Below, piece by piece: positions 1 to 64,000 of a stretch of 64,000 nt of DNA. Where the stretch lies: the NCBI RefSeq assembly GCF_964212655.1, contig NZ_OZ156465.1, positions 868,001-932,000 on the forward strand. Direction: 5' to 3'. A program made the position numbers and the translations under genes. The DNA is from Candidatus Thiodiazotropha sp. LNASS1. GTDB lineage: Bacteria; Pseudomonadota; Gammaproteobacteria; Chromatiales; Chromatiaceae. Positions within the stretch are counted from its first letter, which is position 1, and every line of letters starts with the position of its first letter. The notes beneath the pieces were generated by a model. The model saw nothing but the letters and a program-made list of their open reading frames with translations. It searched no databases and was not told the DNA's origin.

Positions 1-1
1 G

Positions 2-685
2 TCTGATGGCGATATGTTGAGCGGCAAGGTCAGCGCCTATCTCAATATGGATATGATTGGTCACCTGCGGGAGAAACTCTATCTGCAAGGAACCGGCTCG
101 AGCAATACCTGGTCCCGCGAGATAGAACGGAGGAATGTGCCGGTGGGCCTTGCCATTGCGACCAAAGCAGACCCCTACCTACCGACGGATTCGACTCCGT
201 TCTATATGAAAGGCGTCCCAATACTGAATGCCTTTACAGGCGCTCATGAGGATTACTCGACCCCGAGGGATAAACCCGACCAGCTCAACTACGAAGGCAT
301 GCAAAGGGTTGCACAATTGATGACGGGTATCACCCGATCCCTGGCGCGATCAGAAACAGAACCCGACTATCTGGAAGTCACGCGAAAGGATAGCGGCCTA
401 TCACGAAAACACCTACGCGCCTATCTGGGCACCATACCCGCGTATGGCCAGGACGAAGCAATCAAAGGGGTCAAGCTGCAGGGTGCGGTGAAAAATGCAC
501 CGGCCGAAAAGGCAGGCATCCAAAACGGCGATATCCTGGTGGGACTTGCCGGTGTAAGGATTGAGACGATTCACGATTTCATGAATGCACTAGCCGGATT
601 GAAGGCAGGCAAAGAGACAGAGATGACCGTGATAAGAGATGGGGAATCTGTAACGCTTCGTGTTGTACCCACCTCTAGAGAGTGA
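2..685 (+). CDS. M28-family metallopeptidase with C-terminal PDZ domain (5' partial)
   Basis: The reading frame is open to the left window edge, so the N-terminus is missing; the first Met at 14 is internal. The visible N-terminal half (an NMDMIG core strand, then TGAHEDYSTPRDKPD) matches the end of the M28 aminopeptidase fold, where this His is the last zinc ligand. The C-terminal 100 residues form a PDZ domain (LGTIPAY, APAEKAGIQNGDILVGLAG). M28-PDZ proteins are usually exported zinc aminopeptidases. The substrate cannot be read. The stop at 683-685 lies 41 bp from the IS30 end, so the gene itself is not disrupted by the insertion. Confidence 0.75.
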   Translation, partial: SDGDMLSGKVSAYLNMDMIGHLREKLYLQGTGSSNTWSREIERRNVPVGLAIATKADPYLPTDSTPFYMKGVPILNAFTGAHEDYSTPRDKPDQLNYEGMQRVAQLMTGITRSLARSETEPDYLEVTRKDSGLSRKHLRAYLGTIPAYGQDEAIKGVKLQGAVKNAPAEKAGIQNGDILVGLAGVRIETIHDFMNALAGLKAGKETEMTVIRDGESVTLRVVPTSRE

Positions 686-726
686 CTCTGCAGACAATAA
701 AGAATAGTACCTCAATCTTATAAATC

Positions 727-751
727 GCGGTTTCAAGTAATAACTGCAATT
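727..751 (+). repeat. IS30 left terminal inverted repeat
   Basis: A 25-bp end that pairs with 1784-1808 with 21 identities. It lies just downstream of the transposase stop codon. Confidence 0.7.
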
Positions 752-754
752 CAA

Positions 755-1723
755 TTACGCAACGAGCAAATCTTCTCGCTGCCCCATAAATAGTTCATTC
801 GGTGACCTGTTGCCTCTTGTAGCTCTTGGTCTATTGTTGAGGCGGCTCATTACATGCTCAATTTGAGCATCAGTCACCTGGTTAAAGTCAGTACCCTTAG
901 GAAAATACTGTCTGATCAATCCATTCGTATTTTCATTGATCCCACGCTCCCACGATGCATATGGGTGGGCAAAATAGATATCGGCTCCCAATCCTTCAGC
1001 GATAGTTTCATGCCTGGCAAATTCAAGGCCATTATCCAAAGTGATCGTTTTCAATCTATCCTTCAGGTGCTGCAAACCCTGAACGGCTGCTTCAGCCAGA
1101 AGATCTGCCCGCTTGCCAGTTAATCTCACAATCACGGTATACAGCGTTTTACGCTCAACCATAGTCAATAGCGCACTTCTGCGCCCCTTGCCAATGATGG
1201 TATCTCCCTCCCAATCACCAATACGAATCCCTCTGTCGACAACCATTGGGCGATCATCAATGCTGACCCGGCCCTTGATCTTTCCACGCCGATCATAGCT
1301 ACCATAGCGCTTACGATATGGTTTTGAGGCAACTCTCAGGTGCGTGTACAAATTACCACCGCTTTCCTTATCAGCATAAATCAGCTGATACACTGTTTCA
1401 TGATGCAATGAGATGCCTTTGTGTCTGGCCAGATAGCTCACGACTTGCTGTGGGCTTAATTCCTGACGAATCAATGACTCAATGGCACTTATGACATCAC
1501 GGGTCACTTTGCGGGCCTTATAGGCCCCTTTGCGCCGTGCATCTGACAACCTTTGCGCTTGTTTTGGCCTGTATCCACGCAATCCTTGGTTGCGCCTCAG
1601 CTCACGACTGATGGTGGAGGGACTTCGCCCCACCAGACCTGCAATCTCTTTCTGCGAATGTCCGGCTTTCTTTAGCATGAAAATTTGATATCGTTCATTC
1701 TCGGTCAGCTGGTTGTAGCTCAT
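755..1723 (-). CDS. IS30-family transposase
   Basis: This 322-residue protein has the typical IS30 length. The N-terminal helix-turn-helix (SYNQLTENERYQIF, then HSQKEIAGLVGRSPSTISREL) binds the inverted repeats. The C-terminal DDE nuclease carries its three acidic residues in GDWEGDTI, LDNGLEF and WERGINENTNGLIR. The frame is uninterrupted, so the transposase is probably active. The ATG at 1723 is preceded by a modest AGAGATG stretch. It catalyses circle-type copy and insertion of its own element. Confidence 0.95.
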   Translation of the reverse strand: MSYNQLTENERYQIFMLKKAGHSQKEIAGLVGRSPSTISRELRRNQGLRGYRPKQAQRLSDARRKGAYKARKVTRDVISAIESLIRQELSPQQVVSYLARHKGISLHHETVYQLIYADKESGGNLYTHLRVASKPYRKRYGSYDRRGKIKGRVSIDDRPMVVDRGIRIGDWEGDTIIGKGRRSALLTMVERKTLYTVIVRLTGKRADLLAEAAVQGLQHLKDRLKTITLDNGLEFARHETIAEGLGADIYFAHPYASWERGINENTNGLIRQYFPKGTDFNQVTDAQIEHVMSRLNNRPRATRGNRSPNELFMGQREDLLVA

Positions 1724-1783
1724 AAGTGCTTCATCTCTTGGTCGGGAGAAGCGCTGACTCTACCAGCTGGCCTCTCTTCTACC

Positions 1784-1808
1784 AATTGCACTTATTATCC
1801 GAAACCGC
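1784..1808 (-). repeat. IS30 right terminal inverted repeat
   Basis: Partner of the left repeat at 727-751. It lies 60 bp upstream of the transposase start, where the IS30 promoter is expected. Confidence 0.7.
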
Positions 1809-1873
1809 CAATCATGAATATCCGATGTCTGAAAATAACATGAAAAAATAGTGAGATGAGAACATTTATTTCA

Positions 1874-1896
1874 GTGCGGGTGAGCTCACTACGCAC
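1874..1896. promoter_or_regulatory. Dyad symmetry upstream of nasT, possible operator
   Basis: A perfect 10-bp palindrome GTGAGCTCAC (1880-1889) is flanked by GTGCG on the left and CGCAC on the right, so most of 23 bp is symmetric. It lies in the 308-bp stretch between the IS end and nasT (1809-2116). I recognise no protein family for this site. No clear -35/-10 pair was seen in that stretch. Confidence 0.3.
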
Positions 1897-2116
1897 CGCT
1901 CCGATCTAATAAAGTTAACATTGATCAAAACAGACCAAAGGTCTCTAGATGGCCGATAGCGGCAGTATTATAAATTACTGTGCTTAGGTTTTATGCAAGT
2001 TTAAAGTAGACACTTCTACTGAACATATCAAAGCCATCATTCTTCTCGCCAGGTATTTATCAACTTGGACCGATCTTTGCTTAGAATTCGGGTATTTTGT
2101 CATTTCCAAGCTACTC

Positions 2117-2707
2117 ATGTCTGAAACCGAAAACCTGAAAATCCTGTTGGTTGATGAAAACCGGGGGCGTTCCGCCATCCTGGAAAGAGCCCTTGTAGAC
2201 AATGGACAGCAGGTAATCGCCATCCTCGATAGTGGTGAAAATCTGAGTGCACAAGTGGCCGCATTGCAGCCAGATGTGATCATTATCGATCTTGAATCGC
2301 CCGACCGGGATATCCTGGAGCAGATGCACACTATTTCGCGTGACAATCCCAGACCCGTGGTGATGTTCTCCGACGATAACGACAATAACAGTATCACACA
2401 GGCCATAGTGGCCGGCGTAAGCGCCTACGTTGTGGATGGCCTGAATGACAAGCGCATCAAACCTTTGATGGATGTGGCCATTGCCCGTTTCCGTGAATAC
2501 CAAGCCCTCAAAGATGAACTGACACTGGTTAAGAATACTCTGGAGGAACGCAAAATCATCGAACGGGCCAAAGGCATCATCATGAAACGCAAGGACTGTG
2601 ACGAAGAAAGCGCCTATCAACTGCTGCGCAAAACAGCCATGGGCAGCAACCAACGAGTAGTGGACGTGGCACGCAACCTGATCTCATCCCTGGAACTGCT
2701 GGGCTGA
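2117..2707 (+). CDS. nasT: NasT-type ANTAR-domain antiterminator
   Basis: This 196-residue protein has a response-regulator receiver (1-125) with the NasT-like phosphoacceptor segment IIDLESPDRDIL. A short coiled linker follows, then an ANTAR RNA-binding domain (about 135-192: ERKIIERAKGIIMKRKDCDEESAYQLLR). ANTAR proteins bind tandem hexaloop hairpins in leader RNA and stop an intrinsic terminator from forming. Exactly such a leader begins 180 bp downstream (2889-3010), so the target is almost certainly the nitrate operon. In the known NasS-NasT pair, NasS holds NasT inactive without nitrate; a NasS-like protein is encoded at 6419-7771 rather than beside nasT. The ATG at 2117 has no strong ribosome binding site. 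Confidence 0.92.
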   Translation: MSETENLKILLVDENRGRSAILERALVDNGQQVIAILDSGENLSAQVAALQPDVIIIDLESPDRDILEQMHTISRDNPRPVVMFSDDNDNNSITQAIVAGVSAYVVDGLNDKRIKPLMDVAIARFREYQALKDELTLVKNTLEERKIIERAKGIIMKRKDCDEESAYQLLRKTAMGSNQRVVDVARNLISSLELLG

Positions 2708-2743
2708 ATATTCGCCCTATTTTCACGCATAAGAGAATGCTAA

Positions 2744-2760
2744 TGCTACAAAATGGGGCA
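2744..2760 (+). promoter_or_regulatory. NtrC-like upstream activator site
   Basis: TGCTACAAAATGGGGCA matches the NtrC consensus TGCACCAWWWTGGTGCA at 14 of 17 positions. It lies about 120 bp upstream of the expected start of the sigma-54 promoter at 2850-2865, the usual distance for enhancer binding. It is the only such match I saw in this intergenic region. Confidence 0.5.
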
Positions 2761-2849
2761 TGATCTACTTCCCACCCTCCGAGTAAATACGTACGACTTA
2801 TCCGAACAACTCTATTCCGATCAACAATTTACTCTTTTCCTCTGTTTTC

Positions 2850-2865
2850 TGGCACGGTCACTGCA
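2850..2865 (+). promoter_or_regulatory. Sigma-54 promoter of the nitrate assimilation operon
   Basis: TGGCACG, a 4-bp spacer and CTGCA fit the -24/-12 consensus TGGCACG-N4-TTGCA with one mismatch; the invariant GG and GC are correctly spaced. Transcription should start near 2876, giving a leader of about 160 nt before nrtA. Together with the NtrC-like site this predicts activation by nitrogen limitation, as for nasF of Klebsiella. Confidence 0.72.
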
Positions 2866-2888
2866 ATAGTCAGGACAAGATCAATCAA

Positions 2889-2950
2889 CCCGTCAACGAC
2901 GACGGGATGGTTTCAAAGATTTAGTTTCATGCCAATGCCGGTATTGAAAC
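2889..2950 (+). promoter_or_regulatory. ANTAR-target leader RNA: tandem hexaloop hairpins
   Basis: Hairpin P1 (2889-2906) is CCCGTC / GACGGG closing the loop AACGAC. Hairpin P2 (2924-2950) is GTTTCATGCC / GGTATTGAAAC with one bulged T, closing AATGCC. Both loops are six nucleotides with A at position 1 and G at position 4, the signature recognised by ANTAR proteins. The linker is 17 nt. The pair lies immediately upstream of an intrinsic terminator, so NasT binding would allow read-through into nrtA. Confidence 0.85.
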
Positions 2951-2960
2951 AGAGGACAAC

Positions 2961-3010
2961 GGCGTCCATCCGTACACCACGCGTAGGTGTATGGGTGTGA
3001 CGCCTTTTTT
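2961..3010 (+). terminator. Leader intrinsic terminator (attenuator) before nrtA
   Basis: GGCGTC at 2961 pairs with GACGCC ending at 3004. An inner stem TCCGTACACC / GGTGTATGGG closes a short loop, and six T follow (3005-3010). It lies between the hexaloop hairpins and the nrtA ribosome binding site, so it can only work as a regulated attenuator of the operon. Confidence 0.85.
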
Positions 3011-3036
3011 ATTTTTTACGCAGAGGAAAATAGACC

Positions 3037-4455
3037 ATGAAGCAGATGAGCGAACACAAACACAGCCGCGGTCGCCGTTGTTTTCTGAAGAAGGGTTTAC
3101 GGGCACTGGTCACGATCAGTGCAGTAGGCAGCATGATACTGAACTCCGGTTCCGCAATGGCATCGGTCGGCGAACCGGAAAAAGAGGATCTGAAGTTCGG
3201 CTTTATCAAATTGACAGACATGGCGCCACTAGCCATCGCCTATGAGAAAGGTTTCTTTGAAGATGAAGGCCTTTATATCACTCTGGAGGCACAGGCCAAC
3301 TGGAAGGTGTTGCTGGATGGCGTGATCGATGGACAACTGGATGGTGCGCACATGCTTGCAGGCCAACCACTGGCCGCAACCATCGGCTTTGGCACTAAAG
3401 CCCACATTGTGACCCCCTACTCCATGGATTTGAACGGCAACGGCATCACCGTCTCCAACAAGATCTGGGAACAGATGAAACAGAATATTCCCAAGCAGTC
3501 GGACGGCAAGCCGGTTCATCCCATCACGGCTGATGCGCTCAAACCCATCGTGGACAAATTCAAGAACGAGGGTAAACCTTTTAAGATGGGCATGGTCTTT
3601 CCGGTCTCCACTCATAACTACGAGTTGCGTTACTGGTTGGCAGCCGGAGGCATAAACCCCGGTTACTATGCACCCCACAAGGGTGATATCAGCGGCACCC
3701 TGAAGGCCGACGCGCTGCTCAGCGTAACACCGCCTCCACAGATGCCCGCTACGCTCGAAGCCGGAACCATCTACGGTTACTGCGTGGGCGAACCATGGAA
3801 TCAGCAGGCCGTATTCAAAGGTATCGGTGTACCGGTTATCACCGACTACGAAATCTGGAAGGATAACCCTGAAAAGGTATTCGGCCTGACCAGGGAATTC
3901 ACGGAGAAATATCCGAATACCACTGTACGCATAGTGAAGGCTTTAATCCGTGCCGGTAAGTGGCTGGATGAAAACAACAATGCCAACCGTCCGGAGGCTG
4001 TGAAGATCCTTTCCCAGTCCAATTATGTGGGCGCAGATTACGATGTTATCGCCAACTCCATGACCGGAACTTTTGAATACGAGAAGGGAGACAAACGTGA
4101 AGTACCGGATTTCAATGTCTTCTTCCGGTACAACGCAACCTATCCCTACTATTCGGACGCAGTTTGGTATCTCACTCAAATGCGCCGCTGGGGCCAGATC
4201 TCCGATCACAAACCTGACAGCTGGTACGACGAGACTGCTAAGAGCGTCTACCGCCCCGATATCTATCGCCTGGCAGCCGAAGAGCTGATCAATGAAGGCA
4301 AACTGAGCGTGGGCGATTTTCCAGTCTTTGCCAAGGAAACCGGCTACCGTTCACCCCAGACCGAGTTCATCGATGGCATCACCTTCGATGGCACCAAACC
4401 CAACGATTATCTGAAACAATTCAAGATCGGCCTGAAAGGTATGGACAAGATCTAA
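3037..4455 (+). CDS. nrtA: Nitrate ABC transporter, substrate-binding protein
   Basis: This 472-residue protein belongs to the NrtA/CmpA/NasF family ([23 protein letters not shown], then [37 protein letters not shown]). A Tat-like leader (GRRCFLKKG followed by a hydrophobic stretch ending near ASA-type residues 40-44) sends it to the periplasm, where it should bind nitrate or nitrite for the permease. The ATG at 3037 has a good AGAGGAAAA site at 3022-3030, just after the attenuator. It is the first gene of the operon. It resembles the cytoplasmic paralogue at 6419 but is exported. Confidence 0.93.
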
Positions 4456-4462
4456 CCAACTT

Positions 4463-4490
4463 GCAGGGGAGCTACTCAACGCTTCCCTGC
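4463..4490 (+). promoter_or_regulatory. Stem-loop between nrtA and nrtB
   Basis: GCAGGGGA pairs with TTCCCTGC (one G-T pair) across a 12-nt loop, right after the nrtA stop and just before the nrtB ribosome binding site. There is no T-tract. Such hairpins after the binding-protein gene of ABC operons usually protect the upstream mRNA and raise binding protein over permease; here that is inference. Confidence 0.5.
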
Positions 4491-4505
4491 AAAAAGGACC
4501 AAAAG

Positions 4506-5537
4506 ATGAGTACACCAGCCATTTCCGCCAAGACATTTAACATGCCCCGCAAGGATAAGCTGTTTGCCTACCTTGCGGGAGATCACATCGACAAGGCATT
4601 TTTACGTTTTACAAAAGGAATATTGATACCGGCAATCGCGCTACTGATTTTCCTTGGCCTTTGGAGCACGGGCGCCAAGAACGTTCAGACATCTCTCGGT
4701 GTGCTGCCTGGGCCTGCAAAGGTCTTGGAACAGACTATTTCACTATACAACGAACATACTGCCGAGCGAAAAAAGGAGGTCGCCTTTTATGATCGCATGC
4801 AGAAGCGTATCGACAAGGCTGTTGCCGCCGGAAAGCCAGAAGAGAAGATCGAAAAGCTAATGAGCCGCCAATACACCGGCCGCGCAACCTTTTTCGACCA
4901 GATTCTGACAAGTCTCTGGACGGTCATGTTCGGTTTCATAATCGCATCGCTGATTGCTGTACCCATCGGCATCATCTGCGGTATGAGCAGTACCCTTTAC
5001 CAGGCAGTAAATCCACTGATACAGGTTTTCAAACCCGTATCGCCACTGGCCTGGTTGCCCTTGGTGACCATGGTGGTCTCAGCACTTTACGTATCGGAGA
5101 GCCCGATGTTTGAAAAATCATTTCTGAACTCGGCCATTACCGTAACGCTCTGTTGTCTCTGGCCCACCATTATCAATACCACCGTAGGCGTATCAGGAGT
5201 GGACAAAGACCTGATCAACGTCAGCCGCGTATTGCGTCTGAACTGGTTCACCAAAACGATGAAGATAGTGTTGCCATCATCCATGCCGATGATATTTACC
5301 GGACTGCGTCTCTCATTGGGTATCGGCTGGATGGTGCTGATAGCGGCCGAGATGTTGGCCCAGAACCCGGGCCTCGGAAAATTCGTCTGGGACGAGTTCC
5401 AGAACGGCAGCTCCAACTCCCTGGCCCGCATTATGGTTGCGGTACTGGTGATCGGGTTCATCGGTTTCCTGCTCGATCGCTGCATGCTCTCTCTACAGCG
5501 CATGTTCAGCTGGGACAAGAACGCCGTGCTCCGCTAA
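4506..5537 (+). CDS. nrtB: Nitrate ABC transporter, permease
   Basis: This 343-residue inner-membrane permease is of the NrtB/SsuC/TauC type, with a first membrane segment at about 38-55 and the core from about 135 onward. The conserved cytoplasmic loop that contacts the ATPase lies in the KVFRVLRLNWFTKTMKIVLPSSMPMIFTGLR-type region. A charged stretch of about 50 residues after the first membrane segment (rich in Lys/Glu) is probably periplasmic. I chose the ATG at 4506, which has AAAAGGA upstream; the longer frame from TTG 4461 would read through the intergenic stem-loop. Confidence 0.9.
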   Translation: MSTPAISAKTFNMPRKDKLFAYLAGDHIDKAFLRFTKGILIPAIALLIFLGLWSTGAKNVQTSLGVLPGPAKVLEQTISLYNEHTAERKKEVAFYDRMQKRIDKAVAAGKPEEKIEKLMSRQYTGRATFFDQILTSLWTVMFGFIIASLIAVPIGIICGMSSTLYQAVNPLIQVFKPVSPLAWLPLVTMVVSALYVSESPMFEKSFLNSAITVTLCCLWPTIINTTVGVSGVDKDLINVSRVLRLNWFTKTMKIVLPSSMPMIFTGLRLSLGIGWMVLIAAEMLAQNPGLGKFVWDEFQNGSSNSLARIMVAVLVIGFIGFLLDRCMLSLQRMFSWDKNAVLR

Positions 5538-5564
5538 TGCGGCAAATAACCAAGGGTTATAGCA

Positions 5565-6422
5565 ATGAACAATTATCTCAACATCGACCACATCAGCATC
5601 ACCTTCCCGACCGACAAGGGTCCGCTGAATGTTTTAAATAGTGTCAACCTCAAAGTGCAGAAGGGGGAGTTCATCTCTCTCATCGGCCACTCCGGCTGTG
5701 GCAAGTCCACGGTACTCAATATTGTCGCCGGCCTGCTCAATGCTACGGAAGGCGGTGTCATTCTGGAGGAGAAGGAGGTGCGGGAGCCGGGTCCGGACCG
5801 GGCTGTGGTTTTTCAGCATCACACACTGATGCCATGGCTCAGCGTCTACGATAACGTGCGCCTTGCTGTCGACCAGGTCTTTAAAAAAACCTGGTCCAGA
5901 CAGAAACGTGACGAATGGACACGCCATAACCTGGAACTGGTACACATGTCTCACGCCCTCGATCGTCGACCGGATGAAATATCAGGAGGCATGAAACAAC
6001 GGGTTGGGATTGCACGCGCCCTGGCGATGGAGCCCAAGGTACTGCTCATGGATGAACCGTTCGGCGCACTGGATTCATTGACCCGAACCCACATGCAGGA
6101 CTCGCTGATGGAGATCCAGGCCCGGCTCAAGAATACGGTCATCATGATCACCCATGACGTGGATGAGGCCGTGTTATTGTCCGATCGCATCATCATGATG
6201 ACCAATGGCCCTGCTGCAACAATCGGTGAAATTCTCGACATAGATCTGCCTAGGCCGCGCGACCGCCTGGCTCTGGCCGAAGACCTCAAGTACAACCACT
6301 ACCGCGCCGAGGTGGTGAAATTCCTGCACGAGCGTCATGCGCAACCGGATGTCCCGGCGCCTTCATCCGGCAAGGTTGGCGATGGGGAGGAGCCAGCATT
6401 GAGCCTGGTGGCAAACATATGA
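5565..6422 (+). CDS. nrtD: Nitrate ABC transporter, ATP-binding protein
   Basis: This 285-residue ABC ATPase has Walker A GHSGCGKST, Q-loop FQHHTLMPW, signature ISGGMKQR, Walker B VLLMDEPFGALD and the switch His in THDVDEA. Length and sequence fit the single-domain NrtD class. It energises nitrate import with nrtA and nrtB. Its stop overlaps the next start by 4 bp (ATGA), so it is translationally coupled to the cytoplasmic NrtA-like gene. The cyanobacterial NrtC ATPase carries an NrtA-like domain fused to its C-terminus; here the same two modules are separate adjacent genes. Confidence 0.92.
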   Translation: MNNYLNIDHISITFPTDKGPLNVLNSVNLKVQKGEFISLIGHSGCGKSTVLNIVAGLLNATEGGVILEEKEVREPGPDRAVVFQHHTLMPWLSVYDNVRLAVDQVFKKTWSRQKRDEWTRHNLELVHMSHALDRRPDEISGGMKQRVGIARALAMEPKVLLMDEPFGALDSLTRTHMQDSLMEIQARLKNTVIMITHDVDEAVLLSDRIIMMTNGPAATIGEILDIDLPRPRDRLALAEDLKYNHYRAEVVKFLHERHAQPDVPAPSSGKVGDGEEPALSLVANI

Positions 6423-7771
6423 GCGACAATCCTCCGTTAAATCTGGACACCCTTGAGAAAAAGGAACTGATCCTGGGTTTTATACCGCTCACCGACTGCG
6501 CACCTCTGGTGATTGCGAAGGAGATGGGTTTCTTCGAGAAGTACGGCCTCGAGGTCTCACTTTCCAAGGAGACCTCCTGGGCTAATATCCGAGATAAAGT
6601 GGCCATAGGCATCCTTGATGGAGCACAGATGCTTGCACCCATGCCGTTGGCCATGTCACTTGGCCTCGGACCCATACAAAAGCCCATGGTGACTGCCTTC
6701 ACAATGGATCTCAACGGCAACGCAATTACGGTTTCCGGTGACCTATACAGGGAGATGCTCGCTGTTGATAGTAATAACATGGAGCAACATCCCACCGCTG
6801 TTCTGGCTCTGAAAGCGGTCATCGACAATCGCAGCAAGAAAGGACTGAAACCGCTCTCTTTTGCCGTCGTGTTTCCCTTCTCCACTCACAACTACGAATT
6901 GCGTTACTGGATGGCTTCCGCAGGCATCGATCCCGACAGGGACATACGCCTGATCGTTGTTCCACCGTCCCAGATGGTTGAACAGCTGCAGAAGGGTTTG
7001 ATCGATGGTTACTGTGTCGGTGAACCGTGGAACAGCATAGCCGTGCAGAAAGGAATCGGTCACACACTGATCACCAAATTTGAAATATGGAAGAACAGCC
7101 CGGAGAAGGTCTTCGGCGTCACCGAGGAGTGGGCCGTCCAACACCCCAACACGCATCTTGCACTCCTGAGCGCGTTACTTGAAGCGAGTCGTTGGGTGGA
7201 TAGCCAGGAGAACCGCGCCGAAGTGACGGAGATCATATCCCGAAGCATCTATATCAATGCACCGGAAAACATTGTACGCATGTCGATGGCAGGCACCTAT
7301 CAGTTCGCACCGAACACCATGCCCCAGGCACTGCCTGACTTCAACGTGTTCCATCGCTATGCGGCCAATTATCCCTGGCGTTCCCACGCAATATGGTTCA
7401 TGACCCAGATGATTCGCTGGGGACAGATTGAAGAGCCGATTGATATCCATGCTACAGCCGCTGAGGTATATCGCCCAGACATCTATCGCACAGCTGCGGA
7501 ACTACTGGGCATTACCGCACCGACCGTGGATTACAAGCTTGAAGGCGCCCACCACCAAAACTGGAAGCTGGTGGAGTCTTCTGTCACCACTCTCCTGGGT
7601 GCTGACAGTTTTTTCGACGAGGCCATATTCGATCCTATGTCGCCCCTGGACTATCTCAAAAGCTTCCCTATTCACAACATGTCGCTGGCCCTGCAGCAGC
7701 TACAGGACTCAGTCAGATACCAATCGGTCCAACCGGCAGCCGCCCCGGTGGATCAGGAGATACCCCGATGA
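6419..7771 (+). CDS. nasS: Cytoplasmic NrtA-like nitrate-binding protein, candidate NasS sensor
   Basis: This 450-residue protein aligns along its length with NrtA ([71 protein letters not shown]) but starts directly with a soluble region and has no signal peptide. It therefore stays in the cytoplasm. NasS proteins are exactly that: NrtA-like cytoplasmic nitrate sensors that bind and inhibit NasT. The regulatory C-terminal domain of cyanobacterial NrtC is the other known use of this module, and the 4-bp overlap with the ATPase gene fits that as well. Sequence alone cannot separate the two roles. The gene also overlaps nirB by 4 bp. Confidence 0.7.
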   Translation: MSDNPPLNLDTLEKKELILGFIPLTDCAPLVIAKEMGFFEKYGLEVSLSKETSWANIRDKVAIGILDGAQMLAPMPLAMSLGLGPIQKPMVTAFTMDLNGNAITVSGDLYREMLAVDSNNMEQHPTAVLALKAVIDNRSKKGLKPLSFAVVFPFSTHNYELRYWMASAGIDPDRDIRLIVVPPSQMVEQLQKGLIDGYCVGEPWNSIAVQKGIGHTLITKFEIWKNSPEKVFGVTEEWAVQHPNTHLALLSALLEASRWVDSQENRAEVTEIISRSIYINAPENIVRMSMAGTYQFAPNTMPQALPDFNVFHRYAANYPWRSHAIWFMTQMIRWGQIEEPIDIHATAAEVYRPDIYRTAAELLGITAPTVDYKLEGAHHQNWKLVESSVTTLLGADSFFDEAIFDPMSPLDYLKSFPIHNMSLALQQLQDSVRYQSVQPAAAPVDQEIPR

Positions 7772-10239
7772 AACAGAAACTTGTACTTATTGGGAACGGC
7801 ATGGCCGGCATCCGGACCATCGAAGAATTGTTGAAGCTCGACGAGTCCGCCAATTATGAGATTACCGTATTTGGTGAAGAGCCCCGTACGAACTACAACC
7901 GAATTCTTCTCTCACCTGTTTTGGCGGGTGAACAGAAATTCGATGACATCATCCTCAATCCGCCGGAGTGGTACAACAACAACGGCATCACACTCCACAG
8001 TGGTGACCCCGTTACCGAAATCGACCGCATACACAATAGGGTGGTTACCAGCTCCGGCATCAGCATGGAGTATGACCGGCTGATCATAGCCACCGGTTCC
8101 AGGCCATTCATGTTACCCATTCCCGGAGCCGACCTCGATGGCGTGCTTGGCTTTCGCGATATCGAGGATGTGGAAAAAATGCTGGAAGTGGCGAAATCCC
8201 ACAACAAGGCAGTTGTAATCGGCGGCGGCCTGCTGGGACTTGAAGCTGCAAACGCCCTAATGAAGCAGGGCATGCAAGTCTCGGTGGTCCATCTCATGAA
8301 CAGCCTTATGGAGAATCAGTTGGACAAGCCGGCCGCTGATCTGCTCAAAGCCTCATTAGAAGAGAAGGGACTTAACTTTCTGCTCGAGAAGAATACCAAG
8401 GAGATCACAGGCCGTAATCGGGTGACCGGGATCACCTTTACAGATGGCGAACACCGAGAGGCGGACTTGATCATAATGGCGGTGGGTATCCGTCCCAATA
8501 TCGATTTGGCCAAGAACTCAGGCATTCACTGTGAACGGGGTATCTTGGTAAGCGACACCATGCAGACCTTCGATCCCAGTATCTACGCCGTGGGCGAATG
8601 TGTACAGCATCGCGATGTCTGTTACGGTCTGGTCGCACCACTCTTCGAACAGGCAAAGGTTTGCGCCAACCATCTTGCCAATCTCGGATATGGACGTTAT
8701 GAGGGCTCGGTCACGTCCACTAAACTGAAAGTGACGGGCATCGAGCTCTTCTCCGCCGGCAATTTCCTGGGTGATGATGACAGCGAAGACATCATCTACA
8801 GGGATCCAGGTGCGGGTGTATACAAGAAACTTGTCATCAAGAACGGCAGGATCGACGGTGCCGTGCTTTACGGCGACACTATTGACGGCGCCTGGTACTT
8901 CCAATTGATGCGCGAAGGTACGGACATCTCCAGCCTGAGGGATAACCTACTGTTCGGACAGGCCCATCTGGGTGACTCGGGGCATGGTGGCGAGAAACAA
9001 GCCATGGCCATGAGTGATGATGCACAGGTATGTGATTGCAACGGTGTCTGCAAAGGCGACATTGTCAAGGCAATCACGACCAAGGGATTGTTCAGCCTGG
9101 ATGAAGTTAAGGCCCATACCAAGGCGGCCGCCTCCTGCGGCTCCTGCACCGGGCTAGTGGAACAGATTCTGGAAAATACAGTGGGCGGAGACTACTCCAT
9201 ACCGGAACATAAGCCTATCTGCCAATGCTCGGATTTCAGCCACGATCAGGTGCGGGAAGCAATTCACCAGCAAAAACTGACGGATATGGTCTCCGTATTC
9301 CAGGCATTGGAGTGGCGCAACACTGATGGTTGTCATATCTGCCGCCCCGCCATTAATTACTACCTGATATCCACTTGGCCGGAACAGGCACAAGATGACG
9401 GTCAATCCCGTTTTGTCAACGAACGCGTACACGGGAACATCCAGAAGGACGGTACCTTCTCGGTAATTCCTCGCATCTGGGGTGGTAAAACCACGCCGGA
9501 TGTATTACGTACCATCGCCGATGCGGCGGAGAAGTTCAATGTGGGCGAAGTAAACATCACCGGCGGTCAGCGTATCAACATGTTGGGTGTTCAAAAAGGA
9601 GATCTCCCTGCCATGTGGGCTTTCCTCAATGAACGTGGACTGGTTTCGGGTCATGCCTATGGTAAGGCACTACGCACGGTCAAAACCTGCGTCGGCTCCA
9701 CTTGGTGCAGATTCGGAACCCAGGACTCCACCACCCTGGGCATAGCGCTCGAAAAGATGACCTGGGGATCCTGGATGCCACACAAGTTCAAGATGGCTGT
9801 ATCAGGCTGTCCCCGTAACTGCGCCGAAGCCACTATCAAAGACTTCGGGGTGGTGGCCATCGACTCCGGATGGGAACTGCACATCGGCGGAAACGGAGGT
9901 GTCAAGGTACGTGCCACCGATATGCTATGCCGAGTCACATCCGAGGAAGAGGTGATGGAGTATTGCGCTGCATTCATCCAGATCTACCGGGAAAAGGCGC
10001 GCTATCTGGAACGCACGGCGCCATGGGTTGAGCGAGTCGGGCTCAACTACGTAAAGGAACGGATTCTAGAAGATGCAGAAGGCCGAAAAGCATTGGCGGA
10101 ACGATTCTACTTGTCCCAACGCATCGCACAGATCGACCCCTGGGCGAAACTAGTGCAGGACGCTGAATCCCATGAATTCGCACCCATAAAGATTATCGAG
10201 GCTCCCATCGAGGACCAGTGTGAGGTAACAGCATCATGA
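7768..10239 (+). CDS. nirB: NAD(P)H nitrite reductase, large subunit
   Basis: This 823-residue protein reduces nitrite to ammonium in the cytoplasm. Domains in order are an FAD/NAD(P)-binding oxidoreductase (LVLIGNGMAG at the N-terminus, VVIGGGLLGLEAA near 150), two BFD-like [2Fe-2S] modules (CDCNGVC...CGSC and CQCS...CHIC), then a ferredoxin-type nitrite reductase domain. The sirohaem/[4Fe-4S] ligands are Cys641, Cys647, Cys681 and Cys685 (CX5C and CX3C). A GGAGAT-like site precedes the ATG, which overlaps the upstream stop by 4 bp. It pairs with nirD. Confidence 0.96.
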   Translation: MKQKLVLIGNGMAGIRTIEELLKLDESANYEITVFGEEPRTNYNRILLSPVLAGEQKFDDIILNPPEWYNNNGITLHSGDPVTEIDRIHNRVVTSSGISMEYDRLIIATGSRPFMLPIPGADLDGVLGFRDIEDVEKMLEVAKSHNKAVVIGGGLLGLEAANALMKQGMQVSVVHLMNSLMENQLDKPAADLLKASLEEKGLNFLLEKNTKEITGRNRVTGITFTDGEHREADLIIMAVGIRPNIDLAKNSGIHCERGILVSDTMQTFDPSIYAVGECVQHRDVCYGLVAPLFEQAKVCANHLANLGYGRYEGSVTSTKLKVTGIELFSAGNFLGDDDSEDIIYRDPGAGVYKKLVIKNGRIDGAVLYGDTIDGAWYFQLMREGTDISSLRDNLLFGQAHLGDSGHGGEKQAMAMSDDAQVCDCNGVCKGDIVKAITTKGLFSLDEVKAHTKAAASCGSCTGLVEQILENTVGGDYSIPEHKPICQCSDFSHDQVREAIHQQKLTDMVSVFQALEWRNTDGCHICRPAINYYLISTWPEQAQDDGQSRFVNERVHGNIQKDGTFSVIPRIWGGKTTPDVLRTIADAAEKFNVGEVNITGGQRINMLGVQKGDLPAMWAFLNERGLVSGHAYGKALRTVKTCVGSTWCRFGTQDSTTLGIALEKMTWGSWMPHKFKMAVSGCPRNCAEATIKDFGVVAIDSGWELHIGGNGGVKVRATDMLCRVTSEEEVMEYCAAFIQIYREKARYLERTAPWVERVGLNYVKERILEDAEGRKALAERFYLSQRIAQIDPWAKLVQDAESHEFAPIKIIEAPIEDQCEVTAS

Positions 10240-10550
10240 GCAACTGGATCGAAATCGGCTATATGCACGAAATACCGCGTCTGGGTTCCCGTGTCATCAA
10301 GGCAGCACAGGGAAATATTGCCATTTTCCGTAACAGCAACGATGAGATCTTTGCCCTGGGAGACAAGTGCCCGCACAAGGGAGGGCCCATTTCAGAAGGA
10401 ATAGTATCGGGTCGCACGGTCACCTGTCCCTTGCATAACTGGAGGACTCAGCTGGATAACGGCATCGCCGTTGCACCGGATGAAGGCTGCACCAATACTT
10501 ATCCGGTAAAGATCGAAGGTAATTTAATCTATCTCGAACTGAATAGCTGA
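10236..10550 (+). CDS. nirD: NAD(P)H nitrite reductase, small subunit (Rieske-like)
   Basis: This 104-residue Rieske-fold protein has CPHKGGP and CPLHNW, giving the C-X-H...C-X2-H spacing for a [2Fe-2S] centre. Some NirD proteins lack the cluster ligands, but here all four residues are present. It overlaps nirB by 4 bp and nasA starts 10 bp later, so stoichiometric translation is likely. Confidence 0.94.
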   Translation: MSNWIEIGYMHEIPRLGSRVIKAAQGNIAIFRNSNDEIFALGDKCPHKGGPISEGIVSGRTVTCPLHNWRTQLDNGIAVAPDEGCTNTYPVKIEGNLIYLELNS

Positions 10551-10559
10551 CGGAAGAAA

Positions 10560-13214
10560 ATGGCCAATGAAGTAAAAACCACATGTCCATATTGCGGCGT
10601 GGGATGTGGCGTTATAGCCACTACTGAAAAAAACGGTAAGGTCATTGTACAAGGTGATCCAAAGCACCCCAGCAATTTCGGCAGACTCTGCTCCAAGGGT
10701 GCAGCACTGGCAGACACCATTGAACTGGAGCACCGTCTTTTGCATCCCATGAGCGGAGGCTATCAAACGAGATGGGACCAAGCCATCGAAAACGTGGCTT
10801 CGGGTTTCAAGCGCATAATTGAACATCATGGCCCTGATGCGGTGGCCTTCTATGTCTCCGGGCAGCTGCTTACAGAGGACTACTATGCGGCCAACAAGCT
10901 GATGAAAGGCTTCATCGGCAGCGCCAATATCGATACAAACTCCCGTCTCTGCATGTCCTCTTCCGTTGCCGGCCATAAAAGGGCTTTTGGTTCCGATACC
11001 GTTCCTTGCAGCTTTGAAGACCTGGAACAGGCCAATCTCATTACACTTGTAGGCTCCAATACCGCATGGTGCCACCCGGTTCTCTATCAACGCATACGGG
11101 ACGCCAAGGTCAGGCGCCCCCATATGAAGGTAGTGGTGATTGATCCCAGGCGGACAGCCACCTGTGAGATTGCCGACATCCATCTTCCTCTAACCCCAGG
11201 CAGTGACATCGATATCTTTCTCGCCTTGTTGGACTATCTCGATCGCCATGATGCGCTTGATCGGGAGTACATAGAACAATATACGGAGGGATTCGAAATG
11301 GCGCTTGAAAGAGCGCGCATACATGATGATCCGATTAAAGAGACTGCCCGAAATAGTGGGGTTTCGCCTATGGCTCTGGAGCAGTTCTTCCGCCTTTTTT
11401 TGGAAAGGGAAAAGAGCGTCACGGTTTACTCCCAGGGTGTAAACCAGTGGAGTTTTGGTACCGACAAGGTAAACGCAATTATCAACTGCCACCTAGCGAC
11501 TGGCCGAATCGGAAAAACCGGCATGGGCCCCTTCTCTTTTACCGGACAGCCTAATGCCATGGGTGGGCGGGAAGTTGGCGGACTGGCCAATCAACTGGCT
11601 GCACATATGGATTTTAAGCCGGAGGATATAAAACGGGTCAAACGATTCTGGAAGGCACCCAATATGGCCAAACAACCCGGCCTTAATGCAGTGGACATGT
11701 TCGACGCTATGATCGAGGGTAGGATAAAGGCGGTCTGGATCATGGCCACCAATCCCGTTGTCAGTATGCCCGATAGCGACCGGATCAAGACCGCGCTCGA
11801 ACAGTGTGAATTCGTAGTCATGTCCGATTGTGTAAGCAACACGGATACCGCCAAGTATGCCGATGTTCTTTTGCCGGCTACGACTTGGGGTGAAAAGAAT
11901 GGCACGGTAACCAATTCAGAACGTCGTATATCCAGGCAACGGGCCTTTTTGGACACACCGGGTGATGCTCGGGATGACTGGAAAATCATTTCCGATGTTG
12001 CCAGGGCAATGGGGTATTCGGAGGCATTTTCTTATCAGAGGGTTGAGGAAATCCTCCGTGAGCACGCTGCACTATCCGGCCTGGACAATCATGGCACCCG
12101 GGATTTTGACATCAGTGCCTACGCCGGCGTCACCTCAGCCCAGTATGAGAAGCTGCGGCCGACCCTGTGGCCCTGTACCCGGGCTGACAGTAGCGGTAAT
12201 GTCCGTCTGCTCAGCAACGGCCGGTTTTTCACGGATTCAGGCAAAGCGCGTTTCGTTGCGGTAACTAGGGGAAAACCGGCAAACTCCACACAACCCAAGC
12301 TGCCCTTGATTCTCAACACAGGACGTATCAGAGACCAGTGGCACACAATGACACGAACCGGTTCAGCGCCACGTCTGAACCAGCACATACATGAGCCCTT
12401 CGTAGAGATCAACCCGGATGATGCAGAGATATTCGATATCAGGAATGGCGCACTTGCCAACATCTCCACGGGCAGCCATGCAATCACAGTTCGTGCCGTG
12501 GTAAGCAGTGAACAACGTCCCGGATCACTCTTCATACCTATGCACTGGAGCGAGGCCACTGCACAGAACAGCAATGTAAACAAACTGGTAGCTTCAAACG
12601 TCGATCCCATATCGGGACAGCCCGAATTCAAGCATTCACCGGTTCAAATAGCGGCTTATACACCACTATGGCAAGGATTCATCCTTATCAATAAAGAGAT
12701 AGATATCGAGTACACCGGCTATTGCGCCAAGAGCCGGGGAAAGGGTTTTTGGCGTTACGAGATTGCAGGAGAGAAGGAACAGGTGAACTGGCTCGAATTG
12801 CTGAAGCACCAGTTTCCACCTGACGTGGAATTGCTGGAGTTCAGTGATATCGCACAACACCGCTTCCGTTTTGCCGTCATCAAAGACAGTAGGCTCCTCG
12901 GTTGTCTCTATATTTCCCGTGACCGTGTACTCGCAGATCATGCATGGCTTGGGAATATGTTCTGTAAAAAAGAGCTTTCGCCCCATGACCGGAGAAGTCT
13001 ATTGGCAGGTCATCCCATGAATCCCGCAGACGATTGTGGAAAAACTATATGTGCCTGCTTCAGTGTAGGAAACAAAACACTACTGCATGAGATCAACCAC
13101 TGTGGACTGGATTCAATCGAGGCAATAGGAAATAAATTAAAAGCAGGTACCAGCTGTGGCTCCTGCATTCCAGAGATTAAAAGCCTCTTATCTGACACTC
13201 GTGAGTCTTATTAA
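10560..13214 (+). CDS. nasA: Assimilatory nitrate reductase, catalytic subunit
   Basis: This 884-residue cytoplasmic molybdoenzyme reduces nitrate to nitrite. The N-terminal [4Fe-4S] site is CPYCGVGC plus a downstream Cys in GRLCSKGAAL. Molybdopterin-oxidoreductase and dinucleotide-binding domains follow (NPVVSMPDSDRIK, TGRIRDQWHTMTRTGSAPRLNQH). A BFD-like [2Fe-2S] module closes the protein (CACFSVG...GTSCGSC, last 60 residues), as in NasA of Klebsiella and unlike NapA. There is no Tat leader. It is the last gene of the operon. I see no nasC-type flavoprotein nearby, so the electron donor must be encoded elsewhere or be ferredoxin. Confidence 0.95.
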   Translation: MANEVKTTCPYCGVGCGVIATTEKNGKVIVQGDPKHPSNFGRLCSKGAALADTIELEHRLLHPMSGGYQTRWDQAIENVASGFKRIIEHHGPDAVAFYVSGQLLTEDYYAANKLMKGFIGSANIDTNSRLCMSSSVAGHKRAFGSDTVPCSFEDLEQANLITLVGSNTAWCHPVLYQRIRDAKVRRPHMKVVVIDPRRTATCEIADIHLPLTPGSDIDIFLALLDYLDRHDALDREYIEQYTEGFEMALERARIHDDPIKETARNSGVSPMALEQFFRLFLEREKSVTVYSQGVNQWSFGTDKVNAIINCHLATGRIGKTGMGPFSFTGQPNAMGGREVGGLANQLAAHMDFKPEDIKRVKRFWKAPNMAKQPGLNAVDMFDAMIEGRIKAVWIMATNPVVSMPDSDRIKTALEQCEFVVMSDCVSNTDTAKYADVLLPATTWGEKNGTVTNSERRISRQRAFLDTPGDARDDWKIISDVARAMGYSEAFSYQRVEEILREHAALSGLDNHGTRDFDISAYAGVTSAQYEKLRPTLWPCTRADSSGNVRLLSNGRFFTDSGKARFVAVTRGKPANSTQPKLPLILNTGRIRDQWHTMTRTGSAPRLNQHIHEPFVEINPDDAEIFDIRNGALANISTGSHAITVRAVVSSEQRPGSLFIPMHWSEATAQNSNVNKLVASNVDPISGQPEFKHSPVQIAAYTPLWQGFILINKEIDIEYTGYCAKSRGKGFWRYEIAGEKEQVNWLELLKHQFPPDVELLEFSDIAQHRFRFAVIKDSRLLGCLYISRDRVLADHAWLGNMFCKKELSPHDRRSLLAGHPMNPADDCGKTICACFSVGNKTLLHEINHCGLDSIEAIGNKLKAGTSCGSCIPEIKSLLSDTRESY

Positions 13215-13324
13215 TATAGAAACAAATTTCCCTACTACCTTTGATAGGAATTGATACCTTTACCATGCTTTTACACCAACATCAGCATTGATATTTTAAG
13301 TGATTCTTTATAGCCATTATCATC

Positions 13325-13344
13325 GGCCACATACGACCGTGGCC
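13325..13344. terminator. Hairpin between convergent nasA and the Lys-rich protein gene
   Basis: GGCCAC and GTGGCC form a 6-bp stem around an 8-nt loop in the 159-bp gap between the two convergent genes. The following T/A run is weak on both strands, so termination is only possible, not shown. Confidence 0.35.
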
Positions 13345-13373
13345 TATTCTACCTAGAATGAACCACTCAAGTT

Positions 13374-13745
13374 TTACTTACTGCTTTTTTGCTTTTTCCT
13401 ATCCTTGCTCTTATCACTATCTTTTTTCTTTGCTTTCTTATCTTTTTTCCCCTTTTTAGCTTTCTCTGACTTACTTTTCTTTGACTTCTTTTCTTTTACG
13501 GCCTTGGTTTTTTTCTTTTGCTTTTCAGTGGCCATCGTCTTTTTCCCGGACTTAGTCCTGCAATACGCACCCACCTTGGTTCCGGTCTTGGTTTTATAGC
13601 TGTTGACCCATGTACAATTACCACTTGCATTGCAACTCGACTTGCTCAATCCCTTACACTGTTTTGCGGCATGTGTAGCGGGGTGGAATATCAACAGTGA
13701 AATGACCACGATATTCAGGATGGTCTTCTTGATGAAATAGGACAT
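13374..13745 (-). CDS. Small secreted Lys-rich protein with Cys-containing head
   Basis: This 123-residue protein of unknown function starts with a signal peptide (MSYFIKKTILNIVVISLL..., cleavage near THAA). The mature part has a short module with four or more Cys (QCKGLSKSSCNASGNCTW, then AYCRTKSG), followed by about 65 residues made almost only of Lys, Ser, Glu and Asp, like a histone H1 tail. I chose the ATG at 13745, which has TGAGGAA upstream; the longer frame starts with GTG inside that site. The tail should be disordered and strongly basic, so binding to DNA, polysaccharide or cell-wall acids is possible but unproven. Confidence 0.75.
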   Translation of the reverse strand: MSYFIKKTILNIVVISLLIFHPATHAAKQCKGLSKSSCNASGNCTWVNSYKTKTGTKVGAYCRTKSGKKTMATEKQKKKTKAVKEKKSKKSKSEKAKKGKKDKKAKKKDSDKSKDRKKQKSSK

Positions 13746-13960
13746 GCTATTCCTCACAGGATAATAAGTACTGGTGTATTTTAATTACAGTCTTAGTATA
13801 TCCGTGAACAATGGATATTCGCATCCGCCCAACTCGAATTGACAATTGTTTTAAATCATCAAGTAATTGACAACCCGTTAGAAACAATCAATAAACACAG
13901 ACCGAAATCAACACCCTTTTATAATTATTTAATCTTAATTGCAGCGTCCATGCCGCAGTT

Positions 13961-13980
13961 GTTCTGCCAACCAACAGAAC
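13961..13980 (-). terminator. Weak hairpin after the cytochrome b gene
   Basis: GTTCTG and CAGAAC form a 6-bp stem 27 bp beyond the end of the minus-strand cytochrome operon. No T-tract follows. The rest of 13758-13960 is AT-rich and I see nothing else in it. Confidence 0.3.
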
Positions 13981-14006
13981 TCATACTCACATTATTATAC
14001 GCAGAA

Positions 14007-14609
14007 TTAACTATCCCTGGCTTCATGCCCGACTATCATCTCCACTAAATTACCAAAAGGCTTTTCCCCGGTTGTCAATGCCAGGTAGAGGTGGATCGGT
14101 ATAAAGCAAAGTACCGCAAATGCGCCAATGGTATGCACTACGGCAACCAGGCCAAGGGGCACCCCCTGTAATCCGATAGAAGGCCAGTATTGATAAAAAA
14201 GATAGAGTACCCCACTGATCCAGACTATCGGTGAGATGATCATGGTTAACATCAAATAAGCCATTCTCTGCAGTGGATTGTGCTTTTCCGCGCGCTTCCG
14301 GTGGAATGGATGCGGTGAACCAAGAAAAATACCGACCGCATAGTATTTGACCATGGCCAACATACTGTCCGGGTCGCTCGGTACATACTGGCGCCACTCC
14401 CCAGTGGTCGTGTGCCAAAACAACGCCAACAGCCACAATCCGATCAATACCCATGCCATGATTGTATGCAGGTCGATAGCCTGTTCAAAACCGAATAGAT
14501 GATAGGTTCCGTGGATCTCAAATCCGGTTATCAGCATGCCGAAGATCAACAAAGCTTGGGACCAATGCCACAGGCGTTCAAAGAGTGAAAAGTAGTAGAT
14601 TTGACTCAT
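14007..14609 (-). CDS. Membrane cytochrome b (thiosulfate reductase/Ni-Fe hydrogenase b type)
   Basis: This 200-residue integral membrane protein has four predicted helices (about 14-32, 45-68, 115-140, 155-180). His residues at helix ends (HWSQALL, EIHG, LHTIMAW, HTIGAFA, IHLYLAL) are suited to bind two b haems. The family passes electrons between the quinone pool and a periplasmic partner. It is 4 bp downstream of the octahaem cytochrome gene, so that protein is the probable partner. I chose the ATG at 14609 because GGAG lies 8 nt upstream and the longer frame has no site. Confidence 0.85.
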   Translation of the reverse strand: MSQIYYFSLFERLWHWSQALLIFGMLITGFEIHGTYHLFGFEQAIDLHTIMAWVLIGLWLLALFWHTTTGEWRQYVPSDPDSMLAMVKYYAVGIFLGSPHPFHRKRAEKHNPLQRMAYLMLTMIISPIVWISGVLYLFYQYWPSIGLQGVPLGLVAVVHTIGAFAVLCFIPIHLYLALTTGEKPFGNLVEMIVGHEARDS

Positions 14610-14613
14610 CGAC

Positions 14614-16218
14614 TTATCTCCGCTTGGCTTTTGAGAAGAGGCGCCCCAGGCCATGGATGGAAATACCTCCCAAAGTGCCTAAGACAGCCAGCCAACCGAT
14701 CAGATCGACCCAGTAATAACTGTCCCGAGCAGGCATGTAAAATCCTGTCAGCTTGCTTAGTCGGCCATTTTTTGTGTGGCAGGCTTCACAGCCAAGCGCT
14801 TCCTCTTTAGGAGCAACCATATGTGCCAGCGGCCAGTGGTAGGTGGTTTCGATGAATCCGAATTCACCGCTGTAACCGGCATTGCTGGCTTCCATGGCAA
14901 CTTTAATCGCCCTATTCCAATCAAAGGACTTCCAATACGCATCACTGTCCTTGCCAAACAGATGGGTCGTTACCAGCGTACTATTACCTTTGTCGTAGGG
15001 CTGTTTGCCCCGCATGACTTTAAACGGCCAGATCCTGGCATTCGGATCATCGTAACTCCCTTCAAAGGTGTTGATGGCAACGATATTGCCGGGGTCGATC
15101 TTTTCATCGAGCTGCTTGTACCGAATATTGCCCGAGTACCAGGCATATTCAGGAATCAGGTTTTCGCCCCACTCGAAAGAGCCTTTTTTGGTAACGTAGT
15201 CGACATAGCCCTGCGCATCTTTTGTCTTGATGTGCTTGCCGTCATTGCTCATACGCCCCGCCGTTGACCAGTCCCACCAGGTCTTTGTCGGTTTGCCGCC
15301 TCTGGCATAGGTGGGGATATGACAGGTTGTACAGGCAACCTTGTTGGTGTGGTCGTTGAGTTTGTTGTTTACCGTGACAGGATGAGGCTTGAGGTCATGA
15401 CAGGACTCGCAGGTAGAACGGATATTGTCTCCGCGACCCGGCACATCGATACCCTGCGTATCCTTGGCCTGGGTTGTATAGCGGCTGCCTGATACGTCAT
15501 GCCCATCTTTCTGATGACAGGTGCTGCAAACAAAATCCAGTCCATTCGTGCCCATATGCACATCGAGCGACCGGTTCGGGTTGGTCATACTCGAATCGAG
15601 ATCGCCATGCTTGACGCCATCGCCACCGCCACCATAGAAATGGCAGGCGCCACAGGTTTTACGGCTGGTCTTGCCGACCTGCTGGGCCACATGTGTAAGA
15701 TCGGGCGCTTTCCAGATCTTTTTGCTCTTTGGCGGGAAGGGTTTGTCCACATAGGGTGGATGACCCGCTCCGGTTGGGAACTTCTTATAGGTCCCCGTCG
15801 TATCGTGACAGACCAGGCAGTCTACACTTGTTTCAGAACTGAAATCGAAGCTGTTGTCCTTCCAGCCATAACCGACATGACAGCTTGTACAACGGGCATA
15901 GTTGGTCTCAATGGCGCCGCAGAAATTATTTACAATCGTCTGCTTACCCAACGCCTCCCCGGTATCCGGGTGGGTGAACTTCCAATTCCAATGTTTGGTT
16001 TTGTGGATCTGCCTGGCGGCCTCAGTATGGCACTCAAGACAGGCTTTAGTCACTTCCGGCCCTGTACTGAAGACCTGTTGAAGTGCTTCGAACTTCGTGT
16101 GATCGGCCGTTGAACTGATTATCTCCTCTGATGCCGTGAGGTTAATCGTAAACATCAGAAACAGGATGAACTGCAACAGTGAGGCCAGACGTAGAGTAGT
16201 ACACTTTAACCTGCACAT
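14614..16218 (-). CDS. Octahaem cytochrome c, tetrathionate reductase (Otr) family
   Basis: This 534-residue exported protein has eight CXXCH sites (CLECH, CTSCH, CLVCH, CGACH, CSTCH, CESCH, CTTCH, CEACH), a signal peptide and, unusually for a soluble cytochrome, a C-terminal membrane helix with a basic end. The overall pattern (a KHWNWKFTHP motif after the first haem, WWDWSTAGR, ENLIPEYAWYSGNIRY) is that of the Otr group. Shewanella Otr reduces tetrathionate, nitrite and hydroxylamine in vitro, so the physiological substrate is open. I chose the ATG at 16218, which follows GGGAGGCGTT. It lies between the pentahaem gene and the cytochrome b gene. Confidence 0.85.
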   Translation of the reverse strand: MCRLKCTTLRLASLLQFILFLMFTINLTASEEIISSTADHTKFEALQQVFSTGPEVTKACLECHTEAARQIHKTKHWNWKFTHPDTGEALGKQTIVNNFCGAIETNYARCTSCHVGYGWKDNSFDFSSETSVDCLVCHDTTGTYKKFPTGAGHPPYVDKPFPPKSKKIWKAPDLTHVAQQVGKTSRKTCGACHFYGGGGDGVKHGDLDSSMTNPNRSLDVHMGTNGLDFVCSTCHQKDGHDVSGSRYTTQAKDTQGIDVPGRGDNIRSTCESCHDLKPHPVTVNNKLNDHTNKVACTTCHIPTYARGGKPTKTWWDWSTAGRMSNDGKHIKTKDAQGYVDYVTKKGSFEWGENLIPEYAWYSGNIRYKQLDEKIDPGNIVAINTFEGSYDDPNARIWPFKVMRGKQPYDKGNSTLVTTHLFGKDSDAYWKSFDWNRAIKVAMEASNAGYSGEFGFIETTYHWPLAHMVAPKEEALGCEACHTKNGRLSKLTGFYMPARDSYYWVDLIGWLAVLGTLGGISIHGLGRLFSKAKRR

Positions 16219-16248
16219 AACGCCTCCCAAACCAGTTTTTGAATGCCC

Positions 16249-16270
16249 CACACCGGCTGTCACCGGTGTG
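16249..16270 (-). promoter_or_regulatory. Intergenic stem-loop between the pentahaem and octahaem genes
   Basis: CACACCGG and CCGGTGTG form a perfect 8-bp stem around CTGTCA. On the coding strand it comes just after the pentahaem stop, with no T-tract, so it is more likely an mRNA-stabilising or processing element than a full terminator. Confidence 0.5.
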
Positions 16271-16284
16271 AGGACCTTGCTTTT

Positions 16285-17580
16285 CTAGAGATTCACCTCT
16301 GCTACAGCTATCGACGCTGGTGCCACCAAGTCTTCCGGTAGATGCTTAAATTTTTCTACCAGTACCGGCCAGAGCAGGTTATAGAACAGCTCACCTCTTA
16401 CAAGTACCGCATCCTTAGCGGGTATCTGGTAAGAGAGGATACGCTCTTCATAAGGTTTTAAACGCGAATCGACGCCAAGCTGTGTCGCAGTCGGCGGCAT
16501 TGCCGGGTCACCCTTGTCATTGGCCAACAGGTAGGCGAAATAGGCCTTGGAATCGCTTTTCGCGGGATGGCCTTCAGCATTTTGCCAGATGGCATTGCCC
16601 GATGCGTCGTAAGCCGTGAGTTTCAGATAGATATTTCTGAACGGCGCCCCCGTGGGAAGACTGTGCGGCTGCATGTTCTTCAGCTTGACAGTGGCATTCA
16701 GGCTATCCCCTTGCTTTACCGCATCGAGGGTGAACACCACACTGCGTTTCAACATGGCATGATTGTGGCCACCGCCCATACCGTGATCGACCATACCACC
16801 GGCGACAGGCATGTGGCAGGATTGGCAATTGACGTTGCTGCCCGCGTACTCATTGCCTGTCTGGCAAAGCGGAACACCATGGGGATTGTTGCGTTTGTCA
16901 TGACAACCCATGCAGGCCGCGTTTGTTTTCATCAATCCCGGATTCGCAGCCATCGGAAGGGCCTGGATCTTCTTGCCGTCCAGTTCCACCTCGCCTTGTG
17001 TATGGGGATTGGGTTTCGAGTCATCATCACTGCCTGCACCTCCGAACATATCCTCAGCCGCGACCAGTTTCATCAGTCCCTGGTTGAAACCTTGAGGTCC
17101 CTGCAACTCATTTTTGCGTTCATAGGCCTTGAGTCCCAACAACAGCTTCCCATTCTTGCCACTGGTTCCCTTGAATTTTGCCAGGGTATGACAGGCAACA
17201 CAGTTGACCCCTTCTGCATAGGCGGGCTTGGCATCGAGCTTGGTTGTCTTGTCAACAGCCGCGTTCGGTGCATGGCACTGCAAGCAGATCGGGTATTTCC
17301 CAGATGCCTTATGCTTAACCCCCTCTTCCACCGGACTGCCGACGACCTTCTTGTAGAAGGTGGCATGAATAGGATCTTTTAATGCCGTACTCTGGGCATG
17401 CATCGAACCTTTCCATTGGTTGTAGATCTCTTTATGACAATTTTTACAGACCTCAGAGGAGACATGGTGAATCGGCTCGTCCGCACCGGCCGTGACACTT
17501 GTCGGATGTATGAGGAATACAAATGTTGAAAAGACTAGGCTTAAGACGTGAAGCGCCCTCGAAGCAAAAACTGCTTCCAT
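16285..17580 (-). CDS. Pentahaem cytochrome c (cytochrome c554-like)
   Basis: This 431-residue periplasmic protein has a signal peptide (cleavage near VTAGA) and five CXXCH sites (CKNCH, CLQCH, CVACH, CMGCH, CQSCH), followed by a beta-rich C-terminal domain of about 150 residues without haem. The first part (VCKNCHKEIYNQWKGSMHA) is typical of c554/OTR/HAO-superfamily cytochromes. It probably relays electrons for the octahaem enzyme encoded next. The ATG has a very strong AGGAGG site and opens the minus-strand operon. Confidence 0.82.
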   Translation of the reverse strand: MEAVFASRALHVLSLVFSTFVFLIHPTSVTAGADEPIHHVSSEVCKNCHKEIYNQWKGSMHAQSTALKDPIHATFYKKVVGSPVEEGVKHKASGKYPICLQCHAPNAAVDKTTKLDAKPAYAEGVNCVACHTLAKFKGTSGKNGKLLLGLKAYERKNELQGPQGFNQGLMKLVAAEDMFGGAGSDDDSKPNPHTQGEVELDGKKIQALPMAANPGLMKTNAACMGCHDKRNNPHGVPLCQTGNEYAGSNVNCQSCHMPVAGGMVDHGMGGGHNHAMLKRSVVFTLDAVKQGDSLNATVKLKNMQPHSLPTGAPFRNIYLKLTAYDASGNAIWQNAEGHPAKSDSKAYFAYLLANDKGDPAMPPTATQLGVDSRLKPYEERILSYQIPAKDAVLVRGELFYNLLWPVLVEKFKHLPEDLVAPASIAVAEVNL

Positions 17581-17814
17581 GGTTTCCCTCCTTATTGTTT
17601 GTTGACGAATGAGAGAATTTATCTACTTCTTATTCTTCTCGCTTAGGAATGATACACACAATGCTGATGATGCCAAACAAAAAAACGATATGTTATTGAC
17701 TGAGCGCAGAGGATTAATTTTGTTGATCAGTAATTACCCTGTATTTTATTGGTGGTTTTATCCTTTCTGTGATGACTTAGAATTTTTTTGAAAACGATAA
17801 TTTAACTGATCATG

Positions 17815-17830
17815 AATGATAATTATCATT
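17815..17830. promoter_or_regulatory. Fur-box-like perfect palindrome
   Basis: AATGATAATTATCATT is a perfect 16-bp palindrome containing GATAAT and ATTATC, the half-sites of the Fur consensus, but with a tighter spacing than the classical 19-bp box. It lies between two operons that together need 25 haem irons, so iron-responsive control would make sense. Confidence 0.5.
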
Positions 17831-17862
17831 GGAAAGATGGAACATCGTGATAGGATTATATG

Positions 17863-17884
17863 ACACGCCACACCTTCGGCGTGT
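17863..17884 (+). promoter_or_regulatory. Hairpin in the leader region of the HAO-like gene
   Basis: ACACGCC and GGCGTGT form a perfect 7-bp stem with an 8-nt loop, 117 bp upstream of the octahaem gene at 18001. No T-tract follows. It may be part of the 5' leader or the end of a small transcript. Confidence 0.35.
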
Positions 17885-18000
17885 AGAAAGAAGAACAAAA
17901 CAGCTGGACTGTCGTCAAGAATTCTCAATCACGAATAAAGGCCTCAGGCAGTATCTGGCTCGGATGTAGAAATTGACACTCCAGCTCAAGGAGACCGTTA

Positions 18001-19449
18001 ATGAGTCCATCCCAAGTGAGGCGTTTTCTACTCGGCATTCTAATCTGCTGCACCCCAGAACTCTTTGCCGCCAAGGTCAGTGTGGATCCCAGCGAATGGG
18101 GAGACCCCTTGGGCAAGGAGTGCATCAGCTGCCATGAGAAGAGTTCATCCGGTTTGACAAAACAGTGGCGTAAGAGTGCTCATGCTGAGGCGGGTGTCAA
18201 CTGCCTCGATTGTCACAAGGCCTCAATCGACGATAATGATGCGATCACCCATGAGGGACAGGTCATCGCCACCATCGTCTCCCCCCTGGATTGTTCCCGT
18301 TGCCATACTGTGGAGTATGAGCAACAGAGGGGATCGGTCCATTCCGAGGCGGTAGGCATCATCGAAAACAGGCTGCCTGCCCTGGCGGGACATGTGGGCG
18401 GCGATGCCATCGTGGCAGCCGGTTGCGATCAGTGCCACGGATCCAAGGTGGAAGTGCGGGTCGATGGTTCCCTGGATCCGCGAACCTGGCCCAATTCCGG
18501 TATCGGCAGGATCAATCCAGACGGCTCCAAGGGTTCCTGCTCATCCTGTCATGGCAAGCACCGTTTCTCCAAGGCTCAGGCCAGGGAACCAAGCGCCTGC
18601 ATCCGATGCCACTCCGGACCCGACTCACCCGACAAAGCGATCTATGAAGCATCGAAGCACGGTATGCAATTTGAAGCACACCGGGATGAAATGGCCCTGG
18701 AGAGTGACAACTGGGTTGCGGGTAAAGACTATGTTGCCGCACCCACCTGTGTAACCTGTCATATGGGTGCTGCCGGTAAACTGAAGGCAAACCACGATGT
18801 CGGTATGCGCAATGCGTGGAGCCTGAACACACCGGTCTCGATGAGGCAGCAGCTGGTGGTTTTCGAAGATGGTGAAAAAATCGAACTTCCCGAATCTCAA
18901 TCCCCCCCTCGACGCGGCAGCGAAATCAGCAAGGCGGACGGAAGCATGGGAAAGGTCAAGGCTGTCGCATCTCCTAAACGCAGACGCCAGGCGATGAAAT
19001 TGGTCTGCCTGGAGTGCCACAGCAAAGCCTTGACTGAGAGCTTCATGAATCAGTTTGACGACGTGGTAATACTGTTCAATGAAAAATTCGGTATTCCGGC
19101 AAAACGGATCATGCAGACCCTCTATTCCGATGGCCTGTTGACACCTGCCCCGTTTGACGAACCGATCGAATTCATCTACTGGGAGTTGTGGCACGATGAA
19201 GGAGCCCGCGCACGCCATGGCGCTTCGATGGCCAGTGCCAATCACACCTGGTGGGAAGGTATGTATCTGGTCGGAAGAAACTTCTATTCCCGGTTTCTAC
19301 CTCAACTGGAAAGGATTGCCGGCGAGGAGAAGGCCAAAGAGCTGATCCAGGCATATGTGACATCAAACGATCATCACCAATGGCTGGAGCAACCGCAAAA
19401 ATCCAACCCTATCCTCGGTTACGATATAAAAAGGCAAGCCGATGAGTAA
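18001..19449 (+). CDS. haoA: Octahaem hydroxylamine oxidoreductase-like cytochrome
   Basis: This 482-residue exported protein has eight CXXCH sites (CISCH, CLDCH, CSRCH, CDQCH, CSSCH, CIRCH, CVTCH, CLECH) in the HAO arrangement. The HAO hallmark near the C-terminus is present: WELWHDEGARARHGASM. The gene pair with a NapC/NrfH-type tetrahaem protein is the haoA-haoC arrangement of epsilonproteobacteria, where the enzyme lacks the crosslinked Tyr and works as a reductase of nitrite or hydroxylamine. Whether that Tyr is present here needs an alignment. A good AAGGAG site precedes the ATG; the stop overlaps the next start by 8 bp. Confidence 0.82.
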   Translation: MSPSQVRRFLLGILICCTPELFAAKVSVDPSEWGDPLGKECISCHEKSSSGLTKQWRKSAHAEAGVNCLDCHKASIDDNDAITHEGQVIATIVSPLDCSRCHTVEYEQQRGSVHSEAVGIIENRLPALAGHVGGDAIVAAGCDQCHGSKVEVRVDGSLDPRTWPNSGIGRINPDGSKGSCSSCHGKHRFSKAQAREPSACIRCHSGPDSPDKAIYEASKHGMQFEAHRDEMALESDNWVAGKDYVAAPTCVTCHMGAAGKLKANHDVGMRNAWSLNTPVSMRQQLVVFEDGEKIELPESQSPPRRGSEISKADGSMGKVKAVASPKRRRQAMKLVCLECHSKALTESFMNQFDDVVILFNEKFGIPAKRIMQTLYSDGLLTPAPFDEPIEFIYWELWHDEGARARHGASMASANHTWWEGMYLVGRNFYSRFLPQLERIAGEEKAKELIQAYVTSNDHHQWLEQPQKSNPILGYDIKRQADE

Positions 19450-20080
19450 GTGGAAATTGCCCTTATTTATTACCCGGCATGTACTCATAGCACTTGTTAT
19501 CGGCGGTATTGCCGGGATCGGATTCATGTTGTTTCTGATTGAATTTGACGAGCTCACGAGTTCCGAAGCATTTTGCACCACCTGTCATTCCATGGAGATC
19601 GCGGCAGAAACCTACCGCTCATCGACACACTATAATCCTGTATCCGGTGTGCGCGCATCCTGTGGCGACTGTCATGTCTCCGAAGGTGTTTTTACCGCCA
19701 CATGGGATCATTTCCTTGGTGGCAAGGATCTCCTGACCCAGATCTCGGGAAAGCTGTTTGGACCGGATTACGATGATCCGGTGATCAATACCCTGCATCT
19801 GCCTGAGGCGGCTTTCGCTGCCAGAGAATGGTTCAAGGCCAGGGACTCGGCCACCTGTAAGCGCTGCCATGTATTGGAAGCGATTCAAGGTAAGCGGGCT
19901 GATACCAATACCATCCATCGGGAGGAGACCAAAGGCAAAAGCTGCATCGACTGTCATATCAATCTGGTACACAGAAAGGTACCGGACGAGCAGACCTTCA
20001 AGAGAGAACGCTGGCTACAGATGGTTGAAGAGGAGTTCGGATTGGAACCTGGCAGTGCACAGCGGTTGCTGGCTGAATAA
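19442..20080 (+). CDS. haoC: NapC/NrfH-type tetrahaem quinol dehydrogenase
   Basis: This 212-residue protein has one N-terminal membrane anchor (about 10-32) and four CXXCH sites (CTTCH, CGDCH, CKRCH, CIDCH), the size and layout of NapC/NrfH/cytochrome cM552. It takes electrons from (or gives them to) the quinone pool on behalf of a periplasmic multihaem enzyme. The 8-bp overlap with the HAO-like gene makes that enzyme the partner. The pairing suggests reduction rather than ammonia oxidation, since no ammonia monooxygenase genes are seen here. Confidence 0.88.
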   Translation: MSKWKLPLFITRHVLIALVIGGIAGIGFMLFLIEFDELTSSEAFCTTCHSMEIAAETYRSSTHYNPVSGVRASCGDCHVSEGVFTATWDHFLGGKDLLTQISGKLFGPDYDDPVINTLHLPEAAFAAREWFKARDSATCKRCHVLEAIQGKRADTNTIHREETKGKSCIDCHINLVHRKVPDEQTFKRERWLQMVEEEFGLEPGSAQRLLAE

Positions 20081-20115
20081 GCAACAAGCTTATCCAACCA
20101 CCATCCAGCTGCTAG

Positions 20116-20346
20116 CTATTGGATACAATCCTTGAAACTCTTGCCGGGGATCAGACTCAGTACCGTCGCAACCAACATCACAAGCGGACTGATCAATACC
20201 ATTCCCAATGCAATTGGCTGGAGAATCAGGAGTACAAAGTTTGAAGCGGTCCAATGCGCGATGACTTCAATCAGCATACCGCCGATCAGAAGCACACCGG
20301 CCAGTGTGACAACACCTCGAAGATGTTTACAGTTCAGAAATGACAT
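20116..20346 (-). CDS. Small membrane protein of unknown function
   Basis: This 76-residue protein has two hydrophobic helices (about 13-30 and 36-60) and a basic C-terminus. I chose the ATG at 20346, where GTGAGG lies upstream; a longer frame to 20418 lacks a site. I do not recognise the family. It is convergent with the HAO-like operon. It could be a small respiratory or stress membrane protein, but nothing shows this. Confidence 0.55.
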   Translation of the reverse strand: MSFLNCKHLRGVVTLAGVLLIGGMLIEVIAHWTASNFVLLILQPIALGMVLISPLVMLVATVLSLIPGKSFKDCIQ

Positions 20347-20774
20347 GATACACCTCACTACTCGCGTATTAGTCATTGATAATATAATGACGAACAATCC
20401 ATGAATGGTCACTGACAATTCTCAACGACTATCGATCATCAGCCTTTGACCACAAATCGCTATACATATTATCGGCATATATTAATATTTCATGATTTAA
20501 TTATATACCTTTTTCACGATTTTTGATTGTTATTGTGATATCCGTCAACAAATCATGCGCATCACTATATGATACGTCCCTATTTTTTTATTTATTTCTG
20601 TAAGTTACGACAATTAAGGATGAGCATTTGACAGTTACAGCGTCTAATGTCGGGTTATTAATGATTGGTTTAAACCGGTGATTCCGCCATAAAATGTTCG
20701 TTCGGCAGATTTATGCATCTATCTTATTGTTTTGTATATACTTAATACCTCATAAGTCAGCCTTGCTATCGACT
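20347..20774. other. AT-rich intergenic region
   Basis: 428 bp with many short T/A runs and no convincing frame, RNA gene or terminator. It holds the promoter of the small membrane protein and the 3' end of the cupin transcript. I see nothing else in it. Confidence 0.5.
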
Positions 20775-21155
20775 TTAAGCGATTTCAGTTTCATCCAGCT
20801 CGATGTAGTCCCCCCGTTGAAATCGCGGTGTACAAAGCGCAAGAAATATCAAATCCTCGTCGCCCGTATTGCATATCCGTTGATAACAGCCTGAGGGAAT
20901 CAACACCACATCCCCGGCACTAACGATCTGTATCGGCAGCCCCTCGACCTCCACCCTTCCCATTCCACTGAGGATGCAGTAGCGCTCAACGCTATGATTC
21001 AATCGATGCAGCCGGGTGGTTACGCCGGGTTCAACTCTGGCGCGTGCGATCGACAGGTCACCATCCTCCTCATGATTCGACAGTTCGTTGATATAACAGC
21101 CTTCTTGGAAAAAGTACTCCTTTGACGCATCATGCCGTAAGATTTTTGCCTGCAT
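20775..21155 (-). CDS. Cupin-domain protein
   Basis: This 126-residue single-domain cupin has the two metal-binding motifs in near-standard form (TTRLHRLNHSVERYCILSG with two His and a Glu, then PSGCYQRICNTGDEDL, where the usual His is Gln/Arg-like). It is similar to small mannose-6-phosphate-isomerase-type cupins used as sugar-binding or regulatory proteins. The ATG at 21155 follows GGGAGGCAGT. It is divergent from the aminotransferase gene with a 51-bp gap that must hold both promoters. Confidence 0.75.
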   Translation of the reverse strand: MQAKILRHDASKEYFFQEGCYINELSNHEEDGDLSIARARVEPGVTTRLHRLNHSVERYCILSGMGRVEVEGLPIQIVSAGDVVLIPSGCYQRICNTGDEDLIFLALCTPRFQRGDYIELDETEIA

Positions 21156-21206
21156 ACTGCCTCCCGGGTAAGCCATATCGTCGGCAACATAACATAGAGG
21201 TCATTT

Positions 21207-22322
21207 GTGTCACTATTTTCACTCGATCCGGCCATCATCTACCTGAACCATGCCGCTGTTGCGCCCTGGCCGGAACGCACTGTCGCCGAAGTGGTTCGAT
21301 TTGCACAGGAAAACGGATTCAAGGGCTCCTCCCACTATGCGCGCTGGCTAGGGGTCGAGGGCGAACTGCGCAGCTTACTGGCGCAGTTGATCAATGCGCC
21401 GTCAGATAATGACATTGCCTTACTGAAAAGCACATCCGAAGGCCTGTCGATGATTGCATATGGCCTCGATTGGCAGTCGGGTGACAATATCGTGTCGATC
21501 GCCCAGGAGTTTCCTTCCAATCGCATCGTCTGGGAATCACTCCGGAACCAGGGCGTCGAACTCCGGTTACTGGATCTGAATCAGAGTCAAGATCCGGAAA
21601 AAGACCTGATCGCACTGTGTGACGATAAAACACGACTATTGTCAGTGAGTTCTGTTCAATATGCGGCAGGAGAGCGACTGCAGCTGAAGGGCTTGGGCGA
21701 ATATTGCAGGACCCATGATGTGATCTTCGTGGTCGATGCCATTCAGAGTCTGGGCGCATTCCCCTTCGATCTGTCGGAGTGTCATGCCGATATTGTGGTG
21801 GCTGACGGTCATAAATGGATGCTGGGACCGGAAGGTGTCGCTCTCTTCTATTGCGACTCGGCACTGCGGCCACGACTCAAGCTGCACCAGTTTGGCTGGC
21901 ATATGGTGGAAGCCATGGGGGATTTCGATCGTATCGATTGGCAACCGGCAGATAGCGCGAGACGATTTGAGTGCGGCAGTTCGAACATGCTGGGTATCCA
22001 CGCACTGCGTGCGAGTCTCAGTCTCATCCACGAGCTCGGACTGGATAGAATCTCTACTGACATCACCAGAAATGCCGAATTCGTTATCGATCAAGTGGAC
22101 ACAGCAGGATTTGAACTGCTGACCCCGAGAGAACCACTGAAACGGGCAGGAATCGTAACATTCCGCGTACCCGATAGAGATAACCATGCCCTTTATCAAG
22201 GCCTTATGCAGCAGCAGGTTGTGTGTGCATTTCGCGGCGGCGGAATTCGCTTCTCACCCCATTTTTACAACCATGAAGAGGGAATAGAAACGGCATTCAA
22301 ACGCCTGTCGGAACTGCTTTAG
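21207..22322 (+). CDS. Class V aminotransferase (cysteine-desulfurase-like PLP enzyme)
   Basis: This 371-residue PLP enzyme starts at GTG with AGAGG upstream. The family features are IYLNHAAVAP at the N-terminus, STSEGLSMIAYG, FVVDAIQSLGAFPFD and the Schiff-base Lys203 in ADGHKWMLGPEG. This matches the SufS/NifS/CsdA-like isopenicillin-epimerase subgroup, but no Cys sits in an obvious desulfurase loop, so the reaction is uncertain. It could be a desulfurase, a selenocysteine lyase or an aminotransferase. Confidence 0.82.
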   Translation: MSLFSLDPAIIYLNHAAVAPWPERTVAEVVRFAQENGFKGSSHYARWLGVEGELRSLLAQLINAPSDNDIALLKSTSEGLSMIAYGLDWQSGDNIVSIAQEFPSNRIVWESLRNQGVELRLLDLNQSQDPEKDLIALCDDKTRLLSVSSVQYAAGERLQLKGLGEYCRTHDVIFVVDAIQSLGAFPFDLSECHADIVVADGHKWMLGPEGVALFYCDSALRPRLKLHQFGWHMVEAMGDFDRIDWQPADSARRFECGSSNMLGIHALRASLSLIHELGLDRISTDITRNAEFVIDQVDTAGFELLTPREPLKRAGIVTFRVPDRDNHALYQGLMQQQVVCAFRGGGIRFSPHFYNHEEGIETAFKRLSELL

Positions 22323-22465
22323 AACCAGAATATTAAAGATCGATTATTTAATGATTTAAATCAAGCAAAAAAACTATCACTGGCATATAGTATTTAACAG
22401 GTTCAAGGAACAGCACCATAACAGGCCATGAACCGACACAATAATAAATAGGGGTGTTGAGGCTG

Positions 22466-22482
22466 GGTGGTAACTCACCACC
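22466..22482 (+). promoter_or_regulatory. Hairpin in the 5' leader of the sulfur globule protein gene
   Basis: GGTGGT and ACCACC form a 6-bp stem around AACTC, 42 bp upstream of the start codon and before the AAGGAGA site. Abundant structural proteins often carry such 5' hairpins for mRNA stability; that role is inference. The remaining sequence from 22323 holds no other clear site. Confidence 0.35.
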
Positions 22483-22523
22483 TGACGAGATATTAGAAAG
22501 TGATATGAAGGAGACATTGTGCC

Positions 22524-22850
22524 ATGAAAAAAACCTTAAAAACTGCTGCTGTAGCTGCAATCGCCGGATCCGCTCTGTTGACTACTCTACCCGCTCAGGC
22601 ATTCTGGGGTCCTTTTGATTGGTTTGATGACGACGACTGGTATGGGCCTGGATATGGACCTTGGGGCTATCCCGGCTACTATGGCTATCCCGGCTACGGC
22701 TATGGCTATCCCGGCTACGGTTATGGCTATCCCGGCTACGGTTATGGCTATCCTGGCTACGGTTATGGCTATCCGGCCTACGGTTATGGCTATCCCTATG
22801 CCGCTCCAGCCGCTCCAGCTGCCCCGGCGGCTCCGGCAGAAAGCCAATAA
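22524..22850 (+). CDS. Sulfur globule protein-like secreted Gly/Tyr/Pro-repeat protein
   Basis: This 108-residue protein has a signal peptide (cleavage near AQAFWG) and a mature part of Gly-Tyr-Pro repeats, with a short acidic segment (FDDDDW) and an Ala-Pro tail. The FWGP start after cleavage and the Gly/Tyr-rich low-complexity sequence match the CV1/CV2 sulfur globule proteins of Allochromatium, which coat periplasmic sulfur droplets. AAGGAGACAT precedes the ATG and a strong terminator follows, as expected for a single highly expressed gene. Similar Gly/Tyr-rich proteins with other roles exist, so the call rests on composition and signal peptide. Confidence 0.75.
   Translation: MKKTLKTAAVAAIAGSALLTTLPAQAFWGPFDWFDDDDWYGPGYGPWGYPGYYGYPGYGYGYPGYGYGYPGYGYGYPGYGYGYPAYGYGYPYAAPAAPAAPAAPAESQ
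22665..22796 (+). repeat. 21-bp tandem repeats coding GYPGYGY
   Basis: Unit: GGCTATCCCGGCTACGGTTA plus T, in frame, about six copies with one or two silent or missense changes each (one copy has GYPAYGY). Such arrays change length easily by slippage or recombination, so copy number may vary between strains. Confidence 0.9.
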
Positions 22851-22875
22851 CTACAATCCAACCGATAAAAAACTT

Positions 22876-22901
22876 GCCCCGCCCCTGTGGCGGGGCTTTT
22901 T
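22876..22901 (+). terminator. Intrinsic terminator of the sulfur globule protein gene
   Basis: GCCCCGCC and GGCGGGGC form an 8-bp GC stem around CCTGT, followed by TTTTT. The last T abuts the ATG of hypE at 22902. Confidence 0.88.
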
Positions 22902-23915
22902 ATGACACTTCAAGACACACACATCTCGCTTGCCCACGGTAATGGCGGGCGCTACATGCGGGAGCTGATCGAATCCCTGTTTGCGCGCTACCTGAAAAAC
23001 GCCAATCTGGACATCCAGGCAGATGCAGCCGTACTGCCTGGCTTGAATAACGGTGACCTGCTCTTCACAACCGATGGATTTACCGTCCAACCTCTGGAGT
23101 TTCCGGGGGGCGACATCGGCTCCCTGGCCGTCCATGGCACAGTCAATGACTTGGCGGTGAGCGGTGCGATACCGAAATATCTCAGTCTCAACGCCTTTAT
23201 TGAGGAGGGTTTCGAGCTGGCACGGCTGGAAGGCATCATAAAGAGCATCGCCTATGCCGCAAATGCTGTTGGAGTTCAGGTGGTAGCCGGTGACACAAAA
23301 GTGGTCAGGCGCGGCGAGGGTGGCGGAATCTATCTGGCGACAACCGGCATCGGCCTACGCGATGATCGGCTAAACCTTGGCGTGGGTATGATCGAACCAG
23401 GCGACAAACTGCTGGTCAGCGGTCCTGTCGGCGATCACGGAATTGCCGTAATGCTGGCGCGTGAACAGTTCGGATTGCGGGGGGACGTGAAATCCGATGC
23501 AGGCTCAGTTCTGCCATTTACGCAAGCCCTGCTCGATTTGCCGGGTCTGCGTTTCATGCGCGATCCGACACGGGGAGGCGTTGCAACCGTGGCCCATGAA
23601 ATCTGCCGGGCCACAGGCTTGCAGGTCCGACTTGATCAGGCAGCCATTCCGGTGCGCGACCCGGTCAATTCCGTATGCGAGATGCTCGGCTATGATCCGC
23701 TCTTTCTGGCCTGTGAAGGACGTGTCGTAGCCGTGGTTGCCGCCGATCAGGCAGACGCGGCCCTGGGGTGTTGGAAAAATCTGCCTGGTGGCGACATGGT
23801 GTCATTGATTGGTGAGACACGACAGGAAGATCCCTATGTCATCCTGGAAACTGACCTGGGAGGGGCGCGCATCCTCGAAGAGTTGGAGGATGACCCGCTA
23901 CCCAGGATCTGCTAG
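22902..23915 (+). CDS. hypE: Hydrogenase maturation protein HypE
   Basis: This 337-residue protein of the PurM/AIR-synthase-like fold has the HypE N-terminus (ISLAHGNGGRYMRELIESLF), phosphate-binding GDTKVV and DPTRGGVATVAHE, and the C-terminal PRIC, whose Cys receives the carbamoyl group and is dehydrated to the thiocyanate that becomes cyanide on NiFe hydrogenase. The ATG at 22902 comes right after the preceding terminator, and its only possible ribosome binding site (GGGG) lies inside the terminator stem. No other hyp or hydrogenase gene is near. Confidence 0.92.
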   Translation: MTLQDTHISLAHGNGGRYMRELIESLFARYLKNANLDIQADAAVLPGLNNGDLLFTTDGFTVQPLEFPGGDIGSLAVHGTVNDLAVSGAIPKYLSLNAFIEEGFELARLEGIIKSIAYAANAVGVQVVAGDTKVVRRGEGGGIYLATTGIGLRDDRLNLGVGMIEPGDKLLVSGPVGDHGIAVMLAREQFGLRGDVKSDAGSVLPFTQALLDLPGLRFMRDPTRGGVATVAHEICRATGLQVRLDQAAIPVRDPVNSVCEMLGYDPLFLACEGRVVAVVAADQADAALGCWKNLPGGDMVSLIGETRQEDPYVILETDLGGARILEELEDDPLPRIC

Positions 23916-23943
23916 ATCCTGGCGCAGCGTTCTATACCTGCCG

Positions 23944-24933
23944 TTATTGGATTGAAAAACCGCCACCCAATCCGCCAATTGTGGTCAGCACTTCCGCGGC
24001 ACCGGCACCGATATTACGCGCAAGGCGCTCCCAAACATCCTCTTTCGGCGTAAAATCGACTATCTCTTCCGCACCGATGACCTCTCGGGCCACATAACTG
24101 CTGCTGCCGAACTCATCGATAAGCCCCATCTCCCTAGCCTCCTCTCCGTTCCAGAAAAGTCCGCTGAAGAGTTCCGGGTATTCTGCAGCCTTGAGACGAT
24201 CCCCCCTGCCCTCCTTGACGGTAGCGATAAACTGCTCATGGAGTTGATCCAGCATCTGCTGGATATAACCTTTATCGGTCTCGTTCAATGGTGAGAAAGG
24301 ATCGAGAATGCCCTTGTTCTCGCCGGCGGTGAGCAGTCGTCGTTCGATACCCAGCTCCCGCATGCCGTCTACAAAGCCGAATCCGTTGATCAATACCCCG
24401 ATTGAACCGACGAGACTGCCCTCGTCGGCATAGATTCTATCGGCGGCAACTGCGATGTAGTAGCCCCCGGAGGCACAGACATCCGCGACCACGGCATACA
24501 CCGGAATCTTGGGGTATTTTTCTTTCAATCGAGTTATCTCGCGATTGATGTAACGGGATTGGACCGGACTGCCACCCGGTGTGTTCATCCTTAAAATGAC
24601 CCCTTTGGTCTTTTCGTCCTCAAATGCAGTACGCAGGCCGGTGACAATGTTGTCCGCACTCGCCTTGGTCTCAGAGGAGATCAAGCCTTTCACTTCGACC
24701 AGTGCGGTATGCTCCTCCGCGTCGGTTTTCGCCACCTGCAGCTTATCGCCCCAGAGAAATACCCCCAGTATCAAAAACAGATAGCCGAATGTGAGCAATT
24801 TGAAAAAGATTCCCCATCGGCGACTGCGACGATTTTCTGTCACCGTCGCCATCACCATCTGGTTCAGCAGATCCCGTTCCCAACTACTGGGCTCGGACTG
24901 ATTCCTATGCGCTCCCTTGTTGCTTTCAGACAT
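23944..24933 (-). CDS. sppA: Signal peptide peptidase SppA, S49 family
   Basis: This 329-residue protein has one membrane anchor (about 45-65) and a single S49 protease domain. The Ser nucleophile lies in DVCASGGYYIAVAADRIYA and the general-base Lys in TAGENKGILDPFSPL, the layout of short SppA/SohB proteins. It cleaves remnant signal peptides in the inner membrane. It is convergent with hypE and monocistronic as far as can be seen. Confidence 0.92.
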   Translation of the reverse strand: MSESNKGAHRNQSEPSSWERDLLNQMVMATVTENRRSRRWGIFFKLLTFGYLFLILGVFLWGDKLQVAKTDAEEHTALVEVKGLISSETKASADNIVTGLRTAFEDEKTKGVILRMNTPGGSPVQSRYINREITRLKEKYPKIPVYAVVADVCASGGYYIAVAADRIYADEGSLVGSIGVLINGFGFVDGMRELGIERRLLTAGENKGILDPFSPLNETDKGYIQQMLDQLHEQFIATVKEGRGDRLKAAEYPELFSGLFWNGEEAREMGLIDEFGSSSYVAREVIGAEEIVDFTPKEDVWERLARNIGAGAAEVLTTIGGLGGGFSIQ

Positions 24934-25027
24934 GAGAAATACCCTTAAGTAATTTATATAAATATGGATTTTTAAATATAGCTTTCATGCTATGAATCAA
25001 TCATCTTAAAGCAGCTGATGACTCAGG

Positions 25028-25678
25028 TCAGCCACTGTTCAACCATCTAGGAATCTCCGTAATACGGTCCACGCAGGCGAGTGGTTTATGTTTTAACAAT
25101 CGCTCCAGACTGTGGGTGCCATAGGTCACGCCCAAAGCGGGCATGCCGGCATTGACGGCCATCTCAAGATCATACTCCGTATCCCCTATCATCAGTGCCT
25201 GCCGGGGTTCAATCCCGGTCTGCTCGAGAATCTGGTTCAACATTTCCGGATGGGGTTTGGAAAAGGTTTCATCGGCACACCGGGTCAGATGAAAAAAGTC
25301 GGCCAGGCCGGTCGTCTCAAGGGCATAGTCCAATCCTTTACGGCCCTTTCCGGTAGCGACTGCCAGAAGATAACCCTGTTGCGACAGCTCATCGAGCACC
25401 TCCCGGGCACCTTCAAAAAGCTGCGATGGAGAGCCGTTGTTCTCGAAAAAGTGGACCCTATAGCGGGCGGCGATTTCGAGATGCAGGCCCTCTCTACCGC
25501 CAGGGAACAAGGTATTGACTGCTTCGAGCAATCCAAGACCAATGATGTCCCGAATCGCATCCTGGCTGGGCGCCGGCAGATTCAGGTCTCTCACCGCAGC
25601 TTCGACACACTCGATTATGTGCGCCTCTGAATCCATTAAAGTTCCATCCCAATCAAAGACTAATAATTCATATTTCAT
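25028..25678 (-). CDS. HAD-family hydrolase, phosphoglycolate-phosphatase-like
   Basis: This 216-residue protein carries the HAD motifs FDWDGTLMDSE (nucleophile Asp and acid Asp), a Ser/Thr-Lys in the middle (VATGKGRKGLDYAL) and GDTEYDLEMAVNAGMPALGV. The cap is helical, as in Gph/PGP. I chose the ATG at 25678 because the conserved motif starts right after it; it overlaps the rluC stop by 11 bp, so the two genes are translationally coupled. The physiological substrate is not readable. Confidence 0.85.
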   Translation of the reverse strand: MKYELLVFDWDGTLMDSEAHIIECVEAAVRDLNLPAPSQDAIRDIIGLGLLEAVNTLFPGGREGLHLEIAARYRVHFFENNGSPSQLFEGAREVLDELSQQGYLLAVATGKGRKGLDYALETTGLADFFHLTRCADETFSKPHPEMLNQILEQTGIEPRQALMIGDTEYDLEMAVNAGMPALGVTYGTHSLERLLKHKPLACVDRITEIPRWLNSG

Positions 25679-26633
25679 CTTTTGCCTTAAGCTTTTCCAA
25701 GAGTTCTGCCAGGTCTTGAGGCAGGGGAGCATTAACGATCAAATCATGTTTCTCTCCAGGCCAGCGGAAACTGACCTGATGAGCATGCAGAAAGAGTCGC
25801 CTCAAACCCATCTGCCGCATACGCTTGTTGGCATCATCCTCACCATACTTGGTATCTCCCAGAATCGGTGATCCCAACCAGGCGCTATGTACACGGATTT
25901 GGTGCGTCCGCCCGGTAATCAATTCCACATCAACCAATGTTGCATCCTTAAAACGCCGCAGGCGTTTGTAGCGGGTTTCAGCTTGCTTGCCCTCGGCATC
26001 CACTCTGACCACCCTCTCCCCACCTTTTAAGGTATTTTTTTTCAAGGGCATATCCACAACCCGCGCCCCTTTGCGCCAGCTACCGGCCAGGAGAGCCAGA
26101 TATCGCTTATCGACCCGGTTTTCACGCATGAGTTCATGCAGGATTCGTAAGCTGCTGCGACGTTTACTGATCAGCAAACAGCCTGAAGTCTCACGATCCA
26201 ATCGGTGCACAAGCTCCAAGTGCCGCTCATCCGGCCGTACCAAGCGCAGGGCCTCTATCATGCCGCTACTCACACCACTGCCCCCATGTACCGCCATCCC
26301 GGAGGGTTTGTTCAGCACCAGCAGGCGCTCATCTTCGAACACCACGGCTTGTTCAAGGGTGGTGCGCAGCTGTTCCGATGGGTGAGGTGGAGGCTCTGTT
26401 CTGTCAGTACGTACCGGAGGTATCCTGACCAGATCTCCGGTGCGGATCTTATAAGGCGCTTTGACCCTGCCCTTGTTAACCCTGACCTCGCCTTTTCGCA
26501 AGATTCGATAGATATGACTCTTCGGTACACCCTTGAGTTGACCCATCAAAAAATTATCGATTCGCTGTCCGGCATATTCCGAGTCCACCTCGACAATCCG
26601 AACCGATGGAGAATTCTTTTTTGATTCTGACAT
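25668..26633 (-). CDS. rluC: 23S rRNA pseudouridine synthase RluC
   Basis: This 321-residue protein has an N-terminal S4 RNA-binding domain (QRIDNFLMGQLKGVPKSHIYRILRKGEVRVN) and the pseudouridine synthase core with the catalytic Asp in VHRLDRETSGCLL, plus KRYLALLAG and LITGRTHQIRVH. It is divergent from rne, exactly as in Escherichia coli, which supports RluC rather than RluD or RluA. It is cotranscribed with the HAD gene. Confidence 0.93.
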   Translation of the reverse strand: MSESKKNSPSVRIVEVDSEYAGQRIDNFLMGQLKGVPKSHIYRILRKGEVRVNKGRVKAPYKIRTGDLVRIPPVRTDRTEPPPHPSEQLRTTLEQAVVFEDERLLVLNKPSGMAVHGGSGVSSGMIEALRLVRPDERHLELVHRLDRETSGCLLISKRRSSLRILHELMRENRVDKRYLALLAGSWRKGARVVDMPLKKNTLKGGERVVRVDAEGKQAETRYKRLRRFKDATLVDVELITGRTHQIRVHSAWLGSPILGDTKYGEDDANKRMRQMGLRRLFLHAHQVSFRWPGEKHDLIVNAPLPQDLAELLEKLKAKDEI

Positions 26634-26660
26634 TTAGCGTCGTTTATTTATGCGTATCGA

Positions 26661-26689
26661 TTGATGTTCGGGTTGAAGGTTGCTATATT
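26661..26689 (+). promoter_or_regulatory. Sigma-70-type promoter of rne
   Basis: TTGATG and TATATT are separated by 17 bp, near the consensus. Transcription should start near 26697, giving a leader of about 485 nt before the rne start codon. Long leaders are typical for rne. Confidence 0.55.
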
Positions 26690-26696
26690 CATCATC

Positions 26697-27181
26697 AGTT
26701 TTTCAGGTACTGGCCCGTGGATAGCCATATAAGCCGGTACCCGCGCGGTATGTAACCGCCTGCTGCCGAATAAATTGCTTTAGGCGCAAGCGGTTATCCA
26801 GCCAAGCGCACAGGTGCCCTTTGGATATCTGGCTCTTAATCTGAACCCTCCGCGCCATTGCAGCTTTCGAGTTTGTGTCCCTTGCAGGACCATACTCCGG
26901 GAATAGATGCCGGGCCGATAGATCTTGGCCGTGTTGCTCTCCCTTTGCATTGGGCGCCATATTTTCAGTTCGATCAGCAGCCGATCCCAAGCGGCGAACT
27001 TTAACAGTTTTTCAGCCATCTGAGCTAGTTTTCTAGCCTGGAATAGAAACCCGTTCCACGGGTTTGCGTGGTAATGCTCTACAGATGACGAGCAGGAAAG
27101 GCTATTGCCTGGTTCCGTCGTTGAGGAGTTCACTGCGTAACGCCAGGCGATAACCCTCGATGGCTGCATGGATACATAACA
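26697..27181 (+). promoter_or_regulatory. Structured 5' leader of rne
   Basis: About 485 nt without a gene. Two clear hairpins sit near its end: GCTAG / CTAGC around TTTT (27024-27037) and a perfect 8-bp stem AAACCCGT / ACGGGTTT with a TCC loop (27047-27065). A longer-range pairing GCCTGG (27107-27112) with CCAGGC (27143-27148) is also possible. In E. coli, RNase E cuts and represses its own mRNA through hairpins in a 361-nt leader; this leader may work likewise. Confidence 0.5.
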
Positions 27182-29923
27182 ATGAAGCGTATGTTGATCA
27201 ACGCAACTCAACCTGAAGAGTTGCGTGTTGCCATCGTTGATGGCCAGAAACTATTCAATCTGGATATAGAGGTCCCCGGTCGGGAGCAAAAAAAGGCCAA
27301 TATCTACAAGGGACGCATTACCCGCGTCGAACCCAGTCTGGAAGCTGCATTTGTCGATTACGGCTCTGAACGCCACGGTTTCCTTCCCCTCAAAGAGATC
27401 GCCAGGACCTACTTCACCGAAAAAGCCAGAAGCACCTCAGGCAGAGTCAATATACAAGAGGCGATCAAAGAGGGCCAAGAGGTCATTATCCAGGTCGAGA
27501 AAGAGGAACGCGGTAACAAAGGGGCCGCCCTGACTACATTCATTTCTCTGGCCGGACGCTATCTCGTGCTGATGCCGAACAATCCCCGCGCCGGAGGTGT
27601 ATCCCGCAGAATAGAGGGTCAGGATCGTACCGAACTGCGTGAAGCCATGAGCGAGTTGCAGATCCCTGATGACATGGGATTGATCGTACGCACTGCGGGT
27701 GTCGGCAAGAACAGCGAGGAACTGCAGTGGGACCTGGACTACCTGATCCAGCTTTGGCAGGCAATTGAACACTCTGCAGAGAAGCCGGCCCCTTTCCTGA
27801 TCTACCAGGAGAGCAACGTCATCATTCGCTCCATCCGAGACTATTTGCGCGCCGACATCGGTGAGATCGTCATCGATGACAAGGATGTCTTCAGCCAGGC
27901 CGATCGCTTCATCAATCAGGTGATGCCGCAATACAGCAAGAAGCTGCGCCACTATGATGACGAGGTCCCGCTCTTCAGCCGCTACCAGATCGAGAGCCAG
28001 ATCGAATCGGCATTCCAGCGGGAAGTCAGCCTGCCATCCGGCGGTGCTATTGTGATCGATCACACCGAGGCCTTGACCTCTATCGATATCAACTCCGCCC
28101 GAGCCACCAAGGGTGCTGATATCGAGGAGACCGCCCTGAACACTAACCTTGAAGCGGCTGACGAGATCGCCCGGCAGCTGCGTTTGCGGGATCTGGGCGG
28201 GCTTTTCGTTATCGACTTCATCGATATGACTCCATCGCGAAACCAACGCGAGGTGGAGAATCGACTCAAAGAGGCCCTGAAACAGGATCGGGCACGGGTG
28301 CAAATCGGCAGAATTTCCCGTTTCGGACTGCTGGAGATGTCGCGCCAGCGACTGCGCCCCTCTCTGGGTGAAGCCAGTGAGCAGGTCTGCCCCCGCTGCA
28401 AGGGACATGGCACGATCCGTGGCGTGGAATCACTCTCCCTCTCTGTATTGCGCATCATCGAAGAAGAGGCGATGAAGGAGAATACCGGTCGCATTGTTGC
28501 TCAGCTCCCTGTCGATATCGCCACTTTTCTGCTGAATGAGAAACGGCAGGCGATTCACGACATTGAAAGGCGTCAGTCCATCGATGTCGTGCTGGTGCCC
28601 AACATCCATCTTGATACCCCCAATTACACCATTGAGCGGGTGCGGATGGGTGACCTGCCTGCGGATGACGATACCGTATCGAGTTACAAGATGGTCACCG
28701 ACGAAAGCGAACAGAAGGTACAGGATTTCGGCAAGACCAAACAACCGCAAGCGGAAAAACCCGCGGTAAAATCCATCGCGCCCGCGAGCCCTGCCCCACA
28801 AAGGAGTGAAGCAGCCCGGGCGGTGGCGGAAACGGGTGAAGGCGGTTTTTTGAAGAAGATTTTCAGTATCTTCACCTCAAAGTCGGATGAACCCGCCAAA
28901 GAGGAGCCGGTAAAAAAGAGCGCCAAACCGCGCCAGAGCAGTGACCGCGGCCAGTCAACAACGGCAGGGAAAGGACGTAAAAGACAGGCGGCCAATCGTG
29001 GCAAAGGCGGCGCCGGTGAGAATAGGCGCGGTGAACGATCCGAGCGGCGCACACAGGAAGCATCTACAACAGGTAAACGAAAACCGCAAAAGTCTTCGGC
29101 CAAGACAGCTGAAAAACAGACCAAGGAGAAAAAGCCCCAGGACAAGAGTAATACTCAGGCGGATAAGGCAAACGACGAGACTCCGAAGCCCAAGGCATCG
29201 CGTCGGGGGCGTCGAGGCGGTCGTAGACGCCGTACCAATGCTGAGAAAAGCAACGAGCAATCAATAGCCAACGGCGTATCTGAGGACAAGGACTCAACGA
29301 CAAAAGGAGCAAAGGTCGATGAACCCAAGCGTGAGGCGAAGGAAGCGCCACGCAAACGTGAAACCAGGCAAGATGCCAAGAGCATTCCTGATGCAAACAA
29401 ACCAGCTGCCGGCAAGAAACAGAAACCAGCGGCAAGAACCAAACCCGGGAAGGATCAGGCAACACAATCTACTGCCACACCGACCGTCTCGGAAACGGCC
29501 AGGCAGGAAAATCAAGCGCCCGAACCAGGTCCAAAACTGGTTCAGATCGAAACCAAACCGCAACAGGGTGAAAAAGCGCCTGCAAAAAAGAAACCGGAGG
29601 TTTCTTCCGACAATCCACCGGCGCCTGTTGAAAAAAAGCCGGAACCACAAATAACGGCCGAAAAGAAACCGAGACCACAGACAACGGACGAAAAGAAACC
29701 GGAAATGCCGAAATTACAGCAGGTGGAGACCGCGAAAAGGATTGAAAAACCGGCCGCAAAGCCGATAGCGAAACAACCTGATACTGAAATCGGCAAACCG
29801 GTTATGACTGAGCGGGCCCAACAGAGCAGTCAAACCGCCGTTACGGGGCAGACAGATAAGACAGCAACCGCACCAAAGCCAAAGTCGAGCGAGAAGAGCG
29901 TAGACAGCAGTAATGGAGACTGA
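27182..29923 (+). CDS. rne: Ribonuclease E
   Basis: This 913-residue endoribonuclease organises the RNA degradosome. The N-terminus ([22 protein letters not shown]) with S1 domain is almost E. coli-like. The DNase I-like subdomain has both magnesium Asp residues ([12 protein letters not shown] and VIDFIDM), and the zinc link is CPRCKGHG. After residue 530 the protein is low complexity, basic and Pro/Lys rich. The short hydrophobic/basic segment [14 protein letters not shown] near 558 looks like the membrane-anchoring helix, and Arg-rich blocks ([13 protein letters not shown]) resemble RNA-binding sites. Confidence 0.96.
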
Positions 29924-29933
29924 TCGGCCAAAT

Positions 29934-29957
29934 CTTGCTCCATAGTGATGGAGCAAG
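29934..29957 (+). terminator. Terminator after rne
   Basis: CTTGCTCCAT and ATGGAGCAAG form a perfect 10-bp stem around AGTG, 11 bp after the rne stop. Only three T follow, so efficiency may be moderate. Confidence 0.65.
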
Positions 29958-30040
29958 TTTCCGTTCAGTGAGCGAATAGCCTGCCCACTACTTCTCTCGC
30001 TCGATCACCATTTCGCTTATCAGTGAAAGATGATAGCGCC

Positions 30041-30532
30041 TCAGGCGAAGTGGTGACTCATGATCTTATCCAACAGACCTCGGGAGGCCTCTTCCACCAG
30101 ATCGAATACCCGGTCAAAACCTGCAGCACCACCATAATAGGGATCGGGTACTTCACGTACAGGTTGATGTGGCGCAAAATCCAGAAACAGATGCAGCCGA
30201 TCTTCCCTGCCCGGCGGACAGAGCGCCTCCAGGTCCGCATAGTTGGACCGGTCCATTGCAATGACATAGTCAAAGCGTTCGAAATCCTCTGACGTGACAA
30301 TCCTGGCACGTAAGTCGCCTAGATCGAGCCCCCGTTTGATTGCTGTCTCACGTGCCCGGCGGTCCGGTTTGGAACCTGTATGGTAATCGATGGTGCCTGC
30401 AGAGTCGGTGGCGATATAGTCACTCAATCCCTGCTTCTCGACGATGTCACGAAACACACCCTGAGCTGTGGGTGAGCGACAGATATTGCCCATGCAAACA
30501 AACAGAATGTTAATCTTTATATTTTCATTCAT
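30041..30532 (-). CDS. Low-molecular-weight protein tyrosine phosphatase
   Basis: This 163-residue protein has the P-loop CMGNICRS (nucleophile Cys13, Arg19) near its start and the general-acid Asp in VPDPYYGG near residue 130, the full LMW-PTP set. In proteobacteria these enzymes act on tyrosine-phosphorylated proteins, often in exopolysaccharide control, or on arginine phosphate. No kinase or polysaccharide gene is next to it, so the role is unassigned. The gene stands alone, convergent with rne. Confidence 0.92.
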   Translation of the reverse strand: MNENIKINILFVCMGNICRSPTAQGVFRDIVEKQGLSDYIATDSAGTIDYHTGSKPDRRARETAIKRGLDLGDLRARIVTSEDFERFDYVIAMDRSNYADLEALCPPGREDRLHLFLDFAPHQPVREVPDPYYGGAAGFDRVFDLVEEASRGLLDKIMSHHFA

Positions 30533-30705
30533 AGAGTAAATTCATTACCTGTTTTTTCGATCCGATGCGACGAGCCGGCCGACTCGATAGATCCCCTATT
30601 TTAACCTATACATTATTTTTAGTACCCATGAAAAGCCCACCGATCAGAAGACAAGTGTATTCCATCAGTACAAAGTCGGGAATACTGTCATGTCATCGTT
30701 ATAAA

Positions 30706-31272
30706 TTAGCGATTAGACGGTCTGAAGGGTAGCTTTCTAATCGGCAATTTTCGCTTATTTACCGATGTGTCATCTATTTCCAGTTTCAGAACCAGCCGTT
30801 CTCCCTTTCTTGTGATGATCGCACTTTTGCTGTCGACGGACTCGACCTTCCAATCATTCTTGTTCATTCCCTGGGACACGCGTAGCAGCTCATTGGTATC
30901 CAGGTCGCGAATGATTGCTACCTTATTTTCAGGCATCATGGCAACACCTTCCAACTTCAGCCTTAGTGGCTTGCGTGGAATTCGGGGCACGTTTGTTTTC
31001 TGCTCAGGTTTGACGGGAGGCAACCTGCCTTCGACAAACAACGGTCTCTCAGTTATTTCATCATATGCCTTTATTGAAACAGGTACGAATCTGACTGTCC
31101 CTTTCATATCAGCATCTGCCTGTGAATTGTCCTGGTCACCCGCCTGTTCAGTTATTGTGCCCATATAGTTTGCGGGTGATCTCCATTGATGATAGAGATA
31201 ACCGCACGTGGCGCCTATTGCCAGCAAGAGCAGGAGTGTCATGGTATTGAAGCTATGTTTCCAGCTGTTCAT
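30706..31272 (-). CDS. gspC: T2SS inner-membrane protein GspC-like (PDZ-less)
   Basis: This 188-residue protein has one N-terminal membrane helix (about 11-28), a linker and a beta-rich HR domain (DEITERPLFVEGRLPP, LRLKLEGVAMMPENKVAIIRD, LLRVSQGM). GspC/N homology regions bind the secretin. The C-terminal PDZ or coiled-coil domain of classical GspC is absent, so the protein also resembles GspN/PilP-like forms. It is the last gene of the T2SS operon and overlaps gspM by 4 bp. Confidence 0.65.
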   Translation of the reverse strand: MNSWKHSFNTMTLLLLLAIGATCGYLYHQWRSPANYMGTITEQAGDQDNSQADADMKGTVRFVPVSIKAYDEITERPLFVEGRLPPVKPEQKTNVPRIPRKPLRLKLEGVAMMPENKVAIIRDLDTNELLRVSQGMNKNDWKVESVDSKSAIITRKGERLVLKLEIDDTSVNKRKLPIRKLPFRPSNR

Positions 31273-31865
31273 GACTCACCGTTCTTGATATAGCCAACGA
31301 CAAGAAATTCCAAATCCAGCATTCTTAACTGTTTTTCGATCTCCTTTGTTTTCGGCAGTCTCCTTCGCGGAATATGCCTGCTGCGCAGACTGATGTTTTC
31401 GATAAACAAGTAAGGCTTTTGCGACTCGAGTTGATACATTATCTGCTTGAGGTTTTCCAGGGTGCTCTTCATCCTGACACGGATAGCTATCTTGTTGAGT
31501 ATCTCCTCCTGGGATATCGGTGCAGTCTGTGTGCTTATGATTTCTCCCTGCCCAGCCGCGACCACCTGTTTGATCCTGCGCTGAAGCTCTGCATTTGCCA
31601 GTGAGTCTGTTTTGCTTTGCAGATAGCGCGAATCAGACTGCTGAACCCGCTTGAGCTTATTAAATTCAAGCTGGTATCGCTCATCCTGATTGGCAATTCG
31701 CTGATAGCGTTGTATTTGAAATTGCGTATCTTCTATCCGCGCACTATATGTTGTATTCATTGACCAGGCAGGATAGAGCGCTAAAACCGATACAGTCACC
31801 AATATAACGATCAGAATGGCTACAGCCAAAATGCGCGATTGTCTGACAGTCAGATTATCGAACAT
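31269..31865 (-). CDS. gspM: T2SS assembly platform protein GspM (subtype b)
   Basis: This 198-residue protein has a membrane helix (about 13-32), a coiled-coil region (40-90) and a ferredoxin-like periplasmic domain (QTAPISQEEILNKIAIRVRMKSTLENLKQIMYQLES). This layout fits the GspM_b/PilO-like family that stabilises GspL in the inner membrane. Its start abuts the gspL stop (TAAATG), so the two are coupled. Confidence 0.8.
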   Translation of the reverse strand: MFDNLTVRQSRILAVAILIVILVTVSVLALYPAWSMNTTYSARIEDTQFQIQRYQRIANQDERYQLEFNKLKRVQQSDSRYLQSKTDSLANAELQRRIKQVVAAGQGEIISTQTAPISQEEILNKIAIRVRMKSTLENLKQIMYQLESQKPYLFIENISLRSRHIPRRRLPKTKEIEKQLRMLDLEFLVVGYIKNGES

Positions 31866-32942
31866 TTAACCCTTTCCCTCCTCGTCAGCAGCAATTTCCG
31901 CGGAGATATGAAATCGTTCTGTATTGTTCTTTTTACTTCTTGTAACCGGTGACCTAAAGGTAACGTCCTGGAATAATTTTGAAGTCTCGAGGATTGGAAT
32001 CAGTGAAGCTGATGCTGTCGATTGGCCGTGTAGATGAATGGTATTACCCCTGACTTCGAAATTACTTACCCAAGTATCATCGGGAAGCAACAGCGTCAAT
32101 TCCAGAATTATGTCGAGAACCGACTTGGTTGCCTGTTTTCTCTCTTCTAAAAAGCGGTTTTCACTTCTCGCCGACGTCACCTGTTCCCGCAGCGCGGCAA
32201 CCTGTGTGGCTTTCGATTTATACTCTTCCAGCTCACTTTCGAGCTGTTTCAGTAATGTGGATTTCTGCCATAGGGGGAGTATCAGATTACCGATAAACAA
32301 CAGCAGCAGGATCAAGAAAAGGGTCAGGTTAAGCAGACGATAGCGTTTGTATGGTTTCTCCCGTTTCTCGGGAGGCAGAAGATTGACCTCATTTAAATTA
32401 TGCTCTATCTCCTCACACGGGGAAATGGCATTGATTCGTACCTGATTCTCCTCCAACTGCTTCAACGCCAGCGAAATCTTATCGATCGGCGCAAGAATCA
32501 AGGTGATGTCGAGCGTACGATTCTGCTTGTCACGGGTATTGATAATATAGTCATAGTAGACCTGCTCAACACTGAATGGAGTCTGCCGATCCATTTCGAA
32601 CGCAAGCACCTCACGCAGATTCTCTTCCGTCTCAATGGGCAGTGTAACTTTCTTGAAGAGATATTTTTTAGGTTCCAGGCAGAGCCGAATTTCACTGGCG
32701 TTATTGAGTATCCTTCTGTGTTCAGTGTCGTTGAAGTCAACGATCCTGAGATAGTTCTCGACCACCTCTTCGCCACTCAACCCCTGGTTGACGATGCGCA
32801 GTGTTTCATCCTTAAAGAGCAGTTGAGCTGGTTTTCCACCCCGAAGAAGGGTACGAACTCTCTCCGGCAGGAGCATACTGATCTCACCACGCCACCAGAA
32901 CCAGAAATTACTGAGTTGATATTTCAGGGATTGCGTTGCCAT
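31866..32942 (-). CDS. gspL: T2SS assembly platform protein GspL (PilM/PilN-like)
   Basis: This 358-residue protein has a cytoplasmic part with remnants of the actin-like GspL/PilM fold (KKVTLPIETEENLREVLAFEMDRQTPF), one membrane helix (about 207-228), then a coiled coil and a PilN-like periplasmic domain. GspL couples the GspE ATPase to the pseudopilus platform. It lies between gspK and gspM in the standard order. Confidence 0.8.
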   Translation of the reverse strand: MATQSLKYQLSNFWFWWRGEISMLLPERVRTLLRGGKPAQLLFKDETLRIVNQGLSGEEVVENYLRIVDFNDTEHRRILNNASEIRLCLEPKKYLFKKVTLPIETEENLREVLAFEMDRQTPFSVEQVYYDYIINTRDKQNRTLDITLILAPIDKISLALKQLEENQVRINAISPCEEIEHNLNEVNLLPPEKREKPYKRYRLLNLTLFLILLLLFIGNLILPLWQKSTLLKQLESELEEYKSKATQVAALREQVTSARSENRFLEERKQATKSVLDIILELTLLLPDDTWVSNFEVRGNTIHLHGQSTASASLIPILETSKLFQDVTFRSPVTRSKKNNTERFHISAEIAADEEGKG

Positions 32943-32968
32943 GGGATAATTTTAACGGGTTTTGCTGC

Positions 32969-33850
32969 TCATAACGAATCGTGCCAGGAACGAATCGAAT
33001 AAGGTGTCTTGTCTTGACTTCTCAGGTCGATATCAACCAACAATTGAGTTCTTGCACCCTGTGATGAAGACGCTTCAACCTGTATACGGTAGGCAGAACC
33101 AACTGCTTGGCCATCATCTTCTTCCATCTCCAGATCAGCCAGGTCACTGTCGATGTAATCAATGACACCCGCCAGTACTTCACCTGTCGCCTCCTTACCT
33201 TTCAGCAGGGATACCAACCTCTCAGGTGCATATCGTAAATCCACAATTTGTGTATTGGAATAGAGGGTGATATAGGGACGTAAGCGCTCTACCTTGTCTG
33301 CATCAAATCCCAATACATAAGCGAGCTCATCGATACTCACAAAGTCACGACCCGCTGTGGTATACGGATGGCCGGCACTCCGGTAATCGGCATCCTCAGC
33401 GCCATTGAGATGACGTAAATCATCGCCGTCACGCCAGTCAACCAGGCGATCGGCAAGCATCTCACGATCTTGAATGTCTTCAGTTATCAATGCAAACAAA
33501 TTGACCAAATGTTCTCTCGACGCCCTGTTCAGATCGAGTAGACCGGATGAGTTGCGGATGGATATGTTGACTTTGCCCAGATCGGATTCAAGCTGGTGGA
33601 TTTGACCATTGCTACTCCATCGTTGCGACGCATCTTTGACCATCAGTTCAAGAATTGCCCGATTAACGCCACTCTCCGCCAACAGCCTTGAATGTAGCGC
33701 ATCAATTGCATTGCCTGTCAATCTGGTCTCGACCTTGGAATGGGTGGAAAAACTGGCGGCGACGATGGTCAACAGGGCGACCAGCCATAGCACCAGCACG
33801 AGTGCAAAGCCACTCTGACCGGTATATTGCCTCCTCCCCTTCATCATCAT
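32969..33850 (-). CDS. gspK: T2SS minor pseudopilin GspK
   Basis: This 293-residue protein has a prepilin leader (G before FALVLVLWLVALL) without the Glu at position 5, which is typical of GspK, and a large alpha domain with a helix-hairpin-helix-like stretch (NRASREHLVNLFALI) and a calcium-binding-type acidic region. GspK caps the pseudopilus tip with GspI and GspJ. The ATG run at the start overlaps the gspJ stop. Confidence 0.88.
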   Translation of the reverse strand: MMMKGRRQYTGQSGFALVLVLWLVALLTIVAASFSTHSKVETRLTGNAIDALHSRLLAESGVNRAILELMVKDASQRWSSNGQIHQLESDLGKVNISIRNSSGLLDLNRASREHLVNLFALITEDIQDREMLADRLVDWRDGDDLRHLNGAEDADYRSAGHPYTTAGRDFVSIDELAYVLGFDADKVERLRPYITLYSNTQIVDLRYAPERLVSLLKGKEATGEVLAGVIDYIDSDLADLEMEEDDGQAVGSAYRIQVEASSSQGARTQLLVDIDLRSQDKTPYSIRSWHDSL

Positions 33851-34566
33851 GGTCGCTGTACAATCATGGGATAATTTTGGTGGACTCTAAAATAGTGTTC
33901 CTGCGTTCCATCCTCATCGCCTGGATAACGCAGGCTCAAACGGATCAATTCTGGATAGCGTGTCGAGCCGGCTTCCCAATTGCCAAACCATCCAGCAGTT
34001 TCCCGCTCCTGTTTACTGCCGAAGTATGAAAACTCAACCTCTTCCAACCCGGTCATCAGAACGCGACGTGATCCATTCCCAGGCAGCGTCAGTTGCGAGG
34101 CATTCGGATCGAGCGGAGTATAATAGAGCACCAGGCTGATTCCCTGCTCATAAGCGTTTTCCTGCACCAGAAGATATTCGAACAATCCACCGGCCCTGTG
34201 CTGTTGCGGGGCCTTTGAAAGGAATTGAAGTTGTCGCGCCTCCCCGGTCAAGGCCAATACACGCTGTTTCTGATCCCGCCAGACCAGTGGCACAAGGTGC
34301 TGAATCATGGAAGTGATTCTCTTTTGTATCAAGTGCTCCTCAAGCACAGCATCACTATGCTCAGTCAAACTCTCCCAGCCTTTGAGATTGATAAACAGCA
34401 TTGTCACCGAGGTTGTCATGATGACTGCCAACAATAGCATCGCTACCATAACTTCCAGCAACGTGAAGCCTCCACTGCGATGACCTGCCACATTCACGAC
34501 CCCATCCACAACGGTCAAAACGATGCGTGGCCGTTTTGCAGCAACAGTTCGCTTAGGGTTTATCAT
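33847..34566 (-). CDS. gspJ: T2SS minor pseudopilin GspJ
   Basis: This 239-residue protein has the prepilin peptidase site in GGFTLLEVMVAMLLLAV. The leader before it is unusually long (about 33 residues) if the ATG at 34566 is used; an even longer frame starts with TTG at 34572. GspJ forms the tip complex with GspI and GspK. It overlaps gspI and gspK by a few bases. Confidence 0.85.
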   Translation of the reverse strand: MINPKRTVAAKRPRIVLTVVDGVVNVAGHRSGGFTLLEVMVAMLLLAVIMTTSVTMLFINLKGWESLTEHSDAVLEEHLIQKRITSMIQHLVPLVWRDQKQRVLALTGEARQLQFLSKAPQQHRAGGLFEYLLVQENAYEQGISLVLYYTPLDPNASQLTLPGNGSRRVLMTGLEEVEFSYFGSKQERETAGWFGNWEAGSTRYPELIRLSLRYPGDEDGTQEHYFRVHQNYPMIVQRP

Positions 34567-34951
34567 ATACAAGACCTATGCGTGTGAATGTCAGCCTTCT
34601 TTCACCACCAGGGGCTTCCCATGCGATAGCGAAGGTCTCTTCCACGGGCTGCAGAGGCACCGCCAATTTTTTCTCGACTGACCAGCCACTATAGGGCTGT
34701 CGCAGATAGTGCCATCTGAACCCACCCTGTTCGCTCCCCTGTTCATTCAGGTCGCTGTTGCTTCGATCGACAGCCATTTGATCCAACCTTGATTCGGCTA
34801 TCTGGACAGCCTTGAGATAGTCAGTCGCAACCTGGTGGTTGCGCAGGGTTGTGGCGTTGATCCTGAGAATCACACTCATGGTCATGCTTAGAATGACAAA
34901 CGCCACCAGCACCTCGATCAACGACATGCCTTCAGACTTGGTATGGGGCAT
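34553..34951 (-). CDS. gspI: T2SS minor pseudopilin GspI
   Basis: This 132-residue protein has the prepilin motif EGMSLIEVLVAFVILSM and a small globular domain of GspI size. It overlaps gspH (20 bp) and gspJ. It nucleates the pseudopilus tip. Confidence 0.85.
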   Translation of the reverse strand: MPHTKSEGMSLIEVLVAFVILSMTMSVILRINATTLRNHQVATDYLKAVQIAESRLDQMAVDRSNSDLNEQGSEQGGFRWHYLRQPYSGWSVEKKLAVPLQPVEETFAIAWEAPGGERRLTFTRIGLVYDKP

Positions 34952-35438
34952 TCGCTTTAAGCTCTTCGGGATCCAAGACCCGGACCCGGCTTGTCAGCCA
35001 GTCCACAGCAATGGCGAAGCGCTGTCCGCCGTTATCGAGAATCAATATACCTCCAGTCGAGCTGCCATCCGGAAAGAATTCGAATACCAGAATCGGGGCT
35101 CCATCTATCCCTATGGCAGGTTTATTCCGGGCAAATTTCAACCCATCGGGCAGGTGTCGTACTTCACCACTGTTGACATGATCACTTTGGTAGGCATTGT
35201 TGTGGAGGTCGAACTGCACCTTCGAGGGCACACCGGTAATGATTGCAGTCTGCTGGATATAACGAATCTCCTGGGCCAGATCCCGCGTAGCCGCCTTGAG
35301 TTTGAGCGAAGGGAATGCCCTCTCGAACAGTGGTGGTGTCAGACTGACCAGCATTGCCAATATCACCAGTGCCAACATTACTTCGATCAGGGTGAAACCC
35401 TTGCTGGATGTCAACTTGTCACTGAATATCGCGTTCAT
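34932..35438 (-). CDS. gspH: T2SS minor pseudopilin GspH
   Basis: This 168-residue protein has the prepilin site KGFTLIEVMLALVILAM and a GspH/FimT-type domain (LKAATRDLAQEIRYIQQTAIITGVPSKVQFDL). I chose the ATG at 35438, which has GTGAGGCAGGG upstream. It directly follows gspF (overlap), the position where gspG would be in other operons, but the sequence lacks the GspG hallmark after the hydrophobic helix. Confidence 0.85.
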   Translation of the reverse strand: MNAIFSDKLTSSKGFTLIEVMLALVILAMLVSLTPPLFERAFPSLKLKAATRDLAQEIRYIQQTAIITGVPSKVQFDLHNNAYQSDHVNSGEVRHLPDGLKFARNKPAIGIDGAPILVFEFFPDGSSTGGILILDNGGQRFAIAVDWLTSRVRVLDPEELKANAPYQV

Positions 35439-35445
35439 CCCTGCC

Positions 35446-36666
35446 TCACAATGCAACCAGTGAATTCACGCCCAGGATGGCAACCAGAATCGACATCACC
35501 ACACCTGCGATGATCAAGCCCAACACCAGGATCATCACCGGTTCCACCAGACTCAATGCACGCTTGATCAGGGTCTGTGTCTCCTGGTCGAGGATCTCGG
35601 CGGTCTGCATCAACATCGGTTCCAGCTGTCCTGACTCCTCGCCTACCCGGATCATCTGCAAGGCGAACAGGGGGAACTGGGCATGCTCTGTGAGCGGATC
35701 GGCCAATCTTCGGCCTGATTTCAGCTGGTTTACGACCTGATCCATGCCATCGGCAATGACATGATTACTGATGGTATCTTTCACGATTGCCACTGATCTC
35801 AGCAATGGCACGCCATTCTCAAGCAAGGTGCCAAGGGTCCGGCAGAAACGGGCTGCTTCGACCTGCTTGATGATGGGACCGACGACAGGTAGCACAAGCA
35901 ATCTGGCATGCCACCGCTTGGCGCTTACCCTGCGGCTCATCTGCCACCTGAAAAAGAAGATCAGGAGTATTATCGCCAAGGCCAATACCCAGCCGTAGTC
36001 CTGAAGAAATCCAGCGATACCCATGGTGATGCGTGTCGACATGGGAAGGGCCTGCCCCATGTCACTGAACAGCTCGCTGAATTGGGGTATCACATAGGTC
36101 AGCAGAATCAGAATCGAAGTAATCGCGACAAACAGCAGGATCGCGGGATAGATCAACGCGGATATCAGTGAACTACGCACCTCTTTGGCACGCTCCAAAT
36201 GCATCGCCAATCGGGCCAGGACACTCTCCAGCGCACCACCGGATTCCCCCGCCCTTACCATCTGCACATAGAAATTATTGAACAGCCCACCCTCTTTCGC
36301 CAATGCATCGGCAAACGAATTACCGCTTTTCAGACTGTCCCGAATGCTGGTCAGATGCTGGCTGAACAGTGATTCCTCACCTGCGATGGAGGTAAGTATC
36401 GCCAGTGCGCCATCCAGGGGTTGCCCCGATTTCAGCAGTGTCGCCAATTCCCGGGTAAATGATGCGATCTGCTCAGCAGAGACCGATTTGCGCTGAAAGC
36501 TTCTGCGTGGTGCCCCTCGGTTCTTTTGCCGACTCTCCTCGACACGTATCGGCACCTGTCCATTGAGGTGGATCTGGTTAACGGCATGATCGCGGCTGAC
36601 CGCCTGCAGCTCTCCCTCCACGACCTTGCCGTCTGCATCGACAGCCTTATATAGGAACGCGGCCAT
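35446..36666 (-). CDS. gspF: T2SS platform protein GspF
   Basis: This 406-residue polytopic membrane protein has two T2SSF domains (about 70-190 and 270-390) and three membrane helices (about 170, 220, 375). It links the GspE ATPase to pseudopilin polymerisation. It is 2 bp downstream of gspE. Confidence 0.94.
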   Translation of the reverse strand: MAAFLYKAVDADGKVVEGELQAVSRDHAVNQIHLNGQVPIRVEESRQKNRGAPRRSFQRKSVSAEQIASFTRELATLLKSGQPLDGALAILTSIAGEESLFSQHLTSIRDSLKSGNSFADALAKEGGLFNNFYVQMVRAGESGGALESVLARLAMHLERAKEVRSSLISALIYPAILLFVAITSILILLTYVIPQFSELFSDMGQALPMSTRITMGIAGFLQDYGWVLALAIILLIFFFRWQMSRRVSAKRWHARLLVLPVVGPIIKQVEAARFCRTLGTLLENGVPLLRSVAIVKDTISNHVIADGMDQVVNQLKSGRRLADPLTEHAQFPLFALQMIRVGEESGQLEPMLMQTAEILDQETQTLIKRALSLVEPVMILVLGLIIAGVVMSILVAILGVNSLVAL

Positions 36667-36668
36667 GC

Positions 36669-38414
36669 TCAGCTCTCCTGAGTGACTCGTAGCACCTCTT
36701 CAAGGGTGGTGATGCCCCGCATCACTTTTTGTACGCCATCCTCATACATGGTACGGGCACCCTCGCGTCTCGCGCACTCAGCCAACACGTTCTTATCCCC
36801 GCCCTGGAGGATCAGTGAGCGCAATCCTTCCGACAGCTCGATCATTTCAATGATTGCGCTACGACCTCGATAGCCGCTACCGCTGCAGTGTTCACAACCG
36901 ACAGCCCGGTAAAGGGTGGCGCGGCCGGGGAATGATTCGAAACGCGCCGTCACTTCCGGCGGCGGATCGTAGGGCACCTTGCAATCGGGACAGAGATTTC
37001 GCACCAGACGCTGAGCTACAACGGCATTTACCGTTGAGGTCAACAGGAATGGCTCGATCCCCATGTCAATGAACCGGGTGATACTGCCCGCGGCATCATT
37101 GGTATGCAGCGAGGAGAGAACCAGGTGGCCGGTGAGGGCCGATTGCACGGCAATCTGGGCGGTCTCCTGATCACGAATCTCGCCAATCATAATGATATCC
37201 GGGTCCTGCCGCACGATCGAACGTAGCGCCGAACTGAAATCCAGGCCAATATTCGGTTTGACCTGGATCTGATTGACCCCTTCGATGTTGTATTCCACCG
37301 GATCCTCGACAGTCAGGATTTTTCTTTCCGGCCGATTGAGATAGTTGAGCGCGGCATAGAGGGAGGTGGTCTTACCGCTGCCGGTGGGTCCGGTCACCAC
37401 CACGATGCCATGGGGACGATCCAGTATCTCCAAGAGCTGCTTCTCAATCGTGCTATCGAAACCGAGGCTGGCAAAGTCAAGATTGACATGATCCCGCTGC
37501 AGCAACCTGAGTACCATACTCTCACCATGCAGCGTCGGTACCGTGGAGACACGCATATCGAGAGTGGAACCGTGGACCCTGACCTTGAAGCGCCCATCCT
37601 GCGGGAGACGGCGTTCCGCGATATTGAGATTGGCCATGATTTTTATGCGCGAGATCAATGCCGGAGCCAGGCTGACGGAAGGTGTTTCGGTTTCCCGTAA
37701 CAGTCCATCGACCCGGTAACGTACCTTCAGACTGCTTTCGAAAGGTTCGATATGGATATCGGATGCCTTCGTAGTGACCGCCCGCTGGATGATCTGATTG
37801 ACCATCTTGATGACAGGCGCTTCACTGGCAAGCTCCTTGAGTTGCTCGACATCATCGAGCAGCAGTTGGTGCTCCATGCCCGCATCGTTTTCCCCAGCCT
37901 CTTCCCTCAGCTTTTCACTGAACAGGGTCTGGATCACCTCGTCGATTTCGGAGGCGATACCGATGGCCAACCTGATCTGTTTGCCGCTGATCAGTTCCAG
38001 CGCATCGATGACATACCGGTCAGTGGGATCGACCATGATCGCCACCAGATGGTCCTCCTGCTCCTCATAGACAATCAGGCGATGTTCCTTGAGGAAATTG
38101 GAAGAGATATTGTCGCTGATATGGGAAAGATCGGGATAGGCCTTTGCCACGATGAGGGGTACTTCACACAGAGTCGACAGAGTGATGGCAAGATCCCGGT
38201 CCGAGATCAGCCCCAGCTGTAACAGGATGGTGCCGATCGACTGGTCACTCTGCTGGTTGTCTCTCAGACGAACTGCGCGCTCGGCATCGGCGGTACTGAG
38301 TCGTCCACCCTCCACCAGGGCGACGCATAGCGGGTACTCCATATAGCTGAGTGTACCGGTATCATCCTCAGGGGAGAGATTCTCCTTGGCTATCGGGCTA
38401 ATCTCCTGTCTCAC
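36669..38414 (-). CDS. gspE: T2SS ATPase GspE
   Basis: This 581-residue hexameric ATPase has an N1E-type domain (1-150), Walker A GPTGSGKTTS, an Asp box and Walker B (DPDIIMIGEIRDQETAQ), a His box (LVLSSLHTND) and the four-Cys zinc module (CPDC and CEHC, about 470-510). It drives pseudopilus assembly. A 104-bp gap separates it from gspD. Confidence 0.96.
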   Translation of the reverse strand: MRQEISPIAKENLSPEDDTGTLSYMEYPLCVALVEGGRLSTADAERAVRLRDNQQSDQSIGTILLQLGLISDRDLAITLSTLCEVPLIVAKAYPDLSHISDNISSNFLKEHRLIVYEEQEDHLVAIMVDPTDRYVIDALELISGKQIRLAIGIASEIDEVIQTLFSEKLREEAGENDAGMEHQLLLDDVEQLKELASEAPVIKMVNQIIQRAVTTKASDIHIEPFESSLKVRYRVDGLLRETETPSVSLAPALISRIKIMANLNIAERRLPQDGRFKVRVHGSTLDMRVSTVPTLHGESMVLRLLQRDHVNLDFASLGFDSTIEKQLLEILDRPHGIVVVTGPTGSGKTTSLYAALNYLNRPERKILTVEDPVEYNIEGVNQIQVKPNIGLDFSSALRSIVRQDPDIIMIGEIRDQETAQIAVQSALTGHLVLSSLHTNDAAGSITRFIDMGIEPFLLTSTVNAVVAQRLVRNLCPDCKVPYDPPPEVTARFESFPGRATLYRAVGCEHCSGSGYRGRSAIIEMIELSEGLRSLILQGGDKNVLAECARREGARTMYEDGVQKVMRGITTLEEVLRVTQES

Positions 38415-38518
38415 AACGCATGACCTCTCAGGTGGCTGGTTGGACTACATATGCCTGTCGGTCAGTGCCGTTCAGCACTGCCACGTAGAAAAAGCATGAG
38501 TCACCAGTTCTTTGTCGA

Positions 38519-40744
38519 TTACTTGCTGGATGCCCGACGCCGTTGAAAGTCATCATGAAACAGGGTGGCGTCGCGTATCTTTTCTCGTAGTTCCTGAGAT
38601 ATATCGTAGGCCTCTTGCGGGTTCCGTACCACCTTTGGTGTCAATGTCACGATCAACTCGGTGCGGCTTATGTCCTTGGTGGTGCTGCCGAAGAGGTTGC
38701 CGACGATGGGGAGATGCATCAAACCGGGGATCCCCGTTTTGCCGCCTGAGCTGCTTTCACGAATCAAACCACCCAGCACAACAGTCTGCCCATCGTGAAC
38801 GATGACGGTGCTCTCGATGGTACGCTGGGAAATTGAGACATTGCCACCGCCGCCAATGGCCGGGGCGGTACCGGGGGTACTGACCTCCTGGCTGACCTCC
38901 AAAGTCACCATGCCCCCTTCGTTGATGCGCGGCGTGACCTGCAACAGGGTACCCGTATCGCGGAACTGCACCTCTGAAACAATGGGGGCATCCGGATCGG
39001 TAGTACTCTGTGACGAACGAGTCACAATGGGTATCTGGTCACCCACCCGGAAGCTCGCTGTCTGGTTGTCTATCACCATGATCTGGGGTGCGGAGAGAAA
39101 CTTCACTGAGGATTCGTTCTCCAGAATATCGAAGAAGACCTTCAGATCGTTGGCGCTATTGAACAGTCCAAGTGAAAAACCGTCGCCACCCGAGACATCC
39201 CCGGGCAGACTCCCCAATGCGCCTTTATAAGGACGCCCGCTCCCTGTGGAACCATTGAAGAACCAACGTACGCCATAGCTCAGGTTATCGCTCAATTGCA
39301 CCTCGGCAATGGTCGCTTCGATGAGCACCTGCTTGGGCGAAACATCCAGACGGCTGATCGTCGCCTTGATTTTCTGATAGTCCTTCGGGCTCGCCATCAC
39401 CAGGATGGCATTGTTATCCGGATCGGCAATGATGGTCGCCGTGGCATCCGATCCTTCTTGCGGCATCTGTCTAGACATACTGGCGCTTGCTACCGCTGCC
39501 GTAGCTGCTGCAGGCTGATCCCTGGTGAGAACAGCCTCACTGTCGGCATTACTGTTCTTCAGATCGATCCCGGTCGTTGTGGGAGCGCGCACATTCGAGC
39601 GTAATAGCGGGTCACTGCTGCTCAATCCCACACTTGAGGAAGGTGCTGAAACCTCATTACCGAATATATTCTGCAGAATGGCGGCTATATTCTCCGCTTT
39701 TCCGTTTTTCAGATGATAGACGTATAGCCGGCGGTCAGGAGATTTATCACTGCCCTGGTCAAACTGGCTGATCAACCTGCGCACATCCTTGATATATCTG
39801 GGTTGCTGACTGATCACCATGACCGCATTCAGGCGATCGATGGGAATCAGCTTGATCATTCCAGCCAATGGCGACCCATCGCCATCTCCAACCAGATGCT
39901 TGAGTTCTTCGGTAATGGTTTTGGCGTCAGTGGCCTTCAGCGGTATCAGCGCAAATGACATACCACTGAGCCAATCCACATCAAACATTTCGATGGTCTG
40001 CAACAGATTGTTGATCTGTTGATAGGAGCCTGTAAGGATTAACAGATTCCTGCCTTTGTCCACCCGAATCTGCTCTGCCGGAGAGGCAAAGCTTTCCAAA
40101 ACCTTCTTCATTTCAACGGCTGTGATGTACCTCAATGGTACGATCTGTACACCCTGACCCGCTTTCATCTTCGCCTTACCCTGACCAACCGAGGGTTTCA
40201 GGGCCATACTCTTCAGATCAGCCGCAGGCAGAATCTTATAGAGTGCGCCGTTACGCACCATCACGGCACCGTTCATCTGCAGAATGGTCTCAAGAATCGG
40301 CAATACCGCATCGGTGCTGACCGGGTAGGTCGTATGGATGGTTACCTGACCCTGTACCTTGTCATCGATCAGATAGTTTTCCCGCAGTATCTCCTCGAAG
40401 ACCACCTTGACCACTTCGCGCAGATCCACTGCCTCAAAGTTGAGTGTTATGTCGCCACGCGCCGGTTGAGTCTTTTTCTTACCCGACTCTCCAGGTTTAA
40501 TGAATCTACCGCTACCCTCACGAACAAAGAACTCCGGTTCCTTCACTGCCTGTTGCGAGAGTACCAGCTCCTGTTCATCATCGCCGCCGGAGGTCGTGAT
40601 TGACGGTCTCTCTGCTGGATAGGGAGCAATCAGTCTGCCAGCATCTGATTGGTTGATTTCGGGTTGCTGGGCGCATGATACCAACAATATGGACAATACC
40701 ATTGGCATTAACCGAGCCAGCAGATTGGGTTCACTCTTGCTCAT
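38519..40744 (-). CDS. gspD: T2SS outer-membrane secretin GspD
   Basis: This 741-residue protein has a lipoprotein signal (ILLVSC lipobox), so it may reach the outer membrane without a pilotin-dependent signal peptide, then N0-N3 domains (about 90-400) with Ser/Ala-rich linkers and the secretin barrel (about 440-700; VVLGGLIRESSS, GIPGLMHLPIVGNLF). It forms the gate for folded substrates. I chose the ATG at 40744, directly before the lipoprotein signal, rather than the frame start at 40813. It is the first gene of the operon. Confidence 0.94.
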   Translation of the reverse strand: MSKSEPNLLARLMPMVLSILLVSCAQQPEINQSDAGRLIAPYPAERPSITTSGGDDEQELVLSQQAVKEPEFFVREGSGRFIKPGESGKKKTQPARGDITLNFEAVDLREVVKVVFEEILRENYLIDDKVQGQVTIHTTYPVSTDAVLPILETILQMNGAVMVRNGALYKILPAADLKSMALKPSVGQGKAKMKAGQGVQIVPLRYITAVEMKKVLESFASPAEQIRVDKGRNLLILTGSYQQINNLLQTIEMFDVDWLSGMSFALIPLKATDAKTITEELKHLVGDGDGSPLAGMIKLIPIDRLNAVMVISQQPRYIKDVRRLISQFDQGSDKSPDRRLYVYHLKNGKAENIAAILQNIFGNEVSAPSSSVGLSSSDPLLRSNVRAPTTTGIDLKNSNADSEAVLTRDQPAAATAAVASASMSRQMPQEGSDATATIIADPDNNAILVMASPKDYQKIKATISRLDVSPKQVLIEATIAEVQLSDNLSYGVRWFFNGSTGSGRPYKGALGSLPGDVSGGDGFSLGLFNSANDLKVFFDILENESSVKFLSAPQIMVIDNQTASFRVGDQIPIVTRSSQSTTDPDAPIVSEVQFRDTGTLLQVTPRINEGGMVTLEVSQEVSTPGTAPAIGGGGNVSISQRTIESTVIVHDGQTVVLGGLIRESSSGGKTGIPGLMHLPIVGNLFGSTTKDISRTELIVTLTPKVVRNPQEAYDISQELREKIRDATLFHDDFQRRRASSK

Positions 40745-41250
40745 CTGATTTCCAGTAGTTCCACAAAACTTCCATATCCTGATCGAGGCACATAGGACTG
40801 AATATGGCTTCATACAATAACAGCAGATTTACAAGATTAATGAGATTGATGGGAGGATGTATTTCCGCATGGGGTGATTTCATACCTTTAATGCATAAAA
40901 ACCCTACCACGGGTTCTACTGTCTCTATCACCCAGCCTCCAGATCATGCTCAAAGTGCATGAACTACCTGTTAAATGAATAGGATAATCAATCCTATAGT
41001 GGCCAAATCAGCTTTCCATGAAGCGTTTTAAGTGTGTATGTTCTATGTTTCCGACATAAAAATTATTTAGGATTTTACTGCCTCAACTGTTCAGTCATGG
41101 TAGTAACATACCTAATCAACAGGTAGTAGTAACACGCATTAAAGTATGAGGTATTAAGGAATATAGTTGATAATCAGATGATTTTATTCATATTTTACCC
41201 ATCGATTCCCATACTGGGGAAATAAACGCGCCGTCAGGCGACTGGCAAAG
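40745..41250. other. Divergent promoter region between gspD and the subtilase
   Basis: 506 bp, AT-rich, without a supported gene. A candidate sigma-70 promoter for the subtilase is listed separately. I see no clear promoter for gspD and no terminator. Confidence 0.5.
41167..41196 (+). promoter_or_regulatory. Candidate sigma-70 promoter of the subtilase gene
   Basis: TTGATA and TATTTT are separated by 18 bp. The -10 box is only a 4 of 6 match. It lies about 55 bp upstream of the start codon. Confidence 0.35.
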
Positions 41251-44166
41251 ATGCTTAAGCGATTATTCACTGCCGTAATCTTGGCGGGATTGTTCTATCA
41301 ACCCGTGCTGAATGGTGCCGCAGGATTAACCGCCGATGTTGATAAACTTGTGGCACAGGTTGATCTCACATCCCGTGTCCCGGTCATTGTAAAATTCAAA
41401 AAAAACATCAATATCGATGACTTGCGTAGATTTATTAACAAAAAACATCAATATGAGCCGGCAGTCACTAAGTCACAGTCGAGGCTAAAGAAGCAATTAC
41501 GCAGAAGGCTGTTGACCGGCCTGCAGGACCAGCTCATCAAGCCAAAGGCAAAACTCGCCAAAATATTGCGTGATCACGGTGTAAAAACACGCCTGAAATC
41601 ACTTTGGGTCATCAACGCTGTCGCCTTGGACCTGCCAGCCAATCTGGTGGATAAGATCGCCGCCATGCCCGAGGTGGAACGGATCACAGTCGATATGCAG
41701 TTGACCATGAGTGATGACAGTGTCGAGGGTCTGACGACAGATCCGTTGTGGAATCTCATCAACATCAACACCGAACAACTCTGGCAGCAGGGGATCGATG
41801 GCGATGGTGTCACTGTCGCCATCATGGACTCCGGCGTTGAGCTTAACCACCCGGATCTTATCGAAAAATGGCGCGGCGGGGCTAACAGTTGGTTCGACCC
41901 TTATCAGCAGAATGAACTACCCGCCGATACGGTGGGCCATGGCACGCAGGCACTTGGCATCATACTGGGGGGTGATGAGAGCGGTTTTCAAATCGGCATG
42001 GCGCCTGAGGCCAAATGGATAGCGGCAAAGATCTTCGACAACGCCAATGAGTCAACGCTGAGCGCGATTCATGAGTCGTTTCAATGGCTGCTCGATCCGG
42101 ACGGTGACCCACTGACCGATGACGCCCCCGACCTGGTCAACAATTCTTGGGGCTTTTCCACAACCATCAATGAGTGTTTCCAGGAATTCAGTGAAGACAT
42201 CAAGCTGCTGCGGGAAGCCGGGATTGGTGTCGTGTTCTCCGCCGGCAACTTCGGTCCATCCACTGAATCCAGTATCAGTCCAGCCAACGATCCAGGTGCG
42301 CTCTCCGTTGGATCGGTGGATCAGTCCAACGAGATAGAACTGCTCAGCAGCCGTGGGCCAGGCGCCTGTGACGGCGGCGTTTTCCCCAAGCTGGCTGCAC
42401 CCGGCAGCCTGATCTTTACCGCAGACCTGCTGCCCAACGCCTATAACATTGTCTCCGGCACTTCATTCGCCGCACCCCATGTAACCGGAGCCATGGCACT
42501 GCTTAAAAGTGCGTTTCCCGATGCCGCACTTTCCCAGATCGAAACCGCACTCTATGACTCTGCTGTCGATTTGGGCGAGGCAGGTACAGATGATAGCTTC
42601 GGTTACGGCCTGCTGGACGTAGCTGCGGCACATGCACTCCTCGAGAGCAACTTCGGATCCAATGAAAACAGCCGGATCGAGTTCAATGAATCACTCTTTT
42701 CCGTGGATGAGAATACACAGAAACTGATAGTCACTGTCAGGCGTTCAGGCGGGAGCAAAGGAGAGGCCAGCGTCGACTACACCACGATTGAAGACGAGGC
42801 AAGGCAGGGCCGTGACTATGCCATCAGCAAGGGCACACTGCAATTCAATGACGGAGAAACGCTACGCAGTTTCGAGATATTCATCCATGATGATGACCTG
42901 GATGAAGAGAATGAATCGTTCTACGTCGCACTATCCAATGTGGATGGCAATGCCACGCTTGGAGAGGAGTTGGAGGCAGAGGTCATTATTCTGGACAATG
43001 ACGGTACAGGGGCCATTTCATTTGGCGCTGTCGCATATGCCGTCAACGAATCGAAACAGCAGGCAATCATCGATCTGATTCGCACGGGAGGCAGCACAGG
43101 TATTGTTGATGTGGAGTATCAGCTACTGGCGAAAAGCGCTGCTGCCGATATCGATTTTATTGCCGATAGCGAGACGATACGCTTCCAATCGGGAGAGACG
43201 CAGAAGGAGATACATGTCGAATTGGTCGATGACACTCTGCATGAAGACAATGAGACCTTTCAGATTCTACTTACAGCAGTCAGCGAGGACACATCGATAG
43301 CAGAACCTGCCTCCACCACGGTCACAATTCTCGATGATGATCCGGATATTGAGACTGTTTCGATCTATCTGGATGCGGTCAGTTATGAAGTCAATGAGTC
43401 GAGCAATCGAGTCATCTTGACAGTGATTCGATCGGGTGACCTTGAGGCCAGCGCATCTGTCAAATATAAGACTATCGACGGTTCAGCCATAAAGGATAGT
43501 GACTACGTTGGCACCAGCGGCACCCTGACATTTCCGGCCGGAGTGACGCGTCGAACTATTTCGATTGAGATAATTAACGATGGTCTATACGAGGAGGAGA
43601 GCAGTTTTACACTGATACTCTCCGATGCAAGCGGCAATGCCGCAATCAGCACGCCATCTGCTGCGATTGTCAGAATTATAGATGATGACGCCCTGCCCTT
43701 CGTCTCAATTCACTCATCTCCAAGCCATAGCAGCGGCGGACTCCCTTCCCGTTTTTCCAGCAATAGAGAGACGTTGGAACAGGATTCCACACAAAATCAG
43801 TCTCGCAATCGTAGGGACCGAGGTTCAACCCTCAAGATCTTCGATCTTTCACTACGTGGTTATGACAGTAGCGCCTTGTTGGACAGACTTGGCCTGCAAG
43901 CGCCAGAGGTGTCTGCGACAACTCAACCAAGGGACGGCGACGCCGAAAAGCATGTGGAAGATAACAAGAAATCAGAATGCGGTGGCTCTGCCATCTCTGC
44001 CGATCCGGGGGCCTGTGGCTCCGACAATGAGAAAGAAACTGTTACACCGACAGACTCCAAGGATGTCCAAACGGTACCAGAATTCCCAGAAGTGGATGCG
44101 GATGGTACAACCGGCGATGCTGCTCCTCAAGCAACGAGTGACGCCCCTCTTAGGGAACAGCTCTGA
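41251..44166 (+). CDS. Secreted subtilisin-like protease with three Calx-beta domains
   Basis: This 971-residue exported protein has a signal peptide (cleavage near NGAAG), an inhibitor-like prodomain (about 30-155) and an S8 catalytic domain (about 165-470) with Asp in VAIMDSGVELNHPDL, His in TVGHGTQALGI and Ser in SGTSFAAPHVTGA. Three Calx-beta repeats follow (about 475-590, 595-700, 705-815), each with acidic Asp runs fit for calcium. The last 150 residues are low complexity with a few Cys and no anchor. It faces the T2SS operon and is a likely substrate of it, by position and domain type. It shares Calx-beta repeats with the protein at 48110-51292. Confidence 0.9.
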   Translation: MLKRLFTAVILAGLFYQPVLNGAAGLTADVDKLVAQVDLTSRVPVIVKFKKNINIDDLRRFINKKHQYEPAVTKSQSRLKKQLRRRLLTGLQDQLIKPKAKLAKILRDHGVKTRLKSLWVINAVALDLPANLVDKIAAMPEVERITVDMQLTMSDDSVEGLTTDPLWNLININTEQLWQQGIDGDGVTVAIMDSGVELNHPDLIEKWRGGANSWFDPYQQNELPADTVGHGTQALGIILGGDESGFQIGMAPEAKWIAAKIFDNANESTLSAIHESFQWLLDPDGDPLTDDAPDLVNNSWGFSTTINECFQEFSEDIKLLREAGIGVVFSAGNFGPSTESSISPANDPGALSVGSVDQSNEIELLSSRGPGACDGGVFPKLAAPGSLIFTADLLPNAYNIVSGTSFAAPHVTGAMALLKSAFPDAALSQIETALYDSAVDLGEAGTDDSFGYGLLDVAAAHALLESNFGSNENSRIEFNESLFSVDENTQKLIVTVRRSGGSKGEASVDYTTIEDEARQGRDYAISKGTLQFNDGETLRSFEIFIHDDDLDEENESFYVALSNVDGNATLGEELEAEVIILDNDGTGAISFGAVAYAVNESKQQAIIDLIRTGGSTGIVDVEYQLLAKSAAADIDFIADSETIRFQSGETQKEIHVELVDDTLHEDNETFQILLTAVSEDTSIAEPASTTVTILDDDPDIETVSIYLDAVSYEVNESSNRVILTVIRSGDLEASASVKYKTIDGSAIKDSDYVGTSGTLTFPAGVTRRTISIEIINDGLYEEESSFTLILSDASGNAAISTPSAAIVRIIDDDALPFVSIHSSPSHSSGGLPSRFSSNRETLEQDSTQNQSRNRRDRGSTLKIFDLSLRGYDSSALLDRLGLQAPEVSATTQPRDGDAEKHVEDNKKSECGGSAISADPGACGSDNEKETVTPTDSKDVQTVPEFPEVDADGTTGDAAPQATSDAPLREQL

Positions 44167-44206
44167 ATCTTCTCCATCACAGTGACTTCGTATCCTTACC
44201 AGTCAC

Positions 44207-45604
44207 TCAGAAAGCCCATATGGATTTCACCTCAATCGTATCGTCGTACTTGGGCATTCTCGAGAACTCTCCACCAGAGAGAATCGTTCGCTCCTCCATC
44301 GTGGTTAAATAGTCAGGCAACTCTTCTCTGTAAAGAATATCAATCTTTTTACTGGTAATCACAACCCTCATAGAGAGGCCGCCTAAAACCCGATCGAACC
44401 TAATCTGCACCTTGGCAGTCAGTTTTTGCTCAAAACAAATGGCATGTAATATGTCTTTAACCAGACGATACAGGATTGACTTACGTTCTAGTGAGATATC
44501 AGCTTCCTCAAGTGCGAAAACAATCTCAATCTCAAGACCTGATGTCTCGGTGTGACACTCTGAAACCACTGAATTGAGTGCAGCCTTGAGACCGAAATCG
44601 TCGAGACTCGGTGGGCGCAGATCGATAGCAACCGCCCTGATTTTATGAGCTGCATTCTGCAGCATCGGCACGATTTCCGTGGAGAGTTGATTGACTTCGC
44701 CCTCCTTTTTCTGCTGATTAAGACTCAGTATATATTTTTCCAGCTGCATCTTGACACCGGACAGGGTCTGAACCACGTCTTCATGGAGATCAAAGGCTAT
44801 GCGTTTTTTCTCATCCTCCTGGGCATTGATCATCTTGGCAGTGAGAAATTCGAGCAGCACCTTCTTTTCTCTTGTGATTCGATTCTGGTCTTCAATGATG
44901 CGTTCAGATCGTTTGATGTGCATCAGCAAGAAAGTGTAGAGGAACAGCATCAACAACAACGTCGTCAACATCAGAACAATGATTGTCCTCATAGCATGAC
45001 TGACATAGCCGCTGATGTCGTAATAAATCTCCATAACACCCAATACTGGCGAATTTTCATCTACCCGTATCGGCACATATGTCTGTACCAGGTTTACGTC
45101 CCTGTCATTGTTATTGAAGATAGTGAAACTATCACGATAGTTTAAGACGGTTCTCGGATAACCCGCTATCGCCGTCTTGAAACCATCGTTATCCTCATCT
45201 TCTTCAGTGTAGGCTGAAGGATTGGATGAGTAAGCGACTCGTCCCTTCACATCGTACAGCTTTATCCTGTCAACATTGGTATCCTTTATCATTTTTCGTA
45301 TCGCACGCGCAAGCAATGGGTCGAATGGCATCTCACCCGGTTTCTTTTTATTTAGCTTGATAAGATTCAGATACATCACAAAATGATCATTAAGCGCATA
45401 CTCAGTCGCAATAGTCAGCGACTCGTTGCTCTGTTTTGCAGAGTCTTGAATGATGCGTGATGATTCGTAGCGAAACAGGAGAAGAATAATAATGGCTATC
45501 AGGATGATGGCAATGAAACTTGTGATACCGTAGCGCCTGGCGAGCTGATAATCGTGGCCATACTCATTGGTATTTGCTGGAGTGTTTTTGTCTAGGTCCG
45601 ACAC
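44207..45604 (-). CDS. Membrane sensor histidine kinase, HisKA_3 type, with degenerate ATPase domain
   Basis: This 465-residue protein has helices at about 27-46 and 212-234 that flank a periplasmic sensor domain of about 165 residues, followed by a coiled coil. A HisKA_3 phosphoacceptor segment is present (KKRIAFDLHEDVVQTLSGVKMQLE, with His as in NarX/DegS). The following region keeps the RPPSLDDFGLKAAL motif, but the N box (Asn) and the G1/G2 boxes (DxGxG) are not recognisable. I chose GTG at 45604, since GGAGA lies 6 nt upstream. No response regulator gene is adjacent. It ends the SCO operon. Confidence 0.75.
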   Translation of the reverse strand: MSDLDKNTPANTNEYGHDYQLARRYGITSFIAIILIAIIILLLFRYESSRIIQDSAKQSNESLTIATEYALNDHFVMYLNLIKLNKKKPGEMPFDPLLARAIRKMIKDTNVDRIKLYDVKGRVAYSSNPSAYTEEDEDNDGFKTAIAGYPRTVLNYRDSFTIFNNNDRDVNLVQTYVPIRVDENSPVLGVMEIYYDISGYVSHAMRTIIVLMLTTLLLMLFLYTFLLMHIKRSERIIEDQNRITREKKVLLEFLTAKMINAQEDEKKRIAFDLHEDVVQTLSGVKMQLEKYILSLNQQKKEGEVNQLSTEIVPMLQNAAHKIRAVAIDLRPPSLDDFGLKAALNSVVSECHTETSGLEIEIVFALEEADISLERKSILYRLVKDILHAICFEQKLTAKVQIRFDRVLGGLSMRVVITSKKIDILYREELPDYLTTMEERTILSGGEFSRMPKYDDTIEVKSIWAF

Positions 45605-45646
45605 CAATATTCTCCGACAAGATTATATTGCTTGCCTAACGAGCCA

Positions 45647-47281
45647 TTACGGCGCAACCCACTCGGTAATATTCCGTATTCCTCCTCTACCGTCCAGTTT
45701 TGCGATGTAGTAACCCCGGGATACGAACCGCTGATCTGGTGCCATACTTACTCTTGGATATATCGAAGTATAGGGCAGATCGTCAATCATGTGCTCGATT
45801 TTTTCGATAAAGTAGTCTCGATAGAAATAACCACGGATATGTTTCACGGCATCTCCAACCACCTTTAATGCAAAATAGGCATTCGCTTGAATCTCTTTTT
45901 CATTAGGGTCGTAGATTCTCTTAGCCCTAAACCAGCCTGTTGAGCGCATCAGCAGCTTGTTTGTCTTATCAGGCATTTCTGATGTATGAACAAACACAAG
46001 AGAATTCACTAAATCATTCGGTATGCGGCTACTGTCATGGCCGTAATGCAAGGTCGAGAGTATTATCGGTGGGCTATTTTTCTGCTGGCTCACTCCATCA
46101 ATAAGCTGGTCGGACTTTTCCTGGTCGAGCCATAAAACAACGGCACGCTCACCATCCATTTCAGGTAGCAACCGCGAAGAATCGTTCGTATCCCCGACTA
46201 CAACGTCATCTACCACAAGACCGTTTTTTTTCAGTTCGTTACGAAGTGAATCAGCACTCACCACGCTTAATTGAGATGATTTATCGATAAACTGGATAAC
46301 GCTTTTCACGGAAAGGATTTTAGTAATATAGGATGCAACCGCTTCAGCCTCATGGACTGCACCCTTGGTCAGATATATGGTGTAGAAATCAGTTTCATCG
46401 ACTACAGGTAAAGATGTGGTGGGGAAGAGACATGGAATAGTCTCGCGTTCACAAAACTCATGAACAAGTTCCCACCCTGATGGAACAATTCCATTGATCA
46501 AAGCAAATATTGGTTGTTTTTGATAGTAATCAGCCAGCTGGGCGGGCCAACTCTCTTTTTCACCCCTCAACTCCCAAGTATGAATTTGCCATTTTCGATA
46601 TGGCTTGAACAACCACTCCTTGTGCCATGGAGCATTCTTCGCCCTTTTGCTTTCATATCTTGTTTCGATATTCTTTTGTAAGACATACTGCTCCATAACA
46701 TCTTGCAGCGCCTTATTCTCCTCCATGCTGTTTGACGATAATACGATTGTTGCAAAATGTATTGTATCTTCGGTAACACCTGGTGACGCTGTTTGGGACA
46801 GCGTGTCGAGATACACCATCAAGCCATCCAGCGTCTCGTCATCAATATCGTACCTTGGCATAAACGGATCCAACGGTTTACCATTGGCATCTATACCGTC
46901 CCTGATTGCCGCCATCAGAGTTTCCCTCGTATAACCTTCACGGAACACAGGAGGCTCCGGGGGCTTGCTAACCGGTATTTTTAACGGTTTGAACAGCACA
47001 TTCCCGGCAACAGCCGGTACAACCTGCTGGCCTTCCGTTGATCCCATGCCGCTCTTCCTGTGGCAGGTTTCACATATCAACTGATCACCTTCTACCGCAA
47101 TGTCTCCCTGGATTGTGGCTTTCACCAGCTTGCCATTTGGTTGAAGTCCTTCAGTGTAGAACTGTTTTCCTAATGTATAGGCACGCGAGTCGATATCCGC
47201 GTCATTCATGGACAGTGTAGAATAGAGGCTGGCTGTGATAAAGAGACTGAGGTAAGCAAGCCGCTTAATGTTTATTTTCAT
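45647..47281 (-). CDS. Cytochrome c / periplasmic-binding-protein fusion
   Basis: This 544-residue exported protein has a signal peptide, then a single-haem cytochrome c domain (about 35-160; CETCHRKSGMGS, with a Met in PFMPRYD suited as the second ligand), followed by a domain of about 370 residues with the Peripla_BP_6/LivK-like fold (FATIVLSSNSMEENKAL, FALINGIVPSGWELVHEFCERETIPCLFPTTSLP, YTIYLTKG). ABC-type ligand binding is thus joined to a redox centre. No transporter genes are near. It overlaps sco by 1 bp and precedes the histidine kinase, which suggests a redox or ligand sensing role. Confidence 0.75.
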   Translation of the reverse strand: MKINIKRLAYLSLFITASLYSTLSMNDADIDSRAYTLGKQFYTEGLQPNGKLVKATIQGDIAVEGDQLICETCHRKSGMGSTEGQQVVPAVAGNVLFKPLKIPVSKPPEPPVFREGYTRETLMAAIRDGIDANGKPLDPFMPRYDIDDETLDGLMVYLDTLSQTASPGVTEDTIHFATIVLSSNSMEENKALQDVMEQYVLQKNIETRYESKRAKNAPWHKEWLFKPYRKWQIHTWELRGEKESWPAQLADYYQKQPIFALINGIVPSGWELVHEFCERETIPCLFPTTSLPVVDETDFYTIYLTKGAVHEAEAVASYITKILSVKSVIQFIDKSSQLSVVSADSLRNELKKNGLVVDDVVVGDTNDSSRLLPEMDGERAVVLWLDQEKSDQLIDGVSQQKNSPPIILSTLHYGHDSSRIPNDLVNSLVFVHTSEMPDKTNKLLMRSTGWFRAKRIYDPNEKEIQANAYFALKVVGDAVKHIRGYFYRDYFIEKIEHMIDDLPYTSIYPRVSMAPDQRFVSRGYYIAKLDGRGGIRNITEWVAP

Positions 47282-48072
47282 TACTTTCCTGCTGTAATTG
47301 TTTTACGGTATTCCTTTACGATATCTTCTGCGCTTGCAAGCCCGCTTATTCTGACCCAGGATTGTTCGTTTTGTTTACGTATGAGAGTAATAGGTTCGTG
47401 GTTCATTTTTGAGCCACGAAAGATATCGAACGCTTTTTCAACCTTCACGACGTCGTTATACGTACCGGTGTAGAACTGCCACTGGTTACCCGCTTTGAAC
47501 TTCTGGGCATATTTCATCAGTTGCTCTGGCGTATCATAGTCTGGATCGATGGTAATCGAGATCATCGAAATGGAATCACTCTCATCACCCAAAATCTCTT
47601 GAACTTGATGAAAACTTGCGGATAACACAGGACAGATCGTGGTGCAGGTCGTGAAGATGAAATTCAACATCACCGGCTTATCCGTATCCAGCAATTCCGG
47701 GAGACGTCCTTTTTCACCACGATGGGAAATCAGCTGCACATCGGGAATCGTATAGTCAGCTGTATGCAGCTGATAATCATTGCTCATCATCATCCTTCTA
47801 TGGTGGGCATGCTCATCGTGTCCTTGATCACCCGAACTGGCCAGCATTTCAAAGCGTTCACCCAGGGTTTTGCTTTTTCCCGGCCGCGTGATGCAATCCA
47901 GTTTGAAGGGAGGGATAAAGCCCTCTCCCGTTTCGGCTCGTTTTGCAATACTTGGCAGTTCATCAGCATGAGTGGTGAACGAGATCAACGATATCATCGG
48001 GAGCAGTAATACCGCCGGCATGATTCGTTTGTACCACTGTAGTGTTGCTGTATCCCGCACATCGTTAAACAT
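47281..48072 (-). CDS. SCO1/SenC-family copper chaperone
   Basis: This 263-residue protein of thioredoxin-like fold has the copper motif CTTICP and the third ligand His in KMNHEPITLI. An N-terminal signal/anchor (about 17-36) places it in the periplasm. A His/Met-rich stretch (HDEHAHHRRMMM) just after it could bind extra copper. SCO proteins insert copper into the CuA site of cytochrome oxidase, but no cox gene is here, so the multicopper-oxidase-like proteins upstream are possible clients. GGAG precedes the ATG. Confidence 0.88.
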   Translation of the reverse strand: MFNDVRDTATLQWYKRIMPAVLLLPMISLISFTTHADELPSIAKRAETGEGFIPPFKLDCITRPGKSKTLGERFEMLASSGDQGHDEHAHHRRMMMSNDYQLHTADYTIPDVQLISHRGEKGRLPELLDTDKPVMLNFIFTTCTTICPVLSASFHQVQEILGDESDSISMISITIDPDYDTPEQLMKYAQKFKAGNQWQFYTGTYNDVVKVEKAFDIFRGSKMNHEPITLIRKQNEQSWVRISGLASAEDIVKEYRKTITAGK

Positions 48073-48109
48073 TGTGACTGCTCCACAAATCGGTAATTAA
48101 CCGCCGGTA

Positions 48110-51100
48110 TTACTTATTCCTGCCTGAACATGCCGCGCAAACACGGAATCCCCGTACCCGAAGGTAGAATATTGCACACAGCATCAAAAACATCAGAAAT
48201 GATCCCATGCTGCCACCACCGCCGCCACCGCCACCGCCTGAATCTGATTCATCATCAATGATTGTCAGGGTTAAAGTGCCGCTGTTACTATCAATGACAG
48301 CCGTACCAATGGCATTGGCCAGTGCAAAAGTAATCGTTCTGTTCCCATCTGTGACAGTATTGTCCAGAATTTCGACAGTGATGGTCTTCTCTGTCTCACC
48401 ATTGGCAAACCGCACGGTTCCGGTGGTTACGTTGTAGTCTGTACCCGCAACTGCATCACTTGAGCTTGCTGATAAATCAACCGAAATTTCACCGCTTACC
48501 GTTACACTGCGTGTGATGGTGATATTCACACTGCCTGCAGTTTCATTGGCAGACAGGGAACCTGTCGAAAAACCCAGTATCGCAGAGGCGGTCTGTGCCT
48601 CGTCGTCCGATATAGTGATAAAGGACTCACTCAAGGCACCCAGTACTGCCCCACCCTGTACATTGGCGAGTACCAAACGGATACGCTCGTCCTGTTCCAA
48701 CAGACTGTCATCGACAATTGTGACCTCGAATGTTTTGCTACCCGACTCACCATTGGCAAAGTTTACGGTACCCGTAGCAAAAACATAATCGGACGATGCC
48801 GTGGCGCTGTCATCCAGCGTTGCATAATCAACAGAGATTGCACCGCTCGTACCACCACTCCGGGTTACTGTAACGGTAATACTGGTGCCGGTTTCATCAA
48901 CGCTGTAACTATTAGTCGAAAAGTCGAGTGCACCCGCTGCGGGTGGATCGTCGTCATCGGCAATCGTGATAACAGATGATGCTGGGTCACCGAGCGTTAC
49001 CCCAAATGGGTCTGAGAGCTGAAGACTCAGGTTTTCGGTTCCTTCAAAAAAGGCATCATCATTGATAAAAATCTCGAAACTCTGTGAAACCTCACCGTCA
49101 GCGAATGCCAGAGTGCCACTAGCCACAGCATAGTCCGCACCTGCAATCGCTGTACCATCGCTGGTGATATAGTTGACCTGTGCAGCACCCGTACTGCCAC
49201 CTTGACGCTCTACGCTCACGGTGATACTGCCATCCAACTCATCTGCAAAATATTCACTCGCGGTGAAGACCAGGGCACCCGTAGCGGGAGCCGATTCATT
49301 ATCGAGGATGGTCAGTTGTGCTGTGTCTGCCGAACCGGTCACAGCGCCTCCGGTAGGATTGCTTAAAACAAGCGAAACAGTTTCATCACCTTCGTAGATC
49401 GCATCGTCCAAGATCGCAACCTGGAAACTGACACTGGTGACGCCAGCGGCGAAATTGATAGTGCCACTGGCCGATGTGTAGTCGCTACCGGCTGTGGCAG
49501 TCCCATCCACAGTGGCGTAATCAACGTTGACCGATCCGCTACTGCCGCCACTCCGGGAAACCGTAATGCTGGCTGTCGAACCACCCTCTGTCAGCTGGTA
49601 ACTTGTCTGGTCGAACTGAAGGCTCCCGGCCGCGGGGACCGGATCATTGTCTTCGATTGTGACTGTCGTGGATGAAGTGGTTCCCAGTACCGCACCATTT
49701 GTGGGAGAGCTGAGAGTCACCAGTAAGGTTTCGTCATTTTCGTAGCTACTGTCGTCTACGATGGGTATGCGGCAGTTTTGAATAACCTCGCCATTGGCAA
49801 AACTTACCGTATTCTGCGTTGCCGTATAGTCATTGCCGGCGGTGGCACTGGAATCGGAGGTCGTACAGACGACACTTACAGCCCCCATGCTGCCGCTAAT
49901 TCGAACGACCGGTAACGCTATCTCCGAGCCGTTCTCGGCGACACTATAGGTAGATCCGCTGAACTGGATACTCCCCATGGCCGGTGACGCTTCGTTGTCA
50001 ATAATGGAGACTTCGGCAATATCGCGATCACCCAGCATCACTGAGACCGGATTGCTTAAATTGAGAACAATCGACTCCGTACCCTCTTGCAGGGCGTCGT
50101 CTGTAATGGCGATATCAAAAGTGCCGCTAACCTGGCCGTCAATGAATGCCAAAGTACCGGAAGTAGCGTTGTAGTCGCTGCCACCGGTCGCCGTGCCGTC
50201 ACTGATCGCATAATCGATTGTACCGCTTCCTTCGCTGCCTCCACTACGTTGTATCGTGACTGACAGCGTACCGGCATCTTCGTTCACGCGATAACTGCTG
50301 CCACTGAACTCGACGCTTCCTGCAGGGCGCGAGTCATTCTCGACAATAGTCAGGGTGGCATTATTCAGGACACCGACATCGGTTCCGGTGAGCAACAGCC
50401 CTACTGTCTCATCGCCCTCGAAGACGGCATCATCCAGTATGTTTATGGTGATCTGTTTACTCGTCTCCCCATCGGCGAAGTCAAGTGTACCTGAAACTGC
50501 TGTAAAGTCCTGATCGGCTGTCGCAGTGCCGTCAGCCGTGGTTGCGTAATCTATGGACAGCGCACCTGTTGTTCCGCCGCTGCGGCTCACCGTGACGGCA
50601 ACTGACCCCGCATTCTCATTGACCGAATAGTTAGCACTGCTGAATTGCAGGTCCTGACCGGGAAAAGCGCCGGCTTGGGCTGCAATGGTAAAGTCATCCG
50701 AAAAGAAGGTCTTGACTTCATTGCCTACTTCATCGGCTGTTTCCACCAACAGTGTGCTGAATCCTCCATCGTCGATAAAACCGAGAAACTTCCAATCGAA
50801 GACTGTGGCTTGCGCACCTGTAAAATCGACCACATCGCCATTCGTGGTGAATGCGAGTTTTGCACCATTGGAACTTCTGAACCATCCGCCGACACCATAC
50901 AGAGTAATGCCATTGGCCGTCAGGGTGATCTTATCGGGAGTCAGATGGGTGCTCGTATCGTCAACGGCGAACATCAGATATTCACCCTCATGCACATCAC
51001 CACCGCCCATACTGGTTTGGATGCCTGCAACACCGGTTGAACTGGCCCCCCATGTCAGGTTCTGGTTGGTCACACTGAACACTGTTGTATTACGTGAACT

Positions 51101-51292
51101 CGTCCAGGCATCACCTTCAAAGCTTTCACCGGTTAAATCCACCGTGACAGACTGCAGGGCAGCCAGGTCCTGAATGTACTGCGCCTCTGCGTTTGCGTCG
51201 CAGCAGTAGACAGTGACCGCCGCATTGCTCTGCAGCGACACTCCTGCCATAAGCAGGGTTAGAAGGCGAAGGAGAGATTTAATATTATGCAT
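48110..51292 (-). CDS. Secreted seven-fold Calx-beta protein with GlyGly-CTERM-like tail
   Basis: This 1060-residue protein has a signal peptide, then a beta-sandwich domain of about 190 residues with two early Cys (YCCD) and the pattern GVGGWFRSS...WKFLGFID..GFSTL, as in PEP-CTERM-associated surface proteins. Seven tandem Calx-beta domains follow (about 215-1010), each ending in acidic IxDND-type turns that suggest calcium binding. The C-terminus has ten or so Gly, a hydrophobic helix (MGSFLMFLMLCAIFYL) and basic residues, matching the GlyGly-CTERM layout processed by rhombosortase in T2SS-secreting bacteria. A short Cys-containing extension follows the basic residues. Confidence 0.85.
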   Translation of the reverse strand: MHNIKSLLRLLTLLMAGVSLQSNAAVTVYCCDANAEAQYIQDLAALQSVTVDLTGESFEGDAWTSSRNTTVFSVTNQNLTWGASSTGVAGIQTSMGGGDVHEGEYLMFAVDDTSTHLTPDKITLTANGITLYGVGGWFRSSNGAKLAFTTNGDVVDFTGAQATVFDWKFLGFIDDGGFSTLLVETADEVGNEVKTFFSDDFTIAAQAGAFPGQDLQFSSANYSVNENAGSVAVTVSRSGGTTGALSIDYATTADGTATADQDFTAVSGTLDFADGETSKQITINILDDAVFEGDETVGLLLTGTDVGVLNNATLTIVENDSRPAGSVEFSGSSYRVNEDAGTLSVTIQRSGGSEGSGTIDYAISDGTATGGSDYNATSGTLAFIDGQVSGTFDIAITDDALQEGTESIVLNLSNPVSVMLGDRDIAEVSIIDNEASPAMGSIQFSGSTYSVAENGSEIALPVVRISGSMGAVSVVCTTSDSSATAGNDYTATQNTVSFANGEVIQNCRIPIVDDSSYENDETLLVTLSSPTNGAVLGTTSSTTVTIEDNDPVPAAGSLQFDQTSYQLTEGGSTASITVSRSGGSSGSVNVDYATVDGTATAGSDYTSASGTINFAAGVTSVSFQVAILDDAIYEGDETVSLVLSNPTGGAVTGSADTAQLTILDNESAPATGALVFTASEYFADELDGSITVSVERQGGSTGAAQVNYITSDGTAIAGADYAVASGTLAFADGEVSQSFEIFINDDAFFEGTENLSLQLSDPFGVTLGDPASSVITIADDDDPPAAGALDFSTNSYSVDETGTSITVTVTRSGGTSGAISVDYATLDDSATASSDYVFATGTVNFANGESGSKTFEVTIVDDSLLEQDERIRLVLANVQGGAVLGALSESFITISDDEAQTASAILGFSTGSLSANETAGSVNITITRSVTVSGEISVDLSASSSDAVAGTDYNVTTGTVRFANGETEKTITVEILDNTVTDGNRTITFALANAIGTAVIDSNSGTLTLTIIDDESDSGGGGGGGGGSMGSFLMFLMLCAIFYLRVRGFRVCAACSGRNK

Positions 51293-51312
51293 AAGGACAT
51301 CTCATGGTGGAA

Positions 51313-51909
51313 TTAGTGAACGATTAAATGCTCGGCCTTGAAGTCGCCGATAACCATGGTCACTTTCTCACCTGACTTCACATGGGCATCCGGATTCCCG
51401 AATACCATATAGTATGTTTTGTTAGGCTTGATGTTCTGGCCCCGATTGGTCGTTCTGAACGCGCCCACCTTGGCCGCCATGGGTATTGGTAGTTTAGCAT
51501 TGGAACGCTCAACCACCAGGTGTGGTTTGACCCTCTGATCGAAAAAATTCTTTGATTTCTCCACATTCAAAACACGAAATCGAAAATCGATCATGTAGCC
51601 TGCGGCAGTCAATCTCAAGCTAATCAACCTGATACCCCACTTGTCGGCGATCTCATTCGCCAGATCAGCGGAAACCATTTCAGGCTGAATGATCTTTTGC
51701 GCCACGGGTGGTTTCCATTTTGCGACAGCTGTTTGTCCGGCTGCCTTATTCGGCAACATTTTTTCGGCACCGTTGGCTATCGCAGAAGTCAGGATAAACA
51801 GAATAATGAGGCACAGTAACAACACGAAAATCAAAATAATCGGGTTGCCCTGGGGTAACAACTCTTCATCCCGTGTTTGAGCGCTGCTTTGTCTCTCGTC
51901 AACTTTCAT
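51313..51909 (-). CDS. Membrane-anchored protein of unknown function in the copper cluster
   Basis: This 198-residue protein has a cytoplasmic N-terminal tail, one membrane helix (about 24-45) and a periplasmic beta-rich domain (about 75-198; GIRLISLRLTAAGYMIDFRFRVL, NKTYYMVFGNP, GEKVTMVIGDF). No known family was recognised. It carries no Cys or His cluster. It lies between the copper-oxidase operon and the Calx-beta protein gene, on the same strand and 20 bp from the latter, so it is probably part of the same system, perhaps as an anchor or accessory subunit. Confidence 0.7.
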   Translation of the reverse strand: MKVDERQSSAQTRDEELLPQGNPIILIFVLLLCLIILFILTSAIANGAEKMLPNKAAGQTAVAKWKPPVAQKIIQPEMVSADLANEIADKWGIRLISLRLTAAGYMIDFRFRVLNVEKSKNFFDQRVKPHLVVERSNAKLPIPMAAKVGAFRTTNRGQNIKPNKTYYMVFGNPDAHVKSGEKVTMVIGDFKAEHLIVH

Positions 51910-51940
51910 AGGCTATTGTTTCTAAGTGTAAAAACAAGAA

Positions 51941-51974
51941 AACCGCCACACCCCGGGGATGGGGTGTGGCGGTT
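51941..51974 (-). terminator. Strong terminator after the copper-oxidase-like operon
   Basis: AACCGCCACACCCC and GGGGTGTGGCGGTT form a perfect 14-bp stem around a 6-nt loop, followed on the minus strand by TTCTTGTTTT. It comes 9 bp after the stop of the 1106-residue gene and only 31 bp before the next start codon. Confidence 0.9.
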
Positions 51975-51983
51975 ATTACTCAG

Positions 51984-54900
51984 TTAGGGTTGAACATGAA
52001 TCGGTACATTGTCATAGGTATAGATGATAGTACCACCATTTCCATCGTCCACATGGGCTTCGATGCGCAACCTGTCGTTGGCCTGATCGATATCACCGCG
52101 TGGTCCGGTGCTGCCGACGTTATCGATGTGGATTCTCCAGTTGTCCACATTGTAGACCGTGCCCATATCATTATTCGGGTTGATGTCAGCCGGTGTATTG
52201 ATCGGAATAGGATCGGTGACACCCTGCCTGATGATGTAGGCGAAGATAGAACTGCCCGGCGGAATCACCGTGGGATCGACATTACCGGTGATACGCCAGT
52301 CGTCGTTGTCCGGATTTCCGGCGAGACCGCCATCTTCCCGCAGATTGAACTCCGACTTCTTCACGCCGAGATAGCGTACCAGGCTGACCTGGGCGACATT
52401 ACTGGTGTTGCCACCATCATTGGTGAACTGATACTCCAGTGTACCGATGGTGCCCATTGCCATATCCTCGATTACCAGAGTGACTTCACCCGATGCCGCA
52501 ATCTCAGGAGAGAGATTATCAGGATCATTCACTTCGGTAGCAGTCGGATTGGTTCCGGTTCCCAGATCGTTATCCAGTGCGCTGGCCGTGACATAAGTGG
52601 TACTGACCAATTCACCGTTTTCTGCGGTGAGTTCTGTCACCGAGGGCGCATTGAGGATAAAGGTATCGTTGACTGCCGTGGCCGTGGTTTGCGGATTGAC
52701 CGTGATGTTGACGCTAACCGCGGCACTGTCCACCAGACCGTCATTGGCGACATAGCTGAAGGTATCCGAACCGTCCACGGTACCCGGATCACAAACACCC
52801 GTCAGTGTGCTGTTCCAGCCAATCTGAGGCTCGTAAGTAAAGGAGCCGTCCGAGTTCAGCGTCAGGGTACCGCAGCTAGGACCACTACCGGCCACCAGAC
52901 TCGCTGTAAGGACCTGGCCATCCACATCCGTGTCGTTAACCAACACACCGGGAGCGGCTTCATTGAGGATGCTGCTTTCGGTCATGCTGTAACTGTCTGC
53001 AACAGCCACGGGCGCCTCATTGCCAACCGTGATGGTCACCGTGGCCGGTAGACTCTCGTTGGGGGTAGGCACACTGTCATCGCTGGCGATGTAAGTGAAG
53101 GTATCCGCACCGGAGAATCCTGCAGGTGGCGTATAAGTGAAAGAGCCGTCTGCATTCAACACCACGGTGCCGCCTTCGGTAGTTGTACCGGGCGGTGTGG
53201 GACCGTCAAAGGCTGCGGTCATCGGCTGCCCCTGCGGTTCGGTATCGTTCGACAGGACACCCTGATCGACCGCAACGACCAACTCAGTATCCACAATGGC
53301 CATATAGTTGTCGTCGATGACCTCAGGCGCCTCGGTACTCACAGGATCAACAGTGATGGTAACGGTTCCTGTAATCTTGTCGTCATACGCTGTAACACCC
53401 GTCTGGTTGCCGACTGTGTTTATATCGTCGAGGACTACATAGTCAAAAGTAACCTCGACTGAGTCAGGACCCGGTACACCGTCTGTAGGTGGTGTAAAGG
53501 TACATTCACCGTTCGATGCGCATACAAGCGTTCCCTGTGTCGCAGGATCTAAATCGGTTACAGGATCAAATGGAGGCGAATACGAGAAGTTCAGTACATC
53601 ACCCGGCTCAGCATTGACTGCGCCATCCAAGGCGTTGAAAAGCAACTCAGTCGCGGCATCCGTCACTAAAGTATGGTCAGCCGCTGTGGGTGCCTCATTG
53701 CGCAGATAATCCAGGGTGACAGTTGCCAAACCGCTCGTCAGACTCCCGTCAGTCACATCGTAATCAAAATTGGTGGAAGCAATGGTTGCTGGTGTTGCAT
53801 GGAAGGTCTCGGTACCGCCAGCAGGTCCTGTGTAGCCGTACTCTACCGAACAAGATGTATCGCCAGCATTACAGAACGCATCGATGGTTATCGCAACGTC
53901 GCCGTATTGCTGGTTAGGCGTTAGGGTAGACGCAAGGGTCAGCGGATCATTATTGATGTCACTGTCGTTGGCAATGACATCCAAGAGAAATGCAACAGGT
54001 GTCGCTTCAGTATCACTGCTCAGGAGTTCAGGGTATTCAACGGTAAACTGATCAGCCACGGCCACCGGCGCCTGGTTGGTGCCGGGTGCAACACCCAATT
54101 TCCTGAACATGCCGCCGACGGTATCCTCAGCGCCCGTGGTTTCGTTGGCGGTGGGGTTGGTCATATAACCGTTGCCGTCATAGATGGAATAGATCCCCTG
54201 CACAGCCGGAGTGACAATCACATCCTTCGTCTTCAGCGGCGGCAAGCCGATCGAGTACTGCTCAATGGGTGCGGCCGTTTCAGCAGCCGCGGCGCCGCTC
54301 ACGCCGGCCTGCCACATATACTGCATGCCGTCCTCACCATGGATTGCGCCGTAGAGCCCCTGGAAGACCGGGACATGATTTTCGGTTGCCGCACTGGCGA
54401 AACGAATCAGATTGCTCTGATTGACATCGATACCGGTAATAGTATTGGTACCCACGGCGTTAATCGTCCCGCTCGGATCATAGGGCTCGCCATTGATCAG
54501 GAACCAGGTGGGATGACGCTCGATAGCCGTTTCCAATGGCGGATATGCAGCGTATGCCGGATCGTACGGTGCCACCACTGATTTATTGAAGTCAGGATCG
54601 ATATCGCTGTAGAAGAGCGTGGTATCGCTGGTGTACGCGACGCCGGGATAGACCTCGCCAGAAACGGAGTCACGTGTGACCATGCCATAGAGCCCCATGT
54701 AGAGCTGCTTTTGGGGATGTGTGCCGGTGTGGTAAATGAAACTGCCCGTATTCGTAATAGGATTGTTCCGGTTACTGTTCCAGATATATGCCCGTCTACC
54801 GCCGTTGCGATTCGCTTCACGACCATAAGAGCGCATCTTCAAGGTTGTATCGCCGGCTGGGCGTCCCCCGGTAATGGCATTCCCACCGAACGGACCATCC

Positions 54901-55304
54901 CAAGTGGGACCGTTATCGGCCGCTGAGTAAGGCAACTCCTGCCCTGGGATCACGATGGATGACGGCTCAGGCAACGTATTAGTCAAAAAAATCCGCAGTG
55001 CCGTATCGGTCGGCGGAATATCCAACCTCGGGCCCGGTGCCACAGGATCAGGCAGATTGTCGACACAGGTACGTCGCGCAGCCGCTGGCGTTGTTTCATA
55101 ACAATCACCTCTGCCGGAACTATCGTTATCCGGATCGATCACATACCCCCACATGGGAACAACACTTCCATCCGGCATAGTCTTGGAGTACGCCTTTGTG
55201 GCCAGGGTGTAGTCGATAGCACCTGCTTGTCCGGCTGCCATGGCCAATGCACAGGCGGCGACGATGGGTTTGATTCTAAGCTTCATGATTTTTGACCTTT
55301 TCAT
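51984..55304 (-). CDS. Multicopper-oxidase-like protein with cadherin/VCBS-type repeats, copper ligands degenerate
   Basis: This 1106-residue secreted protein has a signal peptide (cleavage near GQAGA) and an N-terminal cupredoxin region (about 30-400) of multicopper-oxidase type: FIYHTGTHPQKQLYMGLYG resembles the His/Met end of a type 1 site but lacks the Cys, and ENHVPVFQGLYG stands where HPMHYHG is found in the neighbour. It is therefore probably not an enzyme on its own. Four or more Ig/VCBS-like domains follow (about 410-980; APVAVADSY, GSFTYTPPAGFSGADTFTYIASDD) and a final beta domain. GGGAGG precedes the ATG. It is the last gene of the operon. Confidence 0.75.
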   Translation of the reverse strand: MKRSKIMKLRIKPIVAACALAMAAGQAGAIDYTLATKAYSKTMPDGSVVPMWGYVIDPDNDSSGRGDCYETTPAAARRTCVDNLPDPVAPGPRLDIPPTDTALRIFLTNTLPEPSSIVIPGQELPYSAADNGPTWDGPFGGNAITGGRPAGDTTLKMRSYGREANRNGGRRAYIWNSNRNNPITNTGSFIYHTGTHPQKQLYMGLYGMVTRDSVSGEVYPGVAYTSDTTLFYSDIDPDFNKSVVAPYDPAYAAYPPLETAIERHPTWFLINGEPYDPSGTINAVGTNTITGIDVNQSNLIRFASAATENHVPVFQGLYGAIHGEDGMQYMWQAGVSGAAAAETAAPIEQYSIGLPPLKTKDVIVTPAVQGIYSIYDGNGYMTNPTANETTGAEDTVGGMFRKLGVAPGTNQAPVAVADQFTVEYPELLSSDTEATPVAFLLDVIANDSDINNDPLTLASTLTPNQQYGDVAITIDAFCNAGDTSCSVEYGYTGPAGGTETFHATPATIASTNFDYDVTDGSLTSGLATVTLDYLRNEAPTAADHTLVTDAATELLFNALDGAVNAEPGDVLNFSYSPPFDPVTDLDPATQGTLVCASNGECTFTPPTDGVPGPDSVEVTFDYVVLDDINTVGNQTGVTAYDDKITGTVTITVDPVSTEAPEVIDDNYMAIVDTELVVAVDQGVLSNDTEPQGQPMTAAFDGPTPPGTTTEGGTVVLNADGSFTYTPPAGFSGADTFTYIASDDSVPTPNESLPATVTITVGNEAPVAVADSYSMTESSILNEAAPGVLVNDTDVDGQVLTASLVAGSGPSCGTLTLNSDGSFTYEPQIGWNSTLTGVCDPGTVDGSDTFSYVANDGLVDSAAVSVNITVNPQTTATAVNDTFILNAPSVTELTAENGELVSTTYVTASALDNDLGTGTNPTATEVNDPDNLSPEIAASGEVTLVIEDMAMGTIGTLEYQFTNDGGNTSNVAQVSLVRYLGVKKSEFNLREDGGLAGNPDNDDWRITGNVDPTVIPPGSSIFAYIIRQGVTDPIPINTPADINPNNDMGTVYNVDNWRIHIDNVGSTGPRGDIDQANDRLRIEAHVDDGNGGTIIYTYDNVPIHVQP

Positions 55305-55322
55305 GTTCGTGCCCTCCCACGC

Positions 55323-56726
55323 TTATTCGATGGGTGTGCCGGGAGGCACAATAACCACGGAGCCCAAGCTGCCGCCGGGGAAGATATCGAATGTGGTCAG
55401 CTCCTTTTCCGCATGTGAGTGCCACACCAGAAAGTAGCCGCCAAAGGGATTCAGACCACCTTCACCGGGAGGCAGATCACCTGTATCGCCGAGGAATGGG
55501 CTACCACTCCACCAGCCACCGAGTGAAAGATCGCCCACACCTGGCAGCGTGACCGGCAACGGTTTGCCATGATCGGCACAATATTCGTGATCATAGGTGG
55601 AGCCGGACTCAACATCGCCAAATCCGTCATTGTCCGTATCGATACAGACATGGCCGGTATCATGTCCATAGATATCCCAATTCAGTCCCTTGCCGGTCCA
55701 GGTCCAGAGTGCATCAACAGTCTGTTTCGGCGCTGAGTTGATAGTATTGTCGGAACGTCCCAGGTCGGAAACGATGCCGTCTGAACTCAACATCTTCCCA
55801 TCGCGACCGATAAAGGTGAGGTTCTCGCCATGGTAGTGCATGGGGTGGGAATCGTGTCCCGCATTGATATTACGCACCAATACCATGTCACCCGGTTGAG
55901 CTATTGCGAGTGCCTCATAGGGTTGATGTGGAAAGAGCGGGTTGTAATCCCCCTGGAACAGATCGGGAAAGACCCGACCGTTGATAAACCAGATCTTGGC
56001 ATGCCGATCGGAGTGGGTGAAATGACTTCTGTGCCCACGCTCCATCTGCAGGTGAATTTCAGGATCAACCTCTGTCATAAGATAGAGATTCTCCTGATCG
56101 TACTGTGTACCGGTATCTACACCGTAAGCGGTGCGATTGGGACCTGCACCGAAATCAGCCGGACGCACAATCATCACCCCCAACAGCCCCATCTCTACAT
56201 GCAGTCCGGGATTGCTGCCATCCAGGCTGTGATAAATGTAGGTGCCTGGGGATCCTGCGGTAAAGGTGTATGTCACCGCTTCATTGATATCAGCGGATGA
56301 GGTCACGAGTCCTGCTGTACAGGTGCTTGGACCACCGCCGGGAAAGGGTGCACAGGACCCACTCGCGTTATGGCCTGTAACGACGATACCGACCGGTTCG
56401 GGAACCCCATAATTGGCGATATTGATGGTCACGCTATCCCCTTCCGTGACAATCAGGGTGGGTGCCGGGTATTGCGGTAGTGCATAACCATCACCCGCTG
56501 CATGGGTGGCGTTCGCACCGCCATCCATATCACCAAAACCCCACATATATAAACTGGTGCCTTCAGGCAGGTTCATATTGAAGGGATAGGCATACAGGTT
56601 GAATGTGGGACCTGTTATACCGCGAATGTCGTGAGCCGCATGGGTTAACGGCGCACTGAAGACACCTGCAAGGCCCAGCATAAGGAAGCTGATGAACCGC
56701 CCAGGTTTTTTGAATATGCTCTTCAT
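55323..56726 (-). CDS. Short multicopper-oxidase-like protein with HPMHYHG and HSH motifs
   Basis: This 467-residue secreted protein has two cupredoxin regions. The first (about 80-190) has YIYHSLDG...HVEMG but no Cys. The second carries HDSHPMHYHGE (His291, 294, 297, 299) and VWHSHAE (His436, 438), which correspond to two of the four His-X-His pairs of a trinuclear copper centre. No type 1 Cys-His-Met set is visible. I chose the ATG at 56726 because AGGAG lies at the right distance; the longer frame starts directly on that site. It is 27 bp from the previous gene's stop and 18 bp from the next gene. Confidence 0.75.
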   Translation of the reverse strand: MKSIFKKPGRFISFLMLGLAGVFSAPLTHAAHDIRGITGPTFNLYAYPFNMNLPEGTSLYMWGFGDMDGGANATHAAGDGYALPQYPAPTLIVTEGDSVTINIANYGVPEPVGIVVTGHNASGSCAPFPGGGPSTCTAGLVTSSADINEAVTYTFTAGSPGTYIYHSLDGSNPGLHVEMGLLGVMIVRPADFGAGPNRTAYGVDTGTQYDQENLYLMTEVDPEIHLQMERGHRSHFTHSDRHAKIWFINGRVFPDLFQGDYNPLFPHQPYEALAIAQPGDMVLVRNINAGHDSHPMHYHGENLTFIGRDGKMLSSDGIVSDLGRSDNTINSAPKQTVDALWTWTGKGLNWDIYGHDTGHVCIDTDNDGFGDVESGSTYDHEYCADHGKPLPVTLPGVGDLSLGGWWSGSPFLGDTGDLPPGEGGLNPFGGYFLVWHSHAEKELTTFDIFPGGSLGSVVIVPPGTPIE

Positions 56727-56753
56727 TAGTCTCATCTCCTAGTTCGGCCAGCC

Positions 56754-58109
56754 TCAGTTGACAACAATCTCGGTTATCATGCCGCCATCCAGCTGTGTCG
56801 CATTACTCATCTGGTGTACTTCGGTGGCATGGAGGAAATAGGTGCCAGGTGCCACATCGGCCGTATCGATGATGACATCGGTGGTCTCACCGCCACCGAA
56901 GTTGAGTGATGCCGTTTCACGGTAGAGATTTTTGCCATCACTTCCGCGCATCTGACGTGCACCGGTACCGACAATCTTCATCTTCAGACCCATGGCAGTG
57001 ATGGTCCAGAAGCGGTCAAGGCCCACATTCGACAGACGCAGCAAGAGACGCTCGCCCTGATTGACCTCAATGACGGAATCCATCGTCTGAGTGGGATCGC
57101 CATTGTTCAGGATTTCACCGGGATTGCCAGTCACTTTACCTGCAGGATGACCTGCCACCGGCGTTACGTTATCGGTAGGTGCCGGTAAATCGCCTGGGCT
57201 TACCGTATCCGGATAGCCTCGACCGTTGATCTGAGGATAATTACCTTCAAGATCCGCAAACGGCAGAGGCTGAACGAAAAGACTGGCGTCATGGAAGTTG
57301 CCATCGAAGCTTGAGAACTGCAGCGCCACTTCCACATCCCAAGCCGTGGAGCCGTCGTTGTCGTTGTAGACATAACCTGTCGGGCCGGTGCTGCCTGGAT
57401 CTTTTCGGGTTCCCGGCGCACAACCGCCGTTCGGTACAGGTTCCGGATCATATTCCGCGGTACCCGGGTTATCGACCAAATCGAAACAACCGATCTCGTC
57501 CTGAATCGGATGCACGTAGAGATTGGCCAACATACCCATCTCCATGTGCTCAGTGGCTTCCACGTGGCAGTGATAGATATAAGTACCGGGCTCGACGATG
57601 TTGTAGTAGTAGGTCAGTGTCGATCCCATATTGATGGAGATCGAAACCTCAGGTACACCGTCGAAAGCCGCGGAGGCGTTGGGGAAGCCATGGAAATGAA
57701 CCGTATGCGGATCGAACAGATCGGGTCGGATCACAGTACCCACGTTGGTCAGATTGAGAAAGAACTCCTGCCCTTGATCCAGTTCGATGGTGGGTCCAGG
57801 CCACTCGGCCGCCAAGATACCATTGCCGATCACCGTGTCTGGTGTGTTGCCATTCCCTGTTTTGTCACCAAAACCGAAGGTATACAAGGGATTGCCGTCT
57901 GACATGATTGCAAAGCTGTCACCGGCGATCAGATGCATACATTTGGCATTCTCATTGTAATCGGGATGGCCAGGTCCAACATCGACAGTTGCGTCCCCGT
58001 CTAAATCGCCTGGACACTGAACATTGACCACGGCACTGGCGGTACCAACGAACCCCAACAACGTGAGGGCAATTGCCCCTGCAAGTATGTTTTTACGATA
58101 AGTTTTCAT
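56754..58109 (-). CDS. Short multicopper-oxidase-like protein with HxxHFHG and HCH motifs
   Basis: This 451-residue secreted protein has a signal peptide (cleavage near ASAVV), a domain with HTVHFHG (His135, 138, 140) and YHCHVEATEHMEMGM (His180, Cys181, His182, His188, Met193), and a second cupredoxin domain (about 340-451) that keeps the fold (GERLLLRLSNVG) but has no HPxHxHG. It therefore has a type 1 Cys-His-Met set and two of the four His-X-His pairs of a trinuclear centre. The spacing HxH-x5-H is that of small two-domain laccases. The missing two pairs are found in the next gene. CGAGGAG precedes the ATG. Confidence 0.8.
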   Translation of the reverse strand: MKTYRKNILAGAIALTLLGFVGTASAVVNVQCPGDLDGDATVDVGPGHPDYNENAKCMHLIAGDSFAIMSDGNPLYTFGFGDKTGNGNTPDTVIGNGILAAEWPGPTIELDQGQEFFLNLTNVGTVIRPDLFDPHTVHFHGFPNASAAFDGVPEVSISINMGSTLTYYYNIVEPGTYIYHCHVEATEHMEMGMLANLYVHPIQDEIGCFDLVDNPGTAEYDPEPVPNGGCAPGTRKDPGSTGPTGYVYNDNDGSTAWDVEVALQFSSFDGNFHDASLFVQPLPFADLEGNYPQINGRGYPDTVSPGDLPAPTDNVTPVAGHPAGKVTGNPGEILNNGDPTQTMDSVIEVNQGERLLLRLSNVGLDRFWTITAMGLKMKIVGTGARQMRGSDGKNLYRETASLNFGGGETTDVIIDTADVAPGTYFLHATEVHQMSNATQLDGGMITEIVVN

Positions 58110-58248
58110 TGGGCGTTACTCCTCGTGATCTTGTAACCGCCGTTTGTGATTACTCGGTGACCCACCACTACGATCAATCTGACGTCGGTAGCATGGGTCG
58201 TGATGCTTGTATGATTCTTTGTTTGTTTCATTGCCACACTACCCTTTA

Positions 58249-61200
58249 CTAAGGCGCCAGTTCATCAGCGCCGATATCAGAACCCGTGGCGGGTCTTGGA
58301 TCATTGTCGAAATCGACCTGTGTACGGCTGCCACCGGTGGGACCACCCTGGTTGTCAGCCTGATTGCCTGCCGCCAGGTGATAGTCATAAAGCGCACCGA
58401 GGGAATCAACCAGCGTGACAGGACCGAAACTGACCTGCAGGAAGTTACCGCCTTCATCGAAGGCCCCGGCCGCCTGTATCACCTTGAACTCTGGGAACAG
58501 CAGACTGTCGGTCGCTTCGTTGTAGACCGGATTGACAAATCCCACATCACCGGTGATCAGCTCATTTGTACCGCTGGCTGTGTCGTACTCGGTACCATCC
58601 TGCAGCAGGCAGTAACGAGGCCGCAACAGATCCGTTGTGCTCTCGGTGACACCGGTCACTACACCCATATCATTGGTATAAGCCTCATAGTCCGTCAGTG
58701 CACAACCGGCACAATCCGGCAGCAGACCGCCTGAGAGCTGTGTCGGATCACCGTTGTTGGACCAGTAGAACGAACGGTTGTGGTAAACAATGGTGTCACG
58801 CAACGTTGGGTTGCTGTAAGTTGCGTTCTGCGTCATTGCGCCAGGCGCCGGATTGTCATCCTCATCATAGGAGTCGATCGCGAGCGCCATGGCCTGCGCC
58901 ATATCATTACTATGGGTCCGCGATACGATACCCGCCGGCAACGGTTGCGACTCATTCGGATTGGCCGGATCGGCAAACGCCTGGGAACCGGTCGAGGTTG
59001 AATCGTTTCTCGCCACCGTGTTGTTGCGAATCACAACCTTCGGGGAGTCGAGTATCGATAAACCACCACCTGCTACTCCGGCCACATTGTTATTGACCAT
59101 GTTGTTGAACAGGTTGACGCCGTACCAGCGGCCTCTGATCCATTCATCGCTCTCTTCGCCATCTGCAGCAAAGCGACTTTGCGGGATATCCTGTCCATTG
59201 ACGCTGGTGATGCTGATACCGCCGCCATCGCCGGCACCCGCCAGGTTACCGCGGATGATGTTGGCGTCGACGGTCACGTTACCGGTACCGGGTGACAACA
59301 TCAGCCCTGTCTCTGCCTCAGGCACCAGCGCGGGCTGTCCGGCGATATAGATACCGCCACCATCCGGCGAAGTTCCCGGTGTCTGCTGGAAGGACTCATT
59401 GAAGATAACCATATTATCCTCAATGATGCCGCCCCGGTTGAGACCCAGGTGAGCGATACCGGCGCCGCTTCCTTGAGCGAAGTTACCGCATACCCAGTTA
59501 TTTCTCACCCGGTAGGCGTCAGCGCCTGTATTCAGCGAGATACCGGCACCTGCACCGTTCAGTACACCGTTCTTCTGTACCAGGTTGTGATGGATATTGA
59601 CGCGGTCGTTTCGGCTGTCGGTATAGACCAGAGTGCCTACCGCATAGTTGTCATTCTCCTCAATGAAATCCGGATCGTCTTCAGTTTCGATCTCATGGGT
59701 CAACTGAGGATGACCGACACGGATACCGCCACCGTAGAAACCGGAGTTGGCGGTAATCTTATTGTTGGAGATATTCAACCACTGGTTATAGCCGTTGGCG
59801 ACAATGCCACCGCCGGTGCTGGCACCGATTATGGTGAAACCATCGATACGGGCACCACGATTCCTGGGATGGCCGAAACGGTTGCCACCGCTGTTGGTGC
59901 CGGCCACGAAGATACCTGCACCCTCTTCTGTCGGGAAGAGTTGCGCACCCAGTCCGGGGAAACCGAATGGCGCCAGGGCCTGACCCGGCAGGAGTGAGAT
60001 CGAGCCATTGGACTCCAGCGTGGTGGCCAGATTACGCCAGTTGGCAACCTTTTCGGTGGGCACCTGTCTGGCATTCAGGGTAACCGCACCGGCACCCCAA
60101 CCTTGCAGCTTGACAGGTTTCCACATGATCACCATCTCGTCATAGTCACCCGGCGCAACGAGAATCAGGTCACCAGCGGCAGCGGAAGGTCCGGCTGGAT
60201 TGTTGACCGGATCGCCAATCGCCTCCTGAATGGTGGCGAAATCACCCGGTACGCGCCAGACCGCTGACGTTGTGGCTTCCTGGTTTGCAGCATTGTAATT
60301 GGCCCTGGGGGCACGTTCGCCCAGACCGGTCACATCAACACCCACAGTCAGAGTGACTCCTACCGGTGAACTGACATCACCATTGGAGACCATGACCTGG
60401 TACTCACCTGGACCGACTGCGGGGATAGTGCCCTCAATAAAATCCTCGTTTCGAGCGCTGTAGGAAGAGAGCTCGATCGGCACTGTTGGATCATCCAGAT
60501 CGATGAGGAATGCCCGCGATTCCATACCTGGAACACCTGGGTTGAAGCTGTAGTCACGCGTTATCAGCTTCTCCGCAGGAATCACGCCATCCCAATAGGG
60601 ATTGGGCACAAGCACTTCACCCATTGAATTGATGCGAATGGTATCGCCGGCCAGACCGAAAGGACCGGGCAGCCCGCCCGTCCGGGTGACTGACGATATC
60701 ATAGGTGTATTGTCGGTCTGCTCACAATCCAGTGGAAAGGTCTCCCTGTCCGCATGTGCGGCAACCGGTACCACAGGCGTATCCAGATAGGTGATAACGC
60801 CGGGCATGTACTGGAAGGTGTAGCAGAACTGGCTGTACTGGGTCTTGAAGTTCGGATCGACGATCTTGGCGGGCGCACCCGTGTTGTCGTCAAGTCCGTC
60901 ATTATCGACATCGACCAAGTATTCGGGATTATCGATCGGTCCCGCATCATTCATACAGGAAACCAGCATGTTGGGTGACATACCCGATGGAATCCCCAGA
61001 TTCGCCGTGGAGGTCGATGGCACCATCAGGTTGTAGCGACCGTACTGATCCGCATAAATACGATTGACTTCGTTGCCGTTCCAGTCATAGAAGGAGATCG
61101 GTATGTTACGCGGCGCGAACTTTTCGCCGAAGGCCGGGGAGTTCGGATTGAACTCGTTGGCCAGGTCGTTGAGGACCACCCCTGACACATTGCCGGCAAG

Positions 61201-64000
61201 CGGCACATGGGTCATGAGGAAGAACTCAGCGGCAGCGTTCTGACCGGATGAGAGCGGCACCAGTTTGCGATCGCAACTGGGACGTGTCTCATTGGCGAAC
61301 GGCGCAAACACACCCTCGTCGCCCAGCAGCGCGGCATCCACAAGATTGCTGCCGTCGCCCGGATCGGTACCGCTGCCATCCCTGGTCACCATTGTCAGGT
61401 ACTGAGGCACCGTATGGGGGTCGCCCACACAGGCCACGGGCAGCGCTTGCAGTGAGGGTGTATATTCGTCACCGAAATCGACGTTCTTATGCTCCTCTTT
61501 GAGACTTTCATAACCCGGGGGCGTAGCCATCTCGACAATATAGTCACCGGGGAGAATCCATTGCTCGGGTAGCTCAAGCGCCTTTCCGGTTGCTGCGGCA
61601 ACCGTACTGACGGCTGCATTTCGATCCGCGAAGAAGTTGTTCAGGATAGTGACGTTGCCACTCTGGCCAGCCAGGCTGCCCAGGTAGTCCATGTCATACT
61701 CTTCGAAAGCGAATCCACCGTCGAAGACGCCAGGCCTGACCTGATTGAAGTTGCGCAGACCGTCGAAGCAGCGCTCATCAGTAATCGGCGGCTCAACAGG
61801 GATGCCTGCAGGGAAAGCGGGGCTAGGTGGGATATTGTTCAGGCCCTGACAGCCTTCGGGCAGGCTATCGTCCCAGCTGTCGGTCCAGGTCACTTGCAGG
61901 GCGTCGCCCAGATCAAATGCACCATTGCCGTTTCTGTCGATATCCTCCGGACCGGGTGCTGCACCCTCGGCAAAACCGAACGGGTGGTTGTCCACATCGG
62001 CATACTGAATACCGGGCACACCATTAATATTTTCGACCACACCATCGTCGGGATCCAATGTGCCATCGTTATTCCAGTCGATGTCACAGTTCACCTGGCC
62101 AGCGAGGGCGGGACAGTCGATGTCACCGTCGGCATAGAGTGCCAGCTGAACCCGGGGTACACCCGGCTCCCACTCCTCGGCGGCGGCGAATTGCGGTTCG
62201 TTCTCCGCGCGGGTGGTGGCATAGAAGACCATACCGGAAATACCGCCGTTCTCACCGACAAACTCAGGCGGATGGAATGTTCCATCGTTGTAGGGTGGTG
62301 TAATACCGATGTAATCCACCTTACCGAACTGCATCACACTGGTCTGGCCGAGAAAACCCTGGAAGCCCTGGGTCAGTACCGCACCGGTTTCCGTGCGTGA
62401 CAGGTTGTCAGTGGTGTTCGGATTGATCAGCGCATCACCTGGGGTACATCCAAAGTTGGGATCTTCAGCATTTGCGGCAATCGCCGGTGTACATAACTGA
62501 GGTTGGGGATTCAATTCACCAAAACCGGGAAAGTCACCGTTGGCCGTATCCACTGGACCACCCGCGTCGACCACAAAGGTGGCGCCGGTCGCCTTCTTGT
62601 TGGCAAAGCTGACCTCAGCCACCAGCCAATGGAAGAAGGGAAAGATCTCGTCGAATGGCGCAAGACCCTCATGGTCGGTGGGGAAGTTCTGATAGACGCT
62701 ACCGTCGCGCCAGCGCAGGGTCACATCCTGGCTCTCGGGGCCGATACCCCGCTCACCGTTGCCAAGCCCTGGTTCGCCCTGGTCCCAGAAACCATCCAAG
62801 TCTTCGTCCAGGAAAACGCCGGTGTTCAGACGGGTAAACCAATTGAAAACGGCCACTTCACCGAAGGCGCAGCTATTGCCGCCATTACAAGTACCACCTG
62901 TGGAATCCACGCTGAACGGATTTGCGGCGAAGACCACATCCAGGTTTGCATCCCAGATCGCCAGCTGATAGCTGCCTGGAGGCAGATCAAAAGAGAAACC
63001 GCTATCCCCGTCACAGGGGGCTGCTTCGACACCCTGACCCAGGGCACCGGCCGCATCCACTTGGTTGATACCAACCCAGCAACCCGGGAACGGGCGACCG
63101 GAAAAGAACTCGAATGTCGGTTGGCGTGTGACGCGCGACATATGCATGTCAGTGACAGTGCCACTCACGGTAGCTATCTGCTCACCCGGTTGCGGACCTG
63201 GCGCACCTGGCATACCGCCATCAGCTGTAGCTTTTACAAAACCGACGAACACATGGGGCCCCGGTAATCCGAACTCGACAAAGACCGGCGGTTCATTGGC
63301 CTTGACCCAGGCATCGATGACCTTGCTGCCTTCGATGGTGCTGGTCTGCTGCCAACCGATACTATCGTCGGGATTGGTGGGTGGGATGATCACAACACCG
63401 TATTTACCCGGCGCGATATTTTTTACCGTCAAAGTGCCGTCGGGATTGGGGTGCATGGTACCGTCACCCATTTCGAGCACGACTGGATTACCCTCAGCGT
63501 CGAAACAGAAGTGATCGATTAAAAGTACTGGCTCACCGCCAATAATCACGATATTGCCGGCGCCATCACGCAGGTACGCAGGCGATCCATCGGCAAGGCA
63601 GTGCTGATCATAGACGGTACCAAGCGGATTCCCGAAGGCATCCTGAATCACCTGGCCGCCTGCGATGCCGTAACGACCGCCCGGCTCTTCCAGAAACAGC
63701 GAAAACTGGGTCCAGTCAACGCTGCCATCGTTGGCCTCTTGAGGGAGGTCAGGCACACCGTTGATGGGATGGTTATCCTCAAACAGATAGATCGAGATCT
63801 GAGCTGTGGGGATCGGATGGGGCTGCACGGTCACAGTCAGTTCATTTGCACCAGGGACAACCTCTATCGGGGCGCCACTGATGCTGTGACCGCTGTAAGG
63901 CAGCACTGAAACATAGTAACGCGTGTCGGGCAGACCAGTGATTGTGGCTGAATTGGTATCCTCATTGCCACTCAGGTTCTCAGCCTGACCTGCCACATCT
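58249..64000 (-). CDS. Giant surface protein with SdrD_B-like and beta-helix domains (5' partial)
   Basis: The frame is open to the right window edge; at least 1915 residues are visible. They begin with SdrD_B/Cna_B-like beta domains (ARISIYLFED-type, IAPGKYGVVIIPPT, LPPGSYQLAIWDANLD), continue with EF-hand/dockerin-like calcium loops (DIDWNNDGTLDPDDG, DRNGNGAFDLGD), an IPT/TIG-like segment near 1250, and end with a right-handed parallel beta-helix of about 500 residues (GGGIRVGHPQ, NWVCGNFAQGSGAGIAH, IIRGNLAGAGDGGGISI). No C-terminal anchor is present. It is probably exported, perhaps as a scaffold for the copper proteins encoded 139 bp downstream. Confidence 0.8.
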   Translation of the reverse strand, partial: DVAGQAENLSGNEDTNSATITGLPDTRYYVSVLPYSGHSISGAPIEVVPGANELTVTVQPHPIPTAQISIYLFEDNHPINGVPDLPQEANDGSVDWTQFSLFLEEPGGRYGIAGGQVIQDAFGNPLGTVYDQHCLADGSPAYLRDGAGNIVIIGGEPVLLIDHFCFDAEGNPVVLEMGDGTMHPNPDGTLTVKNIAPGKYGVVIIPPTNPDDSIGWQQTSTIEGSKVIDAWVKANEPPVFVEFGLPGPHVFVGFVKATADGGMPGAPGPQPGEQIATVSGTVTDMHMSRVTRQPTFEFFSGRPFPGCWVGINQVDAAGALGQGVEAAPCDGDSGFSFDLPPGSYQLAIWDANLDVVFAANPFSVDSTGGTCNGGNSCAFGEVAVFNWFTRLNTGVFLDEDLDGFWDQGEPGLGNGERGIGPESQDVTLRWRDGSVYQNFPTDHEGLAPFDEIFPFFHWLVAEVSFANKKATGATFVVDAGGPVDTANGDFPGFGELNPQPQLCTPAIAANAEDPNFGCTPGDALINPNTTDNLSRTETGAVLTQGFQGFLGQTSVMQFGKVDYIGITPPYNDGTFHPPEFVGENGGISGMVFYATTRAENEPQFAAAEEWEPGVPRVQLALYADGDIDCPALAGQVNCDIDWNNDGTLDPDDGVVENINGVPGIQYADVDNHPFGFAEGAAPGPEDIDRNGNGAFDLGDALQVTWTDSWDDSLPEGCQGLNNIPPSPAFPAGIPVEPPITDERCFDGLRNFNQVRPGVFDGGFAFEEYDMDYLGSLAGQSGNVTILNNFFADRNAAVSTVAAATGKALELPEQWILPGDYIVEMATPPGYESLKEEHKNVDFGDEYTPSLQALPVACVGDPHTVPQYLTMVTRDGSGTDPGDGSNLVDAALLGDEGVFAPFANETRPSCDRKLVPLSSGQNAAAEFFLMTHVPLAGNVSGVVLNDLANEFNPNSPAFGEKFAPRNIPISFYDWNGNEVNRIYADQYGRYNLMVPSTSTANLGIPSGMSPNMLVSCMNDAGPIDNPEYLVDVDNDGLDDNTGAPAKIVDPNFKTQYSQFCYTFQYMPGVITYLDTPVVPVAAHADRETFPLDCEQTDNTPMISSVTRTGGLPGPFGLAGDTIRINSMGEVLVPNPYWDGVIPAEKLITRDYSFNPGVPGMESRAFLIDLDDPTVPIELSSYSARNEDFIEGTIPAVGPGEYQVMVSNGDVSSPVGVTLTVGVDVTGLGERAPRANYNAANQEATTSAVWRVPGDFATIQEAIGDPVNNPAGPSAAAGDLILVAPGDYDEMVIMWKPVKLQGWGAGAVTLNARQVPTEKVANWRNLATTLESNGSISLLPGQALAPFGFPGLGAQLFPTEEGAGIFVAGTNSGGNRFGHPRNRGARIDGFTIIGASTGGGIVANGYNQWLNISNNKITANSGFYGGGIRVGHPQLTHEIETEDDPDFIEENDNYAVGTLVYTDSRNDRVNIHHNLVQKNGVLNGAGAGISLNTGADAYRVRNNWVCGNFAQGSGAGIAHLGLNRGGIIEDNMVIFNESFQQTPGTSPDGGGIYIAGQPALVPEAETGLMLSPGTGNVTVDANIIRGNLAGAGDGGGISITSVNGQDIPQSRFAADGEESDEWIRGRWYGVNLFNNMVNNNVAGVAGGGLSILDSPKVVIRNNTVARNDSTSTGSQAFADPANPNESQPLPAGIVSRTHSNDMAQAMALAIDSYDEDDNPAPGAMTQNATYSNPTLRDTIVYHNRSFYWSNNGDPTQLSGGLLPDCAGCALTDYEAYTNDMGVVTGVTESTTDLLRPRYCLLQDGTEYDTASGTNELITGDVGFVNPVYNEATDSLLFPEFKVIQAAGAFDEGGNFLQVSFGPVTLVDSLGALYDYHLAAGNQADNQGGPTGGSRTQVDFDNDPRPATGSDIGADELAP

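Follow-up and report, generated by a model that had tools for sequence, protein, structure and literature searches.

From residue conservation and structure prediction, the copper site of a putative multicopper oxidase seems to be split between the products of two adjacent genes, and three proteins seem to belong to one enzyme. The genes lie in the window, i.e., the whole stretch of 64,000 nucleotides from Candidatus Thiodiazotropha sp. LNASS1 that was analyzed. It is quite probable, in our judgment, that the proteins A and B, together with the N-terminal portion of C, arose as diverged copies of a two-domain oxidase subunit and assemble into a heterotrimer with a single trinuclear center at the A/B interface. 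The features concerned are the following:

56754..58109, minus strand: gene A, 451 aa, with two cupredoxin domains: type 1 site and two His-X-His pairs in the first, no ligands in the second
57690..57707, minus strand: H135 (type 1) and H138/H140 (HFH pair) of A, from the sequence; conserved in 80/80
57531..57572, minus strand: H180-C181-H182, H188 and M193 of A (pair and type 1 ligands), from the sequence; conserved in 80/80
55323..56735, minus strand: gene B, 470 aa; two His-X-His pairs in the second domain, no ligands in the first
55830..55847, minus strand: H297, H300 and H302 of B (HPMHYH), from the sequence; 79/79
55413..55421, minus strand: H439-S-H441 of B (HSH), from the sequence; 76/79 (one contig end and two frame breaks account for the rest)
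51984..55304, minus strand: gene C, 1106 aa; its N-terminal part is cupredoxin-like with two domains but has no copper ligand set, and cadherin-like repeats follow
51313..51909, minus strand: 198-aa protein encoded immediately after C; hydrophobic stretch at the N terminus
58249..64000, minus strand: giant protein upstream of A, starting about 260 bases past the window end; fused to A or C in some relatives
47281..48072, minus strand: SCO1/SenC family protein (Pfam SCO1-SenC, 2.8e-20)
45647..47281, minus strand: cytochrome c-type protein; weak Pfam Cytochrome_CBB3 match (E 0.0011), below the cut-off

Two cupredoxin domains per chain were recognized in A and B by Pfam and by fold, and in C by the alignment and the joint model only. 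The Pfam families above the cut-off were Cu-oxidase_3, Cu-oxidase and Cu-oxidase_2 in A, and Cu-oxidase_3 and Cu-oxidase_2 in B, while Cadherin_4 and Big_9 were reported for C and an oxidase domain was not. By sequence, the top PDB relatives of A were 3g5w and 2zwn, which we take to be type C two-domain multicopper oxidases. The motif HTVHFH of A contains H135, H138 and H140, and the motif HCHVEATEHMEM contains H180, C181, H182 and H188, with M193 downstream. The roles of these residues, including the type 1 role of H135 and H188, were presumed from the motif as it is known to us. With C181, H135, H188 and M193, each found in 80/80 loci, the type 1 set of one Cys, two His and one Met is complete in A, and only A has this site in its first domain, B and C being without a conserved Cys at that place. 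A and B together hold four His-X-His pairs, i.e., eight histidines, which neither protein holds alone. At the matching ligand positions of the second domain of A, the first domain of B and C, the 80-locus alignment contains mixed residues.

The first-pass annotation had listed the HFH (138/140) and HCH (180/182) pairs, Cys181 and Met193 of A correctly and had omitted H135 and H188. Its length for A (451 aa) stands; B has 470 residues counted from the first ATG and the 467 given earlier from an ATG three codons downstream, so that the former 297/299 and 436/438 become 300/302 and 439/441. Within the window, A and B lie in one frame with a gap of 18 bases, and this frame offset is not conserved across loci. 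A single gene broken by a stop codon was rejected as an explanation, since a signal-like stretch opens each protein and the frame offset varies among loci.

The conservation of the two half-sets was analyzed in the family loci and in a wider set, the best 80 of 278 relatives from a scan across phyla; the remaining 198 were more distant and lie outside the counts, and 23 of the 80 are repeats of family loci, with 57 new. In the family, all eight ligand positions of A and five positions of B were conserved in 34/34 loci, counts that leave out L088-L092, which fell below the score lines of the family sets, and one extra B row, a 146-aa fragment. In the wider set, the A ligands were present in 80/80 loci at all eight positions. 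B was found in 79 of the 80 loci, with H297/H300/H302 in 79/79 and H439/H441 in 76/79. The three misses were L135 and L138, in which WHSH is visible beyond a frame break, and L160, truncated by the end of its contig. Hence, the B ligands are present in every copy whose frame and contig extend to them, and the two copper half-sets in adjacent genes noticed at first reading were confirmed as a pattern beyond chance.

These counts also bear on a different explanation, in which A, B and C would bind copper or transfer electrons as separate proteins, having lost sites independently, with no trinuclear center formed. In its favor, A and B are each incomplete alone. Nevertheless, the losses in A and B complement each other exactly, and the half that each retains is invariant across several phyla; independent decay would not preserve eight histidines across two constantly neighboring genes. 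We consider this explanation highly improbable, and its earlier form, two unrelated binding proteins with independent site loss, found no support.

Gene order supported the hetero-oligomer as well. The order A-B-C was found in 34/34 family loci having strong B matches and in 76/80 loci of the wider set, always on one strand; the other four run off their contigs, and on that of L153 only a C fragment fits. Co-occurrence of the two genes, which had been proposed for survey, was borne out: in 369 genomes of the class, A was detected at at least 13 places in 10 genomes, and B was adjacent at 13/13 among the matches listed. Strong B matches (E <1e-100, a line set post hoc) occurred, among the matches listed, only in those 10 genomes. 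When 398 genomes of the phylum were searched with the B profile, one strong locus was obtained besides that of the window (G455, with A and C beside it), together with many weaker matches (best 7.6e-24) that were not counted as relatives. The B profile was rerun on 31 genomes and found nothing further in them. In the tree, A, B and C each formed one group with full bootstrap support, and the same phyla appeared in each group.

Identities were correlated over 74 loci (L138 and L153 left out), with values of 0.92 for A-B, 0.77 for A-C and 0.77 for B-C. The higher A-B value would agree with an arrangement in which A and B alone form the shared center, as a heterodimer or heterohexamer, and C is a docking adhesin, although kinship and the faster change of C could suffice to produce it. 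Furthermore, a compact two-gene relative, with genes B' and A', has the same ligand split, and no third such gene was found beside the B'-A' pair within the 11–16 kb examined; from these complementary halves, the third subunit may be dispensable. On the other hand, the N-terminal part of C shares the two-domain family of A and B and occurs in 76/80 loci, the other four running off contigs, and the predicted confidence was far higher for three proteins (pTM 0.90) than for A and B (0.58), two values that differ in species and alignment depth. An assembly of A and B alone seems unlikely to us. The sharing of ligands between A and B, as first proposed, is supported; C, whose gene had been missed, is most likely a third subunit. 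The lost sites of C could also mean that it is an adhesin only.

Intact single-chain relatives, which had been named as evidence against a divided site if they occurred alone, do exist (L090 and L091). In the tree, they branch next to A and outside the A, B and C groups, and because of this position they are read as an older layout and no refutation of the putative split site.

To structure, A and B each contributed a two-domain oxidase/nitrite reductase fold (Z 24–28). The A-B-C concatenation of L129 (1169 aa, 96 rows) was modeled with AlphaFold2, with a mean pLDDT of 88.5 and a pTM of 0.90. This joint model represents the proteins of a relative, with stop codons set as glycine and signal peptides kept in the linkers. 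Its alignment drew the 96 rows from 45 of 69 listed loci, and the row listing omitted L115, L125, L138, L151, L153, L158, L162 and four incomplete loci. On this model 6vow, presumably a three-domain oxidase, was superposed over 375/409 residues (2.5 A, Z 27.3; model residues 23–829). Since 6vow aligns on A and the end of B, the two halves probably meet. This is as expected if the second domain of B packs against the first domain of A, like laccase domain 3 against domain 1, the predicted interface being read only from the first and last aligned residue of the superposition.

The best fold match of the joint model was 2zwn (Z 31.4, 279 residues, 2.1 A), with 3g5w close to it (Z 31.3, 283 residues, 2.5 A); both matches span the model range 25–956 and are mostly A by length. 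A linear comparison with ceruloplasmin gave an rmsd of about 34 A, which speaks against a shared ring order. Such a misfit is as expected if the ring has the order A-C-B, which the predicted interface between the first domain of A and the second of B demands. It could alternatively stem from a wrong arrangement in the model. The A-B pair of the window, modeled without C, reached a pTM of 0.58, and its confidence was low in parts of the ligand regions of both proteins; it had fewer rows than the A-B-C model and came from another species, which makes it no clean test of the role of C. As its A/B arrangement was not confident, this model alone was set aside for the interface.

The folds also raise the case of a single type 2 copper at the A-B interface, like that of copper nitrite reductase, so that the complex would be a reductase. 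Both by fold and by sequence, nitrite reductases rank among the nearest matches, and sulfate reducers have the cluster, but the eight conserved histidines follow the four-pair pattern of oxidases, and the joint model comes closest in fold to the two-domain oxidases 2zwn and 3g5w. Nitrite reductases have three histidines at the type 2 site. We regard a reductase as extremely improbable, and membership in the copper nitrite reductases was rejected on the eight conserved histidines instead of three. The sulfate reducers with the cluster include Desulfobulbus; an oxygen-reducing enzyme fits less well with such hosts.

The neighboring genes were counted in the same 80 loci. A relative of the giant protein was found in 78/80, with a profile made from those same loci (25 of their 63 long members) and with the giant gene of the window itself left unscored. 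It is joined in frame to A in L153, L158 and L162, and lies behind C in L194 and L195. The 198-aa protein had a relative in 63/80 loci, and in 54/57 of those with at least 3 kb of sequence after C. SCO1/SenC relatives were present in 22/80 and 19/57, respectively, and the cytochrome c-type protein in 20/80. By its family, the SCO1/SenC protein is a probable copper-delivery protein. The cytochrome is probably of the MofC-like kind, a label taken by neighborhood, not by sequence, from the available part of PMC5566968. The SCO1 and cytochrome-type neighbors and the giant-protein fusions to A and C were counted in favor of the heterotrimer.

Like A, the type C homotrimers (2zwn, 3g5w) have the type 1 site in the first domain, and their center is expected where a first domain meets the second domain of the next chain. 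Their four pairs lie in one gene product, giving three centers, whereas here the pairs are split between A and B, with one predicted center, and C has none. The earlier statement that one chain supplies the whole center in all known oxidases was wrong, since in two-domain oxidases each trinuclear center is already shared by residues of two protomers, according to the portion of PMC13151041 consulted. What is unusual here, judged from the sequences, is that the putative sharing protomers are encoded by different genes and have complementary losses. Six-domain oxidases (ceruloplasmin, MnxG) and OmpB/MofA likewise form a pseudo-threefold ring with one surviving trinuclear center, but they are single chains, in contrast to the three separate genes found here; for this reason, membership in the ceruloplasmin/MnxG group was rejected. 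Bacterial six-domain oxidases have the type 1 site in domain 2 and the center between domains 2 and 3 (PMC3600357, in excerpt); A, by contrast, carries its type 1 site in a first-type domain, and a linear order agrees poorly with the joint model. A MofC-like cytochrome is found in OmpB/MofA clusters too, some of which also contain SCO1 (PMC5566968, in excerpt). The cluster itself is already in print by description: the passages seen of PMC5566968 and PMC12016527 report three tandem cupredoxin/MCO genes in Sideroxydans lithotrophicus ES-1 (Slit_1816-1818), accompanied by small proteins, SCO1 and a cytochrome, and raised on late magnetite relative to Fe(II)-citrate; the largest of the three lacks oxidase motifs and has adhesin-like parts. 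The content of the Slit_1812-1818 type of cluster equals that of the window, with three cupredoxin genes, SCO1 and a cytochrome, compared by description only (PMC12016527). Two of the Slit genes are said to have canonical oxidase motifs, and those passages describe no divided copper center (PMC5566968, PMC12016527). Among the literature matches listed, which covered subscription papers in part, no earlier account of a split or hetero-oligomeric trinuclear center was found, nor was a split center among those listed for Thiodiazotropha oxidases; the split site is new as far as this search shows.

All oxidase sites of the Mnx complex lie on a single chain, MnxG, whereas here they would be divided between A and B. 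Like the proposed heterotrimer, MnxEFG is a multi-subunit multicopper oxidase, in its case a manganese oxidase (PMC5622069, in excerpt).

The hetero-oligomeric oxidase envisaged by the first-pass annotation is thus supported by invariant complementary ligands, constant gene order, co-occurrence and a confident joint model, all of it computation, and the best reading is a heterotrimer derived from homotrimeric two-domain oxidases. In homotrimeric relatives, each contact of a first domain with the second domain of the adjacent chain would hold a trinuclear center, three in all. In the heterotrimer, the eight histidines would be retained solely at the interface of A domain 1 and B domain 2, the ligands having gone at those of B domain 1/C domain 2 and C domain 1/A domain 2. 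Electrons would enter at the only type 1 copper site, that of A, and pass through the HCH motif to the A/B center, where oxygen would be reduced. C would close the ring, and its adhesin-like tail and the giant neighbor protein may keep the enzyme outside the cell. The analysis itself shows the sequences, their conservation, the gene order and the predicted packing, and we infer copper binding, oxidase activity, copper delivery by SCO1 and the extracellular site; metal or mineral oxidation is our leading, still tentative, guess for the substrate. For a broader proposal the chances appear about even: the complex would be a multi-gene counterpart of ceruloplasmin from a type C ancestor, with a split center, acting as the extracellular metal-oxidation head of a secreted giant-protein assembly and widespread, and the splitting would have been repeated, as the B'-A' pairs may indicate.

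A single gene is the usual explanation for copper centers active on metals and oxygen. If the present center is built from two gene products, annotating A or B alone as a multicopper oxidase misleads, and either gene expressed singly would give an inactive protein. It would also provide a testable mechanism for the Sideroxydans cluster that rises on magnetite. An intermediate step between homotrimeric two-domain and single-chain six-domain oxidases has been proposed for the evolution of ceruloplasmin and clotting factors, and the heterotrimer, if true, would be a living one.

The copper ligands were found divided between two of three adjacent genes, A (451 aa), B (470 aa) and C (1106 aa, cadherin-like in its C-terminal part), which are arranged as follows:

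58249 to some 260 bases beyond the end of the window, minus strand: giant protein, first in order, before A
56754-58109, minus strand: A
55323-56735, minus strand: B
51984-55304, minus strand: C
after C in minus-strand order: a 198-aa protein, a Calx-beta repeat protein, an SCO1/SenC protein, a cytochrome c-type protein and a histidine kinase

The genome carrying this locus was a single contig of 4,746,093 bases. Among the best 80 of 278 relatives of A, the closest named ones belonged to a gammaproteobacterial symbiont of Ctena orbiculata (100%) and to Candidatus Thiodiazotropha endolucinida (99%); hence, the host is presumably a sulphur-oxidising clam symbiont.

Both A and B were assigned to Pfam multicopper oxidase domains, and the nearest solved structures by sequence were two-domain oxidases, ascorbate oxidase and copper nitrite reductases. 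HTVHFH and HCHVEATEHMEM were located in the first domain of A, and HPMHYH and HSH in the second domain of B; in each protein the other domain had lost the pairs. The division of ligands between adjacent genes, proposed in the first-pass annotation, was thus borne out. Its premise that one chain supplies all the ligands did not hold, since the accessible text of PMC13151041 describes two-domain oxidases in which two protomers, both copies of one gene product, together form each trinuclear centre.

Conservation was analyzed in a cross-phylum scan with one genome per species, using the best 80 of 278 relatives of A (23 of these loci repeated those of the family set, so 57 were new). The ligands of A were kept at all eight positions in 80/80 loci. 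B was present in 79 loci and kept its first three ligands in all of them and the last two in 76; the three misses corresponded to a contig end (L160) and to frame breaks (L135 and L138), beyond which the motif was visible. An early second-domain histidine outside the copper sets was also invariant, both in A (H273, window 57291-57293; 80/80) and in B (H228, window 56052-56054; 79/79).

The N-terminal stretch of C aligned with B and A, as with GSFIYHTGTHPQKQLYMGLYGM in C and GTYIYHSLDGSNPGLHVEMGLLGV in B, and the copper ligand set was absent from this part. Across the 80 loci, the C profile matched B proteins at about 60-125 bits, and with the B profile, C proteins scored about 30-125 bits or gave no match. 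In a tree of 55 rows, A, B and C formed one group each in all 200 bootstrap trees. From the sequences and the models, A, B and C would form a heterotrimer with a single working interface, for which the argument is the pattern of ligand loss. The ring contacts would be A1/B2 (domain 1 of A with domain 2 of B), B1/C2 and C1/A2; if A1/B2 alone were retained, A would keep its domain 1 ligands, B those of domain 2 and C none, and the observed pattern agrees.

Structures were predicted on concatenated chains read through the stop codons; in some loci, the genes share one frame. The A-B chain of the window (903 aa, 33 rows) gave a pTM of 0.58 and a pLDDT of 76.7, with parts of both ligand regions poor. 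Each half matched two-domain oxidases or nitrite reductases (Z 24-28), and the mutual arrangement of A and B was unclear. For L129, a Desulfobulbus MAG whose C is short, the A-B-C chain (1169 aa, 96 rows) reached a pTM of 0.90 and a pLDDT of 88.5, a gain not attributable to C alone, as the two runs differed in species, depth and C. In this model, the regions listed with a pLDDT under 50 were the linkers (two), residues 788-791 and the four C-terminal residues. On it, 2zwn and 3g5w aligned with a Z of 31, and 6vow, a three-domain oxidase, aligned over 375/409 residues (2.5 A), spanning the model from residue 23 (in A) to residue 829 (end of the second domain of B). This fit would be expected if domain 2 of B faced domain 1 of A as domain 3 of laccase faces domain 1, the contact where the trinuclear centre lies. 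The 9cck alignment, which ended in the first domain of B (residue 558), gave a fit of 14.5 A; since the extra domain of 9cck may have another position, it is not a clean control. A linear alignment of ceruloplasmin spanned the whole L129 model with an rmsd of about 34 A and a TM of 0.2. This misfit argues against domain pairs 1-2-3 corresponding to A-B-C and would fit A-C-B, the ring order required by an A1/B2 contact; a wrong arrangement would give the same result.

When B was used as query with an E cut-off of 0.001, matches were obtained in 39/210 genomes of the order. Strong matches occurred in 34 of these, and at all 34 loci (the window included, one from the same species) the gene order was A-B-C. 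The three genes were also consecutive, on one strand and in an order without exception in 76/80 scan loci; four loci ran off the contig (L114, L135, L137 and L160), L135 holding only A and a frame-broken B. The gaps were below 100 bases, except in L158 (A-B, 491) and L138 (B-C, 172, behind the frame break), and the contig of L153 held only a fragment of C. Among the matches listed for the class (369 genomes), there were no fewer than 13 places with A, in 10 genomes, each place with an adjoining B match, and no B match better than 1e-100 was found outside those 10. Despite 32-33% identity, all three genes were present and their ligands unchanged in replicons of Paraburkholderia and Cupriavidus metallidurans. 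The co-occurrence of the two genes, which the first-pass annotation had proposed to survey, was therefore confirmed in these sets. In L083:4680-11303, A was followed first by a B fragment (146 aa) and, 0.7 kb further on, by a complete B.

A relative of the giant protein was present in 78/80 loci, and the two without it (L142 and L163) begin near a contig end. Since it was fused in one frame into A (L153, L158 and L162) or behind C (L194 and L195, Paraburkholderia and Cupriavidus), A, C and the giant protein are probably parts of one assembly. The 198-aa protein had a relative in 54/57 loci with at least 3 kb of sequence after C; SCO1 relatives were found in 22/80 loci and cytochrome c-type relatives in 20/80, counts limited by the extent of sequence per locus. 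The nearby SCO1 gene suggests that copper may be loaded in the periplasm. Signal peptides were assigned by eye. The Calx-beta repeat protein (window 48110-51292), which has a glycine-rich hydrophobic tail at its C-terminus, had a relative in 20/80 loci. Additionally, a type II secretion operon lay near the cluster (window 30706-40813), with GspD, E, F, K and M and weaker GspC and pseudopilin-like matches. It could export the folded complex; relatives of GspD, E or F were near the cluster in 5/80 other loci.

Single-chain relatives with all four pairs were observed in the same bacterial family (L090:5458-6942, 494 aa; L091:1918-3393, 491 aa), and their hosts (G020 and G068) also carried an A-B-C cluster. 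In the tree they branched beside A, outside the A, B and C groups, and their layout is probably homotrimeric. A third single-chain copy, L089, stops early (457 aa). Furthermore, six compact two-gene loci were read (L088, 4862-6875; L217, L218, L219, L220 and L223), with B' followed by A'. B' (305-337 aa) had a second domain with two pairs and A' (336-341 aa) a first domain with HxH, HCH and the type 1 site, giving complementary halves in 6/6 pairs. Profile searches of the 14-16 kb (five loci) or 11 kb (L088) around them revealed no further gene with a match to A, B or C. Because the L088 rows, both very long branches, grouped neither with each other nor with A or B, a second origin of the split is possible.

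According to the accessible text of PMC12016527, the Slit_1812-1818 cluster of Sideroxydans lithotrophicus ES-1 showed higher levels in late magnetite cultures than in those with Fe(II)-citrate. Two of its proteins are described there as having canonical oxidase motifs, which a third, larger one lacks; compared by these descriptions only, the gene content of the cluster is like that of the window. No account of a divided copper centre was found in the accessible Slit descriptions or among the papers listed by literature searches. According to the accessible text of PMC3600357, domain 2 of bacterial six-domain oxidases carries the type 1 site, and the centre lies between domains 2 and 3. In contrast, the type 1 site of A is in a first-type domain, which suggests an independent path from homotrimer to one-centre ring.

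Two genomes of the same genus (L086 and L087) showed an A-B-C set only in a strongly diverged form (B about 33%, A about 40%), in which C was short (421 aa). The cluster was also present in sulfate reducers (L116, Desulfobacteraceae; L129, Desulfobulbus; L135, Desulfosarcina; L157, Desulfobulbaceae), in which an oxygen-reducing enzyme would not be expected. Each of the A, B and C groups of the tree held rows from Pseudomonadota, Thermodesulfobacteriota, Nitrospirota, Acidobacteriota and Myxococcota, which indicates that the three copies predate the spread across these phyla, through descent or transfer.
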